Assembly: GCF_029637705.1 (NCBI RefSeq)
Contig: NZ_CP121252.1
Location: 186,001-250,000, forward strand
Direction: 5' to 3'
Source of the DNA: Citricoccus muralis
GTDB lineage: Bacteria > Actinomycetota > Actinomycetes > Actinomycetales > Micrococcaceae
DNA length: 64,000 bases
Positions 1 through 64,000 of the stretch are shown in pieces. Under the pieces are notes generated by a model that worked only from the letters and a program-made list of their open reading frames with translations, was not told the origin of the DNA and did no database searches. Position 1 is the stretch's first letter. The number at the start of each line of letters is the position of its first letter. The position numbers and the translations under genes were made by a program.

Positions 1-66
1 ACCGCCGCCTGTGATGACGACGGCGTGGCCCGCGCCATCGAGCACCTGCTCACCCTGCCCACCTGA
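1..66 (+). CDS. C-terminal 21 residues of a probable HAD-family (Cof-type) hydrolase, truncated by the window edge
   Basis: The first bases read open in frame 1 and end at a TGA at 64-66. The tail contains DDDGVARAIEHLL. Cof-type HAD phosphatases often end with a similar D-D-G-V-A-x-x-I-E segment, and the HAD gene at 62810 also has a D-D-G-A-A-L tail. The catalytic part lies outside the window, so the family call rests on one short motif. The gene ends 34 bases before the next start on the same strand, which suggests co-transcription. Confidence 0.4.
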   Translation, partial: TAACDDDGVARAIEHLLTLPT

Positions 67-100
67 GTCACCCACCTGAGTCATGAAAGGCCGGACGCCG

Positions 101-943
101 ATGCCCCGCTACCTCACCGACTCGCTGCCCGGCCGTCACGGCTGGCCCATCGCCCTGGCCCACCGTGGCGCCGACCCGGACCGGGAGAACACCCTCGCCG
201 CCTTCAGTGCAGCGGTCGACCGTGGCTTCGGGTACCTCGAGCTCGACGTGCGCACCACTGCTGACGGCGTGCCCGTGGTCTTCCACGACGAGACCCTGGA
301 GCGCATCACCACCGGTGCCGGGCCGCTGGCCGAGCGCACGTGGGACGAGCTCGCCCAGTTCCGGGTGGTGGGGGAGCATCCGGACGGCAGTCCGGGTGAA
401 CCGCTGCTGCTGTTCGAGGACCTGCTCTCCGCGTTCCCGCACATTCACCTCAACGTGGATCTGAAAGACGCCGCCTCCGCGGAGGCAGTGGCCACCGTCG
501 TCCACCGGCACGATGCGTGGGCGCGGGTATTAGTGGCCTCGTTCGTTGATGCCCATCGCATCGCCTACCGCGATCACGCTCGCCGGCTCACCGGCCGCGA
601 TGATCTGCCCATAGCCCATTCCGGGGGCACTCGCGCCGTGGCCACACTGGTGTTCACTCACAGGTTCCCGCTGCCCGTGTTCCGCAAGGTCGTCGAGCGG
701 CTCCGGCGTGACGTCGATCTGCATGCGGTGCAGGTGCCCGTGCGGTCCGGGCCGATTCCGGTGGTCACCGCCCGATTCGTGGAGCGTTGCCACCAGGTGG
801 GTCTGGCCGTGCATGTCTGGGTGGTGGACGATCCGGCCGAGATGGAGCGGCTGCTGGCGCTCGGCGTCGATGGGCTCGTCACCGACAACGGTGCGGGGCT
901 GGCCGAGGTCATGGCCGCACGCGGCCACTGGCCCCAGCGGTAG
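101..943 (+). CDS. glycerophosphodiester phosphodiesterase family protein
   Basis: The protein (280 residues from this start) has GDPD TIM-barrel hallmarks near its N-terminus: AHRG followed by ENT, then ELDV and FHDETLER. These supply the catalytic histidines and metal-binding acids that hydrolyse glycerophosphodiesters to an alcohol and glycerol-3-phosphate. The barrel closes with HVWVVDD and GVDGLVTDN, typical of the family C-terminus. An in-frame ATG at 83 would add six residues, but the ATG at 101 is preceded by AAAGG at a workable distance, so it is preferred. No signal peptide is seen, so a cytoplasmic role in phospholipid headgroup or glycerol-phosphate turnover is likely. Confidence 0.85.
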   Translation: MPRYLTDSLPGRHGWPIALAHRGADPDRENTLAAFSAAVDRGFGYLELDVRTTADGVPVVFHDETLERITTGAGPLAERTWDELAQFRVVGEHPDGSPGEPLLLFEDLLSAFPHIHLNVDLKDAASAEAVATVVHRHDAWARVLVASFVDAHRIAYRDHARRLTGRDDLPIAHSGGTRAVATLVFTHRFPLPVFRKVVERLRRDVDLHAVQVPVRSGPIPVVTARFVERCHQVGLAVHVWVVDDPAEMERLLALGVDGLVTDNGAGLAEVMAARGHWPQR

Positions 944-947
944 CGGG

Positions 948-1652
948 TCAGTCAGCGGGTCGGTCGCGCGTGAGCTCGAAGATAGCGAGCTCGACCTGAG
1001 CGCGGGTGCGGTTGTGGTCCCCACCCCAGCTATCTAGTAATTCGAGGTACGTGCGGTAGTCCGGCGTAGATCGAATCTTCTTGCCGATTGTCACTTCACC
1101 CGAGGTCTGTTCGAAGATCCAATCGCTGACGCGCTTGTCGAGAATCGGAGCAACATCCGGTCCATCAATGGAACTTGTCATAGAAGCGAAGGATAGCCAC
1201 TTGGTGAAGAAGGCCCCACCAAGATGTTTTACTCGACCGTCGTTGCTCATGTAGCTATACGCAGCAACGTGGTCCGGTTGGCGAACGATGTCAGCGGCAT
1301 TTCTGAGCTTCTCGGCAACAGCGGGATTAATCGATGCCTGGGAGTTCGCGCTTGTTCCGACACCGGTCAAAATGGATCGTGCCCGGAATGGGCCGTAGCC
1401 GCCCGGGCCGCCCCAAATGAGTACGGGAATGAAGGCTGCAAGGACCTGCTCCTGCGCGAGCTTTTCCTGAACCACTTTTCGAACTACTTCGCGGTCGAGC
1501 TTGTCTGGGAAATCGTTGAGGGTCGCGACAACTTCCGGAGCGTCGCTGACGATCTTGAGCCAGGGTTCCTTCTTCCAACCGAATGCTCGCTGTGGCTGGA
1601 TCTCTTCGCTGAGGCGCTGAGCCAGAATCTTCGGAATCGACGGGTTAGTCAT
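948..1652 (-). CDS. OGG-fold (8-oxoguanine glycosylase-like) protein, function uncertain
   Basis: This 234-residue protein lacks a signal peptide or membrane segment. The central stretch LGGAFFTKWLSF followed by APILDKRV resembles the helix-hairpin-helix region of small bacterial OGG-fold proteins, in which a T-K-x-L-x-F helix precedes an I-L-D motif. WGGPGGYGPFRAR in the middle also suits that group. The start at 1652 is chosen because AGGAG lies six bases upstream; a longer frame to 1694 has no ribosome site. It is convergent with the phosphodiesterase gene (4-base gap). Base-excision repair or a nucleic-acid defence role is possible. The call is from motif memory, not an alignment. Confidence 0.5.
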   Translation of the reverse strand: MTNPSIPKILAQRLSEEIQPQRAFGWKKEPWLKIVSDAPEVVATLNDFPDKLDREVVRKVVQEKLAQEQVLAAFIPVLIWGGPGGYGPFRARSILTGVGTSANSQASINPAVAEKLRNAADIVRQPDHVAAYSYMSNDGRVKHLGGAFFTKWLSFASMTSSIDGPDVAPILDKRVSDWIFEQTSGEVTIGKKIRSTPDYRTYLELLDSWGGDHNRTRAQVELAIFELTRDRPAD

Positions 1653-1789
1653 GCGGTACTCCTGCATTCTGTGGGGCGTGCCCAGACCGAGCAAACACCG
1701 TTCAACTGCTTGCTATCTCCAAAGGATACGTATCTGCTGTCGGCCTGTGTAAGGTCCGGGCCGCAGGGAGTTTCGGTAAGTCAGCCAGC

Positions 1790-1918
1790 CTACTGATCTT
1801 GTCCACTATTGCTCGATTGGTACGCGCGGACTTCGGCCAGTATCCGCTCCTTGTTCGCTCTGACCTGTTCGCGGTCGACCGGGCGACGTGCGAGGTATTC
1901 TTCAAGATCCATGGGCAT
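1790..1918 (-). pseudogene. truncated XRE/HigA-type antitoxin N-terminus
   Basis: Forty-two codons start MPMDLEEYLARRPVD and continue to LAEVRAYQ before stopping. HigA-like XRE antitoxins commonly begin with M-x-L-x-x-Y-L-x-x-R-P-V-D and run through L-A-E-V-R-A-Y into the DNA-binding helix-turn-helix. Here the frame ends exactly where that domain should begin, so the DNA-binding half is missing. AGGAG lies ten bases upstream of the ATG, so the start looks authentic. I found no toxin or helix-turn-helix coding in any frame of the surrounding 1653-2137, which otherwise holds no supportable gene. Best read as the remnant of a toxin-antitoxin locus. Confidence 0.5.
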
Positions 1919-2137
1919 CGAAATCAAGCTCCTGGGGACTCGAACTACCCACGTACTCCGGGTAGGGGAGGTCACTTCTGTGGTGAGGACTTTCGGGCGT
2001 CCTTCAACGATTCAGTATGGGCATCAGCACTCACGTCAAACAGGCCATCTTCGAAAGCCTGTCGAGTTATCTCATCCAGATTCCGATGACGATCTGAGCT
2101 TTCTCGCCCGGGCTGATCAGTCACCACTGTCAGAGCC

Positions 2138-3163
2138 TCAGTAAGCGGCGGGCTCGTAGCCCACCAGGTCATCCTCTGCGAAGCGGGTGCGCACGTTCTC
2201 GAGCTCGTCCCAATCCACGTAGACGACAGACTGACCGCCGCCTTCGCGGCCCGTGCCGTTGGTCGGCAGGGTGAAGCTGGAGATGTCCGAGGCGCGGGTG
2301 GAAGACATGGAGGAGCCCAGCTGGATCATCTTGGTCAGGCCCAGCTCATGGTCCAGAGCCACGTACGGGGTGGTGGCACCGATCAGATCCGAGAGCTTGC
2401 CCGGGTTGGTCAGGGTTTCACGCGAGAGTACCTGGCCGGCCACGGACTGCAAGAACAGCTGCTGGTTGGCCACACGCGTGTAGTCGCCATCCGAGAAGGA
2501 CTTGCGCTCGCGGACGAAGGCCAAAGCCTCATCACCATTCAGCGTGATCTCGCCGGCTTCGAAGGGGATGTTCACCGGGGAGGATGCTGTGAAGGCGCGC
2601 GGATTGTTCACGGTGACCCCGCCCAAAGCGTCGGTGATGTTCTTGAAACCGTTGAAGTCCGCCACGGCCACGTGGTCGATGCGCTGGTCGATGAGCCCCT
2701 CCACGGTCTGCACCATCAACGGAACGCCGCCGTAGGCCATGGCGGCATTGACCTTCGCGTTGCCGTGACCGGGGATCTCCACCCACGAGTCACGCATGAT
2801 CGACATGATCTGCACAGATTCGCGGTCGGAAGGAATATGCGCCACCATAATCGTGTCGGCGCGGCTGCCCAGGTCAGACAGCAGAGACGTGGAGGTGTCC
2901 GCACGGGTATCGGAACCCAACAGCAGGATGTTCAGCGGGGCGTCCTCGCCATCCGGAGGCTCGACTGCGGCGGGGCGAAGGGACTCATCTGGGAAGGCGT
3001 TGTCAATGGTCTCGATATCGCTGAGTCGACCGAAGAGGCTCCACGCGATGAACACGATGGCACCGATGAACAGCACCAGCGCGATGAGAATAGCTATCAA
3101 GCCCTTGCGGCTCTTCTTCCGCGGGCGATCACGGTGGGGAGTGTCCATTAGCGCGTCGGTCAT
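2138..3163 (-). CDS. LCP (LytR-CpsA-Psr) family glycopolymer--peptidoglycan ligase
   Basis: The 341-residue protein has a basic N-terminus (residues 1-20), one transmembrane helix (about 21-45) and an extracellular LCP domain. The domain shows LLLGSDTRA, RADTIMVAHI, IMRDSWVEIPGHGNAKVNAA, then FVRERKSFSDGDYTRVANQQ, which carry the conserved Asp and Arg residues that bind the polyprenyl-pyrophosphate donor. LCP enzymes transfer undecaprenyl-linked wall polymers to peptidoglycan muramic acid. The gene reads away from the glycosyltransferase cluster that begins 225 bases away, which fits attachment of that cluster's polymer. AAGGGG directly precedes the ATG. Confidence 0.93.
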   Translation of the reverse strand: MTDALMDTPHRDRPRKKSRKGLIAILIALVLFIGAIVFIAWSLFGRLSDIETIDNAFPDESLRPAAVEPPDGEDAPLNILLLGSDTRADTSTSLLSDLGSRADTIMVAHIPSDRESVQIMSIMRDSWVEIPGHGNAKVNAAMAYGGVPLMVQTVEGLIDQRIDHVAVADFNGFKNITDALGGVTVNNPRAFTASSPVNIPFEAGEITLNGDEALAFVRERKSFSDGDYTRVANQQLFLQSVAGQVLSRETLTNPGKLSDLIGATTPYVALDHELGLTKMIQLGSSMSSTRASDISSFTLPTNGTGREGGGQSVVYVDWDELENVRTRFAEDDLVGYEPAAY

Positions 3164-3189
3164 GCCCCTTAGTATCGCATAGGCGCGCG

Positions 3190-3318
3190 TTACGCCCGGG
3201 TCATGAGGTGCTTGACGGGGGTGAAGCCATCGACGAGATATTCCACTTTGTCCGCTGTGAGGTAACCCTTCTGCGATAGACTCGCCGATGAATCGACGTA
3301 ATACGACCGAATCGGCAT
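3190..3318 (-). CDS. hypothetical 42-residue protein upstream of the LCP gene
   Basis: An ATG at 3318 opens 42 codons ending at a TAA at 3190-3192. The product includes SLSQKGYLTADKVEYL and FTPVKHLMTRA, which read like real protein rather than a shadow frame. The stop lies 26 bases before the LCP start on the same strand. The ribosome site is weak, and the frame stays open for 13 codons upstream of the ATG, so it may instead be the 3' end of a decayed gene. No family is recognised. Confidence 0.3.
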   Translation of the reverse strand: MPIRSYYVDSSASLSQKGYLTADKVEYLVDGFTPVKHLMTRA

Positions 3319-3387
3319 GCGAGCACCAGCCGATTCTTCGCTAAGTCGATGTACGTATTAGACGAACTACGAGGGGCTCCCAGGACC

Positions 3388-5313
3388 ATGCCGACTCCGC
3401 TCAAGCGCCTTCGAAAAGGCCTTTGGCACTGGCGCCAGGGCGGTTACTCTCAGTATCGAGAGTGGCGGCGGCGGAGCAAGTACCACATCCCGGGCTATGG
3501 CACTCAGCAGCCCGCCGTGGGGGCCTCCCCACAGCGCATTGAAGAGTACTATCCGGCGGTCTCCCCGCTGCAACGGCCGAAATCTTTCCCTGGGTTACGT
3601 GTGGGAGTCATTCTTGACGAATTCTCGCTGGCCGCCTGGGGGCCCGAGTTCGAGATGGTGGTGCTCACTCCGCAGCGGTGGCGTGAAGAACTGGTTCGCG
3701 AGCCCATTGATCTGCTTTTCGTTGAGTCAGCTTGGGCCGGCAATGGTGGCGCCTGGCAGTACCACCTCACCGGCACGTCCGCTCCGCGCCACGCTGTGCT
3801 CGAGCTGGTCAACTACTGCAAGGCCATGGAAGTGCCGACGGTGTTCTGGAATAAGGAAGACCCGCCGCACTTCGAGGACTTCCTGCCGACCGCAAAGCTC
3901 TTCGACGTGGTCTTCACCTCAGATTCTAATCTGATCCCGAAGTACAAAGAACTCCTCGACCACGACCGAGTGGATTCGCTGAGTTTCGCCGCCCAGCCCT
4001 CCATTCACAACCCCGTGCGTATCAAGGGCCTGCACAAGCAGAACGACATGGCCTTCGCGGGCATGTATTTCTCCCACAAGTACGAGAAACGCCGCGAACA
4101 GATGCACATGCTGCTGGGTGCGGCGGTGCGCGTCTTTGAGCGCGGGGTCTACTCCTTCGACATTTTCTCCCGCCATCACGGCGGTGATGAGAAGTATCAG
4201 TTCCCTCAGCCGTTCAAGAAGCACGTGGTCGGCTCATTGCCGTACGAGAAGATGCTCGCGGCCTACCGCGCGTACAAAGTCTTTTTGAACGTCAACTCGG
4301 TGACGGACAGCCCCTCCATGTGTGCGCGACGTGTCTTCGAAATCGTCGCCTCAGGTACCCCCGTGGTGTCCACGGAATCTGCTGCGATCCCGAAGTTCTT
4401 CCGGAACAATGAAGTGCCGGTGGTGCGCGATGAAGCTTCCGCTGCCTACACCTTGCGGGCCATGCTCAACTCCTCGCAGTTGCGGGACCGCACCGTGCAC
4501 CGTGCGCAGCGTCGCATCTGGGAACAGCACACGTATGCGCACCGCACGGCGAAAATTCTGAAGTCCGCCGGCCTCCGCGTGGAGTCTCCCTTCCTGGCTG
4601 ACCCCAGCGTCAGTGCCATTGTTTCGACCAACCGCCCGCAATTCCTTTTCCAAGCTATTGACTCGGTGGCCGCGCAGAAGAAGGACAACCTCGAGCTGGT
4701 GTTGCTCACCCATGGCTTCGACGCGCAGAAAACTGAGCTGGAAGCCTACGCCCGTGACCACGGGATCGAGAACTTCACCCTGTTGCACGCCCACAAGAAC
4801 GATTCCCTGGGTGTTTGCCTGAATCGCCTGGTCAAGGCCGCTGACGGCGATGTCATCGCCAAATTCGATGATGATGATTTCTATGCCAGCCATTACCTCT
4901 CTGACAGCATCAACGCCCTGAAATACTCTGGTGCTGATCTTGTGGGAAAGCTGGCGGTCTACATGTACTCCCAGACCGATGACGCCATCGTGCTGCGCAA
5001 TCCCGGTCAGGAGAACATGTTCACCAACTTCATCGCGGGAGCCACCTTCGTGGGCAAGAGCGATCTGTTCCGAAAGGTTCCGTTCTCCCCTGTGCGCCGC
5101 GGCGAGGACACGCGCTTCCTGAAGTCTGCCGAAGAACGCGGAGCCCGAATTTACGCCGCTGACCGCTTCAACTTCATGCAGATGCGCGGCAGCCACAGCC
5201 ATACCTGGGACGTGGACGACGTTGAGCTCTATGCCAACGGCGTCATCGAATCGTACGGGATGAATGCCCGGCACGTGGTTGTTGATGGAGACAATTCGAA
5301 GGAATCAAAGTGA
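3388..5313 (+). CDS. dual-domain glycosyltransferase (GT-B-like N-terminus plus GT2 C-terminus)
   Basis: The 641-residue protein begins with a basic segment. Residues about 70-390 resemble CgeB/DUF3880-type GT-B transferases: VGVILDEFS, FVESAWAGNGGAW, PTVFWNKEDPPHFEDF, VFTSDSNLIPKYKELL and the donor-side CARRVFEIVASGTPVV. Residues from about 405 form a GT2 (GT-A) domain with VSAIVSTNRP, then the metal-binding run KFDDDDFY at about residue 491. It probably adds two sugars to a surface polymer at the cytoplasmic membrane face. An upstream ATG at 3349 is in frame, but GAGGGG precedes the ATG at 3388. The stop overlaps the wecC start, so the two are translationally coupled. Confidence 0.88.
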   Translation: MPTPLKRLRKGLWHWRQGGYSQYREWRRRSKYHIPGYGTQQPAVGASPQRIEEYYPAVSPLQRPKSFPGLRVGVILDEFSLAAWGPEFEMVVLTPQRWREELVREPIDLLFVESAWAGNGGAWQYHLTGTSAPRHAVLELVNYCKAMEVPTVFWNKEDPPHFEDFLPTAKLFDVVFTSDSNLIPKYKELLDHDRVDSLSFAAQPSIHNPVRIKGLHKQNDMAFAGMYFSHKYEKRREQMHMLLGAAVRVFERGVYSFDIFSRHHGGDEKYQFPQPFKKHVVGSLPYEKMLAAYRAYKVFLNVNSVTDSPSMCARRVFEIVASGTPVVSTESAAIPKFFRNNEVPVVRDEASAAYTLRAMLNSSQLRDRTVHRAQRRIWEQHTYAHRTAKILKSAGLRVESPFLADPSVSAIVSTNRPQFLFQAIDSVAAQKKDNLELVLLTHGFDAQKTELEAYARDHGIENFTLLHAHKNDSLGVCLNRLVKAADGDVIAKFDDDDFYASHYLSDSINALKYSGADLVGKLAVYMYSQTDDAIVLRNPGQENMFTNFIAGATFVGKSDLFRKVPFSPVRRGEDTRFLKSAEERGARIYAADRFNFMQMRGSHSHTWDVDDVELYANGVIESYGMNARHVVVDGDNSKESK

Positions 5314-6572
5314 CCCCCAAGACTCAAGATCTGCCTTTTGCCACGGTAAGCGTGATTGGACTCGGATACATCGGTCTTCCGACCGCCGCATTCATTGCTT
5401 CGACCGGTGCCCGCGTTATCGGTGTGGACGTTAACGAGCGCTTCGTCGAGACCATTAATCGTGGCGAAGTGCCCTTCGTTGAGCCAGGCTTCTCTGCCAT
5501 GCTTGAAGGCGTTGTCGCTAACGGGTCTTTGTCCGCTCAGACGACCACCCCCGAAGCAGATGCGTACATCGTGGCTGTGCCGACTCCTTTCAAGGACAAC
5601 CACGAGGTGGACGATAAGTTCATCCGTGCCGCATCAGAGAATCTTGCCCCGCAGCTGCGCGGTGGCGAGCTGATCATCCTCGAGTCGACGTCTCCGCCGC
5701 GCATGACCGAGCGCATGGCCCAGTTCATCCTGAACGCACGACCCGACCTGACCTTGGACGAGGGCAAGGAAAACAGCATTTACGTGGCACATTGCCCCGA
5801 ACGCGTTCTTCCCGGGCGCATCATGATCGAGATGCGGGACAACGACCGCGTCATCGGCGGCGTGACGCCCAAAGCCGCCGAAATGGCCAAGGACCTGTAC
5901 GCGACCTTCTGCGATGGCGAGCTGCTCCTAACCGACGCCACCACCGCCGAAATGGCGAAGCTGACCGAGAATGCCTTCCGGGATGTCAACATTGCGTTCG
6001 CCAACGAGCTATCCATCATTTCGGACCGTCTGGGCATCGACGTGTGGGAGCTCATCGAGCTGGCGAACCATCACCCGCGAGTCAACATTCTGAAGCCTGG
6101 ACCGGGTGTGGGCGGTCACTGCATTGCGGTGGACCCGTGGTTCATCGTCTCGTCCGCGCCGGAAGAGTCGCCGCTGATCCAGCAGGCTCGGGCAACCAAC
6201 GACGGCAAACCCGAATATGTGTTGTCGAAGGTCAAGGAAGCGGCCGCTGGGCGCGATAACCTGACGATCGCTGCACTGGGTGTGGCCTTCAAAGCTGACA
6301 TTGACGATCTGCGCGAATCGCCGTCCCTTGATATCGTCGAACGCCTGGCAACGGAGATGTCCGACGCGCGAATTCACGTGGTGGAGCCCAACGTGGACGA
6401 GCTGCCGAAGAGCCTGACGGGTTATGAGAATGTCCAGCTCGCCCCTTTGGACCAGGCAGCGAAAGATGCAGACATTGTCTTGCTGTTGGTCGATCACCAC
6501 CAGTTCACGGAAATCGACCCTGCAACGCTGGGTGACGCCACAGTGATTGACACACGGGGCATCTGGCGCTGA
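5310..6572 (+). CDS. wecC: UDP-N-acetyl-D-mannosamine dehydrogenase
   Basis: It oxidises UDP-ManNAc to UDP-ManNAcA with two NAD+. The 420-residue length equals that of Escherichia coli WecC. The N-terminal Rossmann motif is VIGLGYIGLP, ESTSPPRMTE follows, and the catalytic cysteine is Cys271 in GVGGHCIAVDPWF. The C-terminal UDP-binding domain has GVAFKADIDDLRESP. The GTG start overlaps the preceding TGA, with AAGGA six bases upstream. The UDP-GlcNAc 2-epimerase that makes UDP-ManNAc is not in this window. ManNAcA is a component of Micrococcus luteus teichuronic acid, which supports a similar wall polymer here. Confidence 0.93.
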   Translation: MTPKTQDLPFATVSVIGLGYIGLPTAAFIASTGARVIGVDVNERFVETINRGEVPFVEPGFSAMLEGVVANGSLSAQTTTPEADAYIVAVPTPFKDNHEVDDKFIRAASENLAPQLRGGELIILESTSPPRMTERMAQFILNARPDLTLDEGKENSIYVAHCPERVLPGRIMIEMRDNDRVIGGVTPKAAEMAKDLYATFCDGELLLTDATTAEMAKLTENAFRDVNIAFANELSIISDRLGIDVWELIELANHHPRVNILKPGPGVGGHCIAVDPWFIVSSAPEESPLIQQARATNDGKPEYVLSKVKEAAAGRDNLTIAALGVAFKADIDDLRESPSLDIVERLATEMSDARIHVVEPNVDELPKSLTGYENVQLAPLDQAAKDADIVLLLVDHHQFTEIDPATLGDATVIDTRGIWR

Positions 6573-6625
6573 CACGCATTGGTGCTTGAGTCCTGTCCGC
6601 CCCGGAACAGAGTCGAGGAACGAGT

Positions 6626-7468
6626 TTGACAAGTTTGCTCACACGTTGGCGGAACCGTCCGCATCGTTCGGAATCATCACCAGGGGACCAGGGGTCCGCA
6701 GTGGTCCCGGATCAGGTCGAACTGACCCGTCAGGAAGCCCTGGACGAAGCCGCCCATCTGTGGGACTCCGGGCGCCGGTTGTCCTCGCTGGAACTGCTTC
6801 GTAGCACCCGTGCCACCCTCGGCAATGATGCCGAAATTCTCTGCGAATATGGGGCTCAGGCGTTTCTGCAGGGCCACGTGTGGGCGGCCCGGGAAGCGCT
6901 TCACGATGCCGTGGATGCCGATCCCGCTCACCTCGATGTCCTTGAGCTGTTCCAAGACATCAACCGTGACCTGCCCTCAGCGAAGGGGGTAGCCACCCAG
7001 CCGCTGATGGCCCTGGCAGAGTCTCTGCCTCTGGGTGCCGGACGCGATGCCGAGGCGGCGGCCTTCCTTGTACCCAGCGTGTCTTTGGTCGACGCCGTGA
7101 ACCGAGGCATCCGCACTCTTAAACGCAGTGAGGACCCGGTGGCCCGGCAGATCAGCCTGTTAGCAACTACCCCTGCCGAAGGGTGGGACGACCTCGCACG
7201 GGACGTGCCACCGCAGAACGCCGTGCGTGCCCGCCTGTTGGTGGATCTCGCGTTGGGCAACATGGACGCCGCTGCGATTGCTCTGGAGGAGATCGACGAC
7301 GCCTCGGTCCCTCGTCGCTCGGTGCGCCAGGCCATCCGCCAAGCCCAGCGGCTCGGCAACGACGAGCTGTCACGGGAACTGTCGGTCCACTATCGTCGCT
7401 CCGAGGCCCACGCCGTACCGCTCTCTACCGCTGTGCGTGACGCCCTGGATTTCAACCTCGACCGCTGA
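6626..7468 (+). CDS. TPR-like helical protein of unknown function in the glycopolymer cluster
   Basis: The 280-residue protein starts at a TTG preceded by GAGGAA. It is almost wholly alpha-helical by composition, with helix pairs of TPR character (EALDEAAHLWDSGRRLSSLELL, then AEILCEYGAQAFLQGHVWAAREALHDAVDADP). No catalytic motif, signal peptide or membrane span is seen. It lies 53 bases downstream of wecC and precedes a coiled-coil gene, all on one strand, so it probably belongs to the glycosyltransferase operon. A scaffolding role for the synthases is inference. Confidence 0.6.
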   Translation: MTSLLTRWRNRPHRSESSPGDQGSAVVPDQVELTRQEALDEAAHLWDSGRRLSSLELLRSTRATLGNDAEILCEYGAQAFLQGHVWAAREALHDAVDADPAHLDVLELFQDINRDLPSAKGVATQPLMALAESLPLGAGRDAEAAAFLVPSVSLVDAVNRGIRTLKRSEDPVARQISLLATTPAEGWDDLARDVPPQNAVRARLLVDLALGNMDAAAIALEEIDDASVPRRSVRQAIRQAQRLGNDELSRELSVHYRRSEAHAVPLSTAVRDALDFNLDR

Positions 7469-7600
7469 GCCGAGGGTTCCGCTGTCGACTTCGGGAACGG
7501 GCGCACAGCGGCTGGTATCCTCAGAATTCAAGGGGAATTCACGGTTGTCTATCGGGTTTCTCCCCTCACCATGATTCCCGAATCAGATCTTGGAGTGAGC

Positions 7601-8038
7601 TTGACCGCCGATTCCTCCGTCCATGAGGACACTGCCCCCGCCGAGACTGCTGAAGTTGTCGCAGAACTGACGCGTCGCGTGGACGAGTTGTCCCAAGAAT
7701 TGCTGGACGCCTACCGGCGCGAGGAGATCCTCATCAAGCAGGTGGATGCGCTGCAGACACGCCAGCAGCAGACCACGCAGGAGCCCGTCACCGACGCCGC
7801 ACTGCAGCGGAAGCTGGAAAGCGTCGAAGCACAGAACGCTGATCTGCGATTCGAGCTGTCCTCCGTGCGCGTGGCTGCAGCTGCCGCACACGCGGAACTG
7901 CGCTCCCTGCACCAGGGTACGTCCTCCACCAGCGCCAATTCGAAGAATGATCAATCGTCCCAGTCTGACGTCTCGGCGCTGCGGCGCCGATATCGTCAGT
8001 TGCGGCGCAAAGTAGCACGCGTGGTGCGTCCCTCATGA
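7601..8038 (+). CDS. small coiled-coil protein coupled to the 884-residue glycosyltransferase
   Basis: From the TTG at 7601 the product has 145 residues. An ATG at 7571 is in frame but lacks a ribosome site, while GGAG sits five bases before the TTG. The centre (about 15-100) is heptad-rich: VAELTRRVDELSQELLDAY, then LQRKLESVEAQNADLRFEL. The tail is highly basic (LRRRYRQLRRKVARVVR). The stop overlaps the next start as ATGA, so the two are made together. Its counterpart at 14908 has the same size, coiled-coil nature and overlap with a large glycosyltransferase. A partner or membrane-tethering role is inferred. Confidence 0.65.
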   Translation: MTADSSVHEDTAPAETAEVVAELTRRVDELSQELLDAYRREEILIKQVDALQTRQQQTTQEPVTDAALQRKLESVEAQNADLRFELSSVRVAAAAAHAELRSLHQGTSSTSANSKNDQSSQSDVSALRRRYRQLRRKVARVVRPS

Positions 8039-10689
8039 GCGCGGTGGACACCGCTGATCTACGTAGCGGCACCCTGGCGTACCGGCTGAGTTCCATTGCT
8101 CAGCGCCGACACGAGCTTGAACAGCTGCGCCACGACAACCGTGACCTCGCGGCCCACGTGGCATCGCCCTACTTCAGCCGCATCGTTGCGAGAGGTCAGG
8201 GCTCTCCTTGGCCGGCCGCGGACGAGCGAGAGTACCTGCTCCGCCAGCAGGGCGCGGAGGCAGAGCTTCGCCAGAAAGTACGCGCCTGGCTGACCGAGGC
8301 GGCACAGTTGCCCCAGGTCGCATCACCGCACTGGGATCGCAAAAGCGCCACGCGAGTGGGGATCATCGCTGATCAGCCGCTGGTTTCTGCTCTGGAAGAT
8401 TCCGTCACCTTGGTGCCCATCACTCCGGAGAACTGGGAACTGGAACTCGGCGAAATCGATGTCCTGCTGGTCACCTCAGCATGGATGGGCGTCGACGGAG
8501 CCTGGTCCGGACTGGCCGCTCTGACCTCGCCGCTACGTGATCTGGTGGTTAAGTCCATCATGCGAGGAGCCCGTGAACGAGGCGTTCCGATCGCGTTCTG
8601 GTCCACAGAGGACCCTCTCGGCTTCACCCAGTTCCGCCGCTTTGCCGTCCATGCCGACCACGTCTTCACCACCGCGGCCGAGTCGGTGCCTGCTTACGAG
8701 AAGATCCTGCGTAGCGGCACCACGGTGCAGGTGCTGTCGCTCGGTATCAACCCACACCACCATCACCCACTCGGATGCGCGCGTCACCAGAATCACGACT
8801 TCTTATTGGTTGGCCCCTGGGACCGCGAAGAGTACCCGGAGCGCCGCTTCGCGGGGGAGCGGATCCTCGACGGGCTGGTTAATGCGGGCGCCGATCTGAC
8901 GATTCTTGACGTCCTGCTGCCCGACATGGTCGCCGGACTGGAAGCTCGCTACCCCGACCGCTACCTGCCTCATTTGCATAGCCCGCTCACCGCTGAAGAC
9001 ACCGCAGCGCTGCAGCGCCTGCTGCCGCTGGGAGTCGCGCTCAGCGCCGATGCAGAGAGCCAGACGTCGTTCGACCGGCGCGCACTCGAGTTGCAGGCGG
9101 CCGGCACCATGATCGTGGCGAACTACAACGCCGGCCTGAACACTCAGCTCCCGCACCTGCAGATGCCCGACGGTCCGGTGGATGTGGCGCAGATCGTGGA
9201 GAGCCTGTCCCCGGAGACCATCCGGGAAGCCCAGGTGGCCGGAATTCGGGCAGCCTTCAGCGCGAACACTGCCGCCGACCGCATGGGAGATTTCCTCGAG
9301 GCCATCGGCCTCGTTCCGCACCTGCCGGTACATCGGGTACTCGTCAGCGCGATCAGCGCCGACGATTTCGCCGCCTTCGTGGCGCAGCAGACCTACGCAG
9401 GGACGATCGAGCATGTTCCGCACGGCGAGGAAGATCAGGTGCGAGGTTCTCAAGACGGCGACGTCTTTGTGCGGTTGCCAGCGGACAGCGCTTCCGGGCC
9501 GAACCTTATCACCGATATTGTCTGCGCCTATCGCTACTCGGACGCGGACGCGGTGGTCGTCCGAAACCTGGACTTTGAGGGACCGTTGTATGAGTACCTG
9601 GATGAGCATCCGGTAGAAGCGGATGTGCCGCACGCAGTGTGGGTGCGCTCTGGGCAGACGCTGGCCGAGGCTCAATCGAGTGCAGAGCGCACCCTGAGCA
9701 TCGCCTCGGACACAGTGCTTGCTTACCGGCCCGTAGCCATACCTCAGAGTGAGCCCGAGCTGTCCATCCTGGTGCCGATTTACAACAACGGCCCGCACCT
9801 GCGCAATAAGTGCTTTGAATCATTGCGCCGTTCCAGTGTGTTCCCGAATGCCGAGGTCTTGCTCGTCGACGATGGGTCTACCGATCCCGAGACCATTGCG
9901 ATCGTGGACCAGCTCGAAGCACAGTACTCCAACGTGCGTGCTTATCGCTTTCCGCCCGGTGGTTCCGGCAGCGCCTCCCGGCCCCGCAATAAGGGCCTCG
10001 AGCTCGTGCGGACCCCCTACGTGACCAACCTCGACCCGGATGATGAGCAGAGCAACGACGGTTACGTGCGGCTGCTCGAGCTGGTGAAGCAGGGCGACTA
10101 CGACTTCTCGGTAGGTAACGCAGTGGTCCAGCACAAGCGGCGAGTGGTGATCGATCACGCGAAAATGCTCACGCCCCTTGTGGAGGAGGACGGCACCGTC
10201 GTCGACGGTGCGCTCTCGCGGCTCAACTACGCCCCGGTGCGGATTCAGACAATCGTGGCACGCACCGAATGGTTGCGCGGCCTAGGCATTACCCAGGTCG
10301 AAGGCTGTCAAGGTCAGGACACCTTCTTCTTCCAGCAGCTCTTCCACGCAGCGCGGAAGATCGCGATCACCCACGAAATCGTGCACACTTACTTCGCCGC
10401 CGTTCAGAACTCCGTGGTCAACACGGTGGGCGTCGGCTTCTACCGCAAGTACGTGGAGCTGGAGCGATCGCGGGCGGCTTGGTTCGCCGAGGTTGGGCTA
10501 CTGGACCACTACAAAGAGACCCGCCTGGAGCCGTTCTTCCGGAACTGGTTCCTGGGCAAGCTGCCGCAGGTTGTCGAGAAAGATCTTGCGGAATGCCAGC
10601 GGATCATCCGTCAGCTCGGCTCCTTCTACCGTGCCCCCGACGAGTGGAACGACCCCCGGCTCAGGGAGTTCTTCACCGCGGAATTGTAG
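8035..10689 (+). CDS. large dual-domain glycosyltransferase (GT-B-like plus GT2), 884 residues
   Basis: Residues about 100-435 form a CgeB/GT-B-like half (VGIIADQPL, LLVTSAWMGVDGAW, PIAFWSTEDPLGFTQF, VFTTAAESVPAYEKIL, RRALELQAAGTMIV). From about residue 573 a GT2 domain follows: LSILVPIYNNGPHLRNKC, LLVDDGSTDPET, GGSGSASRPRNKGLEL, then the metal motif NLDPDDE. Its acceptor side includes GQDTFFFQQLF and HTYFAAVQNSVVN. The N-terminus is helical and charged. It is translationally coupled to the coiled-coil gene before it. The GT2 half is very similar to that of the 15402 gene, so the two are duplicates that may have diverged in specificity. Confidence 0.88.
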   Translation: MSAVDTADLRSGTLAYRLSSIAQRRHELEQLRHDNRDLAAHVASPYFSRIVARGQGSPWPAADEREYLLRQQGAEAELRQKVRAWLTEAAQLPQVASPHWDRKSATRVGIIADQPLVSALEDSVTLVPITPENWELELGEIDVLLVTSAWMGVDGAWSGLAALTSPLRDLVVKSIMRGARERGVPIAFWSTEDPLGFTQFRRFAVHADHVFTTAAESVPAYEKILRSGTTVQVLSLGINPHHHHPLGCARHQNHDFLLVGPWDREEYPERRFAGERILDGLVNAGADLTILDVLLPDMVAGLEARYPDRYLPHLHSPLTAEDTAALQRLLPLGVALSADAESQTSFDRRALELQAAGTMIVANYNAGLNTQLPHLQMPDGPVDVAQIVESLSPETIREAQVAGIRAAFSANTAADRMGDFLEAIGLVPHLPVHRVLVSAISADDFAAFVAQQTYAGTIEHVPHGEEDQVRGSQDGDVFVRLPADSASGPNLITDIVCAYRYSDADAVVVRNLDFEGPLYEYLDEHPVEADVPHAVWVRSGQTLAEAQSSAERTLSIASDTVLAYRPVAIPQSEPELSILVPIYNNGPHLRNKCFESLRRSSVFPNAEVLLVDDGSTDPETIAIVDQLEAQYSNVRAYRFPPGGSGSASRPRNKGLELVRTPYVTNLDPDDEQSNDGYVRLLELVKQGDYDFSVGNAVVQHKRRVVIDHAKMLTPLVEEDGTVVDGALSRLNYAPVRIQTIVARTEWLRGLGITQVEGCQGQDTFFFQQLFHAARKIAITHEIVHTYFAAVQNSVVNTVGVGFYRKYVELERSRAAWFAEVGLLDHYKETRLEPFFRNWFLGKLPQVVEKDLAECQRIIRQLGSFYRAPDEWNDPRLREFFTAEL

Positions 10690-10777
10690 ATGTTCGCCGA
10701 AAGTTCATGATGATCACACAGCCCGTTTCTAATGCCGCCGCTCGACCGACCGGGACCGATTAGAGGATTACACAGAT

Positions 10778-13700
10778 ATGAAATTCAAGGTCGTCAACTT
10801 TCAAGCCCATCGCATCAGCGGCTGGTTCTATGATCCCAAGCCCAGTGACACGAAATCCGTTCTCGATCTCGTTGTCGACGGTGAATTCATCGAGCATCTT
10901 CGGTGTAAGATCTTCCGCGGAGAGCTCTCGGCTGCAGATTTTCATACCCGCAACATCGGCTTCCTGGGGAGCCTACCGCCGCAGTTCTGGGACGGCACCG
11001 AGCACGAAGTTCAGCTAATTCATCGCGCTTCGGGGACCGTTCTGAAGCAGGACCGAATTCAGGTCCCGGATCGACGGGCCCCCTCGTCGACGGTGCGTGG
11101 TGAATTCTTGGTGACTCCAGCCGGTCAAGTAGCAGGATGGGCAGTGTGCGGTGAATCCTCGTCCGAGACTGCTCGGGTTAGGGTTTCCGTTGATGGTACG
11201 ACCGTGGAGGAGTCCCCAGCGAACCTGAAGAAACTGCCGTGGAAGCACGGCCGGATCGATCTGAAAGCTCCGTTCAATCATCAATACGGTGCCCAGATTC
11301 CCAGCGAATACTTTGATGACGCGTTGCACCGTATTGAGGTTTTCGTTCAGAGCCCTGACGGGTCCGAGGTGCGGCTACTGCAAGACGACGTGATACTGGC
11401 CGGAGAACACGCGGGGGTAGCTCGTCACGAAGTCGAGCGCATCAAGGAAGGACGTCCAGATACTTTCTTCAACTGGGTTGAAGATCTTTCGGTGCGTCGT
11501 GGTACCAGGTTGAAAGAGCTTTCATTTACCGAGTCATACGCGAGTGTCACGGTGACGGGCCCCGTCGGTCACCAGCGGGTGGACCTTCGCCTCGGTGACG
11601 CTATCGCCGTATTGCACGCTGTGAATGATGGCGACTCGGATGGCGAAACCACCGGCGAGCATCGATTCGCGGGCGAGCTACCGACGAAAGCTCACGTTCC
11701 AGAGCAACTGCGTCTGTACTCTTCTGGGGCTGAACTGTCCGAGACGTTTGATCTTCGACTTGGCGGTGAGACCGGTCGGCGCCCGCAGGATCTCCCGGAC
11801 GAAATTGAGCAGAGTCTCCACGGTGAGTTTTATCGATCGGATGCTGAATTCGACGGAGTGGCGTTTCATGGATGGGCCTTCCATACAGGTGCGCTCCAGT
11901 ATCCAGCGCGCGTTGTTCTAGAGTCCATCGTTGATGGAGTACCTCGTGAACTGATCGGAACAGACGCCAGGGCACGTCATCCCGAATCGATTGCGAAGTT
12001 TGGAGTGAAGCGCTCCGGATATTCGATGGTGCTTCCACCGGAGGCGCTCGTTACCGGCGAGAAACATCTCCGTCTGACTGTTGCACATGGGTCTATCGAA
12101 GAAATTCTCTGGGAGGACGACAGTTTCGATCCTTCGGACGAGATGCTTCTCGAGATGGCGCGCAAGTCCCTCGATCCAGACGCTGTCATCGAGATGTGGA
12201 AAAATGCTCGCCGCGCCGGGCGTGAGACTTTCTACCGCGAGTTCATGCGGACGCACCACAAGGCGAAGTCTGAGATCTCGTTGAAAAGGCTCGAACGGGC
12301 TGTGGCATCCCTATATGAGCTGCCGGGTGCCACTCTCAACCCGGCATCAGGCGCCATCTGGTACTGGGTCGAAGAAGTGCGCACGAACACTGGTCGTATC
12401 CACTGGTTCACCCAGAACGCGATCCGCAACCGCAATGGCGGAGCCCGCGACATCCTCGCCTACGCGGCCACTAAGGGCCGGTACGACTTCGATCAGCTCC
12501 ATGGAGTGCTTGAGTCCTACCGCATCAAACTATTCCGTGACCAAGCGCGTGACAACCTGCAGGCCGACAATTGGAAGACGGGCATGCTCTCGCTGGCACG
12601 GTACCTCTTCGCAGCCCCGCGCGACGACATCGACTACCTGGACGCCTTGACCTTGTACTCAATGGTGGAAGACTGGCGCGGGATCGCTGAGGTGACCGGG
12701 CCGAACCGTTCGTTCTACGGGGAGCTGTTGCACTGGCGCGGAGAATTCGACGAGTCCTACCGTTTGCTTACCTCCGGAGACCCAGACCCGGAACATGACT
12801 ACTCGCAGCGGCTGATGGCTCTCAATGCGCTGAACCCGCACGTGGGCGACGCTCGACACGGTCGGGACACCTGGCTGGTGGAGTTCAATCAGTTGATGGA
12901 GCAGGGCGGTGCTGCCGGCATCGAACTCGACGATGATGTCAGTTTCTTCTCCGTGAGCTCGTCGTTGCCCCCGGCGGAGGATGCCGGCAACGGACCGCTC
13001 GTCACCGTGCTGATGCCCATCTACGAGCCCTCCGCAGCCACAGATGTGGCGGTACGGTCGCTATTGGCCCAGACCTGGACCAATATCGAGATCCTCCTGA
13101 TGGATGACTGCTCTCCCTTGATCGACGCGGAGGGGAACCCGGCCCCGTACCGGGATCAGCTTGAAGCTCTTGCGGCCCTCGATGATCGCATCCGCCTGAT
13201 CTTCAACGAGACCAATCGCGGTTCCTACTCCGTGCGCAACGACGGGATTGATCTGTCCCGCGGTGAGTTGATCACCATCGCCGACAAGGACGACTGGCAT
13301 CACCCGCAACAGATTGAGCTGCAGGTGCGGGACTTCATGGATCACCCGGATCGGGTGGCAAACATGACTAACTGGGTGCGTGTGGATGAGCATCTGACCA
13401 TGAAGCTGCGCTCTGCCACGGGCAAGGTCTTCTATCCGTCACTGCCCTCGGTCATGTTCCGTCGCGATCCTGTGGTGAACGACCTTGGCTACTGGGACAC
13501 GGTACGGAAATCGGGCGACTCCGAATACAAGTCACGCATCGAGAACTACTACGGCATCAAGATCGAGCCGATCATCGACGCCCCGTTGGCCTTCGCCCTG
13601 ATGGAAGGCGGTAATCTCACCCGTGACGATTTGGGTGTGGGTTACCTTGCACCGGAACGTCGGGCGTACCTGCGCGCGTACAAGAGCTGGCACCGCAGTA

Positions 13701-14857
13701 TCCGCGAGGAAGAGGCCTCACCGTACCTGGCCAAGTCGCCGCAGGACCGTCCCTTTGTGGCGCCGGAGGCCTATTTGCCGAGCCGGTCCAAAGAACCGGG
13801 GAAGTACGACGTGGTGTTCGCCTCGGAGTTCGGATTCCTCGCAGGCAACTCCACTTCGCTGTTCAATGAGATCAACGTGTGCTTGAGTGCCGGGCTGAGG
13901 GTTGGGGTGATCCCGTTGCAGAACGGGCTGATTCCCTCGGCAGCGAAGCGTCAGTTCAACCGCAAGATCGACGACCTGGTGTTTAATGGACAGATCGATC
14001 GGCTCTCCCTGGACGCGGTGAATGAGACCGATCTCTTGGTGATCCGCTGGCCCACAGCTGTCCAGTCCGTACCGGATGGCCGGTCCGGGCTGATCCCGGG
14101 GCGTATCGTGATCGTAGCGAACCACCCGCCTTATGAGCCCAGTGGCGAGCGGCGCAGCTATGACATGGGCACCGTGACTCGCAACGTCGAAGGGCTCTTC
14201 GGAGTACGCCCGGTATGGGCGCCCCAGAGCGAGCAGATCAGCGCCATGGTCGAGCCGCTGATGCCGTCCTCTGACCTGTCGGGCTTGACCTGGAAGGGCA
14301 TCATTTCGCTGAAGGACGGCATTGATCGGAACCGATTCCACCCCGGTCAGCCGGTCATCGGTCGCCACGCCCGTGACGATGAGGGTAAGTGGCCGTCCCG
14401 GCGAGAGATATTCCAGAAGGTCTACCCCATCGACGGGTCGGCGCAGGTCTGCATCCTGGGTGGCACGAAGGTGCCCACGCAGAAGGGCTTCATGCCACGG
14501 CGCCCGAAGAACTGGGAGATCTACGTCTTCAACGAGATTGACGTGAACGAGTATCTCGATGAGAAGATCGATTTCTTCGTCTACTTCCACAGCGACGGCT
14601 GGCTGGAAGCGTTCGGTATGGCCATCTTGGAAGCCATGAGCCATGGCGTGGTCTGCGTGCTCCCTGAGCACTTCCGCCCCGTGTTCAAGGACGGCGCGGT
14701 GTACGCTGAACCAGATCAGGTGCAGGACGTCATCGCTGAATTCTGGGACGAGGGCCGCTACGCGGAGCAGCAGCGGCGCGGTCGAGCATTCATCGAGGAC
14801 GAATGCACTTCCGAAGCCTACCTGCGACGCCTTGCACGATTGGGCGTTACAAGCTAG
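10778..14857 (+). CDS. very large multidomain glycosyltransferase, 1359 residues
   Basis: Residues 1-440 are repeated beta-rich modules with the recurring pattern I-S-G-W-F-Y, V-A-G-W-A-V and F-H-G-W-A-F (near 14, 123 and 365), possibly carbohydrate-binding. A helical linker follows. A GT2 domain starts near 740 (PLVTVLMPIYEPS, LLMDDCSP, NETNRGSYSVRNDGI, ADKDDWHHPQQ). A second GT-B-like domain starts near 1007 (YDVVFASEFGFLAGNSTS, YFHSDGWLEAFGMAILEAMSHGVV). It therefore has two potential catalytic sites. AGAGGATT precedes the ATG. The first 500 codons are visibly less GC-rich than the rest, suggesting a swapped N-terminal module. Confidence 0.85.
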   Translation: MKFKVVNFQAHRISGWFYDPKPSDTKSVLDLVVDGEFIEHLRCKIFRGELSAADFHTRNIGFLGSLPPQFWDGTEHEVQLIHRASGTVLKQDRIQVPDRRAPSSTVRGEFLVTPAGQVAGWAVCGESSSETARVRVSVDGTTVEESPANLKKLPWKHGRIDLKAPFNHQYGAQIPSEYFDDALHRIEVFVQSPDGSEVRLLQDDVILAGEHAGVARHEVERIKEGRPDTFFNWVEDLSVRRGTRLKELSFTESYASVTVTGPVGHQRVDLRLGDAIAVLHAVNDGDSDGETTGEHRFAGELPTKAHVPEQLRLYSSGAELSETFDLRLGGETGRRPQDLPDEIEQSLHGEFYRSDAEFDGVAFHGWAFHTGALQYPARVVLESIVDGVPRELIGTDARARHPESIAKFGVKRSGYSMVLPPEALVTGEKHLRLTVAHGSIEEILWEDDSFDPSDEMLLEMARKSLDPDAVIEMWKNARRAGRETFYREFMRTHHKAKSEISLKRLERAVASLYELPGATLNPASGAIWYWVEEVRTNTGRIHWFTQNAIRNRNGGARDILAYAATKGRYDFDQLHGVLESYRIKLFRDQARDNLQADNWKTGMLSLARYLFAAPRDDIDYLDALTLYSMVEDWRGIAEVTGPNRSFYGELLHWRGEFDESYRLLTSGDPDPEHDYSQRLMALNALNPHVGDARHGRDTWLVEFNQLMEQGGAAGIELDDDVSFFSVSSSLPPAEDAGNGPLVTVLMPIYEPSAATDVAVRSLLAQTWTNIEILLMDDCSPLIDAEGNPAPYRDQLEALAALDDRIRLIFNETNRGSYSVRNDGIDLSRGELITIADKDDWHHPQQIELQVRDFMDHPDRVANMTNWVRVDEHLTMKLRSATGKVFYPSLPSVMFRRDPVVNDLGYWDTVRKSGDSEYKSRIENYYGIKIEPIIDAPLAFALMEGGNLTRDDLGVGYLAPERRAYLRAYKSWHRSIREEEASPYLAKSPQDRPFVAPEAYLPSRSKEPGKYDVVFASEFGFLAGNSTSLFNEINVCLSAGLRVGVIPLQNGLIPSAAKRQFNRKIDDLVFNGQIDRLSLDAVNETDLLVIRWPTAVQSVPDGRSGLIPGRIVIVANHPPYEPSGERRSYDMGTVTRNVEGLFGVRPVWAPQSEQISAMVEPLMPSSDLSGLTWKGIISLKDGIDRNRFHPGQPVIGRHARDDEGKWPSRREIFQKVYPIDGSAQVCILGGTKVPTQKGFMPRRPKNWEIYVFNEIDVNEYLDEKIDFFVYFHSDGWLEAFGMAILEAMSHGVVCVLPEHFRPVFKDGAVYAEPDQVQDVIAEFWDEGRYAEQQRRGRAFIEDECTSEAYLRRLARLGVTS

Positions 14858-14907
14858 CTCTACCAATTTCAGTGTCGAGATTTCAGTACTTTTGAAGGAA
14901 AGCGTTA

Positions 14908-15402
14908 ATGAGCAATATACGACATGGCGATGGGGAAGATTCTGTTGCGTCAGGCAACGAGACAGAACCGCAGACAGCCCAAGACAGGTCGGCTCTTCAT
15001 GAGTCACTTATCGAGGAAGAGCGAGCGCTACTAGTCGAGCTTCAGATGGCGTATAAGCAGATTGCGTCAATGGAGTCATTTGACGAGGGCCTCAACCGAA
15101 TCTCAGACGAGTTGCGAACTGCTCGAGAGCAGTCGACGACTACCACGAATGCGTTCGAGGCTCGGCTGCGCAAACAGCAGGAGGTGCTAAACCGCATAGC
15201 GGAACCCGTCTCGGAAAAATCTCTTCCTCAGAACTATGCAAAGAGATTTGAGCGACTTTCGAAGAGAACGCAGCGCCTCGAACGCCAGTTACACGGACTA
15301 TCCGATGCTTTAAGTGCGATAACAGTTCAACTAGATCGCATCGAAAGTCAACTTGGCCGTACAGATAACACGGTCATCACTAATTCCGAGAACGAATCCT
15401 GA
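14908..15402 (+). CDS. small coiled-coil protein coupled to the glycosyltransferase-hydrolase fusion
   Basis: The 164-residue protein starts after GAAGGA. It has an acidic disordered N-terminus and two predicted coiled-coil stretches, EERALLVELQMAYKQI near 35 and KRFERLSKRTQRLERQLHGL near 108, then an Asn-rich tail. The stop TGA shares its A with the ATG of the next gene. This mirrors the arrangement at 7601-8038. Codon use is AT-richer than flanking housekeeping genes. No enzymatic motif is present. Confidence 0.65.
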   Translation: MSNIRHGDGEDSVASGNETEPQTAQDRSALHESLIEEERALLVELQMAYKQIASMESFDEGLNRISDELRTAREQSTTTTNAFEARLRKQQEVLNRIAEPVSEKSLPQNYAKRFERLSKRTQRLERQLHGLSDALSAITVQLDRIESQLGRTDNTVITNSENES

Positions 15403-18400
15403 TGCATAAGCCGGCTTTCCCAATAAGTACACGACTCGAGTCCATTCAATTAGCGCTGAAGCAAATTGAGGAGTTTCAAGCCGGCCGACGAAGTTTGGGA
15501 GCGTTGCTGCAAGATGACGCGGTACAACTAAGAACTCCCGTAACTTCCTTGACGGCTGCGCACGGATATAGATCGCCTGACGCGCTCACGACACACCTCA
15601 GCAACTTGGCGGACTCTCTTCCGCGACTTCAGCAGGGAATATCGCGTCCGTACCGAGACTATTTGTTTGGCTATGTCGGCCCCGAGAATGTTCGATCCAT
15701 GCTCGAAGGGCTCGTCGCTGTCCGGCGCATGTCGCTCGACGCGTCAGCCAGTTCAGACTTTGAAGGCATGGCAGCCCTCTTGGTTGTGCCAAGCGAACGC
15801 CTGGATTGGATGAAACTCCCAGCGTTTAGGAGCATGTTCGAGGCTGCTCGTGAAAACGGTGTCCCCATCGTTTACTGGGATGGGGCTGATACGAATACGA
15901 GCGACGGGCAAGTACTGGCGCAGTATGCCGACCACATTTTTACTTGGTCGTCTGAACGCATCACGTTCTATGAGAACTCATGCGTTAACGCGACAACAAT
16001 TCAGGTTCTAAAAAATGGTGTGAATCCTCTCCATTATTCGCCGGTCGGAGCCGGTGGTAATCGAGAGGAGTTTGTGATCTACAATCCGGGAGTGCTTCCT
16101 GGTACTGGTGAATCGCGACAGTATCTTGCCTGGGTCCTAGAAGGGCTCATGAAATCCAAAAAAGCACTCTTGATTACTGAGGGGAGCTTTGAGTCTCCGA
16201 TTCGCTCGACGGCCCCCTACATGGTGTCCAAAGAGTTTGCAGTTCACCTAGACAGAATATCCAGGCTTTCTGATTTCTCTATTGTCGAGAATGCAATAAT
16301 GGCATCGCAAGAAGATTTCTCCCCCGACGTCGTCGATCAGATGGCTATGGGCAAACTGGTCCTATCCACCTACAGCCAGGGGGTGAATTCGCATCACCCC
16401 TATGTCCATATTGCTAACTCCAGTGACGACGTCGCGTCGACACTTGATTCACTGAGTTCGCGCGAGCTCCTTGCAGCTCAGAATGCGGGTGTCCGAGAGG
16501 CATTTACAGACCATCATGCATACGACCGTGTTACGACTATTCTGGCGACGTTGGGCCTTGTCGAAAGCGAGAGCGCTAAAGAACGTGTTCTTGGTGTATC
16601 GAAAGAACCAAGCGATGCGCTTCGACAAAACATGTCAGTGCAGACATGCGGAATGGTTCCTGTCATCGATTGGAACGAGCTTTCGGAATATCGTGACGAA
16701 TACGATGTGCTACTTCCACTGAATCCAGCGTGGCATTACTCGCCAACGTATGTACAAGATCATGTTGCGGCGTTCAGTTACCAGGGTTCCAACGTGACCA
16801 TGAAGCTTGATTGCGCCCCAAGCGACGCAGTCGATCGAAGGCATCAATTTACCGATGCTCTGACCGCCCTTGAGATGACAGCATGGTGGAAACCGGACGA
16901 GCGGTATCTGAGTTCGCCTGAGCGGCTCTCTTCGTCGTTCGACAACGCCTACGCGATCGATCAAGAAGGGTTCTCGAGATCTAGGGACCGAATCAACGTC
17001 GACCCCGGGCGCAAGTTGCATCTTGATGATGAGGCGAGACTGAAGGAATCGGCGTCAGCTTTTAGCGTCGCTGGGAAACGTCTCAACCTTGAGCTGAGCG
17101 TGATCGTACCGATATATAACAACGGCGACCATCTGAGGCACAAATGTTTCGCTTCATTGGTCAGATCCAGCATCTTTAACAAAATGCAGATTCTTTTAGT
17201 TAATGATGGATCTAGCGATCCTCAGACTATCGAGACAATCGATCAGCTTGCACGAACTTACGAAAATGTCGAGGCCTTCCACTTTCCCAAAGGAGGGTCT
17301 GGTTCAGCGTCCAGGCCGAGAAATGCCGGCCTGCAACTAGCCTCCACGCCGTATGTGACGTATTTGGATCCCGACAATGAGGCGACTGAAGACGGCTATG
17401 CCAAGTTGCTAGAGGACTTGAAAGCATACGGTGAGGCTCAGTTCGCTGTTGGGAATATCAGTGTGTGGAGACATAGGTATGTTCCGCAGCGCTACCACCA
17501 GCGGCTTTTAGACGCATTCGGCGATGATATGGATCAAAATGGCACAGTCCATCTGCCTCATCACGCTATCGCTCGCGTTGACTTCCGTCCCATTAGTATC
17601 CAAGCAGCAGTAATCAGAACAGCATGGTTGAAGTCTCTTGGGCTCGAACAACCATTGGGCGCCGTTGGGCAAGACACTTTCTTTTTCCAGCAGATGTTGC
17701 ATTACGCAGATCGGATCAGGATTCACGATACCTCTGTTCATACTTACTATGGTGTTGTCGCGAACTCAACGGTCAATGACATTTCACCGAGGTTCTTTGA
17801 GAAGTATGTCCCTCTCGAGCGGGCGCGATCAGAATGGGTTAAGTCCGTAGGTCTGCTGGAGGAGTACCAGAATACGCGACTTGAGAGATTTCTCAGAACC
17901 TGGCATTTGGTGAAGCTCGAGCGAGTTTCCGATGAAGAGTGGCTCGAAGCAGCGGAAACCATCGCAGAATTTACTTCCTACTACGAGAAATCAACATGGA
18001 ACTCCCGCGGAGTGAGAAATTTCTTTGCACGGCTTGAGAAGGAGAGGACCCGGGTCGGTTCGCCCTTGAACGCACCGGCAGATGAACCAGTACAATCTCC
18101 GGTGCGTGCCGAAGACATCGAACGCAGTGGAGCCAACCTGCCGCTCCTTATATATTCCTCTTTGCGCCGCCTTAACTTTCATGCATCTTTCGGTGCGATG
18201 AAGTATCGAACAGACCTGTCCGAGGGGTCGACTCTAGATTCTCTCCTCATAAACAAAGACTCTGAGACGCTTGTGGTTGCATTTCACGGGGCGCTGACTT
18301 CTGGCAAGAAGGAACTTCCTCATTTTGAATGGCTGAGAACGCTTCAGAATACCGAGTATAGTAGTCTTTTTGTATCGGACCCGACTTTATATATGAGCAA

Positions 18401-18965
18401 GGGCCTAAACCTGGCTTGGTATATCGGTTCGGAAAGCCTTGATCTAAGACCTATTCTCGCGCAGTTGGTTCGGAAAGCGGCGGCTGCGACCGGTGCGAAG
18501 AATATTATTCTGACTGGCTCCTCCGGGGGTGGCTTTGCGAGCTTGCAGGTAGGCGCGTACCTCCCAGACAGCTTGTCGCTTGCGTACAACCCTCAGACGG
18601 ACGTACGTCGTTACCATTGGACCGTTCAAGAGCGTTTGCGAAAGAGAATTTTTCCGCAATTGTCTGACGGACGTGATCGTGTCCGCGACTCGTGGACGCT
18701 TTCGTTGGGCACACGCACGTCGGTGTTGAGGCGATATCAGCAGAATCCCCAGAACGAATTCTGGGTTGTGCAGAACATGAATGACCAACATCACGTCACT
18801 GAACACTACCGGCCTTTTCGGGAGCAAGTTGAGTCAAGCGCGACTAACAACGACAGTAGGTTCATCGAGTACCCTGGTCCTCACGGACATTACCCGCCGA
18901 ACCGTGAACTTTTTCTCGGGCTATTGGAAGATGGCGTTGCACGCTTGCGGCAAAAGGGCGTATAA
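15402..18965 (+). CDS. glycosyltransferase fused to a C-terminal alpha/beta hydrolase, 1187 residues
   Basis: Three parts are visible. Residues about 120-440 are CgeB/GT-B-like (GVPIVYWDGADTNTSDG, ADHIFTWSSERITFYE). Residues from about 563 are GT2 (LSVIVPIYNNGDHLRHKC, LLVNDGSSDPQT, GGSGSASRPRNAGLQL, YLDPDNE). From about 905 there is an alpha/beta-hydrolase-like domain: VVAFHGALTSGKK, FVSDPTLYMSKGLNLAWYIG, nucleophile elbow GSSGGGFASLQ (Ser near 1040), YNPQTDVRRY, then QNMNDQHHV and PHGHYPPNRE, which could supply Asp and His. The same hydrolase exists alone at 33289. The domain could acylate or deacylate the growing polymer. The gene is AT-richer than average, consistent with horizontal acquisition. 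Confidence 0.85.
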   Translation: MHKPAFPISTRLESIQLALKQIEEFQAGRRSLGALLQDDAVQLRTPVTSLTAAHGYRSPDALTTHLSNLADSLPRLQQGISRPYRDYLFGYVGPENVRSMLEGLVAVRRMSLDASASSDFEGMAALLVVPSERLDWMKLPAFRSMFEAARENGVPIVYWDGADTNTSDGQVLAQYADHIFTWSSERITFYENSCVNATTIQVLKNGVNPLHYSPVGAGGNREEFVIYNPGVLPGTGESRQYLAWVLEGLMKSKKALLITEGSFESPIRSTAPYMVSKEFAVHLDRISRLSDFSIVENAIMASQEDFSPDVVDQMAMGKLVLSTYSQGVNSHHPYVHIANSSDDVASTLDSLSSRELLAAQNAGVREAFTDHHAYDRVTTILATLGLVESESAKERVLGVSKEPSDALRQNMSVQTCGMVPVIDWNELSEYRDEYDVLLPLNPAWHYSPTYVQDHVAAFSYQGSNVTMKLDCAPSDAVDRRHQFTDALTALEMTAWWKPDERYLSSPERLSSSFDNAYAIDQEGFSRSRDRINVDPGRKLHLDDEARLKESASAFSVAGKRLNLELSVIVPIYNNGDHLRHKCFASLVRSSIFNKMQILLVNDGSSDPQTIETIDQLARTYENVEAFHFPKGGSGSASRPRNAGLQLASTPYVTYLDPDNEATEDGYAKLLEDLKAYGEAQFAVGNISVWRHRYVPQRYHQRLLDAFGDDMDQNGTVHLPHHAIARVDFRPISIQAAVIRTAWLKSLGLEQPLGAVGQDTFFFQQMLHYADRIRIHDTSVHTYYGVVANSTVNDISPRFFEKYVPLERARSEWVKSVGLLEEYQNTRLERFLRTWHLVKLERVSDEEWLEAAETIAEFTSYYEKSTWNSRGVRNFFARLEKERTRVGSPLNAPADEPVQSPVRAEDIERSGANLPLLIYSSLRRLNFHASFGAMKYRTDLSEGSTLDSLLINKDSETLVVAFHGALTSGKKELPHFEWLRTLQNTEYSSLFVSDPTLYMSKGLNLAWYIGSESLDLRPILAQLVRKAAAATGAKNIILTGSSGGGFASLQVGAYLPDSLSLAYNPQTDVRRYHWTVQERLRKRIFPQLSDGRDRVRDSWTLSLGTRTSVLRRYQQNPQNEFWVVQNMNDQHHVTEHYRPFREQVESSATNNDSRFIEYPGPHGHYPPNRELFLGLLEDGVARLRQKGV

Positions 18966-19291
18966 GTCGCAGGACGCTTTGCGAAGTTAATTGGGTGGGC
19001 TTCAGATGCTCAGACTTTCGTTGAGGATCTCAAGTCCTGCGACGAGTGGCGTCGACTTCGCAATGATGAGATTGCTGCCATGTTAAGCATCACTAATGGA
19101 GCCCAAGCTAACGTGCGACGAGTTCACGCTGGGCTTGGGGCGCTATAGCCGGTCGCCACAGATCCAAGTGAGCAGTTAGCAAATTGTCCAACAACGAATC
19201 AGCAGTCCGCCGGACTGATCAACGAGTCGCAATTGGGAACGAACGTGGACGTCTACATCCCGCCCGACGGCGCAGCTGAAGAATCTTTTGG
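18966..19291 (+). pseudogene. in-frame coding remnant following the fusion glycosyltransferase, up to the IS1634-type element
   Basis: Directly after the TAA at 18963-18965 the same frame stays open for 60 codons (SCDEWRRLRNDEIAAML, then ANVRRVHAGLGAL) to a TAG at 19146-19148. It then stays open again (INESQLGTNVDVYIPPDGAAEE) to the left inverted repeat at 19292. No start codon with a ribosome site opens either piece. Both read like real protein, so this is either a lost C-terminal extension of the glycosyltransferase or the tail of another gene fused in frame by deletion. No family is recognised. Confidence 0.4.
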
Positions 19292-19307
19292 CCTGAGTTG
19301 TACAGGT
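19292..19307 (+). repeat. left terminal inverted repeat of the IS1634-type element
   Basis: CCTGAGTTGTACAGGT pairs with the repeat at 23489-23504 with one mismatch. It lies 72 bases upstream of the transposase start. Confidence 0.7.
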
Positions 19308-20074
19308 GGTGGGGTTTGTGAGGCATCGTCCCAGGTCAGAGAGTTTTCAAGCGTCGTTTTGGGGCACTAATCGTATGCTGTGAGAGTGAGTCCTTACATC
19401 CGGAAAGTCCGTACTGCCTCAGGAGCGACCGCGGTACAGATCGTTGAGAAACGCCGCGGAACACGTCGTATCCTGGAGCATCTCGGTTCAGCCCACACGC
19501 CAGCAGAGCTCGTGGTATTGATGCAGTTAGGCCAGGAAAAACTCAACGCAGGTCAACAAGTACTCGATCTTGACCTACCTGCCCCGGAGCACGCCGAGGA
19601 GTCCCTTGCTGGTGCGGTCGTCACGGGGACCGTCAGCCAAGTGCTCTGGGACGTGCTGGCCGATGCTTACACGTATCTTGGATTCGATGGCCTCGAAGAC
19701 GACGCGTTCCGGTCTATGGTGCTCGCCAGAATCATCGAGCCAGCTTCGAAACTGGCGACCACGGGGATCTTGGAAGAACTGGGTGTGCCTGCCCTTCACC
19801 ATCGGCACTCGCGGGGCAGCCACCATGGTCCTCTACGACACCACCACCTTGCATTTTGAAGCAGAAGACGAAGACGAGCTCCGCAAAGTCGGAATGAGCA
19901 AAGAACGCCGAGTCGACCCACAAGTCCAGGTCGGTTTCCTCGTTGACCCAACCGGTTTCCCGCTGGAGGTGCATCTCTTCGAAGGCAACAAAGCAGAGAC
20001 CACGATGCCGGTCCCGGTGCTGGAGATGTTTTAGGCCCGTCACGGGGGTGAGGGACATGGTTGTCGTCGCTGAC

Positions 20075-20090
20075 TGGCGCATAGCGTGAG
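20075..20090 (+). repeat. left terminal inverted repeat of the IS21-type element
   Basis: TGGCGCATAGCGTGAG is identical to the reverse complement of 22712-22727. The target duplication GCTGAC lies immediately outside at 20069-20074. Confidence 0.85.
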
Positions 20091-20183
20091 TCGGTAGCGC
20101 TGGTCTGGGTAACCGGTAGCGGAGTTCTGACGACCGGGAAGCGCCTCTATGGTGCTTCCCGGTCGTCGGTTTCTCAAGTTCCT

Positions 20184-21002
20184 CTACTCCCAGTAGCCAG
20201 GGGCCGCTCGTGTCTGTTCCCCCTGGTGGCGTCGCATATCAATGTCACCAAGGTTTATCGTGCGGGCATTATTCGCCAGCCGATTGACGATACTGTCCGC
20301 AGCGATTCTGTCAGGCAGAGCTGAAGCCCAGTACGCGGGCCCGGTTTGAGAAGCGATCATGGTCGCTGCCCGGTGTTCTCGGTTCGCCAAGATCGCGAAG
20401 AGATCGTTCGCGGCTTCAGGGTCTATACCGACGGTCAAGAAATCATCGATGATCAACAGATCCGCATCGGAGAGCCGATTCAATAAGGCTTGATGAGCGA
20501 TGCCATCGCCTCGAGCGATGACGAGACGACGGGCGAGTTCGTCCATGCGGGTGTAGAAGACTTTATGCTCGTTGTGACATGCTGCCACGGCAATCGCGCA
20601 AGCAATATAGGTCTTTCCTCCTCCTGTGGGCGAGGTGATCAACAGGTTAGCGGTCTCATTGGCCCAGTCATGGGCGGCATAGCGGGCCATCCTAGCTGGG
20701 GTGATATTTCGTCCTTCTTGATAGTTGATCTCTGCGATCGAGGCCCTCATGATCGGTAGCTGCGCAGCCAGGAGCAGTTTCTGAATGTTCTTCACTCGGC
20801 GTTGATCTAAAGCGTCGTCAACGGCCGCCAGGAATATTTGCTCCGGGGTCAGGTGGTCGTTGCTTTCATCGATGATGAGCTCTTCGAACTTCGCAGCCAG
20901 GTGAGTGATTCGTAAGGTGCGAAACTTCTCTTTGTCCTCGGTACTGAACACGGAATTCATCAAGGCGCCGCTCGTGGGTGTCGTGGTCATGGCGCTGTTC
21001 AC
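20184..21002 (-). CDS. istB: IS21-family transposition helper ATPase
   Basis: The 272-residue AAA+ protein has Walker A SPTGGGKTY and Walker B LLIIDDFL, followed by sensor-region ASQTGPAYWASALPD. IstB remodels target DNA and activates the IstA transposase. Its start overlaps the istA stop (20999-21002) as ATGA, the usual translational coupling in IS21 elements. A start at 20990 is also possible. The gene is uninterrupted. Confidence 0.92.
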   Translation of the reverse strand: MNSAMTTTPTSGALMNSVFSTEDKEKFRTLRITHLAAKFEELIIDESNDHLTPEQIFLAAVDDALDQRRVKNIQKLLLAAQLPIMRASIAEINYQEGRNITPARMARYAAHDWANETANLLITSPTGGGKTYIACAIAVAACHNEHKVFYTRMDELARRLVIARGDGIAHQALLNRLSDADLLIIDDFLTVGIDPEAANDLFAILANREHRAATMIASQTGPAYWASALPDRIAADSIVNRLANNARTINLGDIDMRRHQGEQTRAAPGYWE

Positions 21003-22582
21003 CGTCCCTGCTGGTAGTAGTCAGCTCCACGCACGTAGATCTGTGCTGGATCGAGGTTAGCTGCGGCCGCCTGGGGTTTGATGGTGGCGGCTGCCGCCCT
21101 GAGAGGTCTGGGTGTTTTCGTATCAGAATCAATAGCAGCCATGAGTCGCTTGAGTCCGGAATAGCTGGCATACCCGCCTAGGTTAGCTAACTGCGTGCAC
21201 GCAGCCTCGAGGCGTTGTTTATCGCGTTTGCCGAGGGTCTCGAGAATGTTCTGGCACTCCAGATACCCTTGAGCCTCGATCTTGTGGCGGTCTAGAACAG
21301 CGGTGATGATCTCCACGGTCGCCGGCCCGAACGCGGCTGCCCGACGGATAAACCAATCGCGAGACCACAAGCCCGCAACGTCTTGATGCTGGTGGGGTAT
21401 ATGCGCGGAATCAGTGGAGTACTGGCCCCGGCGACCATGTTTACGTCGGTGCTCGGCGATGATGGCATCACCATCGAAGATACTGACCTGTTGATCTGTC
21501 AGTCGTGCTCGTAGTAATTGACCTGCGAGTCTATGTGGCACTGAGTAGTGCTGATAGTCGCAGGTGACATGGTAATTCCGTCCCACTTTGACTTGCCTGT
21601 ATTCAACGTCTTCATACCCCTCAGCTGGCAAGCCTGCCAGGGCTGATGCTTCTTCTGCCAGGAATCGTTCGGACCTGGTTGTTCCATCGGCTCGGCGGAT
21701 CTCTTCATTGATCTCCCTCATCCGAACACTGATCGCGGTGTTGAGTTCGGTAATGGTCGTGAAGACGTCTTCTGCCAGATATCCGATGACGCGCTTGTTG
21801 ATCACCTGAACGGCAGATTCTACGGCGGCTTTGTCTCGAGGTTTGCGTACCCGGGCCGGCACAATCGCCGTTGCGTAGTGATCGGCGAACTGCTGGTACT
21901 TTGGATTCACTGCTCGGGCAGACTCGCCTTTGGTCGGGCGGTGCGTAGCAGTAGGCGCATTATCAGGGACCACGATTTGAGGGACCCCGCCGAAATACTC
22001 GAAAGCTGCCTTGTGAGCACTCAGCCATGAATTCATGCGCATATCAGTGCATCCCGTGCAGTACACCAAGCCCGAATAGGGTAACACCGCGACGAATAAG
22101 TAGACCTTAGTGATTTCACCGGTGACTGCGTCGCAGACCTGAAGGGTGTCACCAGCCCAATCAATGAATGCCGCCCGGCCCGGCTCATGATGCAAGGTGG
22201 CGACAAGATCATTTCTTGCCGCGTAATCGCTGAAGAGGTGGCAGTACTGAGAGTACGAGTACTTCCGCAGCCCGGAGGCCACACCGAGATAAGTTCTCCA
22301 CCCCTGAAGCAAGGTGAAGTGACGATTCGAACGCATCGAGGCCACCACCGGGCCGAATTCCGGGGCTAGGTAATCACCTGCAACTCGTCGACGCCGATCG
22401 GGGAAAAGCTCCTCGACCCGTTTAACGCTCATGACAGCAACTTGGTCACCGGTGAGGCCGTGCTCTTTGATCACCGCACGGGCTTTACCAACGTCTCGTT
22501 GGGAACATCCTAAGGATTCAGCGATATCTCGATATGACCGCGATTCCAGCAACAGGGACATGATCTTCTTGTAATCAGCCAC
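20999..22582 (-). CDS. istA: IS21-family transposase
   Basis: From the GTG at 22582 the product has 527 residues, starting ADYKKIMSLLLESRSYRDIAESLG, a helix-turn-helix region typical of IstA. The frame is open further upstream to 22651, but those residues do not resemble the family. The rve-type catalytic core shows IDWAGDT (first Asp), VPDNAPTAT (second Asp) and ESAVQVINKRV (Glu), completing the DDE triad. The basic C-terminus follows. No stop or frameshift is seen, so the element may still be mobile. Confidence 0.92.
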   Translation of the reverse strand: MADYKKIMSLLLESRSYRDIAESLGCSQRDVGKARAVIKEHGLTGDQVAVMSVKRVEELFPDRRRRVAGDYLAPEFGPVVASMRSNRHFTLLQGWRTYLGVASGLRKYSYSQYCHLFSDYAARNDLVATLHHEPGRAAFIDWAGDTLQVCDAVTGEITKVYLFVAVLPYSGLVYCTGCTDMRMNSWLSAHKAAFEYFGGVPQIVVPDNAPTATHRPTKGESARAVNPKYQQFADHYATAIVPARVRKPRDKAAVESAVQVINKRVIGYLAEDVFTTITELNTAISVRMREINEEIRRADGTTRSERFLAEEASALAGLPAEGYEDVEYRQVKVGRNYHVTCDYQHYSVPHRLAGQLLRARLTDQQVSIFDGDAIIAEHRRKHGRRGQYSTDSAHIPHQHQDVAGLWSRDWFIRRAAAFGPATVEIITAVLDRHKIEAQGYLECQNILETLGKRDKQRLEAACTQLANLGGYASYSGLKRLMAAIDSDTKTPRPLRAAAATIKPQAAAANLDPAQIYVRGADYYQQGR

Positions 22583-22711
22583 GATGAAGGCCTGCTTCCA
22601 TGGATCTAGAAGAGAAAGGCAACGCCGGACGACGCTACTACTCTTCAGCACACCATGGTGCTACCCAATACCCAGAACCGCGCTTACAGATACCCAGACC
22701 AGCGCTTTCAT

Positions 22712-22727
22712 CTCACGCTATGCGCCA
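22712..22727 (-). repeat. right terminal inverted repeat of the IS21-type element
   Basis: CTCACGCTATGCGCCA on the plus strand is the exact inverse of the left end. The second copy of GCTGAC follows at 22728-22733. Confidence 0.85.
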
Positions 22728-23488
22728 GCTGACGCCGGGATGCTCAAAGCGGCCAATCTCAACGCCTTAGAAGTTGCTGGATTCTCCTTCATCGTCGGCT
22801 CCAGGATTACGAAGGCCTCCTATGATCTGGCCGGGCATTTTCAGCGCCATGGCACTCACTTCACTGATGGACAGACCCTGGAATCCGTGCGCACCATGGG
22901 CACCGGGGCTAAGGCCAGGGACCGCAGGGTCGCAGGGTGGTGTATCACTACTCGTTCAAACGAGACAACTACACGCTGAACAAAAGGATCGAGAAGGCCG
23001 AGAAAGTCGCTTCCGGGGCCCGGCCGGTGCGTAAGGACCGATTCGTGAAACTCAACGGCAAGAAACTCGGGGTGGACTGGGCACTGGTGGAACGGTCTAG
23101 ACAGCTACAGGGCCTGAAGGGCTACGTCACCAACCTGCCGATGGAGTAGATGTCGGGGACTGAGGTGGTCGCGGCGTATCACGATCTCTGGCAGGTCGAA
23201 CGCTCCTTCCGGATGACGAAGTCCGACCTGCGTGCCAGGCCAGTCTTTCATCGCAGTCGACAATCGCTCGAAGCGCATCTGACCGTCGTATTCGCTGCTC
23301 TGCGTGTTGCCCCCTACGTGCAGGACGCTACTGGTGTCAGTATCAAAAAGCTCGTGCGTACCCTACGGCCCTTGCGTAGTGTGACGATCCGGATCAACGG
23401 TCATGCCTTCACTGCTGAACCAACTATCAGCATGGAAGCCCGAGAAGTTCTCGACCAGCTACCATCAATCAACGCACCGGGGCACTAA

Positions 23489-23504
23489 ACCTGTGCAACT
23501 CAGG
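23489..23504 (-). repeat. right terminal inverted repeat of the IS1634-type element
   Basis: ACCTGTGCAACTCAGG on the plus strand is the reverse complement of the left end apart from one base. The transposase frame ends at 23488, immediately before it. Confidence 0.7.
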
Positions 23505-24370
23505 TAAGGGATCACATCTTGCCCTCGAAGCTGAAGCGCATCGTGGAGAACCAGTACGTGCTTTCCGACAAGGAATAGTTGATCGGGGTGAACCTGATCG
23601 GAATGGTCGCCTGGTTCTGAGACGTCGCCCGGGAGGGCGACGTGGGGCGCACGCTTTGGTGCGTCGGTGCTCTGAAGCAGTTCTCGGGACGAGCGAATGG
23701 ACACGGGATTCGTGTCGTATGACACGCCTATCAGTGTTGCTTTACTGCGAAAAGGTCGGGTCGCCCTACGTGCATCGCCCTGGCTGGCTTGTGGTTGGAA
23801 AACAGAGAGCGACTGTATCGCCCCGCGCCAATTGTCGACGCCATGCCCGCACGGGGGAGGCAATCGCGGCAAGTCTGTTCACCGCTATGTGCTTCCGGAT
23901 GGGGCCCGTTTGTGGATAATCTCTTCACCGTCGACAAGCGCAATTGTCTCGCGGGTTGCGGGCCCCAGCTGACCAATCGGACATCAGCGTCAGGGGCATC
24001 ACCATAGGCCACCAATTGATAGCCTTCGCCGCGAGTGCGCTCGGTCGACACGCTGGTGAAATCGGTGTTGCCGTTGATAATGGTCCCGCCACCTGGGGCG
24101 GCGACAAAAAGATGTCGGACTTCAGCCGTGCAACGTTATGGTCGTTATCCGTGTGCTCGAAGTGAGCCGCCTCTGACAATAGCGACGTCTGGGGAGACGA
24201 AGAAGCCGCTATGTCGGAAAGCATCGCATCGTATGCCGTGCTGAAGAGCGGTGTGGGTGTTTTCGATGAAACGACGGGTCAGGAGTGACGCGACGTTGAC
24301 GCTACAGGAGTACCAATCTCGTGCCGTGATCAACGCGGAGTAGGCAGCGAGGACGGCACGGTTCGTCACG
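23505..24370 (-). pseudogene. second, degraded copy of the Mur-ligase-like gene, truncated by the IS1634-type element
   Basis: Four reading-frame pieces align in order with the Mur-ligase-like protein encoded at 25952-27420. They are SPDVAIV (start 24369); AAHFEHTDNDHNVARLKSDIFLSP (start 24224); GEGYQLVAYGDAPDADVRLVSW (start 24051); and HGVDNWRGAIQSL with SYDTNPVSIRSS and LQLRGQDVIP (start 23872). At least three frameshifts separate them. The N-terminal P-loop region is absent. The 3' part stops exactly at the IS right end at 23504, so the element inserted into this copy and its last segment is lost. It is a paralogue, not an identical duplicate. Confidence 0.75.
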
Positions 24371-24450
24371 GTGTAAGGAGACTATCGATCACTCAAGGAA
24401 CCAGGGCCTGTTGATTTCTTGCCCAACTATCATCCACACGCGGCGCTAGT

Positions 24451-24465
24451 CCTGTGCAATTTAGG
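24451..24465 (-). repeat. possible solo end of an IS1634-related element
   Basis: CCTGTGCAATTTAGG, with upstream GCGCTAGT, matches the right end of the nearby IS1634-type element (GCACTAAACCTGTGCAACTCAGG) at 18 of 23 positions. No transposase sequence adjoins it. The stretch 24371-24549 otherwise holds only the GGAGG ribosome site at 24528-24532 for the following gene. Confidence 0.3.
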
Positions 24466-24549
24466 CCAACACCTGCGGCTGGGTGAGATAATGAAGCTTC
24501 CTGCGGAACAGCTCGCAGGTCCACGCAGCAAAATACCGGAGGCCATTCG

Positions 24550-25959
24550 ATGACCAGTTCTGTGCCGCAACATTTCTCGGTTGACGTCGTCAGGGAAGCG
24601 TTCGGAACACCGCTGGCCGGCTATTCCATCGTTTTGGAGGCATGGCGTCGCGGCCTCGAAGTGCGCTTGTTAGACGGTCAGATGCGGAGATTCTTCATCT
24701 CTAGCGAGAATCGTCGAATCAAGTTCGACAAGGCCCGCCCATCCACGACTACTGCCACTGCTATGCGCGTGGTGAAGAGCAAGTCCATGACGTCGGCCCG
24801 TCTGCGTGGCGCCGGGGTGCCAGTGCCGGCGAATGCTGTCATCGATCCGGCTAATGAAGATGCTGTTGAACGTCTAGTGATGGAGGCTTCTGCCCTTGGC
24901 TACCCGGTCGTGCTCAAGCCGCTGATTGGCAGTATGGGCCGCGATGTTTACACCAATATCCAAACAGAGGCGGACCTGCTGGAGATTTACCGCTATCTGA
25001 ACCGCGCTGGACAGAAGAAGCAGAAGTATATTCTCGAGGAGCACTTCGCCGGTGAGGACTATCGAGTCCTGGTGATCGGCGATCGAGTCACCGGAGCCGT
25101 ACTACGCCGCCCCGCGAACGTCATTGGTGATGGAGAACATACCATCGCAGAGCTGATCTCGCTTAAAAACAAAGCGCGATCCTGCAATCCGCATCTCTCC
25201 TCTAAACGCATCAAGCCGGACCATGAGCTACGGCAGTTCATCTCCCGACAGGGCCTGAACATAGAATCCGTGCCTGACTCGGGGACGCTGGTGATGTTGC
25301 GCGGCAAAGCCAATGCGACACAGGGCGGCGACAGTATCGACCGGACCGATGAGGTTCCGGAAGCCCTCAAAGCAGCAGCGGTGCGCGCGGTGGCAGCGAT
25401 TCCAGGCCTATTCATGGCTGGAGTGGACATCATCTATGACGAAAAGCGCTAACCGGCGGAGGATAGTTTCCGGGTTCTCGAGCTAAACTCCCGCCCCGGG
25501 ATTGAGATTAACATGTTCCCTTGGGAAGGCCAGGGACGGGATGCCCCGCGCGATATCATTGACCAGCTCTTTCCTGACGTTCCGCGACCGTCTGCCCCGG
25601 GACTTGAAACTGTGTCGTTGAACGCATCTGTCTTGCTGGGACCGATGCGCAGCGGGGTCGTCAATGAAGTGCTCGTAAAGAGTAAGCCCAGCCATAACTA
25701 TCCGTGCCGTCTCCGCTTTGAGGCTGAACGAGCCGTCGATTTGAGCCCCGCGGAGAAGCGCCAACTGCTCATGCTCTCGCGGCAGACGCAGGTCGCCGGA
25801 GGAGTGTGGACTGAGCCGAGCGGAACCTACGTCATAGTCTGCGGTGTTGAGGAGAACGTGCGCATATTCGTGCGCAGGGCCCGAACGATCCTCGGGATTA
25901 AACCTGGTAGCGAGGCTCCGTGGAAAGGAATCGTCATGCAGGGGTTCGACTTTAACTGA
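24550..25959 (+). pseudogene. ATP-grasp amide ligase (cyanophycin-synthetase-like) interrupted by one in-frame TAA
   Basis: An ATG after GGAGG opens 300 codons. TAA stands at 25450-25452, and the same frame then continues 169 codons to 25959. The first part has ATP-grasp features: KSKSMTSARLRGAGVPVP, GYPVVLKPLIGSMGRDV, YILEEHFAGEDYRVLVIGDRV and ANATQGGDSID, the last two as in the ATP-grasp half of cyanophycin synthetases. The metal-binding motif LELNSRPGIEINMF lies just after the stop, so the truncated product would lack it. Undamaged, this 469-residue enzyme would phosphorylate a carboxylate and join it to an amine. It is convergent with the Mur-ligase gene (8-base overlap). Loss of function is likely unless the stop is read through or is a sequencing error. 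Confidence 0.7.
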
Positions 25960-27420
25960 CCGAATGCGTCGGGACAGTACCAGCTTTGAGCAACGACTTC
26001 ACCCATTCGTTCAGGCCGGTTCCTCCGGAGGCTTTCATAAGAACAACGTCCGCGTCACACAACAGGGACGGAAGCTCCCGTTTCACCGATTCCAGGCCAT
26101 CCCAGTGCCGGACATCGTGCCCTCGCGACTGAAGTTCATCTCGGAGAGCCCGCATGTGCGTCCCGAAAAGGACGAGGCGGTCCGGCATGAACTCGTCGAC
26201 CACATCGGCCAGTTCACGATGGATTCGGTCGGACTGTTCCCCAAGCTCGAGGATGTCTCCGAGAAGGGCGACGCGCCGCGCTCCCTGCGGGGCATCGACG
26301 GTCCCTAGATTCTGCAAGGAAGATCCAATCGAGGCCGGATTCGCGTTGTAGGACTCGTTGAGCAGAGTGATCACTCCGCCGTTGGTCAGGGCGAGCTCGC
26401 GGACATCGCCGCGACCGGACTGCGATTGGAAGTCCGCGAGGGACTGCATTGCCTCGCGCCAGTCTTGTACTCCGTGGGCGCGTAACGCTGCCAAGACCGC
26501 GAGGCTGTTCGGCGCGGAGTGCCTGCCGGCAAGGCCCAGGCGGTAGGAGATCTCTTCGCCGTCGCCCAAAGCGGTTGTCTGGTGCGTCGCCGGGTCCCAA
26601 CTGACAAGGCGGATATCGGCGCCGGATGACTCGCCGTAGATGACTACCTGATACCCCTCGGTGCGAACCCTTTCGATAAGGAGGTCGGCATACTCGGTGT
26701 CACCGTTGATCACAGCGGTGCCTCCGGGGGGAGGGGACAAGAAGATGCCGGATTTCAGGCGTGCGACATTCTCGACGCTTCCGATGTGTTCCAGATGGGC
26801 CGCGGCGATGGCGGTGACAATGGCGACATCGGGTGAAATTGGAAACGCGGTCGTACGGAAGACCTCGAGCGCCGCGGATGACACTTCGAGCACGGTGTGG
26901 TCGCTCTTCCACGCGATGCTTAGCCCATGCAAGATCGGACGATGTCGGTTGCGGTTTTCCGGTTCGGTGGCAACTGTTATGTCCCTGTCCGAGCGCAGTG
27001 CGTGCATCAGCATGGCTTTCGTCGAGGTCTTTCCGGCGGCACCAGTGATGCCGGTGATGTGCGACTGCTCGAGCTGATCGCGTAAGATCGTGACGATATT
27101 GCAGACGAGGGCGAAAGTATCTTTCGCATAAAAGACATTGTGTCCTTCGAGCATGTCGGTACCTCGCAGCTGGTCCGAGCAGATCACACCCGCGGCCCCA
27201 AGGCGAGGGTACGCTGGATATTGTTTCGAGTCTTCTGGGGAGAAGGATGGTCCGTTTCTTCGGGCGACTGTGGCCAGGAAGCATCTCGCGGCGCGTAAAA
27301 TCGATCGCGCCTTCGTTCCTTGCGGTACCCGACGGCTAGGCCAGCGAACTCGATGTCGCGGCGGCCCTCGTATATCCATCCGGTATCGGGCAGGCGCGCA
27401 CGTAGTTCCCTGATCAGCAC
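25952..27420 (-). pseudogene. Mur-ligase-like protein with a one-base frameshift near its N-terminus
   Basis: The GTG at 27420 follows AAGGA and encodes LIRELRARLPDTGWIYEGRRDIEF up to RTLALG, then runs into a stop at 27184. The downstream frame resumes at AAGVICSDQLRGTDML. Adding one G to the run of four at 27196-27199 would restore GAAGV, so a single deletion explains the break. The rest has the MurF-type P-loop GITGAAGKTSTK, then SPDVAIVTAIAAAHLEHIGS, NSLAVLAALRAHG, LLNESYNANPASI and ALLGDILELGEQS. Mur-type ligases join amino acids by acyl-phosphate chemistry. Repaired, the protein would have about 488 residues. It follows the S11-like gene after 39 bases and is probably in the same operon. 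Confidence 0.75.
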
Positions 27421-27459
27421 AGTCTCTTCCTTAGGAGTGGGAAGCAGGACGGGGCTAAT

Positions 27460-29337
27460 TTAGTTACATAGAGTTAGGAAGTCCCGTGCTGTATCCAAGA
27501 GCTGGCTGAACGTAGGGCAAAATCTCGGATTCGCTAGGATCGCGCGTTGAGAACTACCGTGACGTGCGTGCTGCCGTCAAAGTGTTTCTAGGCGTAAGAG
27601 ATATGACGGCGGCCATGTTCCGGTCTTGGCCGACTGCATCTCGACCACAGGAGCTGCGGGCGAAATCGACACTTCGTGTTGTATCGGCTGAACGCGCTGA
27701 CGGGGGCCATCGATGCTCACGTCGTGGTAGAGCAAGCCCATGGCCGTGACGAGGACACCATCCTCGAGCATCTTTAGGTGCAGATCGGCTATCTGTACCG
27801 CGCTCATCCGACCGAAATTCCAGGGCGTCGTGAACTCAGCCCCTTGGTATCCTAACCGCGCAGCTTCAGCGTTCATTTCGTCGACGAACAGTCCGACCGG
27901 GTCTTGGCTGCGGTGAAGCCTCTCGCCGAGAACTCTAGCCAGGGTATAGGGGGCGGTGTTGTCCGAGGCCATCATCATGGCGCGGAGCAGATCCTCGTGA
28001 CAGACGAGGTCCCGGCGAAGGAATCTGTGATAACTATATTTGCGTCGATCGGTGGCGAGGATCTCAGCTTTTCTCTGTAAGCCCCGCGCCCCTACTGAAG
28101 GCCTGGCGCGTAAGCCAGGCGGTCATCATTTTGGTGAGAGATGCGATCCCGGGCCCGTCGACCACAGTATCCGCTGCTCCGTGGGTCACCGTTGGATGTC
28201 CTGAACTATCTGCCGAATAGACGATGACATCGTCGGGGAATTGCGAAGATTGCGGACGCAGCCCCGAGAGCCGATAGATTAGGTTCTCCATGCGGATCCG
28301 TCCGTCCTCGGGCATCTCGCCCTGACGGATTAGCGTAGGACCGATTGATCCATCCCAGCGGCGTGCTCCCTGATGACCGCCACCGAGCGTCAAGCCGCCC
28401 AGCGTGCGATTGCTCTTCCTCTCTGAATCGGCGCGATACGTCCTTGAGTCCAGGCTCAGTTGACTGTTGGACCCATGAAACGTAGAGGTAAATAGATGTG
28501 GTTCAGTGTCCGTGGGGTTCCCGCCGGGAGAACTTGATCCTGACCATATGCTCAGCGGCGTCCCGGGTTCGTCTCGGGTGTGAACCGTCTGACGGCTTTT
28601 CCGCATCCCGTCGAAGAGGAAACGCTGTCCCGGATCGGACGTTGCAGAGCGAGCGAGAGTGATGATGGTGTTGGGCTGACGCAAGCGCTGGACGTCAGCA
28701 AATGTCGTCGACAACGTTCCATGGCCAGTCTGCAACCCGTGCGGAAGTTCGAATTCGCCCTCGACTAAAAGCACGGTGTCCTCAGCACGACCGAGGGATA
28801 ACGGAGGAAGGTGATTCAGCCCGTCAGCCACCGTCTGAATCTCGCCGAGACTGTTTGTGACCGTTGTTGTCGCATCTGTGGGATCGTAGACCGCGGTCCG
28901 ACCATCGATTCGGGCAAGGCCCAGAATCTGCTCGGATGGCGTCTTGCTCTTGTCCGAAGCGAACTCGACCAGCCACTACGGGCCTTCAGAGGACCGGTCG
29001 CTGACGGGAGAAGTCATCCAGAACGTTGCTGGAAGTCCGTCTTCGGGCAACGTCTGAAAGCAGTAGATACGTCGGGTGGAAAAGCTCGGGAGTTTGTCAA
29101 GTAATCCTGGCGTCTGGACAGGCAAACCCAAGGCTCTGGCCGTCGAAGCATGCTCAACCCGATACCATCGAGGGCGCAGGCTACTCAGATCCTTATCGGA
29201 ATCGACAATTCTCGGAGTGCGCGACGACTCGAGAAGTTCATTCCACTCCTCAGGTGGCCCGTGGAAGCCCAGCTTCTGCGCGAAGGCGTACCCGTCGGCA
29301 GTGCATTGTGGTCGGAAACGAGATACTGGATTGTCAT
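27460..29337 (-). pseudogene. large S11 (D-Ala-D-Ala carboxypeptidase-like) serine hydrolase, multiply broken
   Basis: The C-terminal half keeps all three penicillin-binding motifs: SLTK (in GPGIASLTKMMTAWL), SDN (in MMMASDNTAPYTLARVLGER) and KTG (in MQSAKTGTWP). The N-terminal half is an unrecognised domain beginning MTIQYLVSDHNALP and including YAFAQKLGFHGPPEEWNELL. Lesions: a frame change near 29298, TAG at 28976-28978, a frame change near 28070 in an A run, and TGA at 27577-27579, after which the same frame continues through SQLLDTARDFL to a TAA at 27460. The unusual joining of an N-terminal domain to an S11 domain is visible despite decay. It lies between the asparagine-synthase-like and Mur-ligase-like genes on the same strand. 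Confidence 0.65.
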
Positions 29338-29361
29338 TAAATGTTTCTCGAACCGTCCTGA

Positions 29362-31014
29362 TCAGTCTGACGACCCAGTCTTAGTCAAACTGCGCAACTT
29401 GGTGAGTTCCTCGGTGAGAGCAGCTTTTTCCTTCTTGAGCTGTTCCAGCTCTAGCTCCACCGCGGTCTTACCACGCTGGTAGGAGGACAAAGGCCGATCA
29501 TAGCGAGGTGGTGCCCAGGTGTGGCCGTTCAAGGGGTATTCCAACAGGCTCGGCTCCCCGCAATTGATGATCTCACGGAAGAGGCTGAGCTGCACTCGAT
29601 CGATCTCCGGGACGGAGAGCATTAGTCGGATCATCCGCCGGGATCCGTACAGTTGGTACGTATCGAAAGTGACGTCCGATTCCACGATATGAGGATGGTT
29701 CCAATTGCCCACGCGGTGCTCCCAAATGAACATATCGGTCATGCGATATCCCGCAGGGATCGACCGAAGCTGCGTGGTGTCGATGTATTCCTGGAAGCCC
29801 TCTTCACCTAGGTCCCAGAAGGGATCCGAGAGCTCCCGGTCTACCTTCTGTGCACGCTTGGTCAGCGAGGCCATGCGGCGGGCTCCGATCTCAATATCTT
29901 CGGAGAAGTGCAGCTGGCGCGCGAAATGCCACTTACCGACGCCGTTGATCTGTCCGCGAATGTGCAGCGCGTCGTGGGGCAACTTGTTGTAGTAGGCCCA
30001 GGAGATCAGTGTGTTCGATCGACGGGTACTGAGCTTCCTTAGCGACTCGATGAAAGCCTTCGGAGGCTTGCTTGCCGAACTCAGATCGAAAAGCTGATGA
30101 GGGATTCTCAGCTGCGCAGCCATTTTGGCTGCGAGCTTGTCCCGGTGAAGCTCACCGCTCTGGTGCCCGGTATTCGGATCCTTCGTGTAGGTGAAGGCCT
30201 GCACCGCGTTGCTCGCTTACGCGAAGGCAGCCAGCGAGGTCCGACTGTCGACACCGGCCGACGCAGACACCAGAACCTGCCGGCCGGACGACAAGAGGAT
30301 CTCCACCTGACGTTCCAAGATGGGCACCATGAGGTCGGCGGCTTGCTCGACGGTGAGTGGGGTGTATGGGCGGGGGCCTACGCGGTTGATCTTGCCTGTA
30401 CCTAGTTGTACCTCGGAGTTGGGCAGGAGCTGCCAGACCCCCTCATATCGAGTGGCGCGCCCCGGGAAGTCGTTGTTCCGGGTATTGCTCACCCACTCGA
30501 CCCATTTGCTGTCCGGCGCGTTCAGCGTCAATCCCACCGCACGGACGTGGGCGGCGATCAGGCTGGCGTCTTCGTTGTGGAACGCGGCACGCAATCCGAT
30601 GGCGTCGGTCTGGAAACGGATATCGTCGCCTTCGCGGTCCACCACGATGAACTGGCCGAACTGGTCCTCCAACGCGTCCAGGTACTGCTGGCGACCCTCG
30701 CGGCGCGCATCGAGCAGATGCTGCCCGATCGTGCGCATGTCTGTTGTCCCGAGCTCCGAGTGTAGAGCATGGCCGAAGATGAGGATGCCGCACTGTCCGT
30801 CATCGTAGGCAGCGAGCGTTCCGCGAGGGTCCCATCGCACGATCCGGTCTGCAAAGCGCGTGCGCAACCAGAAATCCGGTACCACGGGGGAGTGCTGGTC
30901 CGTGTGGATCACGTAGCCACGTGCATAGAGCAGATGCGAATAATCGTCTACAGGCTTGATGGCAGCAGGGTTCGCAGGAACGTATTCCCACGAGGTCGAC
31001 GTTGTAGCGTCCAT
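29362..31014 (-). pseudogene. asparagine-synthase-like protein split by an in-frame TAA
   Basis: An ATG at 31014 opens a 550-codon frame whose codon 266 is TAA (30217-30219). Flanking sequence reads SLAAFA, stop, ASNAVQAFTYTK without a shift. The first part resembles the class II amidotransferase fold but has no N-terminal catalytic Cys, so it would not use glutamine. It ends with the ATP-pyrophosphatase loop VSASAGVDSRTSLA, so the stop falls just behind the active loop. The second part is the helical synthase domain and ends in a coiled coil (LELEQLKKEKAALTEELTKL). Such proteins occur in surface-polysaccharide and peptide loci; the substrate here is unknown. It follows galU after 15 bases. 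Confidence 0.75.
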
Positions 31015-31029
31015 TCGCCCCTCAGATGT

Positions 31030-31926
31030 TTAGCTGGAGAAAGTGTCGCGCAACCATTCCTCGAAATCAGAACCAATTTCTTCGTGGCGCAACGCGAGCT
31101 CAATATTCGCTTTAAGGTACTCCAGCTTGTTGCCTGTGTCGAAACGGCGACCGTCGTAGACCACCGCGACGACGCCACCGTACTGCTCAGGATCTTTGGC
31201 CAGTTCGATGAGAGCGTCGGTCAGCTGGATCTCGCCGCCGGCGCCGGGCTGGGTGCGTTCGAGCACCTCGAAAACCTCGGGGCGCAGAACGTAGCGTCCG
31301 ATGGCCGCCAAATTGGACGGTGCGTCTTCCTTGGCGGGCTTCTCGATCAGGTCATTGGCCCACAGCGCACGCCATCGGGTGTCCTCCAGCTCGCCGCCGG
31401 GCTGCACGATGCCATACGACGACACCATGTCCTCCGGTACCTCTTGGACCGCGATAACGCTGGCGCCGGTGGACTCGTGGATCCGGATCATCTCAAGCAG
31501 CAGGTCTGCACCGTCATCGATGATATCGTCACCCAGCAGCGCAGCGAAGGTTTCCTGCCCCACATGCTGCTGGGCGCGCAGGATGGCGTGGCCCAGGCCC
31601 TTGGGGTCGCCCTGACGCACGTAGTGGATGTCGGCGAGATCAGTGGCGGCTTGAACTGCCTGGAGCACCTTGGTCTTGCCGCGACTTTCCAGCACATCTT
31701 CCAGCTCGGCCACCCGATCGAAATGATTCTCAAGCGGGGTCTTGCTACGGCCGGTCACCATCAGCACGTCAGAGAGGCCGGCTCCGGCAGCTTCTTCCAC
31801 CACGTATTGGATGGCAGGTCGATCCACCACGGGAAGCATTTCCTTGGGAATGGCCTTCGTGGCCGGGAGGAATCTGGTTCCGAGTCCTGCCGCGGGAATG
31901 ACTGCCTTCGTGATGTTGTGGTTCAT
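31030..31926 (-). CDS. galU: UTP--glucose-1-phosphate uridylyltransferase
   Basis: The 298-residue protein shows the nucleotidyltransferase signature VIPAAGLGTRFLPATKAIPKEMLP at its N-terminus, then QGDPKGLGHAIL, ALLGDDIIDD, IEKP and FDTGNKLEYLKAN, all characteristic of bacterial GalU. It makes UDP-glucose from glucose-1-phosphate and UTP. It heads the minus-strand run of asparagine-synthase-like, S11-like and Mur-ligase-like genes and is divergent from ugd, with about 180 bases of shared upstream region. It is intact although everything downstream in its presumed operon is broken, as expected for an essential precursor enzyme. Confidence 0.95.
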   Translation of the reverse strand: MNHNITKAVIPAAGLGTRFLPATKAIPKEMLPVVDRPAIQYVVEEAAGAGLSDVLMVTGRSKTPLENHFDRVAELEDVLESRGKTKVLQAVQAATDLADIHYVRQGDPKGLGHAILRAQQHVGQETFAALLGDDIIDDGADLLLEMIRIHESTGASVIAVQEVPEDMVSSYGIVQPGGELEDTRWRALWANDLIEKPAKEDAPSNLAAIGRYVLRPEVFEVLERTQPGAGGEIQLTDALIELAKDPEQYGGVVAVVYDGRRFDTGNKLEYLKANIELALRHEEIGSDFEEWLRDTFSS

Positions 31927-32106
31927 GCTTTCCTGAGGGTCGCGGATACGGGAGTTGGCCGATGTGCTCCTTGAAGCCTACTCGGTGACCTTAGGTAAGC
32001 GACCTTTCCAGAAGGTTAAGTCGCTTTCAGCCTTGATATCCTCTGTAAGTACATGGCCGATCAGCACCGAATGGGCCAAAGCAACAGCACGACGGGGGAC
32101 ACTCGA

Positions 32107-33273
32107 ATGCGCATTACTGTGGTGGGACTGGGATACGTAGGACTCGCGAATGCGGTCTTGCTGGCCAGGAAACACGAGGTGGTGTCGCTCGATATTGACG
32201 CTTCTCGCGTCGACATGGTGAACCAGCGCGTTTCGCCGCTCGTGGACCAGGAGCTGATCCAGCACTTCTCTGAGGCCGAGCTGAACCTGACCGCGACGAC
32301 GGATGCCGCCGTTGCCCTCGACAATCCCGAGTTCGTGATCATCGCGACGCCCACCAACTACGATCCTGACACCCAGTACTTCGACACTTCGAGTGTCGAA
32401 GCCGTGCTGCAGCAGGTGCAGGACCTGGCTCCCAACGCGGTGGCCGTGATCAAGTCCACCATCCCGATCGGCTTCACTCAGCGCATGCAGGAGACGCACC
32501 CCGATCTGCAGATCGTGTTCAGCCCGGAATTCCTCCGCGAAGGCAAGGCGCTCTACGACAACCTGCATCCCAGCCGCGTGATCGCCTCCGGCTCCGAGGA
32601 ACCCGCCACCCGTTTCGCCGAGATGATGGCCGACGCAGCTGAGGACACTGACGTCCCCACCGTCATCACCGGCACCGACGAGGCCGAAGCGATCAAGCTG
32701 TTCTCCAACACCTACCTGGCCATGCGCGTGGCCTACTTTAACGAGCTCGACACCTTCGCGGTGGAGAAGGGTCTGGACTCGGGGGCGGTGATCCGCGGTG
32801 TCTCCCTTGATCCGCGCATCGGCGACCACTACAACAACCCCAGCTTCGGCTACGGCGGCTACTGCCTGCCGAAGGACACCCGTCAGCTGCGTGCCAACTA
32901 CGAGGGAGTGCCGCAGAACCTCATCGACGCTATCGTCGACTCCAACCAGACCCGCATGGACTTCATCGTTAATGATGTGCTCCGCCAGAATCCTTCCGTG
33001 GTAGGCATCCACCGCCTGGCAATGAAGGCTGGTTCGGACAACTTCCGTAGCTCGTCCATCTCTGTGGTGCTTGAGGGGCTGCGTGATCGCGGTACCGAAG
33101 TGGTCATCTATGAGCCGACCGTCGAGCAAAGCCCGATCGAGGGTGTGGCTCTGGAGAACGATCTGAACACGTTCCTGGAGCGCTCCGAACTGATCATCAC
33201 CAACCGTGTCGGTGACGAGCTGGAGGGCGTCCGGGACAAGATCTATTCCCGCGACGTCTACGGCAGGGACTGA
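32107..33273 (+). CDS. ugd: UDP-glucose 6-dehydrogenase
   Basis: It oxidises UDP-glucose to UDP-glucuronate with two NAD+. The start at 32107 (MRITVVGLGYVGLANAVLLA) is preferred over an in-frame ATG at 32053 because GGGGGA precedes it and the Rossmann motif then lies at the N-terminus. This gives 388 residues, the length of the short-form E. coli Ugd. Other landmarks: TPTNYDPDTQYFDTSSV, KSTIPIGFTQ, FSPEFLREG, and the catalytic Cys253 in FGYGGYCLPKDT. With WecC at 5310 the locus can make two uronic acid donors. Confidence 0.94.
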   Translation: MRITVVGLGYVGLANAVLLARKHEVVSLDIDASRVDMVNQRVSPLVDQELIQHFSEAELNLTATTDAAVALDNPEFVIIATPTNYDPDTQYFDTSSVEAVLQQVQDLAPNAVAVIKSTIPIGFTQRMQETHPDLQIVFSPEFLREGKALYDNLHPSRVIASGSEEPATRFAEMMADAAEDTDVPTVITGTDEAEAIKLFSNTYLAMRVAYFNELDTFAVEKGLDSGAVIRGVSLDPRIGDHYNNPSFGYGGYCLPKDTRQLRANYEGVPQNLIDAIVDSNQTRMDFIVNDVLRQNPSVVGIHRLAMKAGSDNFRSSSISVVLEGLRDRGTEVVIYEPTVEQSPIEGVALENDLNTFLERSELIITNRVGDELEGVRDKIYSRDVYGRD

Positions 33274-33288
33274 TCGTTTACATCGACT

Positions 33289-34296
33289 ATGACAGCATCA
33301 CCAGGCGAGGGGCCTAGTTCGTCTTCAACGTCCTCGAAGAATCCAGCTCCTGCAAAACGTAAACCGAAACCTCGGATACCTCGCGAGCGTTCGATCGATT
33401 CAACACAACATCGCGTTCGTGAGTATGAGACTTTGGACGCGTTTCTGCGTGTTGATGAGACCCCCACGGGGATCGTCACCGTCGATCATCACAACGTTCC
33501 GATCGACCTCTTGGTGGCCCCTCATCCCAGCGACACGGCGATCGTGTTCTTTCACGGCGCCATCGAGAAGCACTTCACTCTGCCGGTGCTTTCGGGGCTA
33601 GGGATCTCTGGTGGTTTGAATGCCAACCGGATATTCGTCTCGGATCCGTCGCTGATCCTCGAGCAGCGGTTGCTCCTCGGTTGGTATGCCGGCAACCGCC
33701 ACCAAGTGGACCTCCAAGATGCACTGACTCGCATTCTGGATCACGTCTTCACGCTCTTGGGCGCCAAGCGTGTGGTGTTCTTCGGCGGTTCCGGTGGGGG
33801 CTTTGCGTCGCTGTACTATGCGAGTCGTTTCGAAAACTCGCTGGCATTGCCCTTCAACCCCCAGACGAGTATCCGGCGATATTTGGACCGAGCTGTCGTG
33901 ATGTATATGAACCTAGCGTTCAACGCTCACGCGCCGCGCAGCCGTCGTCTCGCATACAAGCCTGAGTCCATAGTCAGTGACCTCTGTAGGTGGTACGGGA
34001 CGCCACGACCGCCACTAGTGGGATACATGCAGAACCTGAACGATGTGTCCCACGTGAATAGGCACCTGCGCCCGTTCTTGCGCCAATCGCACGAGGATAA
34101 CCGAGTGATGTTGTTGGCGGAGCGTTGGGACCCCGGGCATACGCCACCTCCGAAACCCTTGCTAACCAACGTGCTTGATGTGGCGTCGTCGGCAGCGTCC
34201 TGGGAAGACGGCTTGAGCGAGCTCGGATTCCAGACCCTGGACTTTGAACGCCGTCAGCGGATGGGGCTCAAGGGGTTAGCTGCAGGTCGGAACTAA
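33289..34296 (+). CDS. alpha/beta hydrolase homologous to the C-terminal domain of the 15402 fusion protein
   Basis: The 335-residue protein has a disordered, basic first 45 residues and then an alpha/beta hydrolase-like domain: IVFFHGAIEKHF, FVSDPSLIL with LLGWYAGNRHQ, nucleophile elbow GGSGGGFASLYYAS, FNPQTSIRRYLDR, QNLNDVSHVNRHLRPF and DPGHTPPP. Each block has a matching block in the same order at the C-terminus of the 1187-residue glycosyltransferase, so Ser, Asp and His candidates are conserved in both. It lies 15 bases after ugd. Ester formation or removal on the polymer is a reasonable inference. Its stop overlaps the convergent small gene by 4 bases. Confidence 0.7.
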   Translation: MTASPGEGPSSSSTSSKNPAPAKRKPKPRIPRERSIDSTQHRVREYETLDAFLRVDETPTGIVTVDHHNVPIDLLVAPHPSDTAIVFFHGAIEKHFTLPVLSGLGISGGLNANRIFVSDPSLILEQRLLLGWYAGNRHQVDLQDALTRILDHVFTLLGAKRVVFFGGSGGGFASLYYASRFENSLALPFNPQTSIRRYLDRAVVMYMNLAFNAHAPRSRRLAYKPESIVSDLCRWYGTPRPPLVGYMQNLNDVSHVNRHLRPFLRQSHEDNRVMLLAERWDPGHTPPPKPLLTNVLDVASSAASWEDGLSELGFQTLDFERRQRMGLKGLAAGRN

Positions 34297-34646
34297 AGCC
34301 CCCGAGCTGCAGAGCTCGGCTCAGACGCCTCCCAGGCCGCCTCATATTCATCGGCGACCTCTGGCCAGACCACGTCTCGAGCCGCCTCAACAGAGGTGAT
34401 CTCGAGGCCGGTGTGGTCGAGAATGACGAAATCATGCGGGATGATCCGACCAGCACGGTCTTTGCGACGTTCTGGATCAAGGATTCTGAGGGCGACGCTA
34501 CCGTCGGGAAGGTGGCGGATACCTTCAGCTTCGGAGTCGAGGTCCGCAAAGCATACCTCGTAGATTTCCAGTGGATCGGCGAGCCCGCCGGATCTAAGAA
34601 ACCGAAACCCCCAGGTTCGGCCGCGCGTGGCCCAAATCAGTTTCAT
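34293..34646 (-). CDS. small protein coupled to the P-loop GTPase, unknown function
   Basis: The 117-residue soluble protein (KLIWATRGRTWGFRFLRSGG, then RKDRAGRIIPHDFVILDHTG) has no recognised motif. Its ATG overlaps the GTPase stop by 4 bases (34643-34646), so it is translated with the GTPase and is probably its partner. It is the last gene of the operon that begins with the ABC transporter permease at 37640. Confidence 0.6.
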   Translation of the reverse strand: MKLIWATRGRTWGFRFLRSGGLADPLEIYEVCFADLDSEAEGIRHLPDGSVALRILDPERRKDRAGRIIPHDFVILDHTGLEITSVEAARDVVWPEVADEYEAAWEASEPSSAARGL

Positions 34647-35821
34647 CGTTCTCCCCTGAGGATGACGTTCTCGTTTTCACCGTTCTCAAGGTCGATCTTG
34701 AACTGGGTCAAAATGGCTCTCATCTGATCGCCCTGCTCACGAGCTGCCTGGTTAGAGCGCCGTAGCCGCTCTCCCGCCAACTTTGAGTACTCTTCGAACG
34801 CATCGGAGCTGATGATCGAATTGAGAAGCTTCTGGGCCATCCCCAAAGGCCCCTTGGAAGTCGGGAGGCCGCGGAGCACCCTCCCCAGTACAGCACTGCC
34901 TAATTCGAGGCCAGGTCCCAATAGGCTGTCTAGAACCTTCCGGGGGACCTCTTGCGTACGCGCCCATCGGAGATGTCGTTCTAAGGGCAGAATTGCAGCC
35001 AGGGGAAGGATCTGGTTAAGCCCAATGCGTCGGTCTACGTTAATGCCGTTGGGGTGGAACTCAGCCGAAGAAAGGCGCAGGAAGTCTTCACCCACGGAGA
35101 GTGCCTCATCTCCAACGATGAATTCGCTCAATACTTCTTGCAGTCTCTCGATGTCACCAGCGGCACGCAAGATCATCAAGTCTCGAAAATCTTGAACCGT
35201 CATCTCGGGGATCAAGTCCGCCTTTGAGAGAGCGAACATCCAAATTCTCGGGAAACGCTCCAGTCGTTCCCCATCCTCCAGGATGCTCTTCTTAAGGGAG
35301 AGCAGGGTGTTCTCGATGTTTCCGAAGAGCGACTTCAAATAGCGGGACTCTTCTCTCGGATATTCGGCGAGTTGCTGGGCATCAACCAAGATCAATGCGA
35401 CGTTGGAGTTCAGTAGCGAACGGAAGGTATCGATGCGTCGTTGTTCTTCGGTCGGACTGCTGGGACTGTTTTCGAACCATTCCCCCGGATAGTCGTGCCA
35501 GACCAAACGAAGGCTGTTGAAGTCGCGGCGCTTGACAGCTTTTGTGTTCTCGGTGGCCTTGGGATCGACCTGGAACGTGAACGTCGCGGACTTGAACCGA
35601 TTGGCAACGGGCACGGCATCTTCTTGTTTCATGCCCAAGTAGATCTGCCGTAGTCGACGCCCTTGACCGGTGTCGGGAACATGAAGGCGATAGAGCGCCT
35701 CTGCTTCGCGTTCGCCGCGGTACATCTCTGCACCGTAAAAGGAAGAGAGAAGAACCGTCTTCCCGCTTCCAGACTCACCGAACACGGCGATGTGTTGTTC
35801 TCGGGAATGATCGGCCTTCAT
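34643..35821 (-). CDS. P-loop GTPase (TRAFAC-type, possibly double-GTPase family) in the exporter operon
   Basis: The 392-residue protein has clear GTPase signatures: G1 GESGSGKT at 15-22, G3 DYPG at 110-113 and an NKxD-like G4 SKAD at 199-202, preceded by the strand VALILVDAQQ. The C-terminal third is helical and ends in charged heptads (LRRSNQAAREQGDQMRAIL). It is not an ABC ATPase or sugar kinase. Its start lies 36 bases after the TagH-like stop, so it is co-transcribed with the exporter and coupled to the small gene after it. It might gate export, or be a defence-type GTPase pair. Both roles are inference. Confidence 0.7.
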   Translation of the reverse strand: MKADHSREQHIAVFGESGSGKTVLLSSFYGAEMYRGEREAEALYRLHVPDTGQGRRLRQIYLGMKQEDAVPVANRFKSATFTFQVDPKATENTKAVKRRDFNSLRLVWHDYPGEWFENSPSSPTEEQRRIDTFRSLLNSNVALILVDAQQLAEYPREESRYLKSLFGNIENTLLSLKKSILEDGERLERFPRIWMFALSKADLIPEMTVQDFRDLMILRAAGDIERLQEVLSEFIVGDEALSVGEDFLRLSSAEFHPNGINVDRRIGLNQILPLAAILPLERHLRWARTQEVPRKVLDSLLGPGLELGSAVLGRVLRGLPTSKGPLGMAQKLLNSIISSDAFEEYSKLAGERLRRSNQAAREQGDQMRAILTQFKIDLENGENENVILRGER

Positions 35822-35857
35822 GGGGACCCTCTCCAGGTTCTTGTCAGCGGACGGGGA

Positions 35858-36682
35858 TCATGGGGTGAGCTGCAGGTCGGGGTTCTGCTTAGCGTAGGTG
35901 TCCTTGACCGCAGTCAGGAAGGTGTTGGCGTACTCGAGCTCGCCGCGCCCGATGGCGGAGGCGAAGGTCATGTACTGTTCCATCTTCTGCTTGGTGTCGC
36001 CATCGGCCACAATCTGACCATCCTCTAGCCAAAGCACGCGCGTGCACATCTCCTCGATGGACCCGCGTGAGTGGTTGACCAGGAACACGGTGCCGGCTTT
36101 CTCGATCATCTTGTCCATGGCGTTCTTGGAGCGCTCCTGGAAGGTGGCGTCACCGGTAGCCAGCGCCTCGTCGACCATGAGGATCTTCGGCTGGGCTGCC
36201 ACGGAGATCGCGAACTTCAGACGTGCGCCCATACCGGAGGAGTAGGTGTTCATCGGCTGATTGATGGAGGGGCCAATCTGTGCCAGGTCGATCACCGACT
36301 CCCGCGTGGCTTCGGCCTCCTCAGGGGAGTAGCCCATGGCCAACAAACCCAGAATCACGTTCTCGGATCCAGACAGGTTGGGGATCAGCGCGGCACCCAC
36401 ACCCAGTAGCTGCGGCTTGGCGGAGGTGTACACCCGGCCGGTGTTGACTGATTCCAGTCCAGACAGGGCGCGTAGCAGCGTGGACTTGCCGGAGCCGTTG
36501 CGACCGATGACCCCGATGAACTCGCCCTCGCGGGCGGCGAAAGAAATGCCTTTGAGGACCGGTTTGATGATGCGGCGGGTGTTGAAGCGCAGCGGGTTCC
36601 GCGACTTCTGTACGGTGCGGACCTTGTAGCCGAGGTGGATGTTGTCGGCCAAGACAGTAATGCGGGGATCAGCGCTCGTCAC
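35858..36682 (-). CDS. tagH: polysaccharide/teichoic-acid ABC transporter ATP-binding protein
   Basis: The 274-residue ATPase has Walker A GRNGSGKST from residue 60, signature YSSGMGARLKF from 147, Walker B ILMVDEALATGD from 167 and switch histidine in VNHSRGSIEE. The Y-S-S-G-M form and early IKPVLKGISF are typical of the TagH/Wzt subfamily that exports lipid-linked wall polymers. There is no long C-terminal carbohydrate-binding extension. It overlaps the permease gene by 14 bases, so the two form one exporter. The symbol indicates subfamily, not proven substrate. Confidence 0.9.
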   Translation of the reverse strand: MTSADPRITVLADNIHLGYKVRTVQKSRNPLRFNTRRIIKPVLKGISFAAREGEFIGVIGRNGSGKSTLLRALSGLESVNTGRVYTSAKPQLLGVGAALIPNLSGSENVILGLLAMGYSPEEAEATRESVIDLAQIGPSINQPMNTYSSGMGARLKFAISVAAQPKILMVDEALATGDATFQERSKNAMDKMIEKAGTVFLVNHSRGSIEEMCTRVLWLEDGQIVADGDTKQKMEQYMTFASAIGRGELEYANTFLTAVKDTYAKQNPDLQLTP

Positions 36683-37640
36683 GGGCGTAGTCCTCCTCAG
36701 CCTGCCAGAAGTAGATGAATCCGAAGCTCAGCAGCCCCACGGCCCAAGCGGCCAGGCCCAGCCAGGTGGAGAGGTCCGGGATGGTGTTCTCCATCAGGAT
36801 GGAGCGGTAAGCATCCAGGATCATCCAGACCGGGTTGGCCTTCACGATGGCCAGGGCGGTGGGGTGATCGAGGAACCGCTCCACGGGGAAGATCACGCCT
36901 GAGGCGTACATCAGCACACGCACTACGAAACTCATGGCTTGAGCGACATCGGGGAACTTGAAACCGAAGCGGGCGAAAAAGAAGGCGATCCCGAGGTTGA
37001 TCAGGGTCTGCAATACGAGCACCACGGGCACGAATAGCCAGACGGTGCTGATCGTGACGTGTGGTGGAATGGCCAGGATCATCACCATCATCACCACGAT
37101 GATGAGTACCTGGGCCAACAGCTCGCGGATCACCAGCGAAATGGGGATCGCGGCTCTCGGATAGGAGAACGACTTGATCATCGCCTTGGAACTGACGATG
37201 CAGCGCACGCTCTGCGACAAGGTGCCAGAGGTGAACTGGAACATCAGGATGCCGATGATGATGAACGCCACGAAGTTGTCCATGCCGCGACTGACCCCGA
37301 GCACTACGCCGAAGATCAGCCAGTAGAAAGCCGCCAGCAAGATGGGGCTGAGCACCAGCCAGAGCGGCCCTAGACGGGTGTCATTCGTGCGGCTGAGCAC
37401 CTTGTTGCGGGACTCACGCATGATGAAGTGACGCCGCTGCCAGACCTCGGCCAAGTACTCACCCATCGGGGCGCGGCCACCCATGGGCTTCAGGTGCCTG
37501 GTCTCGCCATAGAGGTCGGTGACTCGACCGGCCAGGTGCGTGGTTTCCATCTCCCGCAGGAAACGCAGCTCATCCTGGTCGAGCGTACGCCGAGCACGGC
37601 GCACGGTGGCGCCGCTGCGGCCTCTGTATTGCGTAGTCAT
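36669..37640 (-). CDS. tagG: polysaccharide/teichoic-acid ABC transporter permease
   Basis: The ABC-2 type permease (323 residues) has an N-terminal cytoplasmic region ending in an amphipathic segment (EYLAEVWQRRHFIMRESRNKV), then six hydrophobic spans, the first being LGPLWLVLSPILLAAFYWLIFG. Conserved family features are RYPRAAIPIS-like SYPRAAIPISLVIREL and SGVIFPVERF. It is the first gene of the exporter-GTPase operon. The ATG at 37640 is used; a TTG two codons upstream is possible. It would flip a polyprenyl-linked glycopolymer made by the cluster glycosyltransferases to the outer face. Confidence 0.9.
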   Translation of the reverse strand: MTTQYRGRSGATVRRARRTLDQDELRFLREMETTHLAGRVTDLYGETRHLKPMGGRAPMGEYLAEVWQRRHFIMRESRNKVLSRTNDTRLGPLWLVLSPILLAAFYWLIFGVVLGVSRGMDNFVAFIIIGILMFQFTSGTLSQSVRCIVSSKAMIKSFSYPRAAIPISLVIRELLAQVLIIVVMMVMILAIPPHVTISTVWLFVPVVLVLQTLINLGIAFFFARFGFKFPDVAQAMSFVVRVLMYASGVIFPVERFLDHPTALAIVKANPVWMILDAYRSILMENTIPDLSTWLGLAAWAVGLLSFGFIYFWQAEEDYARDER

Positions 37641-37738
37641 CCACAACAGGGTATCGCGAACAGATAGCCGGATCGGATTCTCGTTGGGCGCATCTGAACT
37701 CCAGCCCGCACGGAGGTGTGCTCGCTACGCTGGAGGGC

Positions 37739-39160
37739 ATGACTGAAATGAGAGCCACCCCACGTGAGAAGATCGCCCCGATCGTCGCTTCCCTGCGCGA
37801 CACCGCACGGTCCCGAGCCACGCACAGCCGCCGGTTCCGGGTGGAGGGGCTGAAGGCGCTGCGCCGGATGTTGGATGAGCAGTCGCACCGGATCGCGCTG
37901 GCGCTGCGCGAGGATCTGGGCAAGTCCGAGACAGAAGCGTTGGCCACCGAAATCGGAGTGGTGAAGTCCGAGGTGGACCACACTCTGCTGCACCTGACGG
38001 ACTGGATGGAACCGACCCCGGTGAAGGTGCCGCTGGCGTTCCAGCCGGCCAGCGCTCAGGTGGCGCCGCGACCGCTCGGCACGGTGTTGATCATTGCGCC
38101 GTGGAATTACCCGTTCCAGCTAGCCATCAACCCGCTGGTGGGGGCTATTGCGGCAGGGAACACCGTGGTGGTCAAGCCCTCCGAGAAAGCGCCGGCCACC
38201 TCGAAGGTGATCGCCGAGCTGGTGGAAGAGTATGTGGATCCGCGTGCTGTGCGTGTGGTCGAGGGTGGCGCCGAAGCGGTCACCGAGCTGCTGGAGCAGC
38301 GCTTTGACCACATCTTCTACACCGGTGGCGAGCGGGTGGGCCGCATTGTCTATGAGGCGGCGGCGAAGCAGCTGACCCCGGTGACCCTGGAGCTGGGCGG
38401 AAAATCCCCGTGCGTGGTCTCGGACGGGCGGAACTGGCAGACGATCGCCCGGCGCATTGTCTTTGGCAAGTTCACCAACGCGGGGCAGACCTGTGTGGCC
38501 CCGGATTATGTGCTGGCCGTGGGGGCCCGGTCGGAGCGGGAGCTGGAGAAGCGGGTGCCGGAGGTGATCTCGGAGTTCTACGGGACGAACCCGGAGGCGT
38601 CGAAGGATTACGCGCGCCTGGTTGATGTGGCGCAGGCCGAGCGGCTGGAGGCTCTGCTACAAGGGGCGTTGAGCGGGCCGAACCCGGCGCGGCTAGTCTC
38701 GGGTGGCCGGGTGGATGCTGCGTCCCGCTACATGGAGCCCACTGTGCTGGCGGATGTGGATCCAGATTCGGAGCTGATGCAGGAGGAGATCTTCGGGCCG
38801 ATCCTACCGATCATCCGGGTGGATACCTTTGATGAGGCGATCGCGTTCATCACCGAGCGCCCGCACCCGCTGGCGGCCTACCTGTTCACCGACCGGCACC
38901 GGTACCATAAGGCATTCCAGGAGCAGGTGACAGCAGGCGGACTGGGCTTCGACGTTGCGCTGCTGCACGCCGGACTGCACACGCTTCCCTTTGGTGGGGT
39001 GGGGCCCTCCGGGATGGGCAGCTACCACGGGGAGGCCAGCTTCCGGACGTTCTCGCAGATGCGCCCGTCGCTGACGAAGTCCGACCAGGTGGACACCTTG
39101 CGCATGGCCTACCCTCCCTATACCTGGCCCAAACGCCAGGCGATCAAGCGGCTGATGTAG
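37739..39160 (+). CDS. NAD(P)+-dependent aldehyde dehydrogenase
   Basis: The 473-residue protein belongs to the ALDH superfamily, nearest to the class 3 group without an N-terminal extension. Seen motifs are APWNYPFQLAINPLVGAIAAGN, KPSEKAP, FYTGGERVGR, catalytic Glu in LELGGKSP and catalytic Cys in FTNAGQTCVAPDY, then EEIFGPILPI and PFGGVGPSGMGSYHG. It oxidises aldehydes to acids; the physiological substrate cannot be read from sequence. TGGAGGGC precedes the ATG; a second ATG at 37748 is also possible. It is divergent from the exporter operon. Confidence 0.92.
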   Translation: MTEMRATPREKIAPIVASLRDTARSRATHSRRFRVEGLKALRRMLDEQSHRIALALREDLGKSETEALATEIGVVKSEVDHTLLHLTDWMEPTPVKVPLAFQPASAQVAPRPLGTVLIIAPWNYPFQLAINPLVGAIAAGNTVVVKPSEKAPATSKVIAELVEEYVDPRAVRVVEGGAEAVTELLEQRFDHIFYTGGERVGRIVYEAAAKQLTPVTLELGGKSPCVVSDGRNWQTIARRIVFGKFTNAGQTCVAPDYVLAVGARSERELEKRVPEVISEFYGTNPEASKDYARLVDVAQAERLEALLQGALSGPNPARLVSGGRVDAASRYMEPTVLADVDPDSELMQEEIFGPILPIIRVDTFDEAIAFITERPHPLAAYLFTDRHRYHKAFQEQVTAGGLGFDVALLHAGLHTLPFGGVGPSGMGSYHGEASFRTFSQMRPSLTKSDQVDTLRMAYPPYTWPKRQAIKRLM

Positions 39161-39179
39161 CAGCGCACTTGATCGCCTG
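39137..39179. terminator. hairpin between convergent aldehyde dehydrogenase and DUF4097-like genes
   Basis: CAGGCGATCAAG at 39137-39148 pairs perfectly with CTTGATCGCCTG at 39168-39179. The 19-base loop holds an inner GCTG/CAGC pair around the stop codon. No T tract follows, so it may act as a bidirectional, T-less actinobacterial terminator. Confidence 0.5.
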
Positions 39180-39202
39180 AGGTTCGGTGGTGGGGGTGTT
39201 GG

Positions 39203-40039
39203 TTAGCGCCGTTCGACCGTGACGTCACCGACGTTGGTGCGAGCCACGATGGTGGGACCGCTTCCTTCACGGAGGTCGGAGTCGACATCGAGTTCGCCCA
39301 CCTCGTTGGTGACGCGCACGGACCAGGCTTCGCAGCAGGGGACGGTGACGTCCACATTGCCGACGTCCAGTCGGGCGATGACATCGGCGCGGTGATCCTC
39401 GGTGAGGCCGATCTGCAGCTGACCCACCTGGCCCTGGGCCACGAGCTCCTCACTGGCGGCGACGGCCGGCAGGTACATGCTGCCCACGTTGGTGCTCACC
39501 TGCAGCCGCTCGAACGAGCCGGAGGCTTCGATGTTGCCCACGGAGTTGCGCACCGAGAGGTCCAGCGATTCGGAGAGCTCGGTGGGGATGACCACCAGCA
39601 GGTCGAGGCTGTCGCCCAGGGCCCAGCCGATGTTGCCCTGGAAGTTCGGACGCTGCAGGGTGACCGAAGTCTCGGCGTTGTCGCCCGTGCCCTCCTCGGT
39701 GATCTCCCAGTGGCCCTGGGTGGTGTCGTCGGTGTCGGTGAGGGTGGTGGAACCGCGATCGACGAGGCCGAGCTCGATTTCATCGACCGCTTCGGAGACC
39801 TGGACGCGCACCTGGCCCACGCCGGAGTCCAGATCCAGTGCGGTGGGGGTGCCGATGCTTTGGCGCAGCGGGATCTCCTCGAAGTCGGCGCGATCAACGG
39901 CGGCGGCGATGCTGGAGGCGCTGAGGCCGCCGAGGCTGAGCAACACCGTGAGTGCGGCAATGACAGTGATGGTGATGCGCGTGGACCGCGCGTTGGTGGG
40001 GTCGGTGGGACGGGACGGGATCACGGTGGAGGTAGGCAT
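39203..40039 (-). CDS. membrane-anchored DUF4097-like beta-helical protein
   Basis: The 278-residue protein has one hydrophobic span (about 24-48) and an extracytoplasmic repetitive beta domain with recurring V-G-x-I or V-G-x-V turns (VRNSVGNIEASGSFERL, VSTNVGSMYLP, ARLDVGNVDVTVP, TNEVGELDV, TNVGDVTV), as in DUF4097 proteins. Its start shares one base with the response regulator stop, so it is the third gene of the histidine kinase operon. Such proteins often accompany envelope-stress two-component systems. A sensing-accessory role is inferred. A Cys-Cys pair occurs near the C-terminus. Confidence 0.75.
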   Translation of the reverse strand: MPTSTVIPSRPTDPTNARSTRITITVIAALTVLLSLGGLSASSIAAAVDRADFEEIPLRQSIGTPTALDLDSGVGQVRVQVSEAVDEIELGLVDRGSTTLTDTDDTTQGHWEITEEGTGDNAETSVTLQRPNFQGNIGWALGDSLDLLVVIPTELSESLDLSVRNSVGNIEASGSFERLQVSTNVGSMYLPAVAASEELVAQGQVGQLQIGLTEDHRADVIARLDVGNVDVTVPCCEAWSVRVTNEVGELDVDSDLREGSGPTIVARTNVGDVTVERR

Positions 40040-40719
40040 CAGTGGTTCTCCGATTCGAGATAGCGCAGCACGGCCATCACGCGACGGTTCTCGCCGTCGA
40101 CGGGTGGCAGGCCAAGTTTGATGAACAGGGAGGAGACGTGCTTCTCGACGCTCCCGGGTGAGATGAACAGAGTCTGGGCGATGGCTGCGTTCGAGCGGCC
40201 TTCGGCCATGAGCTGGAGGGTTTCCCTCTCGCGCGGGGTGAGCTCGTTGAGCACATTGCGCTGGCGGGAGCGGACCAGGATCTGCTGGACCACCTCCGGG
40301 TCGAGGGCGGTGCCGCCGGAGCCCACGGAGGCCACCACGCGGAGGAAGTCCTCGACGTCCGCCACGCGATCCTTGAGCACGTAGCCCAGGGACCCGTTGG
40401 ATGCAGCGATGAGCTCCGAGGCGTAGCGTTCCTCCACGTACTGGGAGAGCACCAGCAGCGCGACATCCGGGTTCTGCGCCCGGATTAGCGCGGCGGCGCG
40501 AATGCCCTCATCGGTGAAGGTGGGTGGCATGCGCACATCCACGATGGCCAGCTGCGGGGTGTGGCGGGTGACGGCATCGAGCAGGTCGTTGGCGTTGTCG
40601 ACCGCGGCGAGGACCTGGTGGCCGGCGTCGGTGAGCAGCCGTTCCAGCCCGGCCCGCAGCAGCACCGAGTCCTCGGCGACGACGATGGTCATGGGGGTCG
40701 TCTCGGGGGTGCTGGTCAT
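40039..40719 (-). CDS. LuxR/NarL-family response regulator
   Basis: The 226-residue protein has a receiver domain with acidic pocket AED near 15-17, phosphoacceptor Asp61 in LAIVDVRMPP and Lys in GYVLKDRV. A C-terminal LuxR helix-turn-helix follows: LTPRERETLQLMAEGRSNAAIAQTLFIS then VEKHVSSLFIKLGL. The start overlaps the kinase stop by 4 bases. It probably regulates its own operon and envelope genes; no operator could be identified from sequence alone. Confidence 0.93.
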   Translation of the reverse strand: MTSTPETTPMTIVVAEDSVLLRAGLERLLTDAGHQVLAAVDNANDLLDAVTRHTPQLAIVDVRMPPTFTDEGIRAAALIRAQNPDVALLVLSQYVEERYASELIAASNGSLGYVLKDRVADVEDFLRVVASVGSGGTALDPEVVQQILVRSRQRNVLNELTPRERETLQLMAEGRSNAAIAQTLFISPGSVEKHVSSLFIKLGLPPVDGENRRVMAVLRYLESENH

Positions 40720-41999
40720 GACTGCTCCTCGGAGGTCTGGGACGGCTGGTGCTGGGCCTGCGTGGTGAGCGGGACGTGGGCGGTGATCACGGTGGGGCCG
40801 CCCACAGGGCTGGCGATCTCGAAGGAGCCGCCGGTGGCGCGCACCCGGTCGCTCAGCCCGGCCAGGCCGGTGGAGACGCCATCGCGGCGCACCATGGCTC
40901 CGCCGCGGCCGTCGTCCTCGACGCGCAGGTAGAGCTGATCGTGCTCCACCGTGACGAGCACCGTGGCCCGGGAGGCGTGGGAGTGCTTGGTGATGTTGGT
41001 CAGCGTCTCGGCGATCACGAAGTACGCCACCGCTTCTTGTTCGCGCGGCAGCCGGCCCGGAACGGAGACGTTGAGGTCCACCGGGATGGGGGAGCGGGCG
41101 GCGAGCGAGGACAGGGCGGCGTCGAGACCGCGATCGGAGAGCACGGCCGGGTGGATGCCGCGAGCCAGCTGACGCAGGTCCGTGATCACTGCTTTTGCTT
41201 CCGTGTGAGCCTCATCGACGAGGTGCTTGGCGGAGTCGAGATCCTGATCCATCTTGGTCTTGGCTAGGCCCAGGGTCATGGCCAGGGAGACCAGTCGCGG
41301 CTGGATGCCGTCGTGCAGGTCGCGCTCGATGCGCATCCGTTCTTGCTCGGCAGCGTCGACCGCGCCCTGGCGGCGGGCCGTGAGCTCGTGGACCTCTTCG
41401 CGCAGCGCCTCATCACCATTGGGCAACATGACCCGGGCCAGGCCGCGCTCGGCGAAGATGCCCGCGGTGAGGGCGGCCAGGCCGGCGACGAACCAGAGTG
41501 CGCCGCCGAGGATCATCAGGAATGGTCCGGGCTGCCAGGCCAGCACCCGGGCGTCCGGGACGACGATGGACGCTTCGATGGAGGTCCACAGCGCCCAGAT
41601 GCCCGAGTAGAAGACGAGGCTGGGGAAGAACGCGATGAACATGTTCAGGTGGTGGTGCAGCACCGAGCGCCAGAACGGCCAGGAGATGACCGTCAGGCCC
41701 AGGGTGTGCAGCCAGCCCAGGAAACCGGGCTTGTCGGAGACGGTGCGGGCCGGCTCGATGGTGTCGATGCCGTGGACGGCCAGGGCGCGGCGGCGCTCGA
41801 GGCGTGCGATCCAGCGCATGACCATCACCCAGGGCACCAGCAGCAGCACGCCCATCAGCCCGGCGGGCAGGGAACCAATGCCGGTGAAGAAGATGGACAC
41901 GCTGACGATGAGCCAGGTGACGGACAGCAGTCCGGAGAGGAGGACGCTGGCCGCGCCCACGAGGAAATGGGGGCGAGGGGGTGTGGTGGTGGTGTTCAT
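40716..41999 (-). CDS. two-component sensor histidine kinase (HisKA_3 type)
   Basis: The 427-residue kinase has four or more hydrophobic segments in the first 180 residues (for example LLSGLLSVTWLIVSVSIFFTGI and FLMILGGALWFVAGLAALTAGIF), a linker, then the phosphoacceptor motif ERDLHDGIQPRL. The ATPase domain shows VIAETLTNITKHSHA, VEDDGRGG and GLAGLSDRVRATGGSFEI. There is no large extracellular sensor, so it belongs to the intramembrane-sensing group common in Gram-positive cell-envelope stress systems. It begins the operon with the response regulator and DUF4097-like gene. Confidence 0.93.
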   Translation of the reverse strand: MNTTTTPPRPHFLVGAASVLLSGLLSVTWLIVSVSIFFTGIGSLPAGLMGVLLLVPWVMVMRWIARLERRRALAVHGIDTIEPARTVSDKPGFLGWLHTLGLTVISWPFWRSVLHHHLNMFIAFFPSLVFYSGIWALWTSIEASIVVPDARVLAWQPGPFLMILGGALWFVAGLAALTAGIFAERGLARVMLPNGDEALREEVHELTARRQGAVDAAEQERMRIERDLHDGIQPRLVSLAMTLGLAKTKMDQDLDSAKHLVDEAHTEAKAVITDLRQLARGIHPAVLSDRGLDAALSSLAARSPIPVDLNVSVPGRLPREQEAVAYFVIAETLTNITKHSHASRATVLVTVEHDQLYLRVEDDGRGGAMVRRDGVSTGLAGLSDRVRATGGSFEIASPVGGPTVITAHVPLTTQAQHQPSQTSEEQS

Positions 42000-42177
42000 G
42001 GTTCCACCCTATTTTTGGGCCGAGGTACGGCGGAACGCGGTTCTCCGCCGAGATGACCGGGGGTTTTCCCTACCAGCCTACGGCCCGCTCATCAGTCCTG
42101 GGGTTCTGAACGTGACTGTGCTTACACTTGCGCCGGTCGGGCCACCCGGGTTCGGCGCTTTGACAGAGGAGATCGTG

Positions 42178-42438
42178 GTGAAGAACCTCAAACGCACGCT
42201 TGCTTCGGCGGCTGCCACCGTGGGACTGATCGCAGGATTGGGAGCCGTTGCCGCTCCGGCTGCGCAAGCTGCCCCTCCGACGATGAGCGACTGGCAATAC
42301 GGGACCAAAGCCAAATGTGAGCAGGTCGCCTCCGCCAAGCTCAATGAAGCCTTCCGCAGCGGCTGGCTCATCGAAAAGTACATTCCCTGCCACAAGCGCA
42401 ACGGCAGCTACTGGGGCGGAACGATCTACTACCAGTGA
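42178..42438 (+). CDS. small secreted protein with two cysteines
   Basis: A GTG at 42178, six bases after AGGAG, opens 86 codons (an adjacent GTG at 42175 is less well spaced). The product has a signal peptide VKNLKRTLASAAATVGLIAGLGAVAAPAAQA with an A-Q-A cleavage site. The mature peptide of about 57 residues begins APPTMSDWQYGTKAKCEQ and ends WGGTIYYQ. The two cysteines (KCEQ and IPCHKR) could form one disulfide. It lies divergent from the histidine kinase operon. No function is recognised; antimicrobial, inhibitor or signal roles are all possible. Confidence 0.7.
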   Translation: MKNLKRTLASAAATVGLIAGLGAVAAPAAQAAPPTMSDWQYGTKAKCEQVASAKLNEAFRSGWLIEKYIPCHKRNGSYWGGTIYYQ

Positions 42439-42457
42439 TCCGCGCCTGAACGCGGCC

Positions 42458-42491
42458 AGGCCCGGCACTTCGGATATGAGGTGCCGGGCCT
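42458..42491. terminator. hairpin terminator between the small secreted gene and the metallophosphoesterase gene
   Basis: AGGCCCGGCACTT at 42458-42470 and AGGTGCCGGGCCT at 42479-42491 form a 13-base stem with one mismatch and an 8-base loop, 20 bases after one stop and 18 before the convergent one. No T run follows, so it is probably a bidirectional stem-only terminator. Confidence 0.65.
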
Positions 42492-42508
42492 GTGTGCGCC
42501 GTCAGCGA

Positions 42509-45500
42509 TCAGCCGCGGTGCGTGCTGCTGAAGTGACGACCCTGTGGGGAACGCTGTCCACGCCACCAGGCGGCGGCGCCGAGGCCAACGAGCAGCAGCC
42601 CGCCCAGTGCCCACGGCAGGAACTGGTCCGCGCCGGTGCGGGCCAGGATGCCCGAGGACTGCTCAGCGGCCTGACCGGAATCGGCCTGGGCCGAGCTGCC
42701 TTGACCGGCGCCAACCTGCTCACCGGTGGAGCCTGCAGGCGCGGCGTCGGAGCCATTTCCTGTGGCCTGGTCGTTGTCCGAACCGCCGCCACCGGCCGCG
42801 CCGTCGTCGTTGGATCCGTTGTTCTCGCCGGAGTTTTCGCCGTCGCCGTCACCGGAGCCTGCGCCAGCGTCGGAGTCTTCGGCAGCCCCTTCGGTCACAG
42901 TGACCACGGTGGAGGCGATGGCCTGGTTGCCGTTGGCGTCCTGCACCGTGTAGGTCAGCGCGTAGCTGCCGGGCTTGGAAGCATCGACCGCGCCGATCAC
43001 CTCGACCTCGGCGGTGAGATCACCGTCGGTGTCATCAGTCGCCGACACACCCGCCATCGGGTCGAAGCTCTCGCCCACGCTGATCTCGCTACCCTCGGGG
43101 ACGGTGAGCTCCGGGGCGGTGACATCGGTGCCCGCGGCGGTGGCGGTGAACACCGACATCTGGGCGATGGAACCGGGGGTGAGGTTCTCGCCGGTCTCGG
43201 CGTCGCGACTGACGGCGTACCAGGCGTACGTCTCGCCCTCGGTGAGGCCCGACCACTGAACGGAGGCGGGCCAGCCGGACTCGGCGGTGTCCTCGCCGAT
43301 CACCTCATCGGTGGGGGTGGTGACCAGCACCTCCTCGGTGGTAAAGCTGGTCTTGCGGGTCTCCAGCTGGATGGGCAGGCGGGTGTCGTCCTCGGTGCCG
43401 TTGTAGCGCTCGCGGTCGTCGTACTCGGTGGCGCCGAAGTTCTCCAGCAGCGGGGAGTAGGTGTCCACCGCCATCTCGCCGCGGTCCACATCGAACTGCA
43501 GCAGCCGGAAGAAGCTGGAGCCGAACTGGAGCATGTCGTCCTCGGAGCGGCCATCGATGCCGGTGAGGCCCAGCTCCTCGGCGCTGACCGTGTAGAACTG
43601 GTAGTCGGCCAGCAGCTCCACGATGTTGTTGTTCTCGGTGCCCACATCCTTGCGGACCTCGATGTCCACCCCGTGCTCGTGGCCGGAGAGCACCAGGAAC
43701 ACGTTGGAGTTCTGCTTCAGCACACCCTCGTCGATGTTGATGCCATCGTGGGAGAAGGTGGCGCCGCGGCCGTCAGGGTTCTCACTGGGCTTGCGGTGGG
43801 CGTGGGTGAGCAGGATGGCGTTGCGGTCGGAGTACTGCTTGAGCACCTCGTCCGCCCACTCGATCTCCTCGTCGGTGACGTCGTACCCCAGGTGCAGGGC
43901 GATGAAGTCCATCCCGTCCACGGTGAACAGGTCGTAGTGGTTCTGGTTGTCGCCGTCGGCATAGGGGGTGTAGCTGGCCTGCGCGTCTTGCCAGCCCTGG
44001 GTCTGCTCCAGGGCCTCGTAGCGCTCGGGGCCGAAGTAGTCGTTGTAGAGGCTGTCGGGCCCGACGTCGGCACCGGAACGGTTGTCGTGGTTGCCCGGCA
44101 GCACCCCGTTGACGATTTCGGCGTCGTCGAGAATCTTCTGAGCCTCCGAGACGAACTCGAACTCGCGCTCGGCGATTTCGCGGTATTCTTCCTCGTCGTC
44201 GCGCTCGGTGGCGGTGTGCCAGTTCTCCATGATGTCGCCGGTGTGGCCGACGTAGGCGATCTTGCGCTCCTCGGCATTCTCGACGATCCAGTTCATCACG
44301 TCGGTGTAGCTCTGGGCCCAGACCGACTGCTGCTCCTCGGAGTAGGACGCCTCCACCGCACCCTCCGCCAGGTACTGGGAGTCGGTGAAGTGGGCCAGGG
44401 AGAAGTCGTAGTCGTCCACGTCCTCGAAGCCGTCGCGGACCTCGTTGTCCAGGTCATCGGCGAAGGGGTCTTCGCCGGTGACCAGCACGCGCACCGTGTC
44501 GTTGTTCTCGCCGCCGCGGTAGTCCTCGGTGATTTCGGCGGTGAGGGTGAGCTCGTCACCGTCGATGCCGCGGCCGCCGGCGAGCTTCTCCCAGGACTCG
44601 GTGGCGTGGTTCCAGGCCAGCAGGTTGACCTGGCGGGAGGGATCCACGGTGCCGGACCAGCGCACGGCCTGGCCGTCCACGGAGTTTCCTGGGGTGTCGG
44701 CGTCGACGGTGACGTCGAAGCGCTGGAACGCGATGCTGCCCGGGGCTGCGGAGAGGGACTGGCCGGCGCCGTCGAGCTCCTCGGCCTCGGTGTAGTCGAA
44801 CTCCAGAGTGTCCGGGGTGGACTCGATGAGGCCCTGGAAGCCTGTCTCGGCCACATCGGCGTGGCCCTCGTAGAAGGTGGAGGTGACGTCGCCGCCGTCG
44901 GGGTTCTCGGCGCGGGCCGAGAGGGTCACCGAGCCGGACTCCTGCCCGGTGTCGGTGCCGCCAGCGACCGGGATGGAGGATGAGGTGAAGGGAATCTCCT
45001 GGCGGACCGGGGCGCCGAACACGGTGGTGCCTTCGGCCACGATGGTGTGACTGCCCTCGGCCAGCCCCGGACCGAAGGTGTCGCCGGGGGTGATCTCTTC
45101 GCCGTCGAGTGTGTAGGTGAGGTCGCGGCTGAGCAGCGGCGCGTTGTCCCACTCGACGTCAAAGACAGTTTCCTCGCTGATGTGCTCCTCGGCGGCGGGC
45201 GTGCTGGAGGCCAGGGCGTAGGACTGTTCGCGATCCTCACCCAGGGCTTCGGCGCTGCGGGCGGCGATCTGCGCGGGGGTGAGTGGCTGTGAGTACAGGG
45301 CCGAGTGCGCGATGGTGGAGGTGGAGTGGAACTGGGAGGACCCGTTGGAGGCGTCCGCGCCGAGCACCATGTTGTGGGCGGCCGGGTTGGGCGGCCAGGT
45401 GATGGTGGAGTTTCCGGTGGGGGTTTCGGCGACGAGCTGGCCGTCGAGGTAGAGCTTCACCGTCTGGGAGGGGCCGTCGTAGACGCCGACCGCGTGGTAC

Positions 45501-46615
45501 CAGCGGTTGGGCTCAATCTCGATGCCGGCGTTGTGGTAGCTGCCGGTGTTCACGGCGAAGGTGAGGGTGTTGCCGTACATGGTCATGGAGAACCCGCCGG
45601 CCTCCTTGTTGGCGCACATGTTGGTCTCGCCGGATTCGGGCAGGGCGCCGTCGTAGCGGAAGGTGCACTCCAGGGTCATCGAGTCGCCGAGCGCGTCATA
45701 GGCGTCGCCGATCGAGTAAAGCAGGGCGTCGTCGCCGTCGAAGGTCATGGCCGGGCGCAGCAGGCCCGCCTCGGCGTTGGGGGTGGGCTCGCCGTGGACG
45801 GTAACCTCGCGGTTCGCGGCGCGGTCGGTGAACTCGCCGTCGGAGAAGTCGACGTCGAACACGTCGGGCTCGGGAACCTCGGGGGTGGCGGTGAAGTCCT
45901 GATGCAGGGCGGAGACGTGCTCCGCGGTGACCAGCTCGCTGAAGACGCGGGCGCTGCCGAGGGTGGCGTTGGCGTGCTGGCCGGGGGCACCCTTGCCGCT
46001 GTCGGCGCCGAGCACGATGTTGTGGGCGTCTGCGTCGGCCGGGACGGTCATGGGGCCACCGGCGGTGTTCTCGCTGACCAGCTCGCCGTTGAGGTAGAGC
46101 TGGATGTTCTCGCCGTCGTAGACGCCGACGGCGTGGTACCAGCGATCCGGATCAATGTCGGCCCAAGCGAAGGTGTAGCCGCCCTCGGCGTGGATCATGA
46201 ACGCGGCGCGGGAATCCTGGACCACCATGGCGAAGCCGCCGGCCTCCTTGTTGCCGCACAGGGTGTCCTCGCCGGTGGTGCCGTCGGCGCTGAGCTTGAA
46301 GTTGCACTCCACGGCGAAGCCGTCGGCCAGCTGCTCGTAGTCGGCCTCGGTGACGGGGTAGGAGTAGGCATCGGTGGAGCCATCGAAGCTGGCGACGGTG
46401 CGGCCGAGCTGCGGGTCCACGGCGAGCGAGGGCTCACCGGAGACGGAGAGGTCGCGGCCTGTGGCGGTGTCCTCGGCGGAGCCCTGGTTGAAGTCCACCT
46501 CGAGCAGATCGGCGACCGGGGCGGTGGGAGCGGCGGCAGCGGGCAGTGCGGTGGACAGCGTGGCGACACCGACGGACAGGGCCAGGACGGCCTGGGGCAA
46601 GCGGGTGCGGGGCAA
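42509..46615 (-). CDS. cell-wall-anchored metallophosphoesterase with two LamG domains
   Basis: The TTG at 46615, six bases after AAGGAG, is preferred over upstream starts because a signal peptide follows at once (LPRTRLPQAVLALSVG to ALPAAAAP). Of 1368 residues, two LamG jellyroll domains occupy roughly 40-230 and 245-450 (both with DRWYHAVGVYDG-type or NRWYHAVGVYDG motifs). A calcineurin-like domain lies about 735-985: HFTDSQ, GHTGDIMENWH, GNHDNR, THAHRK, GHEHG. A DUF5011-type Ig-like domain, a Gly/Ser/Asp-rich linker and sorting signal LARTG near 1321, a hydrophobic span and an Arg tail close the protein. It probably hydrolyses phosphoesters at the cell surface. LAxTG suggests a class E sortase, which is not in the window. 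Confidence 0.9.
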   Translation of the reverse strand: MPRTRLPQAVLALSVGVATLSTALPAAAAPTAPVADLLEVDFNQGSAEDTATGRDLSVSGEPSLAVDPQLGRTVASFDGSTDAYSYPVTEADYEQLADGFAVECNFKLSADGTTGEDTLCGNKEAGGFAMVVQDSRAAFMIHAEGGYTFAWADIDPDRWYHAVGVYDGENIQLYLNGELVSENTAGGPMTVPADADAHNIVLGADSGKGAPGQHANATLGSARVFSELVTAEHVSALHQDFTATPEVPEPDVFDVDFSDGEFTDRAANREVTVHGEPTPNAEAGLLRPAMTFDGDDALLYSIGDAYDALGDSMTLECTFRYDGALPESGETNMCANKEAGGFSMTMYGNTLTFAVNTGSYHNAGIEIEPNRWYHAVGVYDGPSQTVKLYLDGQLVAETPTGNSTITWPPNPAAHNMVLGADASNGSSQFHSTSTIAHSALYSQPLTPAQIAARSAEALGEDREQSYALASSTPAAEEHISEETVFDVEWDNAPLLSRDLTYTLDGEEITPGDTFGPGLAEGSHTIVAEGTTVFGAPVRQEIPFTSSSIPVAGGTDTGQESGSVTLSARAENPDGGDVTSTFYEGHADVAETGFQGLIESTPDTLEFDYTEAEELDGAGQSLSAAPGSIAFQRFDVTVDADTPGNSVDGQAVRWSGTVDPSRQVNLLAWNHATESWEKLAGGRGIDGDELTLTAEITEDYRGGENNDTVRVLVTGEDPFADDLDNEVRDGFEDVDDYDFSLAHFTDSQYLAEGAVEASYSEEQQSVWAQSYTDVMNWIVENAEERKIAYVGHTGDIMENWHTATERDDEEEYREIAEREFEFVSEAQKILDDAEIVNGVLPGNHDNRSGADVGPDSLYNDYFGPERYEALEQTQGWQDAQASYTPYADGDNQNHYDLFTVDGMDFIALHLGYDVTDEEIEWADEVLKQYSDRNAILLTHAHRKPSENPDGRGATFSHDGINIDEGVLKQNSNVFLVLSGHEHGVDIEVRKDVGTENNNIVELLADYQFYTVSAEELGLTGIDGRSEDDMLQFGSSFFRLLQFDVDRGEMAVDTYSPLLENFGATEYDDRERYNGTEDDTRLPIQLETRKTSFTTEEVLVTTPTDEVIGEDTAESGWPASVQWSGLTEGETYAWYAVSRDAETGENLTPGSIAQMSVFTATAAGTDVTAPELTVPEGSEISVGESFDPMAGVSATDDTDGDLTAEVEVIGAVDASKPGSYALTYTVQDANGNQAIASTVVTVTEGAAEDSDAGAGSGDGDGENSGENNGSNDDGAAGGGGSDNDQATGNGSDAAPAGSTGEQVGAGQGSSAQADSGQAAEQSSGILARTGADQFLPWALGGLLLVGLGAAAWWRGQRSPQGRHFSSTHRG

Positions 46616-46910
46616 AGTGATCTCCTTCTGGAGCGACTGAGTGCATAAGAAGGTCGAAACTGCGTGCAGGCGCAACGACCAGTGAACAGTCGATCAGAAG
46701 AGAGCGAAAACGGTATCAACGCAAGTCAAAGCCTGGTTGGCCGTGAAGTGGAGGGGACGTTAATGGAGCTCGGGCGATGGCTAGGCTGAGCAAGCTTCAG
46801 TGATGCGAATCCGGCACCCTTGGGTGTCCTAGCCGCGTTGAAAGCCGGCCTGCGGATGGCAGGCGACTAACCAATTCAACCGATGGGCAGTCGCGTGATT
46901 CGTGTGAGTC

Positions 46911-47264
46911 TCAAGCCTCGGGTGGGCGACCTAGTCGCTCTGCGGCAGCCGTGTATACCTGGAGCCCGTTGCGTTCACCCACTGCAATTGCGTCCACGGC
47001 AATAGCTTCCACTTCATCTGGGGTGTATCGGTAGACGAGGCGGTATCTGGGTTTCCCAACTCCGTTGGGGTCGAAATAGAACTTGTAGCAGTCCGATAGG
47101 TCGCCGGTTTTGACATGCTGGCCGCGGGGTTCTCCGCTGACGCGCCCGTCGCGAATGAAAACGAGCATATCGAGCGCCATTTTTCGGGTAGCAAGATCGG
47201 GTAGCGCGTATACGTCGTCTTTGAATCCGGGGAGGCTGGTCAATGCCAGCTTGCGGCGCGCCAC
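46911..47264 (-). CDS. RelE/ParE-superfamily toxin-like protein
   Basis: The 117-residue protein has the RelE-type layout: helix DDVYALPDLATRKMALDML, then GDLSDCYKFYFD, PRYRLVYRYTPDEVEAIAVDAIAVGER with the central R-L-V-Y-R strand, and a terminal helix. RelE toxins cleave ribosome-bound mRNA; the target of this one is unverified. The GTG start follows the antitoxin TAA with no gap, so the two are coupled. The region 46676-46910 downstream holds no recognisable gene. Confidence 0.75.
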   Translation of the reverse strand: MARRKLALTSLPGFKDDVYALPDLATRKMALDMLVFIRDGRVSGEPRGQHVKTGDLSDCYKFYFDPNGVGKPRYRLVYRYTPDEVEAIAVDAIAVGERNGLQVYTAAAERLGRPPEA

Positions 47265-47546
47265 TTACTGGTAGTCGGCTGCGTCAAGGCCCAACTCTGC
47301 AGCGAGTTCGCTGAGCGGTTGAGCTTGTTCGCCCTGGCGCTCGCGCACAATTTGGGCGATCTCAATTTCCTCAATCGCGGGTAGTAGCGACGAGTAAAGC
47401 TCGAAGGGGATCACTACCGCCTCGGGCCGACGATGTGATCCGAAGATGACAGGATCGGAGATTGGCCCCTCCGTCCGGAAGCGGCGGAGTGCCTTTGGGA
47501 TCTCCGAACGAGCTTCCCGGGTCGGCAGTACATGAACGATAGTCAT
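47265..47546 (-). CDS. Phd/YefM-type antitoxin
   Basis: From the ATG at 47546 the product has 93 residues: VHVLPTREARSEIPKALRRF then PVIFGSHRRPEAVVIPFELYSSL, the Phd-fold pattern in which a beta-rich N-terminus binds DNA, and a helical C-terminus (LSELAAELGLDAADYQ) that would occupy the toxin. The open frame continues upstream to 47717 but that part is unlike any antitoxin and contains the operator. It directly precedes the toxin gene. A perfect palindrome 29 bases upstream is the likely autoregulatory site. Confidence 0.75.
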   Translation of the reverse strand: MTIVHVLPTREARSEIPKALRRFRTEGPISDPVIFGSHRRPEAVVIPFELYSSLLPAIEEIEIAQIVRERQGEQAQPLSELAAELGLDAADYQ

Positions 47547-47574
47547 ATCGCAAGCATGCCAGCGTGACACGAAA

Positions 47575-47594
47575 CGTGCCACAAATGTGGCACG
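47575..47594. promoter_or_regulatory. palindromic operator of the toxin-antitoxin operon
   Basis: CGTGCCAC at 47575-47582 and GTGGCACG at 47587-47594 are perfect inverse arms around AAAT, 29 bases upstream of the antitoxin ATG. Position and symmetry suit a dimeric Phd-type repressor site overlapping the promoter. Confidence 0.6.
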
Positions 47595-47759
47595 CATGTT
47601 GGTTGGTTCCGACGTCTGTGATCGTATTCGGGTCGGGCATGCCGCCGGTGGGTGAGCTGATGTTCGCAGGATTCTCAACTTCGTTGAAGCGACATGGCGC
47701 GTCAGAGTCGACCTCACGCGCCATTTCGCATCACAAAACGAAGGAGGTCAGAAAAAGGG

Positions 47760-49418
47760 TCAGCTGATCACGCGGTCCACGATGCGCTGGGCCTCGTCCT
47801 GCACCAGGGTGAGGTGCTCGGCACCCAGGAAGGATTCCGCGTAGATCTTGTACACGTCCTCGGTGCCGGAGGGGCGGGCGGCGAACCAGGCGTTCTCCGT
47901 GACGACCTTCAGCCCACCAATAGCTGCGCCGTTGCCGGGGGCCTCGGTGAGCTTCGCTTTGATGGGCTCGCCGGCCAGGGTGTCCGCGGTGACATCGGCG
48001 GGGGAGAGGTTCTTCAGCTTCGCCTTCTGCTCGGGCGTGGCCACCGCGTCGAGGCGTGCGTAAACCGGGCTGCCGTACCGCTGGGTGAGCTCGCCGTAGT
48101 ACTGGGAGGGGGAGCGGCCGGTGACCGCCTGAATCTCGGCGGCGAGCAGGCACAGCAGCAGCCCGTCCTTATCGGTGGACCAGGGGGAGCCGTCGAAGCA
48201 GACGAAGGAGGCACCGGCGGATTCCTCGCCGCCGAAGACCCCGGTGCCGGAGAGCAGCCCGGGTACGAACCACTTGAACCCGACGGGGACCTCGGTGAGT
48301 TCTCGTCCCAGACCGGCGGCGACGCGGTCGATCATCGAGGAGGAGACCAGAGTCTTGCCGACGGAGGCCTCGGCGGGCCACTGCTCGCGGTGGCGGTAGA
48401 GGTAGTCGATGGCTACGGCGAGGTAGTGGTTGGGGTTCATCAGCCCGCCGTCGGGGGTGACGATGCCATGGCGGTCGGCGTCGGCGTCGTTGCCGGTGGC
48501 CAGGTGGAAGTCGCTGTTGCCGCGCACCCGCTCAATGAGGGAGGCCATCGCGAAGGGGGAGGAACAATCCATGCGGATCTTGCCGTCCCAGTCCAGGGTC
48601 ATGAACGACCAGCGCGGGTCGACCTCGGGGTTGATGACGGTGAGGTCGAGCTCGTGGACGCGGGCGATTTCGCCCCAGTAGTCCACGGAGGCCCCACCCA
48701 TTGGATCGGCGGCGATGCGGACCCCGGCCTCGCGGATGGCGGTCAGGTCGATCACCTGCGGGAGGTCTTCGACGTAGCGGGCGCGGAAGTCGTAGCGGCC
48801 CAGCTGCGGGTGGTCGGCGACGTCGTCGGGGGAGAGGCGCTGAACGCCGTCGAGACCGGCAGCGAGGAGTTCGTTGGCGCGGTCGGCGATCCAGCCGGTG
48901 GCATCAGAATCCGCGGGCCCGCCGTGTGGCGGGTTGTACTTGAAGCCGCCGTCGGCAGGCGGGTTGTGGGAGGGGGTGATGACCAGCCCGTCCGCTTGGG
49001 GGCCCTCGGGGTGCGCTGCGTTGTGGTGCAGGATGGCGCGGGAGACCGCGGGGGTGGGGGTGAAGCCGTCGCGGGAGTCGATGAGGGTATTCACGTGATT
49101 GGCGAGCAGCACCTGAACGGCGGTGTCCTGGGCGGGGCCGGAGAGCAGGTGGGTGTCGCGGCCGATGAGAATCGGCCCGGTGATGTCCTGGCCGTGGCGG
49201 TATTCGACGATGGCCTGGGTGATGGCAGCGATGTGGTCGTCATTGAATGAGGTCTTCAACGAGGAGCCGCGGTGCCCGGAGGTGCCGAAGACGACCTGCT
49301 GGGTGGGGTTGGATGGGTCCGGATGGTTTTCGAAGTACGCCGCGTGCAGGGCGTCGGTGTCGATGAGGTCTTCGGGCAGGGCGCGTGTTCCGGCGCGGTC
49401 AGCAGCAGTGTTTCCCAT
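47760..49418 (-). CDS. pgm: alpha-D-glucose phosphate-specific phosphoglucomutase
   Basis: The 552-residue enzyme interconverts glucose-6-phosphate and glucose-1-phosphate. Seen motifs are VVFGTSGHRGSS near the N-terminus, the phosphoserine loop VITPSHNPPADGG, metal-binding GNDADADRHG (D-x-D-x-D), FVPGLLSGTGVFGGEESAGAS for sugar binding, and RPSGTEDVYKIYAES for phosphate binding. Length is close to E. coli Pgm (546). It supplies substrate for GalU at 31030. It lies alone, divergent from the small charged gene at 49454. Confidence 0.96.
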   Translation of the reverse strand: MGNTAADRAGTRALPEDLIDTDALHAAYFENHPDPSNPTQQVVFGTSGHRGSSLKTSFNDDHIAAITQAIVEYRHGQDITGPILIGRDTHLLSGPAQDTAVQVLLANHVNTLIDSRDGFTPTPAVSRAILHHNAAHPEGPQADGLVITPSHNPPADGGFKYNPPHGGPADSDATGWIADRANELLAAGLDGVQRLSPDDVADHPQLGRYDFRARYVEDLPQVIDLTAIREAGVRIAADPMGGASVDYWGEIARVHELDLTVINPEVDPRWSFMTLDWDGKIRMDCSSPFAMASLIERVRGNSDFHLATGNDADADRHGIVTPDGGLMNPNHYLAVAIDYLYRHREQWPAEASVGKTLVSSSMIDRVAAGLGRELTEVPVGFKWFVPGLLSGTGVFGGEESAGASFVCFDGSPWSTDKDGLLLCLLAAEIQAVTGRSPSQYYGELTQRYGSPVYARLDAVATPEQKAKLKNLSPADVTADTLAGEPIKAKLTEAPGNGAAIGGLKVVTENAWFAARPSGTEDVYKIYAESFLGAEHLTLVQDEAQRIVDRVIS

Positions 49419-49453
49419 GCGGATATTATCGGCTCCGGCGTAGGGTGAAAGCT

Positions 49454-49840
49454 ATGGATCGGGAACGCCCAGGGTGGTATCAGAGCTCCGAGGAGCCGGA
49501 CAGCGATGCGCGCGCCGAACAGACGCCGGAGGCGCACGGGGAGCGTGAGGAAGCGCAGCGACGGGAGCCGAGCTGGCGGCGGCGCGACAAGTACGACCCG
49601 TTCGAGCGGCTGCGTCGTCGTCGTGCCCAGGCCGAAGCCGAACGCGCAGAACGGGCAGAGCAGGCAGAACGAGCCGAGAGAGCAGAAGCGCAGCGGCGCT
49701 CGCCGTCGGGGGGAGCGCCGGCGGGGAACCCGTTCGCGGATCAGCCGCTGGCTGGCCCCTGGGGTGACGGATCCGCGCAGGAGACGATCGCCGGGGACTA
49801 CCCGGTGATCGCCAACGACCCCAAGGAGTCCAAGGAGTGA
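49454..49840 (+). CDS. small, highly charged hypothetical protein
   Basis: The 128-residue protein from the ATG at 49454 is mostly charged and low-complexity: repeated A-E-R-A-E-Q and R-R-R-R runs in the middle (about 55-85), then a Gly/Pro-rich tail ending VIANDPKESKE. No domain, signal or membrane span. A longer frame from 49385 overlaps the pgm start and is unlikely. The divergent 36-base gap to pgm probably holds both promoters. Confidence 0.5.
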   Translation: MDRERPGWYQSSEEPDSDARAEQTPEAHGEREEAQRREPSWRRRDKYDPFERLRRRRAQAEAERAERAEQAERAERAEAQRRSPSGGAPAGNPFADQPLAGPWGDGSAQETIAGDYPVIANDPKESKE

Positions 49841-49954
49841 CCACCCCGGTTGCGGCCGGGAGGTCTACCCCGTGCTCCTTTGCTGTTGCTAGTGTTCCGG
49901 GGTGTCGCATGGCGCCGTGGGGGCGTTATGGCATGGCACCGGTGGGAGATGTTC

Positions 49955-51043
49955 ATGGATACGGAGCACATTCAGTGGATCTCGTTCGAGAGGATGAGCG
50001 AACGAACAGATCATGATGCTCAGCGCACCGACGCCGAGCGTGACCTCGTGGAGGCTGCGGCGGCAAGCCACGGTCGTATTGAACCCATGACGGAGGTGCT
50101 GCGCCACGCTGGCGAGCGGCTTCCCCTGGTTGGCCAAGGACAGACGCGGCGGCATTGGGAGTTGCTGGCCACGGTAGCGTCACAGGACCTAGTGGCCGCG
50201 CGCGTGCTGGAACCGCACCTCGACGCCACGACCATTCTGGAGCAAGCCGGCGTGTCAGTACCACAAGGATTACTGGGTGTTTACGCGTCGGAATCCGGCG
50301 GGCAGACGGTGCGCGCAGTACAGTCAGGATCCGCGTGGAAGCTGAACGGCACCAAACCGTGGTGTTCGCTCGGATCCGTGTGCTCGGCTGCCGTCGTGAC
50401 GGCCATCGTGGGCGATGAGGACGCCGCGGCTTCGGGCGCGCTGCGGCGGCGAGCGTTTCTGGTGGATCTGGAAGCGGGGCGTCAGTCTGGTGCCGTGCGA
50501 GACTCCGGTGAGAGGTGGCCGGCGCTGGGGCTGTCCGCCGTGACCTCCACCGCCCTGGAATTCCATGAGGTCAACGCGGTTCCCGTCGGAGATCCGGGTT
50601 GGTATCTCACCCGTCCTGGATTCGCGTGGGGTGGGATCAGCGTGGCGGCCTGTTGGCTCGGCGGCGCCATCCGGTTGATGCGGACGCTCCAGGCGCGGGA
50701 GCCGCGCGACGATTTCGCGGCGGCGGCAAGGGGGCGGGTGGACCGAATGCTCGCTGCTGCGGCGGCATTGATGACCGAGGCGGCCCGACACCTCGAAGAG
50801 GGGACACTTGACGGTGACGCGGCCGAGATCGCAGCGGAGCGACTGCGGGGAACGATCGCCGAGACCTGCACGGAGGTCATTCGCGTGGTGGGCGAAGCCA
50901 CCGGGCCGGGCCCGCTAGCTGGCGACGCTGCGCACGCTAGAGCGGTGGCCGATCTGCAACTGTACGTGCGCCAGCACCACGCCGGTCGCGATGATGCCCG
51001 GCTGGGCCGTTTGCTGGCGGAGCGTCCGGGGTGGTCGTGGTGA
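49955..51043 (+). CDS. acyl-CoA dehydrogenase-like flavoprotein
   Basis: The ATG at 49955 follows GGGAG and gives 362 residues. The fold follows the acyl-CoA dehydrogenase pattern: helical N-terminus, VYASESGGQTVRA, WKLNGTKPWCSLGSVCSAAVVTA (the G-x-K-x-x-x-S-G-type segment), a beta domain, then a helical C-terminus (AAAALMTEAARHLEE, VADLQLYVRQHHAGRDDARL). The conventional catalytic Glu is not obvious. Its last 13 bases overlap the PIG-L/methyltransferase/GT2 fusion gene, so the two act together, probably in making an unusual acyl- or glyco-compound. Confidence 0.7.
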   Translation: MDTEHIQWISFERMSERTDHDAQRTDAERDLVEAAAASHGRIEPMTEVLRHAGERLPLVGQGQTRRHWELLATVASQDLVAARVLEPHLDATTILEQAGVSVPQGLLGVYASESGGQTVRAVQSGSAWKLNGTKPWCSLGSVCSAAVVTAIVGDEDAAASGALRRRAFLVDLEAGRQSGAVRDSGERWPALGLSAVTSTALEFHEVNAVPVGDPGWYLTRPGFAWGGISVAACWLGGAIRLMRTLQAREPRDDFAAAARGRVDRMLAAAAALMTEAARHLEEGTLDGDAAEIAAERLRGTIAETCTEVIRVVGEATGPGPLAGDAAHARAVADLQLYVRQHHAGRDDARLGRLLAERPGWSW

Positions 51044-53172
51044 GTTTTGATCATCGCGATCGCGGAACCACCGAGGAAGCCTGGCTTGACGCGGGTGTGG
51101 CCAAGCTTCCGACGTTGAGCCTGCCGCAGCTCACCTCGGACAGCACTGTGCTGGTCATCGTGGCACACCCTGATGACGAGACGCTGGGCGCGGCGGGGCT
51201 GATCCGGGCCGCTCTTCGAAGGGGGTCTGAGGTGCGACTCGTGGTGTGTACGCAGGGAGAAGGCTCGCACCCGGAATCACCGACCCACACCCCCGCCGCC
51301 TTGGCTCGGTTACGCCGCCAGGAGCTGTGCGACGCCGTGGAAGTACTCGGCGAAGGGTTATCCGGTCGACTGTCGTCAACCATGCTGAGTCTGCCCGACG
51401 GCGGGCTTCCCGCTGTCCCCGAGGAGGTGCAGGCTGCCGTGGCAGAGGCCGTGGCGGAGGCGCAGACCGACGAAGGTGAACTGCTGGTGGTGACGCATTT
51501 CCATCGTGACGGTCATGGGGATCACGAGGCCGTGGCCTCTGCCGTGCTGCGGGTCGCGGCCGAGCGGGCGCTACCGGTGTATGAATTTCCCCTCTGGTAT
51601 TGGCACTGGGCGGACCCCCAGGGGCTCGGAGTGAACGACGCCTGGCGGGGTTTCGCACGGTTTCCCGTCTCGTCGGATGACCAGCGTGCCCGGCGCGCAG
51701 CATTGCAGGCGTACCGGAGCCAGGTCACTCCACTGTCGGACAACCCCGGGGACGAAGCGGTGGTGACCGGGGCCATCGTTGAGCATTGCGACCGTCCCTT
51801 CGAGACGTACTTGGTGACTGGCTCGGAGAACCCCGGATCCCAGCGCGCTCGGTGGATTTTCGATCGCGTACACACCTCCGCGGACGACCCATGGCGATAC
51901 TTGGACTCTGACTACGAGGCGCGCAAGCGGGCGCTCACTTTAGCGCAGCTACCCTGGCCGCGCTACCGCCGTGTGGTGGAAGTCGGATGCTCCATCGGCG
52001 TTCTCACCGCCGAGCTGGCGCTCCGAGCAGATGACGTTACGGGGCTGGATGCCTCGGGGGTGGCCGTGGAACGTGCCCGACACCGGGTGCGCGGGTTGTC
52101 CGGAGTCAGGGTCGAACAGGCAATCGTGCCCGACGAATGGCCGGCACGCTTGAACGGGCCGGACGCCGTGGACTTAGCGGTCGTCTCCGAGGTGGGCTAC
52201 TTCCTCAGTGCCGCTGAATTGGACCGGCTCGTGGCTCGACTGGACTCCGCCCTGACATTGTCAGGACAGATCCTGCTGTGTCATTGGCGCCACCCCGTCT
52301 CGGGTTGGCCGCTGGACGGGGATGCCGTGCACGCCAGATTGCGCTCGGACCCCCGGTTTCGAGTGATCAATGAATACCGGGACGACGACGTCGTGATCGA
52401 CGTGTTCGCACGCGCGGTGGGAGCGGAGCAGGCGCTCGTGGTCGTTCCGGCACGCGACGAACAGGCGCTGCTCCCGGGCTGTCTCGATGCACTGACCTTG
52501 GCGCTGGACCGGTTCGAAGCGCTCCACGCTCAGGGGTCAGCCCGGGCCGTGGTGACGGTGGACGGCAGTGCCGATCGCACACTGCAGATCGCCCGGGATC
52601 GGGCCGAGGCAGACGCGCGCTTCCATGTGGTGAGCCTTGACCCCGGTGCCGCCGGGGGTGTGGGTCGTGCGCGGGCTCGGGGCATCGACACCGCGGCGAC
52701 CTGGTTCGACGCTGACGCTCGGCTCTGGGTTGTCTGCACCGATGCTGACAGTCGTGTGGCGCCAGAGTGGCTGGCGAGCCATGTCGTGCTCGCCGAGGGA
52801 GCCGATGCCGTCTTGGGAACGGTTGCGCTGGATCTCGACTCAGAGGAACAGTCCTGGCGGCAGCGATGGGAGGACGAGTACCGAAAGAAAATCATTTCGG
52901 GAGGTCTCCGAGATGTGGAGGAACATCATCACATCCACGGTGCCAACCTCGGCGTGAGCTGGGCGGCGTATCAGCGTGTGGGGGGATTTTCCGAGGTGGA
53001 CTGTGATGAAGACGTGCAGCTCGTCGAACGGCTGCGTCGTTCCAGCGCTCGGGTGCGCAGTAGCACGCGGATCCCTGTGATCACCTCGGATCGGTATGAG
53101 GGGCGCGCGCCTCGCGGTTTTGCAACGGACTTGCGCAAGCTCATCGGCGAGGGGGCCGCAGAAGGATCCTGA
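51031..53172 (+). CDS. trifunctional PIG-L deacetylase / SAM methyltransferase / GT2 glycosyltransferase fusion
   Basis: The 713-residue protein has three domains. Residues about 38-245 are a PIG-L (LmbE-like) zinc deacetylase: VIVAHPDDETLGAAG, then HFHRDGHGDHEAV. Residues about 290-440 are a NodS-like SAM methyltransferase with VVEVGCSIGVLTAELAL and VSEVGYFL. Residues about 468-700 are a GT2 domain (ALVVVPARDEQALLPGCLDAL, VTVDGSADRT, CTDADSRVAPEW). The order suggests sequential glycosylation, N-deacetylation and methylation of one product. The GTG start overlaps the acyl-CoA dehydrogenase-like gene; GGAG lies eight bases upstream. These domains are often separate genes, so the fusion is notable. 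Confidence 0.87.
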   Translation: MVVVSFDHRDRGTTEEAWLDAGVAKLPTLSLPQLTSDSTVLVIVAHPDDETLGAAGLIRAALRRGSEVRLVVCTQGEGSHPESPTHTPAALARLRRQELCDAVEVLGEGLSGRLSSTMLSLPDGGLPAVPEEVQAAVAEAVAEAQTDEGELLVVTHFHRDGHGDHEAVASAVLRVAAERALPVYEFPLWYWHWADPQGLGVNDAWRGFARFPVSSDDQRARRAALQAYRSQVTPLSDNPGDEAVVTGAIVEHCDRPFETYLVTGSENPGSQRARWIFDRVHTSADDPWRYLDSDYEARKRALTLAQLPWPRYRRVVEVGCSIGVLTAELALRADDVTGLDASGVAVERARHRVRGLSGVRVEQAIVPDEWPARLNGPDAVDLAVVSEVGYFLSAAELDRLVARLDSALTLSGQILLCHWRHPVSGWPLDGDAVHARLRSDPRFRVINEYRDDDVVIDVFARAVGAEQALVVVPARDEQALLPGCLDALTLALDRFEALHAQGSARAVVTVDGSADRTLQIARDRAEADARFHVVSLDPGAAGGVGRARARGIDTAATWFDADARLWVVCTDADSRVAPEWLASHVVLAEGADAVLGTVALDLDSEEQSWRQRWEDEYRKKIISGGLRDVEEHHHIHGANLGVSWAAYQRVGGFSEVDCDEDVQLVERLRRSSARVRSSTRIPVITSDRYEGRAPRGFATDLRKLIGEGAAEGS

Positions 53173-53204
53173 TCGAGCAGGTGCCCCGTGCGGGTGGCGT
53201 TCGA

Positions 53205-54605
53205 CTACTGAGCCAGCATGCGCTCCATTCGGGCGGAGAGGGCCAGCAACTGGGCTTCGGTGCCTGGGCGGCCGATGGCCTGCACCGACCAGTTCATCCC
53301 GTCCTCATCGGTGAGCACCGGGATGGAGATGGCGGGTAGCCCCATCACGTTCACCATGGAGGTGTAGGGGGTGAACTGGCACTGATACGCGTAGTCGTCG
53401 GCGGGCTCGCGCTCGGTGAACGCACCGATCGCGGGCGGTGCGAACGCCAGCACCGGGGTCAGCACGATGGACGCTGCTGCCAGCTGACGGCGGGTATCGG
53501 CCGCCCAGTCGGTGAGCCGGGATTCGGCCTCGGCCAGCACCTCGGGGGTGTAACCGCGGGCGAGGTTCAGGAAGTGCGCGGCCAGCGGCTCCATCTTGTC
53601 CTCGGCGCCTTCGGGCAGCGGCGCTTCGGCGAGCCCGGAGGTCCACACGGTGCGGAAGTCCTCGTGGTAGCCGGGCTGGTAGTCCAGGTCCAGTTCGGAC
53701 ACGGTGTGGCCATCGCCGGCGAGCAGGGTGACCGCACGGGTGAGTGCCTCCACCGCTCCGCGCGCCAGGGTGATCTCCAGATCCGGGTGGAACGGCGACG
53801 CCGTCGTCCAGCCGATGTTCGTGGGCGCGATGCCCTGACGGGCCGCGCGGCGGACGGTGTCGAGGTAGTAGCCGGTGGTGGCGGTGGGGTCCGTCATCGC
53901 GTCGAAGAGCAGCGCGGTGTCTTCGGTGGTGCGGCCCAGGGGGCCGTTGACGCCGAGGTTGCGCACCGTGTCGCGCTGATCATCGGTGGGCAGGGTACCG
54001 CGGCCGGGCTTCAGCCCCACAATGCCGCAGGCCGCGGCCGGAATGCGGATCGAGCCGCCGCCGTCGGATCCGGGAGCCACTGGCAGCATGCCCGAGGCCA
54101 CCGCTGCCGCAGCACCGCCCGAGGACCCACCCGCCGTACGCGTTGGATCCAATGGGTTCCGCGCCGGTGGGGACACCCGGTTCTCCGAATGCGGCGGCAG
54201 CCCGAACTCCGGCGTGGTGGTGGTGCCCAAAAACACCGCCCCGGCCAGGCGCAGCGCCGCCGGCAGCGGGTCGTCCTGCGCGGCGGGCGGGGCATCCTGG
54301 AACACCCGGGAGGCGAACGTGGTCGGCACCCCTTGCACCGCGGTGAGGTCCTTGAATCCCAGCGGCAGCCCGTGCAGCGGACCAGAGCGCCGCGGGTCGG
54401 AGGCGTGCTCGGCGTCGAGCTGACGTGCCCGCTCCAGGGCCAGGTGCTGGGTGACGGTCATGAACGCGCCCAACTGGGGATTCTTCTCGTCGATCACCCG
54501 CAGGAAATGTTCAGTCACGTCGACGGCGGTGCGCCGGCCCGCGGCCAGATCATCACGCAGCGCGACGGCGGAGGGGTAGCTTGCTGCTCTCGGGGAGTCG
54601 CTCAT
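53205..54605 (-). CDS. amidase (amidase-signature family)
   Basis: The 466-residue enzyme has the Ser-cisSer-Lys triad elements: Lys in LGFKDLTAVQGVPTTFAS, then TAGGSSGGAAAAVASG and the nucleophile region GSDGGGSIRIPAAACGIVGLKPGRG. It hydrolyses amides, possibly an aryl-acylamide or amino acid amide; substrate cannot be told. The ATG at 54605 is used because the upstream open frame is low-complexity and lacks a signal. GTGGGG lies just upstream. Confidence 0.93.
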   Translation of the reverse strand: MSDSPRAASYPSAVALRDDLAAGRRTAVDVTEHFLRVIDEKNPQLGAFMTVTQHLALERARQLDAEHASDPRRSGPLHGLPLGFKDLTAVQGVPTTFASRVFQDAPPAAQDDPLPAALRLAGAVFLGTTTTPEFGLPPHSENRVSPPARNPLDPTRTAGGSSGGAAAAVASGMLPVAPGSDGGGSIRIPAAACGIVGLKPGRGTLPTDDQRDTVRNLGVNGPLGRTTEDTALLFDAMTDPTATTGYYLDTVRRAARQGIAPTNIGWTTASPFHPDLEITLARGAVEALTRAVTLLAGDGHTVSELDLDYQPGYHEDFRTVWTSGLAEAPLPEGAEDKMEPLAAHFLNLARGYTPEVLAEAESRLTDWAADTRRQLAAASIVLTPVLAFAPPAIGAFTEREPADDYAYQCQFTPYTSMVNVMGLPAISIPVLTDEDGMNWSVQAIGRPGTEAQLLALSARMERMLAQ

Positions 54606-54670
54606 GACCCCACTGTATCGGCCGCCGCTGGACGGAACGTGACTTCGACGGCACGAGAGTACCCTCACGC

Positions 54671-55145
54671 GTGCTGGCCGATCTGCTCTCGGGCTGGAAG
54701 AACGAGCGCGCATGGAAGAAATCGACACTCTCAGATATGGAGACGGCCCGCGACCGCACAGGGGAACGCGTGACTGACGATGCGCTGGGAGCGGACAACA
54801 TGGTCAGCAGTGTGCTCGGATGGGGTCTGTTTGCCACAACCATGTTGCCGTTGATTCTGGCGTTGTTCTTCCCTCGTCCGACCTATGGTCAACTCGAACG
54901 ACAGAATCTCGATCTACTTCTCTTCGGAGGGGCATGTCATCAACGTCGCTCGGCACTCAAAGAATCCTCCACTGCAGACGCCGGGGCGGAGCAAGTATCC
55001 GGCACCTCAAGGAGTAATTGGCAAAGCGTGGAGTGATGAGAAAGGCATGGTGCTGGCAGAATTCCCGGCCAAGAAAGAGGGCTGGATCAGGAAGCTTGTG
55101 GAGAATCAACCATTCTCACTCGCTGAGGCTGAGTCACGCGAATAG
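54671..55145 (+). pseudogene. possible frameshifted small membrane protein
   Basis: An open frame from 54671 encodes a charged segment and a hydrophobic span (LGWGLFATTMLPLILALFF near 50-68). A second frame from 54885 to 55145 encodes plausible protein (NVARHSKNPPLQTPGRSKYP, VIGKAWSDEKGMVLAEFP) resembling part of a GAF-type domain. A shift near 54900-54930 would join them into one protein of about 158 residues. Neither piece has a strong ribosome site. The 510 bases from 54729 to 55239 hold no other gene that I can support. Confidence 0.3.
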
Positions 55146-55239
55146 CGAGACCATCGCGGAGAGTGTGCTTCCATCCCCCGTCATGTGGAATGCATCGAAA
55201 AGTAGCCAGAACGCGCAACGAGATCGGTAGGCTGTGGGA

Positions 55240-55569
55240 ATGAGCATGTACGAGACTGTCACCGTGAACGACGTCCCCGAGGGCGCCGCCATCCTCGACG
55301 TCCGCGAGGACTACGAATTCGAGGCAGGCCGCGCAGCCGGCGCCCAGCACCTGCCGCTGGATCAGCTGCCCGAGCGCTTCGACGCCGAACTGGACCCGGA
55401 CACCGACTACTACGTGATCTGTCGGACCGGGGGCCGCTCCGCGCGCGCCGCCGAATTTCTGCAGGCGCGCGGATTCTCCGCGTTCAACATTGCCGGTGGC
55501 TCCGGCGCCTGGCTGGAGGCCGGCAAACCGATGGAGGCCGACGGCGGCGCCGAGCCGATCGTGAAATGA
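55240..55569 (+). CDS. rhodanese-like sulfurtransferase domain protein
   Basis: The 109-residue single-domain protein has DVPEGAAILDVREDYEFEAG, AQHLPLDQL, and the active-site loop VICRTGGRSARAAEFL with catalytic Cys in C-R-T-G-G-R. The six-residue loop suits sulfur rather than phosphatase substrates. The family moves sulfane sulfur in redox or sulfur assimilation. The stop overlaps the pheA start (ATGA, 55566-55569), so the two are coupled. The functional link to phenylalanine synthesis is unclear. Confidence 0.9.
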   Translation: MSMYETVTVNDVPEGAAILDVREDYEFEAGRAAGAQHLPLDQLPERFDAELDPDTDYYVICRTGGRSARAAEFLQARGFSAFNIAGGSGAWLEAGKPMEADGGAEPIVK

Positions 55570-56501
55570 GTCGACCGGTCTACGCCTTCCTCGGACCGGA
55601 AGGCACCTTCACCGAGGCCGCGTTGCGCCAGGTGGTCTCGCCCGACGACGGCGATTACCGGCCCGTGGGATCTGTGATCACCGCGCTGGCCCAGGTTCGG
55701 GCCGGGGAGGCGCAGTTCGCCGTCGTGCCCATCGAGAACTCGGTCGAGGGTGGGGTGACCGCCACCCTGGACGACATTGCCGGTGACGAGGGCCTGCAGA
55801 TCGTGCGCGAGGTGCTGGTGCCGATCAGCTTCGTGCTGGTGGGGCGCACCGAGATGGACCTGGAGGAGATCACCAGCGTCTCCACCCATTCCCACGGCTG
55901 GGCGCAGGTGCGGAACTGGGCCGCGAAACACCTGCCGAACGCGGAGTTCATCCCGGCCTCCTCGACAGCAGCCGGGGCGCGCGGACTGCTCGACCCGGAG
56001 ACCCACTACCAGGCGGCGGTGTGTTCGCCGCTGGTCGCCGAACAGGTGGGACTGCCGGTGCTGGCCCAGGCCATCGAGGACACCGCCGGGGCGGTCACCC
56101 GCTTCGTCGTCGTCTCTCAGCCGGGGCCGATCGGCGAGCCCACCGGCTCCGACAAGACCACCGTGGTGGTGCCGCTTCCGGAAGACCGGCCGGGCGCGCT
56201 GATGGAGATCCTCGACCAGTTCTCCACCCGCGGGATCAACCTCTCGCGCATTGAATCGCGGCCGACTGGGGCTGGACTGGGAAGCTACTTCTTCTCCATC
56301 GACCTCGAGGGCCACCTCGCAGAGGAACGGGTCTCCGCAGCGCTGGCCGCGCTGTACCGACTCATCCCGGGCGTGCGGTTCCTGGGGTCCTATCCGCGGG
56401 CAGATCAGCGACGGTACCAGGTGCCCGAGCACACCACCGATGCCGCTTACCACTCCGGTCAGGCCTGGGTCACCGAACTGCTGGGCCGCTCCGGAACCTG
56501 A
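55566..56501 (+). CDS. pheA: prephenate dehydratase
   Basis: It converts prephenate to phenylpyruvate in phenylalanine synthesis. The 311-residue protein starts with the PDT domain (VYAFLGPEGTFTEAAL, VVPIENSVEGGV, STAAGARGL, TRFVVV) and ends with a regulatory ACT domain (DRPGALMEILDQFSTRGINLSRIESRP), whose GAL and ESRP motifs bind phenylalanine for feedback inhibition. No chorismate mutase domain is fused. It overlaps the convergent diacylglycerol kinase gene by 43 bases. Confidence 0.96.
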   Translation: MSRPVYAFLGPEGTFTEAALRQVVSPDDGDYRPVGSVITALAQVRAGEAQFAVVPIENSVEGGVTATLDDIAGDEGLQIVREVLVPISFVLVGRTEMDLEEITSVSTHSHGWAQVRNWAAKHLPNAEFIPASSTAAGARGLLDPETHYQAAVCSPLVAEQVGLPVLAQAIEDTAGAVTRFVVVSQPGPIGEPTGSDKTTVVVPLPEDRPGALMEILDQFSTRGINLSRIESRPTGAGLGSYFFSIDLEGHLAEERVSAALAALYRLIPGVRFLGSYPRADQRRYQVPEHTTDAAYHSGQAWVTELLGRSGT

Positions 56502-57589
56502 ACCCGTAGCGACTCCGGCTGCACCCGCGCGGAGATCTCGCGGACTTGACCGGAGGCGTCGCCGTCGAGCTGGGAGGTCATCGGCTCATGCAACACGATC
56601 TTGCACTGGGTGGCCTGGTGCGACTCCAGCACCGGCAGCTTCCGGCGCGATTTCAGCAGGGTCTTGCCGGCGATGCGGAGCCAGTCCACCACGTGGCGCG
56701 GCGAAAGCAGAACAACATCGAGCAACCCGTCGTCGATCACGGCGTGCGGGACGAAGTTGATGCCTCCGGTGAGCAGGCCGCAGTTCGCCACCATCACGGA
56801 GCGCACCTGGTAACGCTGCAGGGGGCCGCCGTCGAGTGACACGGAGATCTCCTTGCGCTTGCCCGCGAGCTGGCGCATGCCGGCCTCGCCGTAAGCCAAC
56901 CACCCGGCGTGCTGCTTGAGGGTGTCATTGGTGGTGTCCATGATCTCGGCGTCATAACCGACCCCGGCAATCACGGTGAAAGCGGTGCGCTGCACGGAAC
57001 CGTCCTGGTTCGCCAGGCGGATCGAGACCGTGTCGATGGCGCGGTGATGACCCTGCAGGGCGATGGTGATGCACTGCTCCATATCCGCGATGGGTAGGTG
57101 AAGGTTGCGGGCCAGCAGGTTCCCGGTGCCCAGGGGAAGGATGCCGAGTGAGGCCTCCGTGCCGGCCAACACCTCGGCCACCCGGCGCACGGTTCCGTCG
57201 CCGCCGGCGGCTAGCACCACGGTAGCCCCGTCGGCCAGCGCCTGTTCCGCCATCGCAGTTCCTGGATCGGTTTCGGTGGTTTCGTAGACCATCACCGCTG
57301 GCATCCCCGCCACCCGCGCGGTGACCTCCACTTGACGCCGTGTATCGGCGGCATGGGGCTTAACGGGGTTCAGGATCAGGGCGACCTTCTGTGCCGGATC
57401 GAGCGACCGCGCCACCGAAGGCACGGAGGAAATGGTCTGCACCTGCAGGCTCACCGAGTCGAGCCCCTCCATCAGCCGGTGGACGAGGTGGGCCTGACGC
57501 CGAAGCTGGACGCTGAGCACGACGACCGTGACGAGCAACAGCAGGATCAGGGAGAGGGCCACCACGGCCAGGATCATTTCAGCGCTCAT
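56459..57589 (-). CDS. diacylglycerol kinase family lipid kinase
   Basis: The 376-residue protein has one N-terminal membrane helix (ILAVVALSLILLLLVTVVVLSV) and a DAGK catalytic domain: KVALILNPVKPHA, AAGGDGTVRRVAEVL (the G-G-D-G-T nucleotide motif), LGILPLGTGNLLARNL and GVGYDAEI. It phosphorylates diacylglycerol or a related lipid at the membrane. The conserved order pheA-kinase-serS fits actinobacterial gene neighbourhoods. The C-terminal end overlaps pheA on the other strand. Confidence 0.9.
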   Translation of the reverse strand: MSAEMILAVVALSLILLLLVTVVVLSVQLRRQAHLVHRLMEGLDSVSLQVQTISSVPSVARSLDPAQKVALILNPVKPHAADTRRQVEVTARVAGMPAVMVYETTETDPGTAMAEQALADGATVVLAAGGDGTVRRVAEVLAGTEASLGILPLGTGNLLARNLHLPIADMEQCITIALQGHHRAIDTVSIRLANQDGSVQRTAFTVIAGVGYDAEIMDTTNDTLKQHAGWLAYGEAGMRQLAGKRKEISVSLDGGPLQRYQVRSVMVANCGLLTGGINFVPHAVIDDGLLDVVLLSPRHVVDWLRIAGKTLLKSRRKLPVLESHQATQCKIVLHEPMTSQLDGDASGQVREISARVQPESLRVQVPERPSSSVTQA

Positions 57590-58125
57590 AGCTCTAGTGT
57601 AGGTCCGCCTTTGTCAGAACTGCTCCTCTCACCGGCCGGTGTGGTTTAACGCGTTTGGGTGGCCCCGAACGACGTCGAGGCCACCCGAGACGGGGACCGG
57701 AGATTTTCGCCGAACGGCTCCCCTGCGGTACGCACGTGCAACGTACCGCCGGAGCCGAAGGCGAAGGAGCGGATCGAGGGCGCCGGAATGAAGCAGTTCG
57801 ACGAAACGGCGCTCTACTCAAGATCCACCTCACCGGCCCACCTTGCTCATCCTGACGGAGGTGATCGTTGACGTGCCTCGAATCGGTGCGACGCGATTCC
57901 GGCCCACTCACTCTCCCGACGGGTTGTGTCGAGTAGTGAAGAAGGCGGCCTCAGTGCTTCACAGTGCACGCGGATAGTTCCGCGTGGAGGGCACTGCCCG
58001 TCGCCCCGAGTCTCGAGCTCCCACAACTCATCATCGGCCAAGACCAGCAACCAGAACGCGGAAGATGATCTGGTCTGATCGGTGTCACTATGGGCGCATG
58101 GCATGGCACACTCCGTTGGTGTGAC
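57590..58125. other. intergenic stretch with no supportable gene
   Basis: Open frames on both strands here are short, low-complexity and lack ribosome sites. I see no tRNA-like cloverleaf or long inverted repeat. It separates the diacylglycerol kinase start from the 3' end of hsp20 and may hold the kinase promoter. Confidence 0.4.
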
Positions 58126-58563
58126 TTAGGGGTTAATGGCCGTGGGCTCGCTGCCTCTCGACGTAATCTCGATCTTCCGAGGTTTGGCGGACTCGGCCAC
58201 CGGAATGCTGAGCCGCAGAACCCCGGCGTCGTAGCTCGCGGTGATTTTACCCGTATCGAGATTGTCGCCTAGAACAAGCTGACGACTGAATGTTCCCCGA
58301 GGACGTTCCGCGGCCAGGGACGACTCGCCGTGGTCGGCGGTGGGACGCTCGGCTTTGACGGTCACCACATTGTTCTCGACATCGAGATCAATGTTTTCGG
58401 GTGTGACGCCGGGGATGTCGAGTTCAATGTGAAAGGTGTCTCCATCACGCCAGGCATCCATGGGCATGATGACTGGCCGTGCCGAGGTGCCATGACTGGC
58501 TCCAAAGGCCTCCCTCGTCAGTCGATCGAACTCCCGAAATGGGTCCGTGCGCAACATGATCAT
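58126..58563 (-). CDS. Hsp20/alpha-crystallin small heat-shock protein
   Basis: The 145-residue chaperone has a short N-terminal arm ([18 protein letters not shown]), an alpha-crystallin domain ([31 protein letters not shown]) and the conserved GVLRLSIPV before a flexible tail. It binds unfolding proteins without ATP. AGGAGG lies eight bases before the first ATG. It is divergent from the MerR regulator, and an inverted repeat lies in the gap. Confidence 0.95.
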
Positions 58564-58618
58564 GGCTATAGCCTCCTCATTTCATCATTTCATCGAACAA
58601 TACGGTTCGGTGATACGA

Positions 58619-58638
58619 TGTGCATCACCTGATGTACA
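58619..58638. promoter_or_regulatory. inverted repeat between hsp20 and the MerR regulator, candidate operator
   Basis: TGTGCATCA at 58619-58627 and TGATGTACA at 58630-58638 are inverse with one mismatch and a CC spacer. The 148-base divergent gap is unusually AT-rich for this genome. The classical HAIR box of HspR was not found. A MerR dimer could bind here. Confidence 0.45.
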
Positions 58639-58711
58639 TATTACATAGCAGATATAAGTATCACAAGTCAACAGCAGAGTTGATTTTAGTGGCAGTAGGA
58701 ACGGAAAGCCG

Positions 58712-59026
58712 ATGTCAGAGCCTGGAAGGACCTTCTCGATTTCGATGGCAGCAGAGCTGTCAGGTGTAGGGATACGGTCCGTGCGGCTCTATGAGGCACG
58801 CGGCCTCGTATCGCCGGTCCGAACGAAGGGTGGAACGCGTCGCTACGGTCGTGAAGACATAGTCAGGTTGCGACGCGTGCGGGACCTGATGGAAGAGGGG
58901 ATGAATCTGGCGAGCGTTGAAGTCATCATGATGCTGCAGGATGAGAACGTGACACTTCGCCGCGAGCTGGCGAATCTGAAACGTCAGAGTTCAAACGCTG
59001 ACGGGGACGGTGTTGCCCAGAACTGA
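58712..59026 (+). CDS. MerR-family regulator (HspR-like) divergent from hsp20
   Basis: The 104-residue protein begins with a winged helix-turn-helix: SISMAAELSGVGIRSVRLYEARGLVSPVRT, then GGTRRYGREDIVRLRRVRDLMEEGMNLASVEVIMML, the pattern shared by HspR and short MerR proteins. A coiled-coil tail (NVTLRRELANLKR) would dimerise it; no metal-binding cysteines. It probably represses hsp20 and itself until heat stress, by analogy with HspR. Confidence 0.85.
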   Translation: MSEPGRTFSISMAAELSGVGIRSVRLYEARGLVSPVRTKGGTRRYGREDIVRLRRVRDLMEEGMNLASVEVIMMLQDENVTLRRELANLKRQSSNADGDGVAQN

Positions 59027-59111
59027 CCGTGCTGCCGGATCCACACCCTCCAGGCGCAGTAGCCTTGTGGCGTACTGACATGACATGTGGTGACTTCGGT
59101 AGGCTGGTGCT

Positions 59112-60398
59112 GTGATTGACGTCAAGCACCTCACCGAGAACCCTGATCAGTACCGAGCCTCGCAGCGCGCCCGCGGAGCGGATGAGGCGCTGGTGCAGCG
59201 CATTATCGAGGCCGACGCCGAGCGTCGCTCCGCGCTGTCTCGGTTTGAATCTCTGCGTGCCGAGCAGAAGTCCTTCGGCAAGAAGGTGGCACAGGCCCAG
59301 GGCGAGGAGAAGCAACAGCTGCTGGCCGAGGTCAAGGAGCTGGCCGCTCAGGTGAAGGCCGCCGAGGCCGAGGCCAACGAGAAGGAAGCGGAGCTGGATG
59401 CGCTGCAGCGCGTCTTCCCGAACCTCATCATCGAGGGCATCCCGGCCGGCGGCGAGGACGACTTCAGCGTGCTCAAGCAGGTGGGCACTCCGCGCGATTT
59501 CACCGCCGACGGGTTCGAACCGAAGGACCACCTGGAGTTGGGCGAGCTGCTCGGCGCGATCGACATGGAGCGCGGGGCGAAGGTCTCCGGATCGCGGTTC
59601 TACTTCCTGCGCGGCGTGGGTGCGCGCCTGGAGATGGCCCTGATCCAGATGGGCATGGACCTGGCACTGAAGAACGGCTTCACCCCGATGATCACGCCCA
59701 CCCTGGTACGACCCGAGACCATGCAGGGCACCGGGTTCGACGTCGAGCACGACGACGAGATCTACCGCCTCGAGCGCGACGACCTGTACCTGGTAGGCAC
59801 CTCCGAGGTGGCGCTGGCTGGGCTGCACGCCGACGAGATCCTGGACCTGAGCGGCGGCCCGACCCGCTACGCCGGCTACTCGAGTTGCTACCGTCGCGAA
59901 GCCGGTGCCGCGGGCAAGGACACCCGTGGCATCATCCGCGTGCACCAATTCAACAAGTTGGAGATGTTCGTGTACACCACGGTGGAGGAGGCCGAGGCGG
60001 AGCACGCCCGACTGCTCGCCTGGGAAGAGGAAATGCTGGCCAAGATCGAGGTGCCCTACCGAGTGATCGACACGGCGGCTGGCGATCTGGGCATGTCCGC
60101 GGCCCGCAAATTCGACTGCGAGGCGTGGGTGCCCACGCAGGGTGCGTACCGTGAGCTGACCTCGACATCGAACTGCACCACCTTCCAGGCACGTCGCCTG
60201 CAGATCCGCGAACGCGTGACCAACGACGACGGCTCCAAGGGCGGCACCCGCGCGGTGGCCACCCTCAACGGCACGCTGGCCACCACCCGCTGGATCGTCG
60301 CGATTCTCGAGAACCACCAGAACGCCGATGGCACCGTGACCGTGCCCGAAGCGCTGCGCCCCTACCTGGGTGGCCTCGAGGTGCTCCCTCTCGTCTGA
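59112..60398 (+). CDS. serS: seryl-tRNA synthetase
   Basis: The 428-residue class II synthetase attaches serine to tRNA-Ser. It has the N-terminal long antiparallel coiled-coil arm (about 25-100) that contacts tRNA, motif 1 around the [17 protein letters not shown] helix, motif 2 [22 protein letters not shown] and motif 3 in [31 protein letters not shown] is the serine/adenylate pocket. The GTG start at 59112 gives [15 protein letters not shown], the usual SerS N-terminus. It is convergent with the following gene by 5 bases; a short GAGGC/GCCTC hairpin at 60397-60411 lies between them. Confidence 0.97.
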
Positions 60399-60403
60399 GG
60401 CAC

Positions 60404-61495
60404 TTAGCCTCGTGGCTCCGGCAGACGATCCAGCGTCCCTGCAATCACCAGCTCGGTGAATTCATGGGTGCTCAATGGTCCGCCCAGCTCGGAGGTACGC
60501 TGGGCGGGCTGTGCGAGACAACCGCTCAGTGAATCCAGAATCGCCGTGGCGGCGCTCACCAGGGGCTGCCTGCGGTGTCGATGTCCGAGAGCAGACAGCA
60601 TGTGCGCGCAGGAGAACAGCACCGCGCTGGGATTCGCCTGGCCTTGACCAGCAATGGTCGGCGCGGAGCCATGGTGGGTTTGGACCATGACCCGTGAGGA
60701 CCCTTGCAACAATTTGCCGATGACACCAGACGTACCAGACAGACTCGTGGCCAGATCAGTCAGGATGCGGCCGATCGCGTTACTGGTGACCACCACATCA
60801 AGGTCCTGCGGAGCATTGATCAAGACGCCGATGGTGTCCTCTACCCGCAGTTCATTGACCCTGACGGTCGGATAATCCGGCGCTAACTCTTGGACACTTT
60901 CCATAAAAATCCCCTCCGTCAGGGGAAGGAGATCAGTCTGGTGCACCACGGTCAGGGATTGCCGGCGTCGTTCTGCCGCCTCAAAAGCCGTTTGGGCTAT
61001 ACGAGTTGATCCCTCGCGCGTGATCTTGCGGACGGCCATCGCTACTTCAGAGGTCGGCATCATTTCGTTGACGGTGCCTTGGCCTTCATTCATCACGTAG
61101 CCTGGCTCGTTCAGATGGACGATCGCTACGTCGAAAGGCGCGATCTGCGGTGGAGTGATACCGCTCAACGTGCGGACCGGGTACACGGTGGCGTAGAGAT
61201 CCAAACTGCGTTGCAGCATGGCACCCGGAGTCAACGCACCCAATTCGCTGGGCGGATAGTTGCCGAAATCCACCGGACCGAGAATGAGTCCGTCACAACT
61301 CTGAGCGAGAGCAATCATGTCGGGATCAGGCGAGCGGTCACCGAAGTTGATGGAACTAAACCCCAGGGGCATGGACTCGATGTGATGGTCTGCGCCGACA
61401 TGGGTGAGGACGGATGTGAGGAGTTGGCGTGAGGAGGAGGTGACCTCCGGGCCGATGCCGTCGCCTTCGAAGACACCGAATTTCATGTCAGACAC
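60404..61495 (-). CDS. isopropylmalate/isocitrate-dehydrogenase-like protein with altered active site (copy 1)
   Basis: The 363-residue protein keeps the decarboxylating dehydrogenase fold: KFGVFEGDGIGPEV, HHGSAPTIAGQGQANPSA and PLSTHEFTELVI. Key residues differ from isopropylmalate dehydrogenase. The catalytic Lys of V-D-K-A-N-V-L is Gln186 in VHQTDLL. The metal Asp of F-G-D-I-L-S-D is Arg243 in IGRILTD. The Arg of V-R-E-N is His127 in IVHLNE. Ordinary oxidative decarboxylation is therefore unlikely. It lies 4 bases after copy 2 on the same strand, so they probably form one operon and perhaps a heteromer. Confidence 0.8.
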   Translation of the reverse strand: MSDMKFGVFEGDGIGPEVTSSSRQLLTSVLTHVGADHHIESMPLGFSSINFGDRSPDPDMIALAQSCDGLILGPVDFGNYPPSELGALTPGAMLQRSLDLYATVYPVRTLSGITPPQIAPFDVAIVHLNEPGYVMNEGQGTVNEMMPTSEVAMAVRKITREGSTRIAQTAFEAAERRRQSLTVVHQTDLLPLTEGIFMESVQELAPDYPTVRVNELRVEDTIGVLINAPQDLDVVVTSNAIGRILTDLATSLSGTSGVIGKLLQGSSRVMVQTHHGSAPTIAGQGQANPSAVLFSCAHMLSALGHRHRRQPLVSAATAILDSLSGCLAQPAQRTSELGGPLSTHEFTELVIAGTLDRLPEPRG

Positions 61496-61499
61496 CGCT

Positions 61500-62597
61500 C
61501 TATGCCACCGGGGCGGCGCCGAGCCGGGCCAATGCCAGCTCGATCACCAGGTCGGTGTATTCGTGCGTGCTCAGCGGGCCGTGCAGATCGGCGGTGCGCC
61601 ACTCCGGGCGCGCCAATACCTCGGTCAGCGTCTGCTGTACCGTGCTGGCCACGCGGATCAGTCGGTCGCACGCGGCCTGATGCCCCAGGTAGGCCATCAT
61701 GAAACCGGTTGAGGACAGCATCGATGTCGGATTGGCCACGTTCTGTCCGGCCAGTGAGAGAGCCGGGCCGTGGTGTGCTCGTGCCATCACGTGGGAGTAT
61801 CCGGCGCTCAATGAGGCGGAAATTCTGTGTGACCCGGTGACCTGCGCGGCCTGCTGCGAGAGAATCCGGCCAAACAGGCTGGTGGTCACAATGACGTCGA
61901 ACCGGGCCGGGTCGCGTTCAAGCCACGCCGCCATCCGATCGACGGACTCCTCGTGGTATTCCACCTCCGGATAATCAGCAGCCACATCACGCATCGTCTG
62001 CAGAAACAGTCCTTCGGAGACCGGCATCGCATCCGCCTGATGCGCGGCGGTGACGTGCTGGCGCCGGAACCGGGCCGTCTCGAAGGCGCTGCGAGCGAGA
62101 TTCTCGATGCCCTCACGGGTCACCTTGCGCGTGGACAACGCCAGATCGGGGGTCGGCATCATCTCGAAGGGACCCTCCGGTGCGCCGCGATCAGCGAACA
62201 TCCCATCGGTGTTGTCCCGCACCACGAGCAGATCGACCGAGGGACGGAACGGTGAAGTCACCCCTGCGTAAGTGCGCGCCGGGAGAAAACGAGAGTGCAA
62301 GCGCAGCTCGCGGATCAGCTCGCGCTCCGGGTCGAGTCCTCCTAACCCTGGAGCAGGGTAATGGGCCAGATCCAGCGGTCCGAGAATGATGCCGTCGGCT
62401 TCACGTGCCGCGGCCAACGCTTCGGAAGGGAAAGTACTGCCGGTCTCGCACAAGGCAGACCACCCTACCGGCACCGTGACGATCTCATGGGTGATGCCCA
62501 TGAACCTGAACATCTCCTCGGCCAGGCGCCGGGCAGCCTGAGATACTTCCTGCCCGATACCGTCGCCTTCGAAGAGGGCGAGTCTCATCTGTGCCAC
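61500..62597 (-). CDS. isopropylmalate/isocitrate-dehydrogenase-like protein with altered active site (copy 2)
   Basis: The 365-residue paralogue shows RLALFEGDGIGQEV, VVRDNTDGMF (the substrate Arg is retained here), RRQHVTAAHQADAM, SVDRMAAWL, FGRILSQQA and HHGPALSLAGQNVANPTS. Catalytic Lys is Gln187, the first metal Asp is Arg244 and the second is Gln248. The Lys-to-Gln and Asp-to-Arg changes occur in both copies, so they define a subfamily and not random decay. A GTG at 62597 after AGGGG is used; the ATG at 62588 is an alternative. It precedes copy 1 in the operon and is divergent from the HAD gene. Confidence 0.8.
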   Translation of the reverse strand: MAQMRLALFEGDGIGQEVSQAARRLAEEMFRFMGITHEIVTVPVGWSALCETGSTFPSEALAAAREADGIILGPLDLAHYPAPGLGGLDPERELIRELRLHSRFLPARTYAGVTSPFRPSVDLLVVRDNTDGMFADRGAPEGPFEMMPTPDLALSTRKVTREGIENLARSAFETARFRRQHVTAAHQADAMPVSEGLFLQTMRDVAADYPEVEYHEESVDRMAAWLERDPARFDVIVTTSLFGRILSQQAAQVTGSHRISASLSAGYSHVMARAHHGPALSLAGQNVANPTSMLSSTGFMMAYLGHQAACDRLIRVASTVQQTLTEVLARPEWRTADLHGPLSTHEYTDLVIELALARLGAAPVA

Positions 62598-62809
62598 TGC
62601 TGGTCAACCCCTGTTCTGTGCGGTGCCCTTGTCCTACTGTGCTCGCCATTTCCCTCGCAGGAGCGATAGCGCATAGCGTAATAGTGTTAGACGAGATAAG
62701 CTCTGCTTCCTCATGTCCGCTGAGGGTTAACAGGAGGGTGAAGTTCAAGAGGGACGCGCTGTTCATCGCGACTTCACGTCCGGTTTGTCGAACGTGGTTG
62801 ACTGGGACC

Positions 62810-63685
62810 ATGCTGAACGACCCGCAGAAAACGCCGTCCACTCCCGGCCGCGCGAGCGCGCCGTCCCCCTCGACTGTATTGCCCTCCGGCGAACAGCGGA
62901 AGATGGTCTGTCTGGACGTCGATGGCACTCTGGTGGACCACGATGGGCACATGTCTGAGGCCGTGCGCTCGGCGGCACGCGACGTCGTCGCCGCAGGCCA
63001 CCACGTGATGATCGCGACTGGGCGCTCGCTGCAGGCAACGCTGCCCATCATTGAGACCATCCGGCTGCGCAACGGCTTCTCGGTGTGCTGCAACGGCGGC
63101 GTCACTATTCAGCTGACCGATCAGCTCGAGGAGGGGTACGAGGTGATCGACCGTCGCACCTTCGATCCTGCCCCGGTGCTGGAACAGCTACGACACCGGC
63201 TGCCCAGCGCGAAGTACGCGATTGAGGACGACGCCGGAAACTTCCTCTCCACCGAGCGCTTCCAGGACATGAGCTTCGGGGTGCAGGCGCGCGGAGTGTC
63301 CTTCGATGAGCTGCTCAATACCACCGCGGTGCGCCTGGTCGTCTTCTCTACGGATGCCTCCACCGAGTCGTTCTCCGAAGCGGTGGAGGCGATCGGGCTG
63401 CAGGGCGTGACCTACTCGGTGGGATGGAGCGCCTGGCTGGACGTGGCCGCCGCCGGGGTCACGAAAGCCTCCGGGCTGGAGGCGCTGCGCGCCCGGCTGG
63501 GGGTGTCCCTGGACGACACGGTCGCCATCGGGGATGGTTACAACGACGTCGAAATGCTGGCCTGGGCAGGCCGCGGGGTGGCCATGGGCCAGGCGCCGGA
63601 CGACGTCAAGCGCATTGCCGATGAGGTGACGGAGGATGTCTACGACGACGGGGCCGCCCTGGTGCTGCGCTCCTTGCTGCGGTAG
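62810..63685 (+). CDS. Cof-type HAD-superfamily phosphatase
   Basis: From the ATG at 62810 (GGGACC just upstream) the protein has 291 residues with a disordered 30-residue N-terminus. HAD motifs: I in MVCLDVDGTLVDHDG with two catalytic Asp, II in MIATGRSLQA, III Lys in AAAGVTKASGLEAL, and IV in VAIGDGYNDVEMLAWAG. The C2-type cap lies between II and III. Cof-like enzymes dephosphorylate sugar phosphates or cofactors. An open frame to 62591 upstream is not used because it lacks family similarity. Confidence 0.92.
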   Translation: MLNDPQKTPSTPGRASAPSPSTVLPSGEQRKMVCLDVDGTLVDHDGHMSEAVRSAARDVVAAGHHVMIATGRSLQATLPIIETIRLRNGFSVCCNGGVTIQLTDQLEEGYEVIDRRTFDPAPVLEQLRHRLPSAKYAIEDDAGNFLSTERFQDMSFGVQARGVSFDELLNTTAVRLVVFSTDASTESFSEAVEAIGLQGVTYSVGWSAWLDVAAAGVTKASGLEALRARLGVSLDDTVAIGDGYNDVEMLAWAGRGVAMGQAPDDVKRIADEVTEDVYDDGAALVLRSLLR

Positions 63686-63730
63686 TTTGAGGAGCTGTAT
63701 CAACCGCCGCACGGAGAACAGGGGCGCAGC

Positions 63731-64000
63731 ATGACCGGGTTTCAGGTCGATCCCGAGGAGATGAACCGACTGCAGACGGCGCTCGAGGATTCGTCGTCGT
63801 CGTTCCTGGACCGCACCCTGCCGGAGAATCCCGGAATGAACGTGCTCGGCGACCCCGGAGTGGACGCCGCCATGACGACGTTCGTCGCCAACGCCGGAAC
63901 CCACCATCGGCGTTTCGGCAACCGGTTCTCCTACCTGGCATACGAGGTGGGCGAGTTCTCCCAGCACAGCCAAGCCACCGATGAGGAATGGGGCGCCGCC
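63731..64000 (+). CDS. WXG100-like helical protein, N-terminal part (truncated by the window)
   Basis: The ATG at 63731 opens 90 codons to the window edge without a stop. TGFQVDPEEMNRLQTALED is a typical opening of WXG100-superfamily (ESAT-6-like) proteins of type VII secretion, and the rest is helical (AAMTTFVANAGTHHRRFGNRF). W-x-G itself is not seen. It may be an ESX substrate or the N-terminus of a longer effector, but the rest is outside the window. Confidence 0.5.
   Translation, partial: MTGFQVDPEEMNRLQTALEDSSSSFLDRTLPENPGMNVLGDPGVDAAMTTFVANAGTHHRRFGNRFSYLAYEVGEFSQHSQATDEEWGAA

Follow-up and report, generated by a model that had tools for sequence, protein, structure and literature searches.

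Remnants of a putative decoration module for acidic wall glycopolymers in Citricoccus muralis, with relatives in Nesterenkonia

Four linked and broken genes were identified in a wall-polymer locus of Citricoccus muralis, within a stretch of 64,000 nucleotides (hereafter the window), and their homologues recur in linked pairs or triplets in the polymer clusters of Nesterenkonia, many of them intact. The set is a relic inside a locus that also contains an LCP ligase, glycosyltransferases and tagGH. We read it, with a probability of about one half, as the remains of a module for the amide or peptide decoration of acidic wall glycopolymers, similar to teichuronopeptide and dead in the window genome. 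In working relatives, the probable role of the set is to attach amino acids or short peptides to an acidic sugar polymer of the wall, partly by enzymes resembling those of peptidoglycan synthesis. The features of the locus are as follows (Asn-like denotes asparagine-synthetase-like, PP-loop):

2138..3163, minus strand: LytR-CpsA-Psr (LCP) wall-polymer ligase (Pfam, 9.9e-44)
5424..6572, plus strand: UDP-N-acetylmannosamine dehydrogenase (NCBIfam equivalog, 516.7 bits, cut-off 459)
20184..22651, minus strand: IS21-type istA/istB pair (istB, Pfam IstB_IS21 6.2e-39; istA from reading frame and position only)
about 23510..24366, minus strand: second, heavily decayed MurF-like copy (alignment to main copy)
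24550..25959, plus strand: CphA-like ATP-grasp ligase with C-terminal extension, in-frame TAA at 25450-25452 (Pfam RimK 1.3e-7; family profile; alignment)
25952..27420, minus strand: MurF-like ligase, frameshifted (Pfam Mur_ligase_M 3.7e-31, C 3.1e-10; NCBIfam murF below cut-off)
27577..29337, minus strand: S11-like DD-peptidase with large N-terminal domain, broken (motifs across pieces)
29362..31014, minus strand: Asn-like PP-loop amide synthetase without the glutaminase Cys, in-frame TAA at 30217-30219 (alignment; fold of homologue)
31030..31926, minus strand: galU, open frame (Pfam NTP_transferase 1.1e-27)
32053..33273, plus strand: UDP-glucose 6-dehydrogenase-like, open frame, uronic acid supply (NCBIfam)
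35858..37646, minus strand: tagH/tagG polymer exporter, two genes (Pfam ABC_tran 9e-19, ABC2_membrane 4.8e-13)

The reading frames bear out the arrangement described in the earlier note, with galU, the Asn-like, the S11-like and the Mur genes in this order on the minus strand and the ATP-grasp gene convergent, overlapping the Mur stop by 8 bases. The lesions are likewise confirmed: stop codons were located in the Asn-like, S11-like and ATP-grasp genes and a frameshift in the Mur gene, whereas galU and the UDP-sugar dehydrogenase gene are open. The interval 25952-31014 previously assigned to the set leaves out the ATP-grasp gene (24550-25959). The reported gap of 15 bases between galU (stop codon ending at 31030) and the Asn-like gene (start at 31014) was found again. 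That of 24 bases holds in so far as the Asn-like stop lies at 29362 and the first ATG beyond it at 29337, but this ATG shares its frame with the last S11-like piece, which carries the KTG motif, and not with the bulk of the gene. The 39-base gap between the S11-like and Mur genes was not reproduced; the distance is about 156 bases, because the KTG frame stops at 27577-27579 and the first GTG of the Mur gene is at 27418-27420, in an alignable N-terminal frame with a stop at 27460-27462. The genes wecC, ugd and tagGH had been placed beside the set. A UDP-glucose dehydrogenase-like gene does adjoin galU, its product scoring above the NDP-sugDHase cut-off and at 519 bits, below the cut-off of 757, for NCBIfam PRK15057, but wecC proper (UDP-ManNAc dehydrogenase, 5424-6572) is about 20 kb off.

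In alignments to relatives, the Asn-like, ATP-grasp and Mur proteins of the window show 35-63% identity (E values of 0 to 1e-54). The Asn-like protein is 63% identical to its N. alkaliphila homologue over 518 columns with one stop. The model of this homologue (mean pLDDT 65.5) was matched by Foldseek to carbapenam/beta-lactam synthetase and AsnB at 3e-10, and structural comparison gave Z 18.7 and rmsd 4.6 over 360 aligned residues at 12-15% identity; carbapenam and beta-lactam synthetases are the best fold matches and AsnB ties for Z. As modelled, the Asn-like protein is of the beta-lactam synthetase/AsnB fold with Ntn and PP-loop domains. The amide-forming synthase without the glutaminase Cys proposed in the earlier note is borne out: unlike AsnB, it has Arg-Gly at the aligned start, with Arg at the Cys position, in the five alignment rows that hold this part. 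This Cys is also absent in beta-lactam and carbapenam synthetases, from which the Asn-like homologue differs in its low identity and in gene context. Searches of the Asn-like profile against PDB sequences gave only one coiled-coil match (0.067), and Pfam gave only coiled-coil matches below cut-off on a relative (0.001-0.004). In an order-level search, Asn-like matches at 1e-30 were found in 5 of 396 genomes, the only strong one being in the window's own genome and the next best reaching 5e-54.

The ATP-grasp protein is 53% identical to its N. alkaliphila homologue over 461 columns, with one stop. Its family profile matches cyanophycin synthetase (CphA) at 1.2e-56, the homology being to the N-terminal half of that enzyme. 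Fusions of related ATP-grasp domains to MR_MLE, to acylphosphatase and, once, to PGA_cap (Pfam) count for the decoration reading. Acylphosphatase matches in Pfam occur in other ATP-grasp proteins and not in the Asn-linked one, for whose C-terminal domain the alignment is only suggestive.

The Mur ligase is 35-41% identical to Nesterenkonia homologues. It is frameshifted, because its true N-terminus (27384-27274) lies in another frame than the open frame 25952-27379, the break falling between 27274 and 27259. With this N-terminus out of frame it scored 200.1 bits against the murF cut-off of 288.6. The central and C-terminal domains are present (Pfam). The earlier idea of a split cyanophycin synthetase stands for the CphA-like ATP-grasp half and is rejected for the Mur half, which is MurF-like (murF 6e-59, cya_phycin_syn 6.7e-8; no CphA chain among PDB matches at 1e-5). 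The module also differs from CphA in that the two enzymes are encoded by separate, convergent genes and the ATP-grasp protein has an added C-terminal domain. The N-terminal TDSR motif of MurF has a role in nucleotide binding. It was found in none of six MurF-like proteins and in all nine housekeeping MurF proteins (recovered from 11 loci), the window N-terminus being judged in its own frame, whereas the P-loop and NANPxS are kept in all six. A model of a MurF-like protein, from an alignment of two sequences, has pLDDT under 50 at residues 1-132 in its N-terminal domain and is therefore uninformative on the acceptor site. The second Mur copy of the window, absent from the earlier note, is 41-45% identical to the main copy in two matches with two stops each.

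A second MurF-like gene was detected in 8 of 30 Nesterenkonia genomes, beside polymer genes, and genomes with it carry another MurF match elsewhere. In G348 the gene is spread over several frames; sequencing errors are possible in this genome, as the housekeeping MurF there likewise occupies two frames. A second Ddl occurs in 3 of the 30 genomes, in each adjoining the MurF-like gene, and has loop residues in common with the first Ddl; both observations count for the decoration reading. Against the decoration reading, no Ddl lies beside the MurF-like gene in five of the eight genomes, and only one Ddl was found in the window genome.

The S11-like gene is interrupted by TAG at 28976-28978 and TGA at 28064-28066, followed by a frame change, and the motifs SLTK, SDN and KTG are visible across the broken frames. 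Its pieces have no Pfam match and nothing below 0.36 among PDB sequences, and similarity to a relative is limited to 38% over 66 residues (E 5e-7). Within Nesterenkonia, the sole match in 30 genomes is in PF2B19 (33%), itself broken, a piece of which matches Pfam Peptidase_S11 at 6.5e-5, below cut-off. A DD-peptidase gene lies within about 1.2 kb of the MurF-like gene in five of nine genomes, the window counted.

The recurrence of the five-gene neighbourhood in other genomes is partial. Parts of it recur together inside Nesterenkonia wall-polymer clusters, but the set is really two sub-modules, one of the Asn-like and ATP-grasp genes and the other of MurF-like, Ddl and DD-peptidase genes. Among the genomes examined, the two lie together only in N. 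alkaliphila and the window, two of the five genomes having both. In 8 of the 10 genomes with Asn-like E<1e-45, no more than 3.5 kb separates the Asn-like and ATP-grasp genes, which are convergent in seven of the eight. In N. alkaliphila F10 both genes are open. Since 31 of 40 genomes with an Asn-like match at 1e-8 are without a CphA-like match at 1e-10, the pairing applies only to the closer Asn-like proteins. Six Nesterenkonia outside the Asn-like matches (G303, G339, G310, G231 and the partly matched G250 and G348) also have close ATP-grasp relatives. In five of the nine genomes known to have a MurF-like gene, such an ATP-grasp gene is at most 10 kb away, with P ~2e-5, of which only the order of magnitude counts because random placement is assumed, and the relatedness of genomes is uncorrected. 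G166, G151, G323 (contig edge) and G348 (about 13 kb) have no ATP-grasp match within this distance. Most genomes compared are related and not independent, and genes in relatives were called by a simple codon-composition script.

The neighbours of the relatives include genes for glycosyltransferases, TupA-like ATP-grasp proteins, NeuB, cytidylyltransferases, UDP-sugar dehydrogenases and tagGH. Conservation of order beside galU was not observed, galU being absent from all 19 relative loci (from 11 genomes, with some overlap among the loci), and that beside tagGH is confined to N. cremea, the only one among the relative loci examined in which the Asn-like gene adjoins tagGH. In another genus (G153), an ATP-grasp gene adjoins tagGH, a UDP-sugar dehydrogenase gene and a TupA-like gene. 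No report of this combination was found in the open-access papers searched.

Teichuronopeptide of alkaliphilic Bacillus (tupA) is described in PMC8153356 as an acidic wall polymer of uronic acid and glutamate peptide. TupA-like genes lie within the clusters of N. alkaliphila and N. natronophila, some carriers being alkaliphiles by name, and no TupA match was found among the window proteins scanned. The module, whose polymer is a predicted one, differs in its CphA-like and PP-loop amide synthetases and its MurF/Ddl pair. Pseudomurein of methanogens (PMC11915815) is similar in that Mur ligases and ATP-grasp enzymes build peptides on a uronic-acid-containing wall polymer, but it is archaeal and matches to pMurC and pMurE models are weak (2.8e-7 and 6.8e-4).

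There are two main rival readings. The first, that the MurF-like, Ddl and DD-peptidase genes are a spare or modified peptidoglycan set (e.g., for resistance or a particular growth phase) unconnected with the wall polymer, is doubtful. As this explanation would have it, the second Ddl of N. cremea shares 62-67% identity with the Ddl of other Nesterenkonia, in which it is a single copy, and has the same loop residues (three against three), and the MurF-like proteins keep the C-terminal NANPxS, but the loss of TDSR, the genomic association with CphA-like ligases, NeuB and glycosyltransferases and the lack by eye of vanHAX-type dehydrogenase or dipeptidase genes among the neighbours argue against it. 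The second is also unlikely, namely that the Asn-like and ATP-grasp pair makes a small soluble amidated peptide osmolyte, as asnO-ngg does for NAGGN, and lies in polymer loci by chance or co-regulation. Nesterenkonia are often salt-loving, which would suit an osmolyte, and the ATP-grasp protein has a further match, at 2.3e-47, to N-acetylglutaminylglutamine synthetase. The NAGGN pathway (PMC8070244) has the same two kinds of enzyme side by side, an asparagine-synthetase-like asnO and ngg with a CphA-like ATP-grasp domain. Membership in it is nevertheless rejected, as the ATP-grasp protein is without the GNAT domain (its match spans only model positions 247-545 of 547) and neither L096 and L092 nor the window pieces matched the AsnO model TIGR03104, against which L094 gave 16 of 570 bits; the missing glutaminase Cys and the glycosyltransferase and polymer-export neighbours also speak against an osmolyte.

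A secondary-metabolite cluster, in which a beta-lactam-synthetase-like enzyme would carry out ring closure or the joining of a peptide natural product, is very unlikely; the best fold matches and a weak match to a macrolactam cyclase model (2.4e-4, far under cut-off) are in its favour, but AsnB ties for Z, carrier or precursor genes were not noticed by eye and the neighbours are polymer genes. That scattered housekeeping paralogues were gathered by insertion sequences is extremely improbable: an IS21 element is nearby, all four genes are decayed and the sub-modules are apart in most genomes, but the repeated linkage in other genomes already contradicts it and Nesterenkonia with the MurF-like gene have another MurF match elsewhere.

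For the decoration of an acidic wall glycopolymer, the following catalytic steps are all inferred. The CphA-like ATP-grasp ligase would form amide bonds between acidic-sugar carboxyls and amino acids by acyl-phosphate chemistry, and the glutaminase-less Asn-like enzyme may form the same bonds by acyl-adenylate chemistry with an amine other than that of glutamine. Uronic acids, nonulosonic acids or a precursor of the polymer would supply the carboxyls. The MurF-like ligase, whose N-terminal acceptor domain has changed, could add D-Ala-D-Ala or a similar dipeptide to the peptide on the acidic sugar, a dedicated Ddl presumably making the dipeptide in some genomes. An exported DD-peptidase (S11 or S13) would then trim or cross-link the peptide. 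These steps would yield an acidic peptide polymer similar to teichuronopeptide, which could plausibly be of use at high pH; in the window genome the pathway is dead. The earlier suggestion that amino acids are attached to, or crosslink, a wall polymer is partly supported, by the recurring polymer-cluster context and the missing glutaminase Cys; the window copy is broken. A bolder and improbable extension is that some Nesterenkonia have a second peptidoglycan-like network, in which an acidic wall glycopolymer would bear stems built by CphA-like and PP-loop enzymes, D-Ala-D-Ala caps from Ddl and MurF-like enzymes and cross-links made by its own DD-peptidase, lost in the window genome.

The decoration of wall polymers with amino acids and peptides is known chemically, and to our knowledge few enzymes for it have been identified. 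If the decoration reading is true, the dedicated MurF-like/Ddl pair tied to CphA-like ligases in polymer clusters would be a genetic handle on bacterial peptide-bearing wall polymers, and could be a lead to a polymer whose cross-links are made by enzymes of the beta-lactam-target type.

A wall-polymer locus containing genes for an LCP ligase, four large glycosyltransferases and two UDP-sugar dehydrogenases together with galU and tagGH was identified in the window genome (G000; 3.13 Mb, single contig), which belongs to the same family as Nesterenkonia and was the only genome of its genus compared. The window spans bases 186001-250000 of this contig. galU and the adjoining UDP-sugar dehydrogenase gene are each one single open frame. 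The features of the locus are as follows.

2138-37646: wall-polymer locus
19.5-31 kb: part of the locus occupied by insertion sequences and disrupted genes
23510-24366 (23.5-24.4 kb): second MurF-like copy, in several pieces and more decayed, separated from the main copy by the ATP-grasp gene
34643-35821: double-GTPase-like protein, its gene flanked by those for the dehydrogenase and tagH (Pfam DO-GTPase2 4.3e-8)

Lesions were mapped by aligning proteins of relatives onto the window DNA. The asparagine-synthetase-like (Asn-like) gene and the CphA-like ATP-grasp ligase gene gave unbroken alignments across 518 and 461 columns, respectively, each with one TAA. The last ~411 codons of the MurF-like (Mur) gene are open and its N-terminus lies in a different frame, and the DD-peptidase-like (S11-like) gene carries a TAG, a TGA and a frame change. 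These lesions are taken to mark real pseudogenes, although sequencing error may be the source of some of them. The gene set is a dead copy and is therefore of modest interest in itself. Among the gaps claimed in an earlier note, that of 15 bases was borne out, that of 24 bases was borne out up to an ATG lying out of frame with the bulk of the S11-like gene, and that of 39 bases was not recovered.

The one Asn-like relative tested had no asparagine-synthase Pfam match, and the match to NCBIfam asn_synth was only 5.6e-4. An AlphaFold2 model of a homologue (mean pLDDT 65.5, pTM 0.65) matches carbapenam synthetase, beta-lactam synthetase, a hydroxyamidotransferase and AsnB (Foldseek 3e-10 to 6e-8; Z 16-18.7), with structural alignments beginning at residues 33-34. 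At these residues the family has Arg-Gly-Tyr/Phe, replacing the Cys-Gly found at the N-terminal start of AsnB; the PP-loop S-x-S-A-G-x-D-S/T is present. The S11-like gene has readable SLTK, SDN and KTG motifs spread over two frames, and a Pfam search of its pieces gave no match. Its sole relative found, on contig 80 of G317 (L118:1-2000), is itself broken and adjoins an apparent transposase, as judged by eye.

The top match of the ATP-grasp family profile is cyanophycin synthetase (1.2e-56), covering the ATP-grasp half. Residues 15-345 of the homologue from N. alkaliphila F10 (G266) match NCBIfam cya_phycin_syn (7e-66), followed by N-acetylglutaminylglutamine synthetase and GshAB. Further family members are long fusions with MR_MLE (enolase-superfamily), acylphosphatase and, in one case, PGA_cap domains. 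The Nesterenkonia locus L106 (4241-7252 and 8516-11119) joins MR_MLE to the CphA-like ATP-grasp and an acylphosphatase domain, and L112:82-4443, also from Nesterenkonia, joins the first two and additionally PGA_cap; these proteins look like epimerase-ligases for peptide polymers.

The nearest solved chains to the Mur protein are MurF (1.1e-21); its match to NCBIfam murF (6e-59) is under the family cut-off. The P-loop, NANPxS and TDSR motifs have functional roles in MurF. When six MurF-like proteins were aligned with nine housekeeping MurF (from 11 loci, nine of which yielded one), the P-loop and NANPxS were kept in all six (YNANP in five, FNANP in G212) and TDSR in none.

Asn-like matches were found in 40 of 395 family genomes at E<=1e-8, ten of them below 1e-45. 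Eight of these ten contain a CphA-like ATP-grasp match <=3.5 kb away; G088 and G355 had none within that distance. Between match ends, the distances are 15, 32, 64 and 68 bases in G222, G266, G191 and G166, and 0.7, 1.1, 2.8 and 3.5 kb in G289, G317, G337 and G000, respectively. The two genes are convergent in 7/8, and G337 has them divergent. A piece of an ATP-grasp gene shares the strand of the Asn-like gene in N. natronophila. The CphA-like search covered 43 genomes and matched 12, three of which had been added as MurF-like carriers; since only 9/40 genomes with an Asn-like match have any CphA-like match at 1e-10, the pair is a trait of the closer Asn-like proteins. Counting against the proposed module, close ATP-grasp relatives also occur in six Nesterenkonia outside the Asn-like matches (G303, G339, G310, G231, and, as partial matches, G250 and G348).

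A second MurF-like gene was detected in 8/30 Nesterenkonia genomes (G289, G266, G151, G166, G212, G317, and, with broken frames, G323 and G348). A Ddl match is present in every one of the 30. Three (G289, G212, G317) carry a second Ddl, which in each case lies no more than 0.5 kb from the MurF-like gene; the two Ddl matches in G348 are adjoining pieces of a single gene. The six non-Nesterenkonia genomes searched, including the window's, have a single Ddl each. An S13 or S11 peptidase is encoded at most ~1.2 kb from the MurF-like gene in five cases: G266, G289 (where Ddl intervenes), G323 (broken), G317 (S11-like, broken) and the window. Five of nine genomes (G000, G266, G289, G212, G317) have an ATP-grasp match no further than 10 kb from the MurF-like gene (P ~2e-5 under random placement); such a match is absent from that range in G166, G151, G323 (contig edge) and G348 (~13 kb). 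Five genomes have both Asn-like and MurF-like genes (G000, G266, G289, G166, G317), and the two are neighbours in just two of these (G000 and G266), a further point against the module. In N. alkaliphila another gene (L049:11018-12463) lies between the MurF-like gene and the ATP-grasp gene; it has a GAGAS start as in SIR2-like proteins and, by eye, is possibly a defence gene.

The relatives' clusters include family 2 glycosyltransferases and an acyltransferase. The N. alkaliphila cluster has a TupA-like ATP-grasp (4.1e-37), that of N. cremea has NeuB, a cytidylyltransferase and a pyruvyltransferase, and that of N. haasae a rhamnosyltransferase. By tblastn, three of seven Nesterenkonia (G222, G289, G166) have a UDP-sugar dehydrogenase in their Asn loci, and one (N. 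cremea) has tagGH there. The placement of the module beside galU did not recur elsewhere (0/19 loci in 11 genomes by tblastn, several loci overlapping or ending at contig ends). An ATP-grasp gene adjoins tagGH, a UDP-sugar dehydrogenase and a TupA-like gene in G153, from another genus, at a locus where the Asn-like gene is absent; a second locus of G266 has tagG adjoining an ATP-grasp gene.

The N-acetylglutaminylglutamine amide (NAGGN) operon pairs enzymes of the Asn-like and ATP-grasp kinds as well (PMC8070244), which also counts against the module reading, though the defining features of the NAGGN pathway were not found here. Within Nesterenkonia polymer clusters, neither the linkage of the MurF-like gene with Ddl nor the pairing of Asn-like with ATP-grasp was found described in the open-access literature searched. 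Linked peptide ligases have been tied to peptidoglycan, teichuronopeptides and O-antigen (PMC4431377), and pseudomurein is an archaeal parallel (PMC11915815).

What sequence comparison shows for the candidate module is homology, Cys loss, a conserved PP-loop and linkage. The ATP-grasp and Asn-like proteins, as two kinds of amide-forming enzyme, would target the carboxyl groups of acidic sugars or of peptides. The MurF-like enzyme would retain the donor side of MurF, with D-Ala-D-Ala suggested by the neighbouring Ddl, and use a different acceptor, and the peptidase would work outside.
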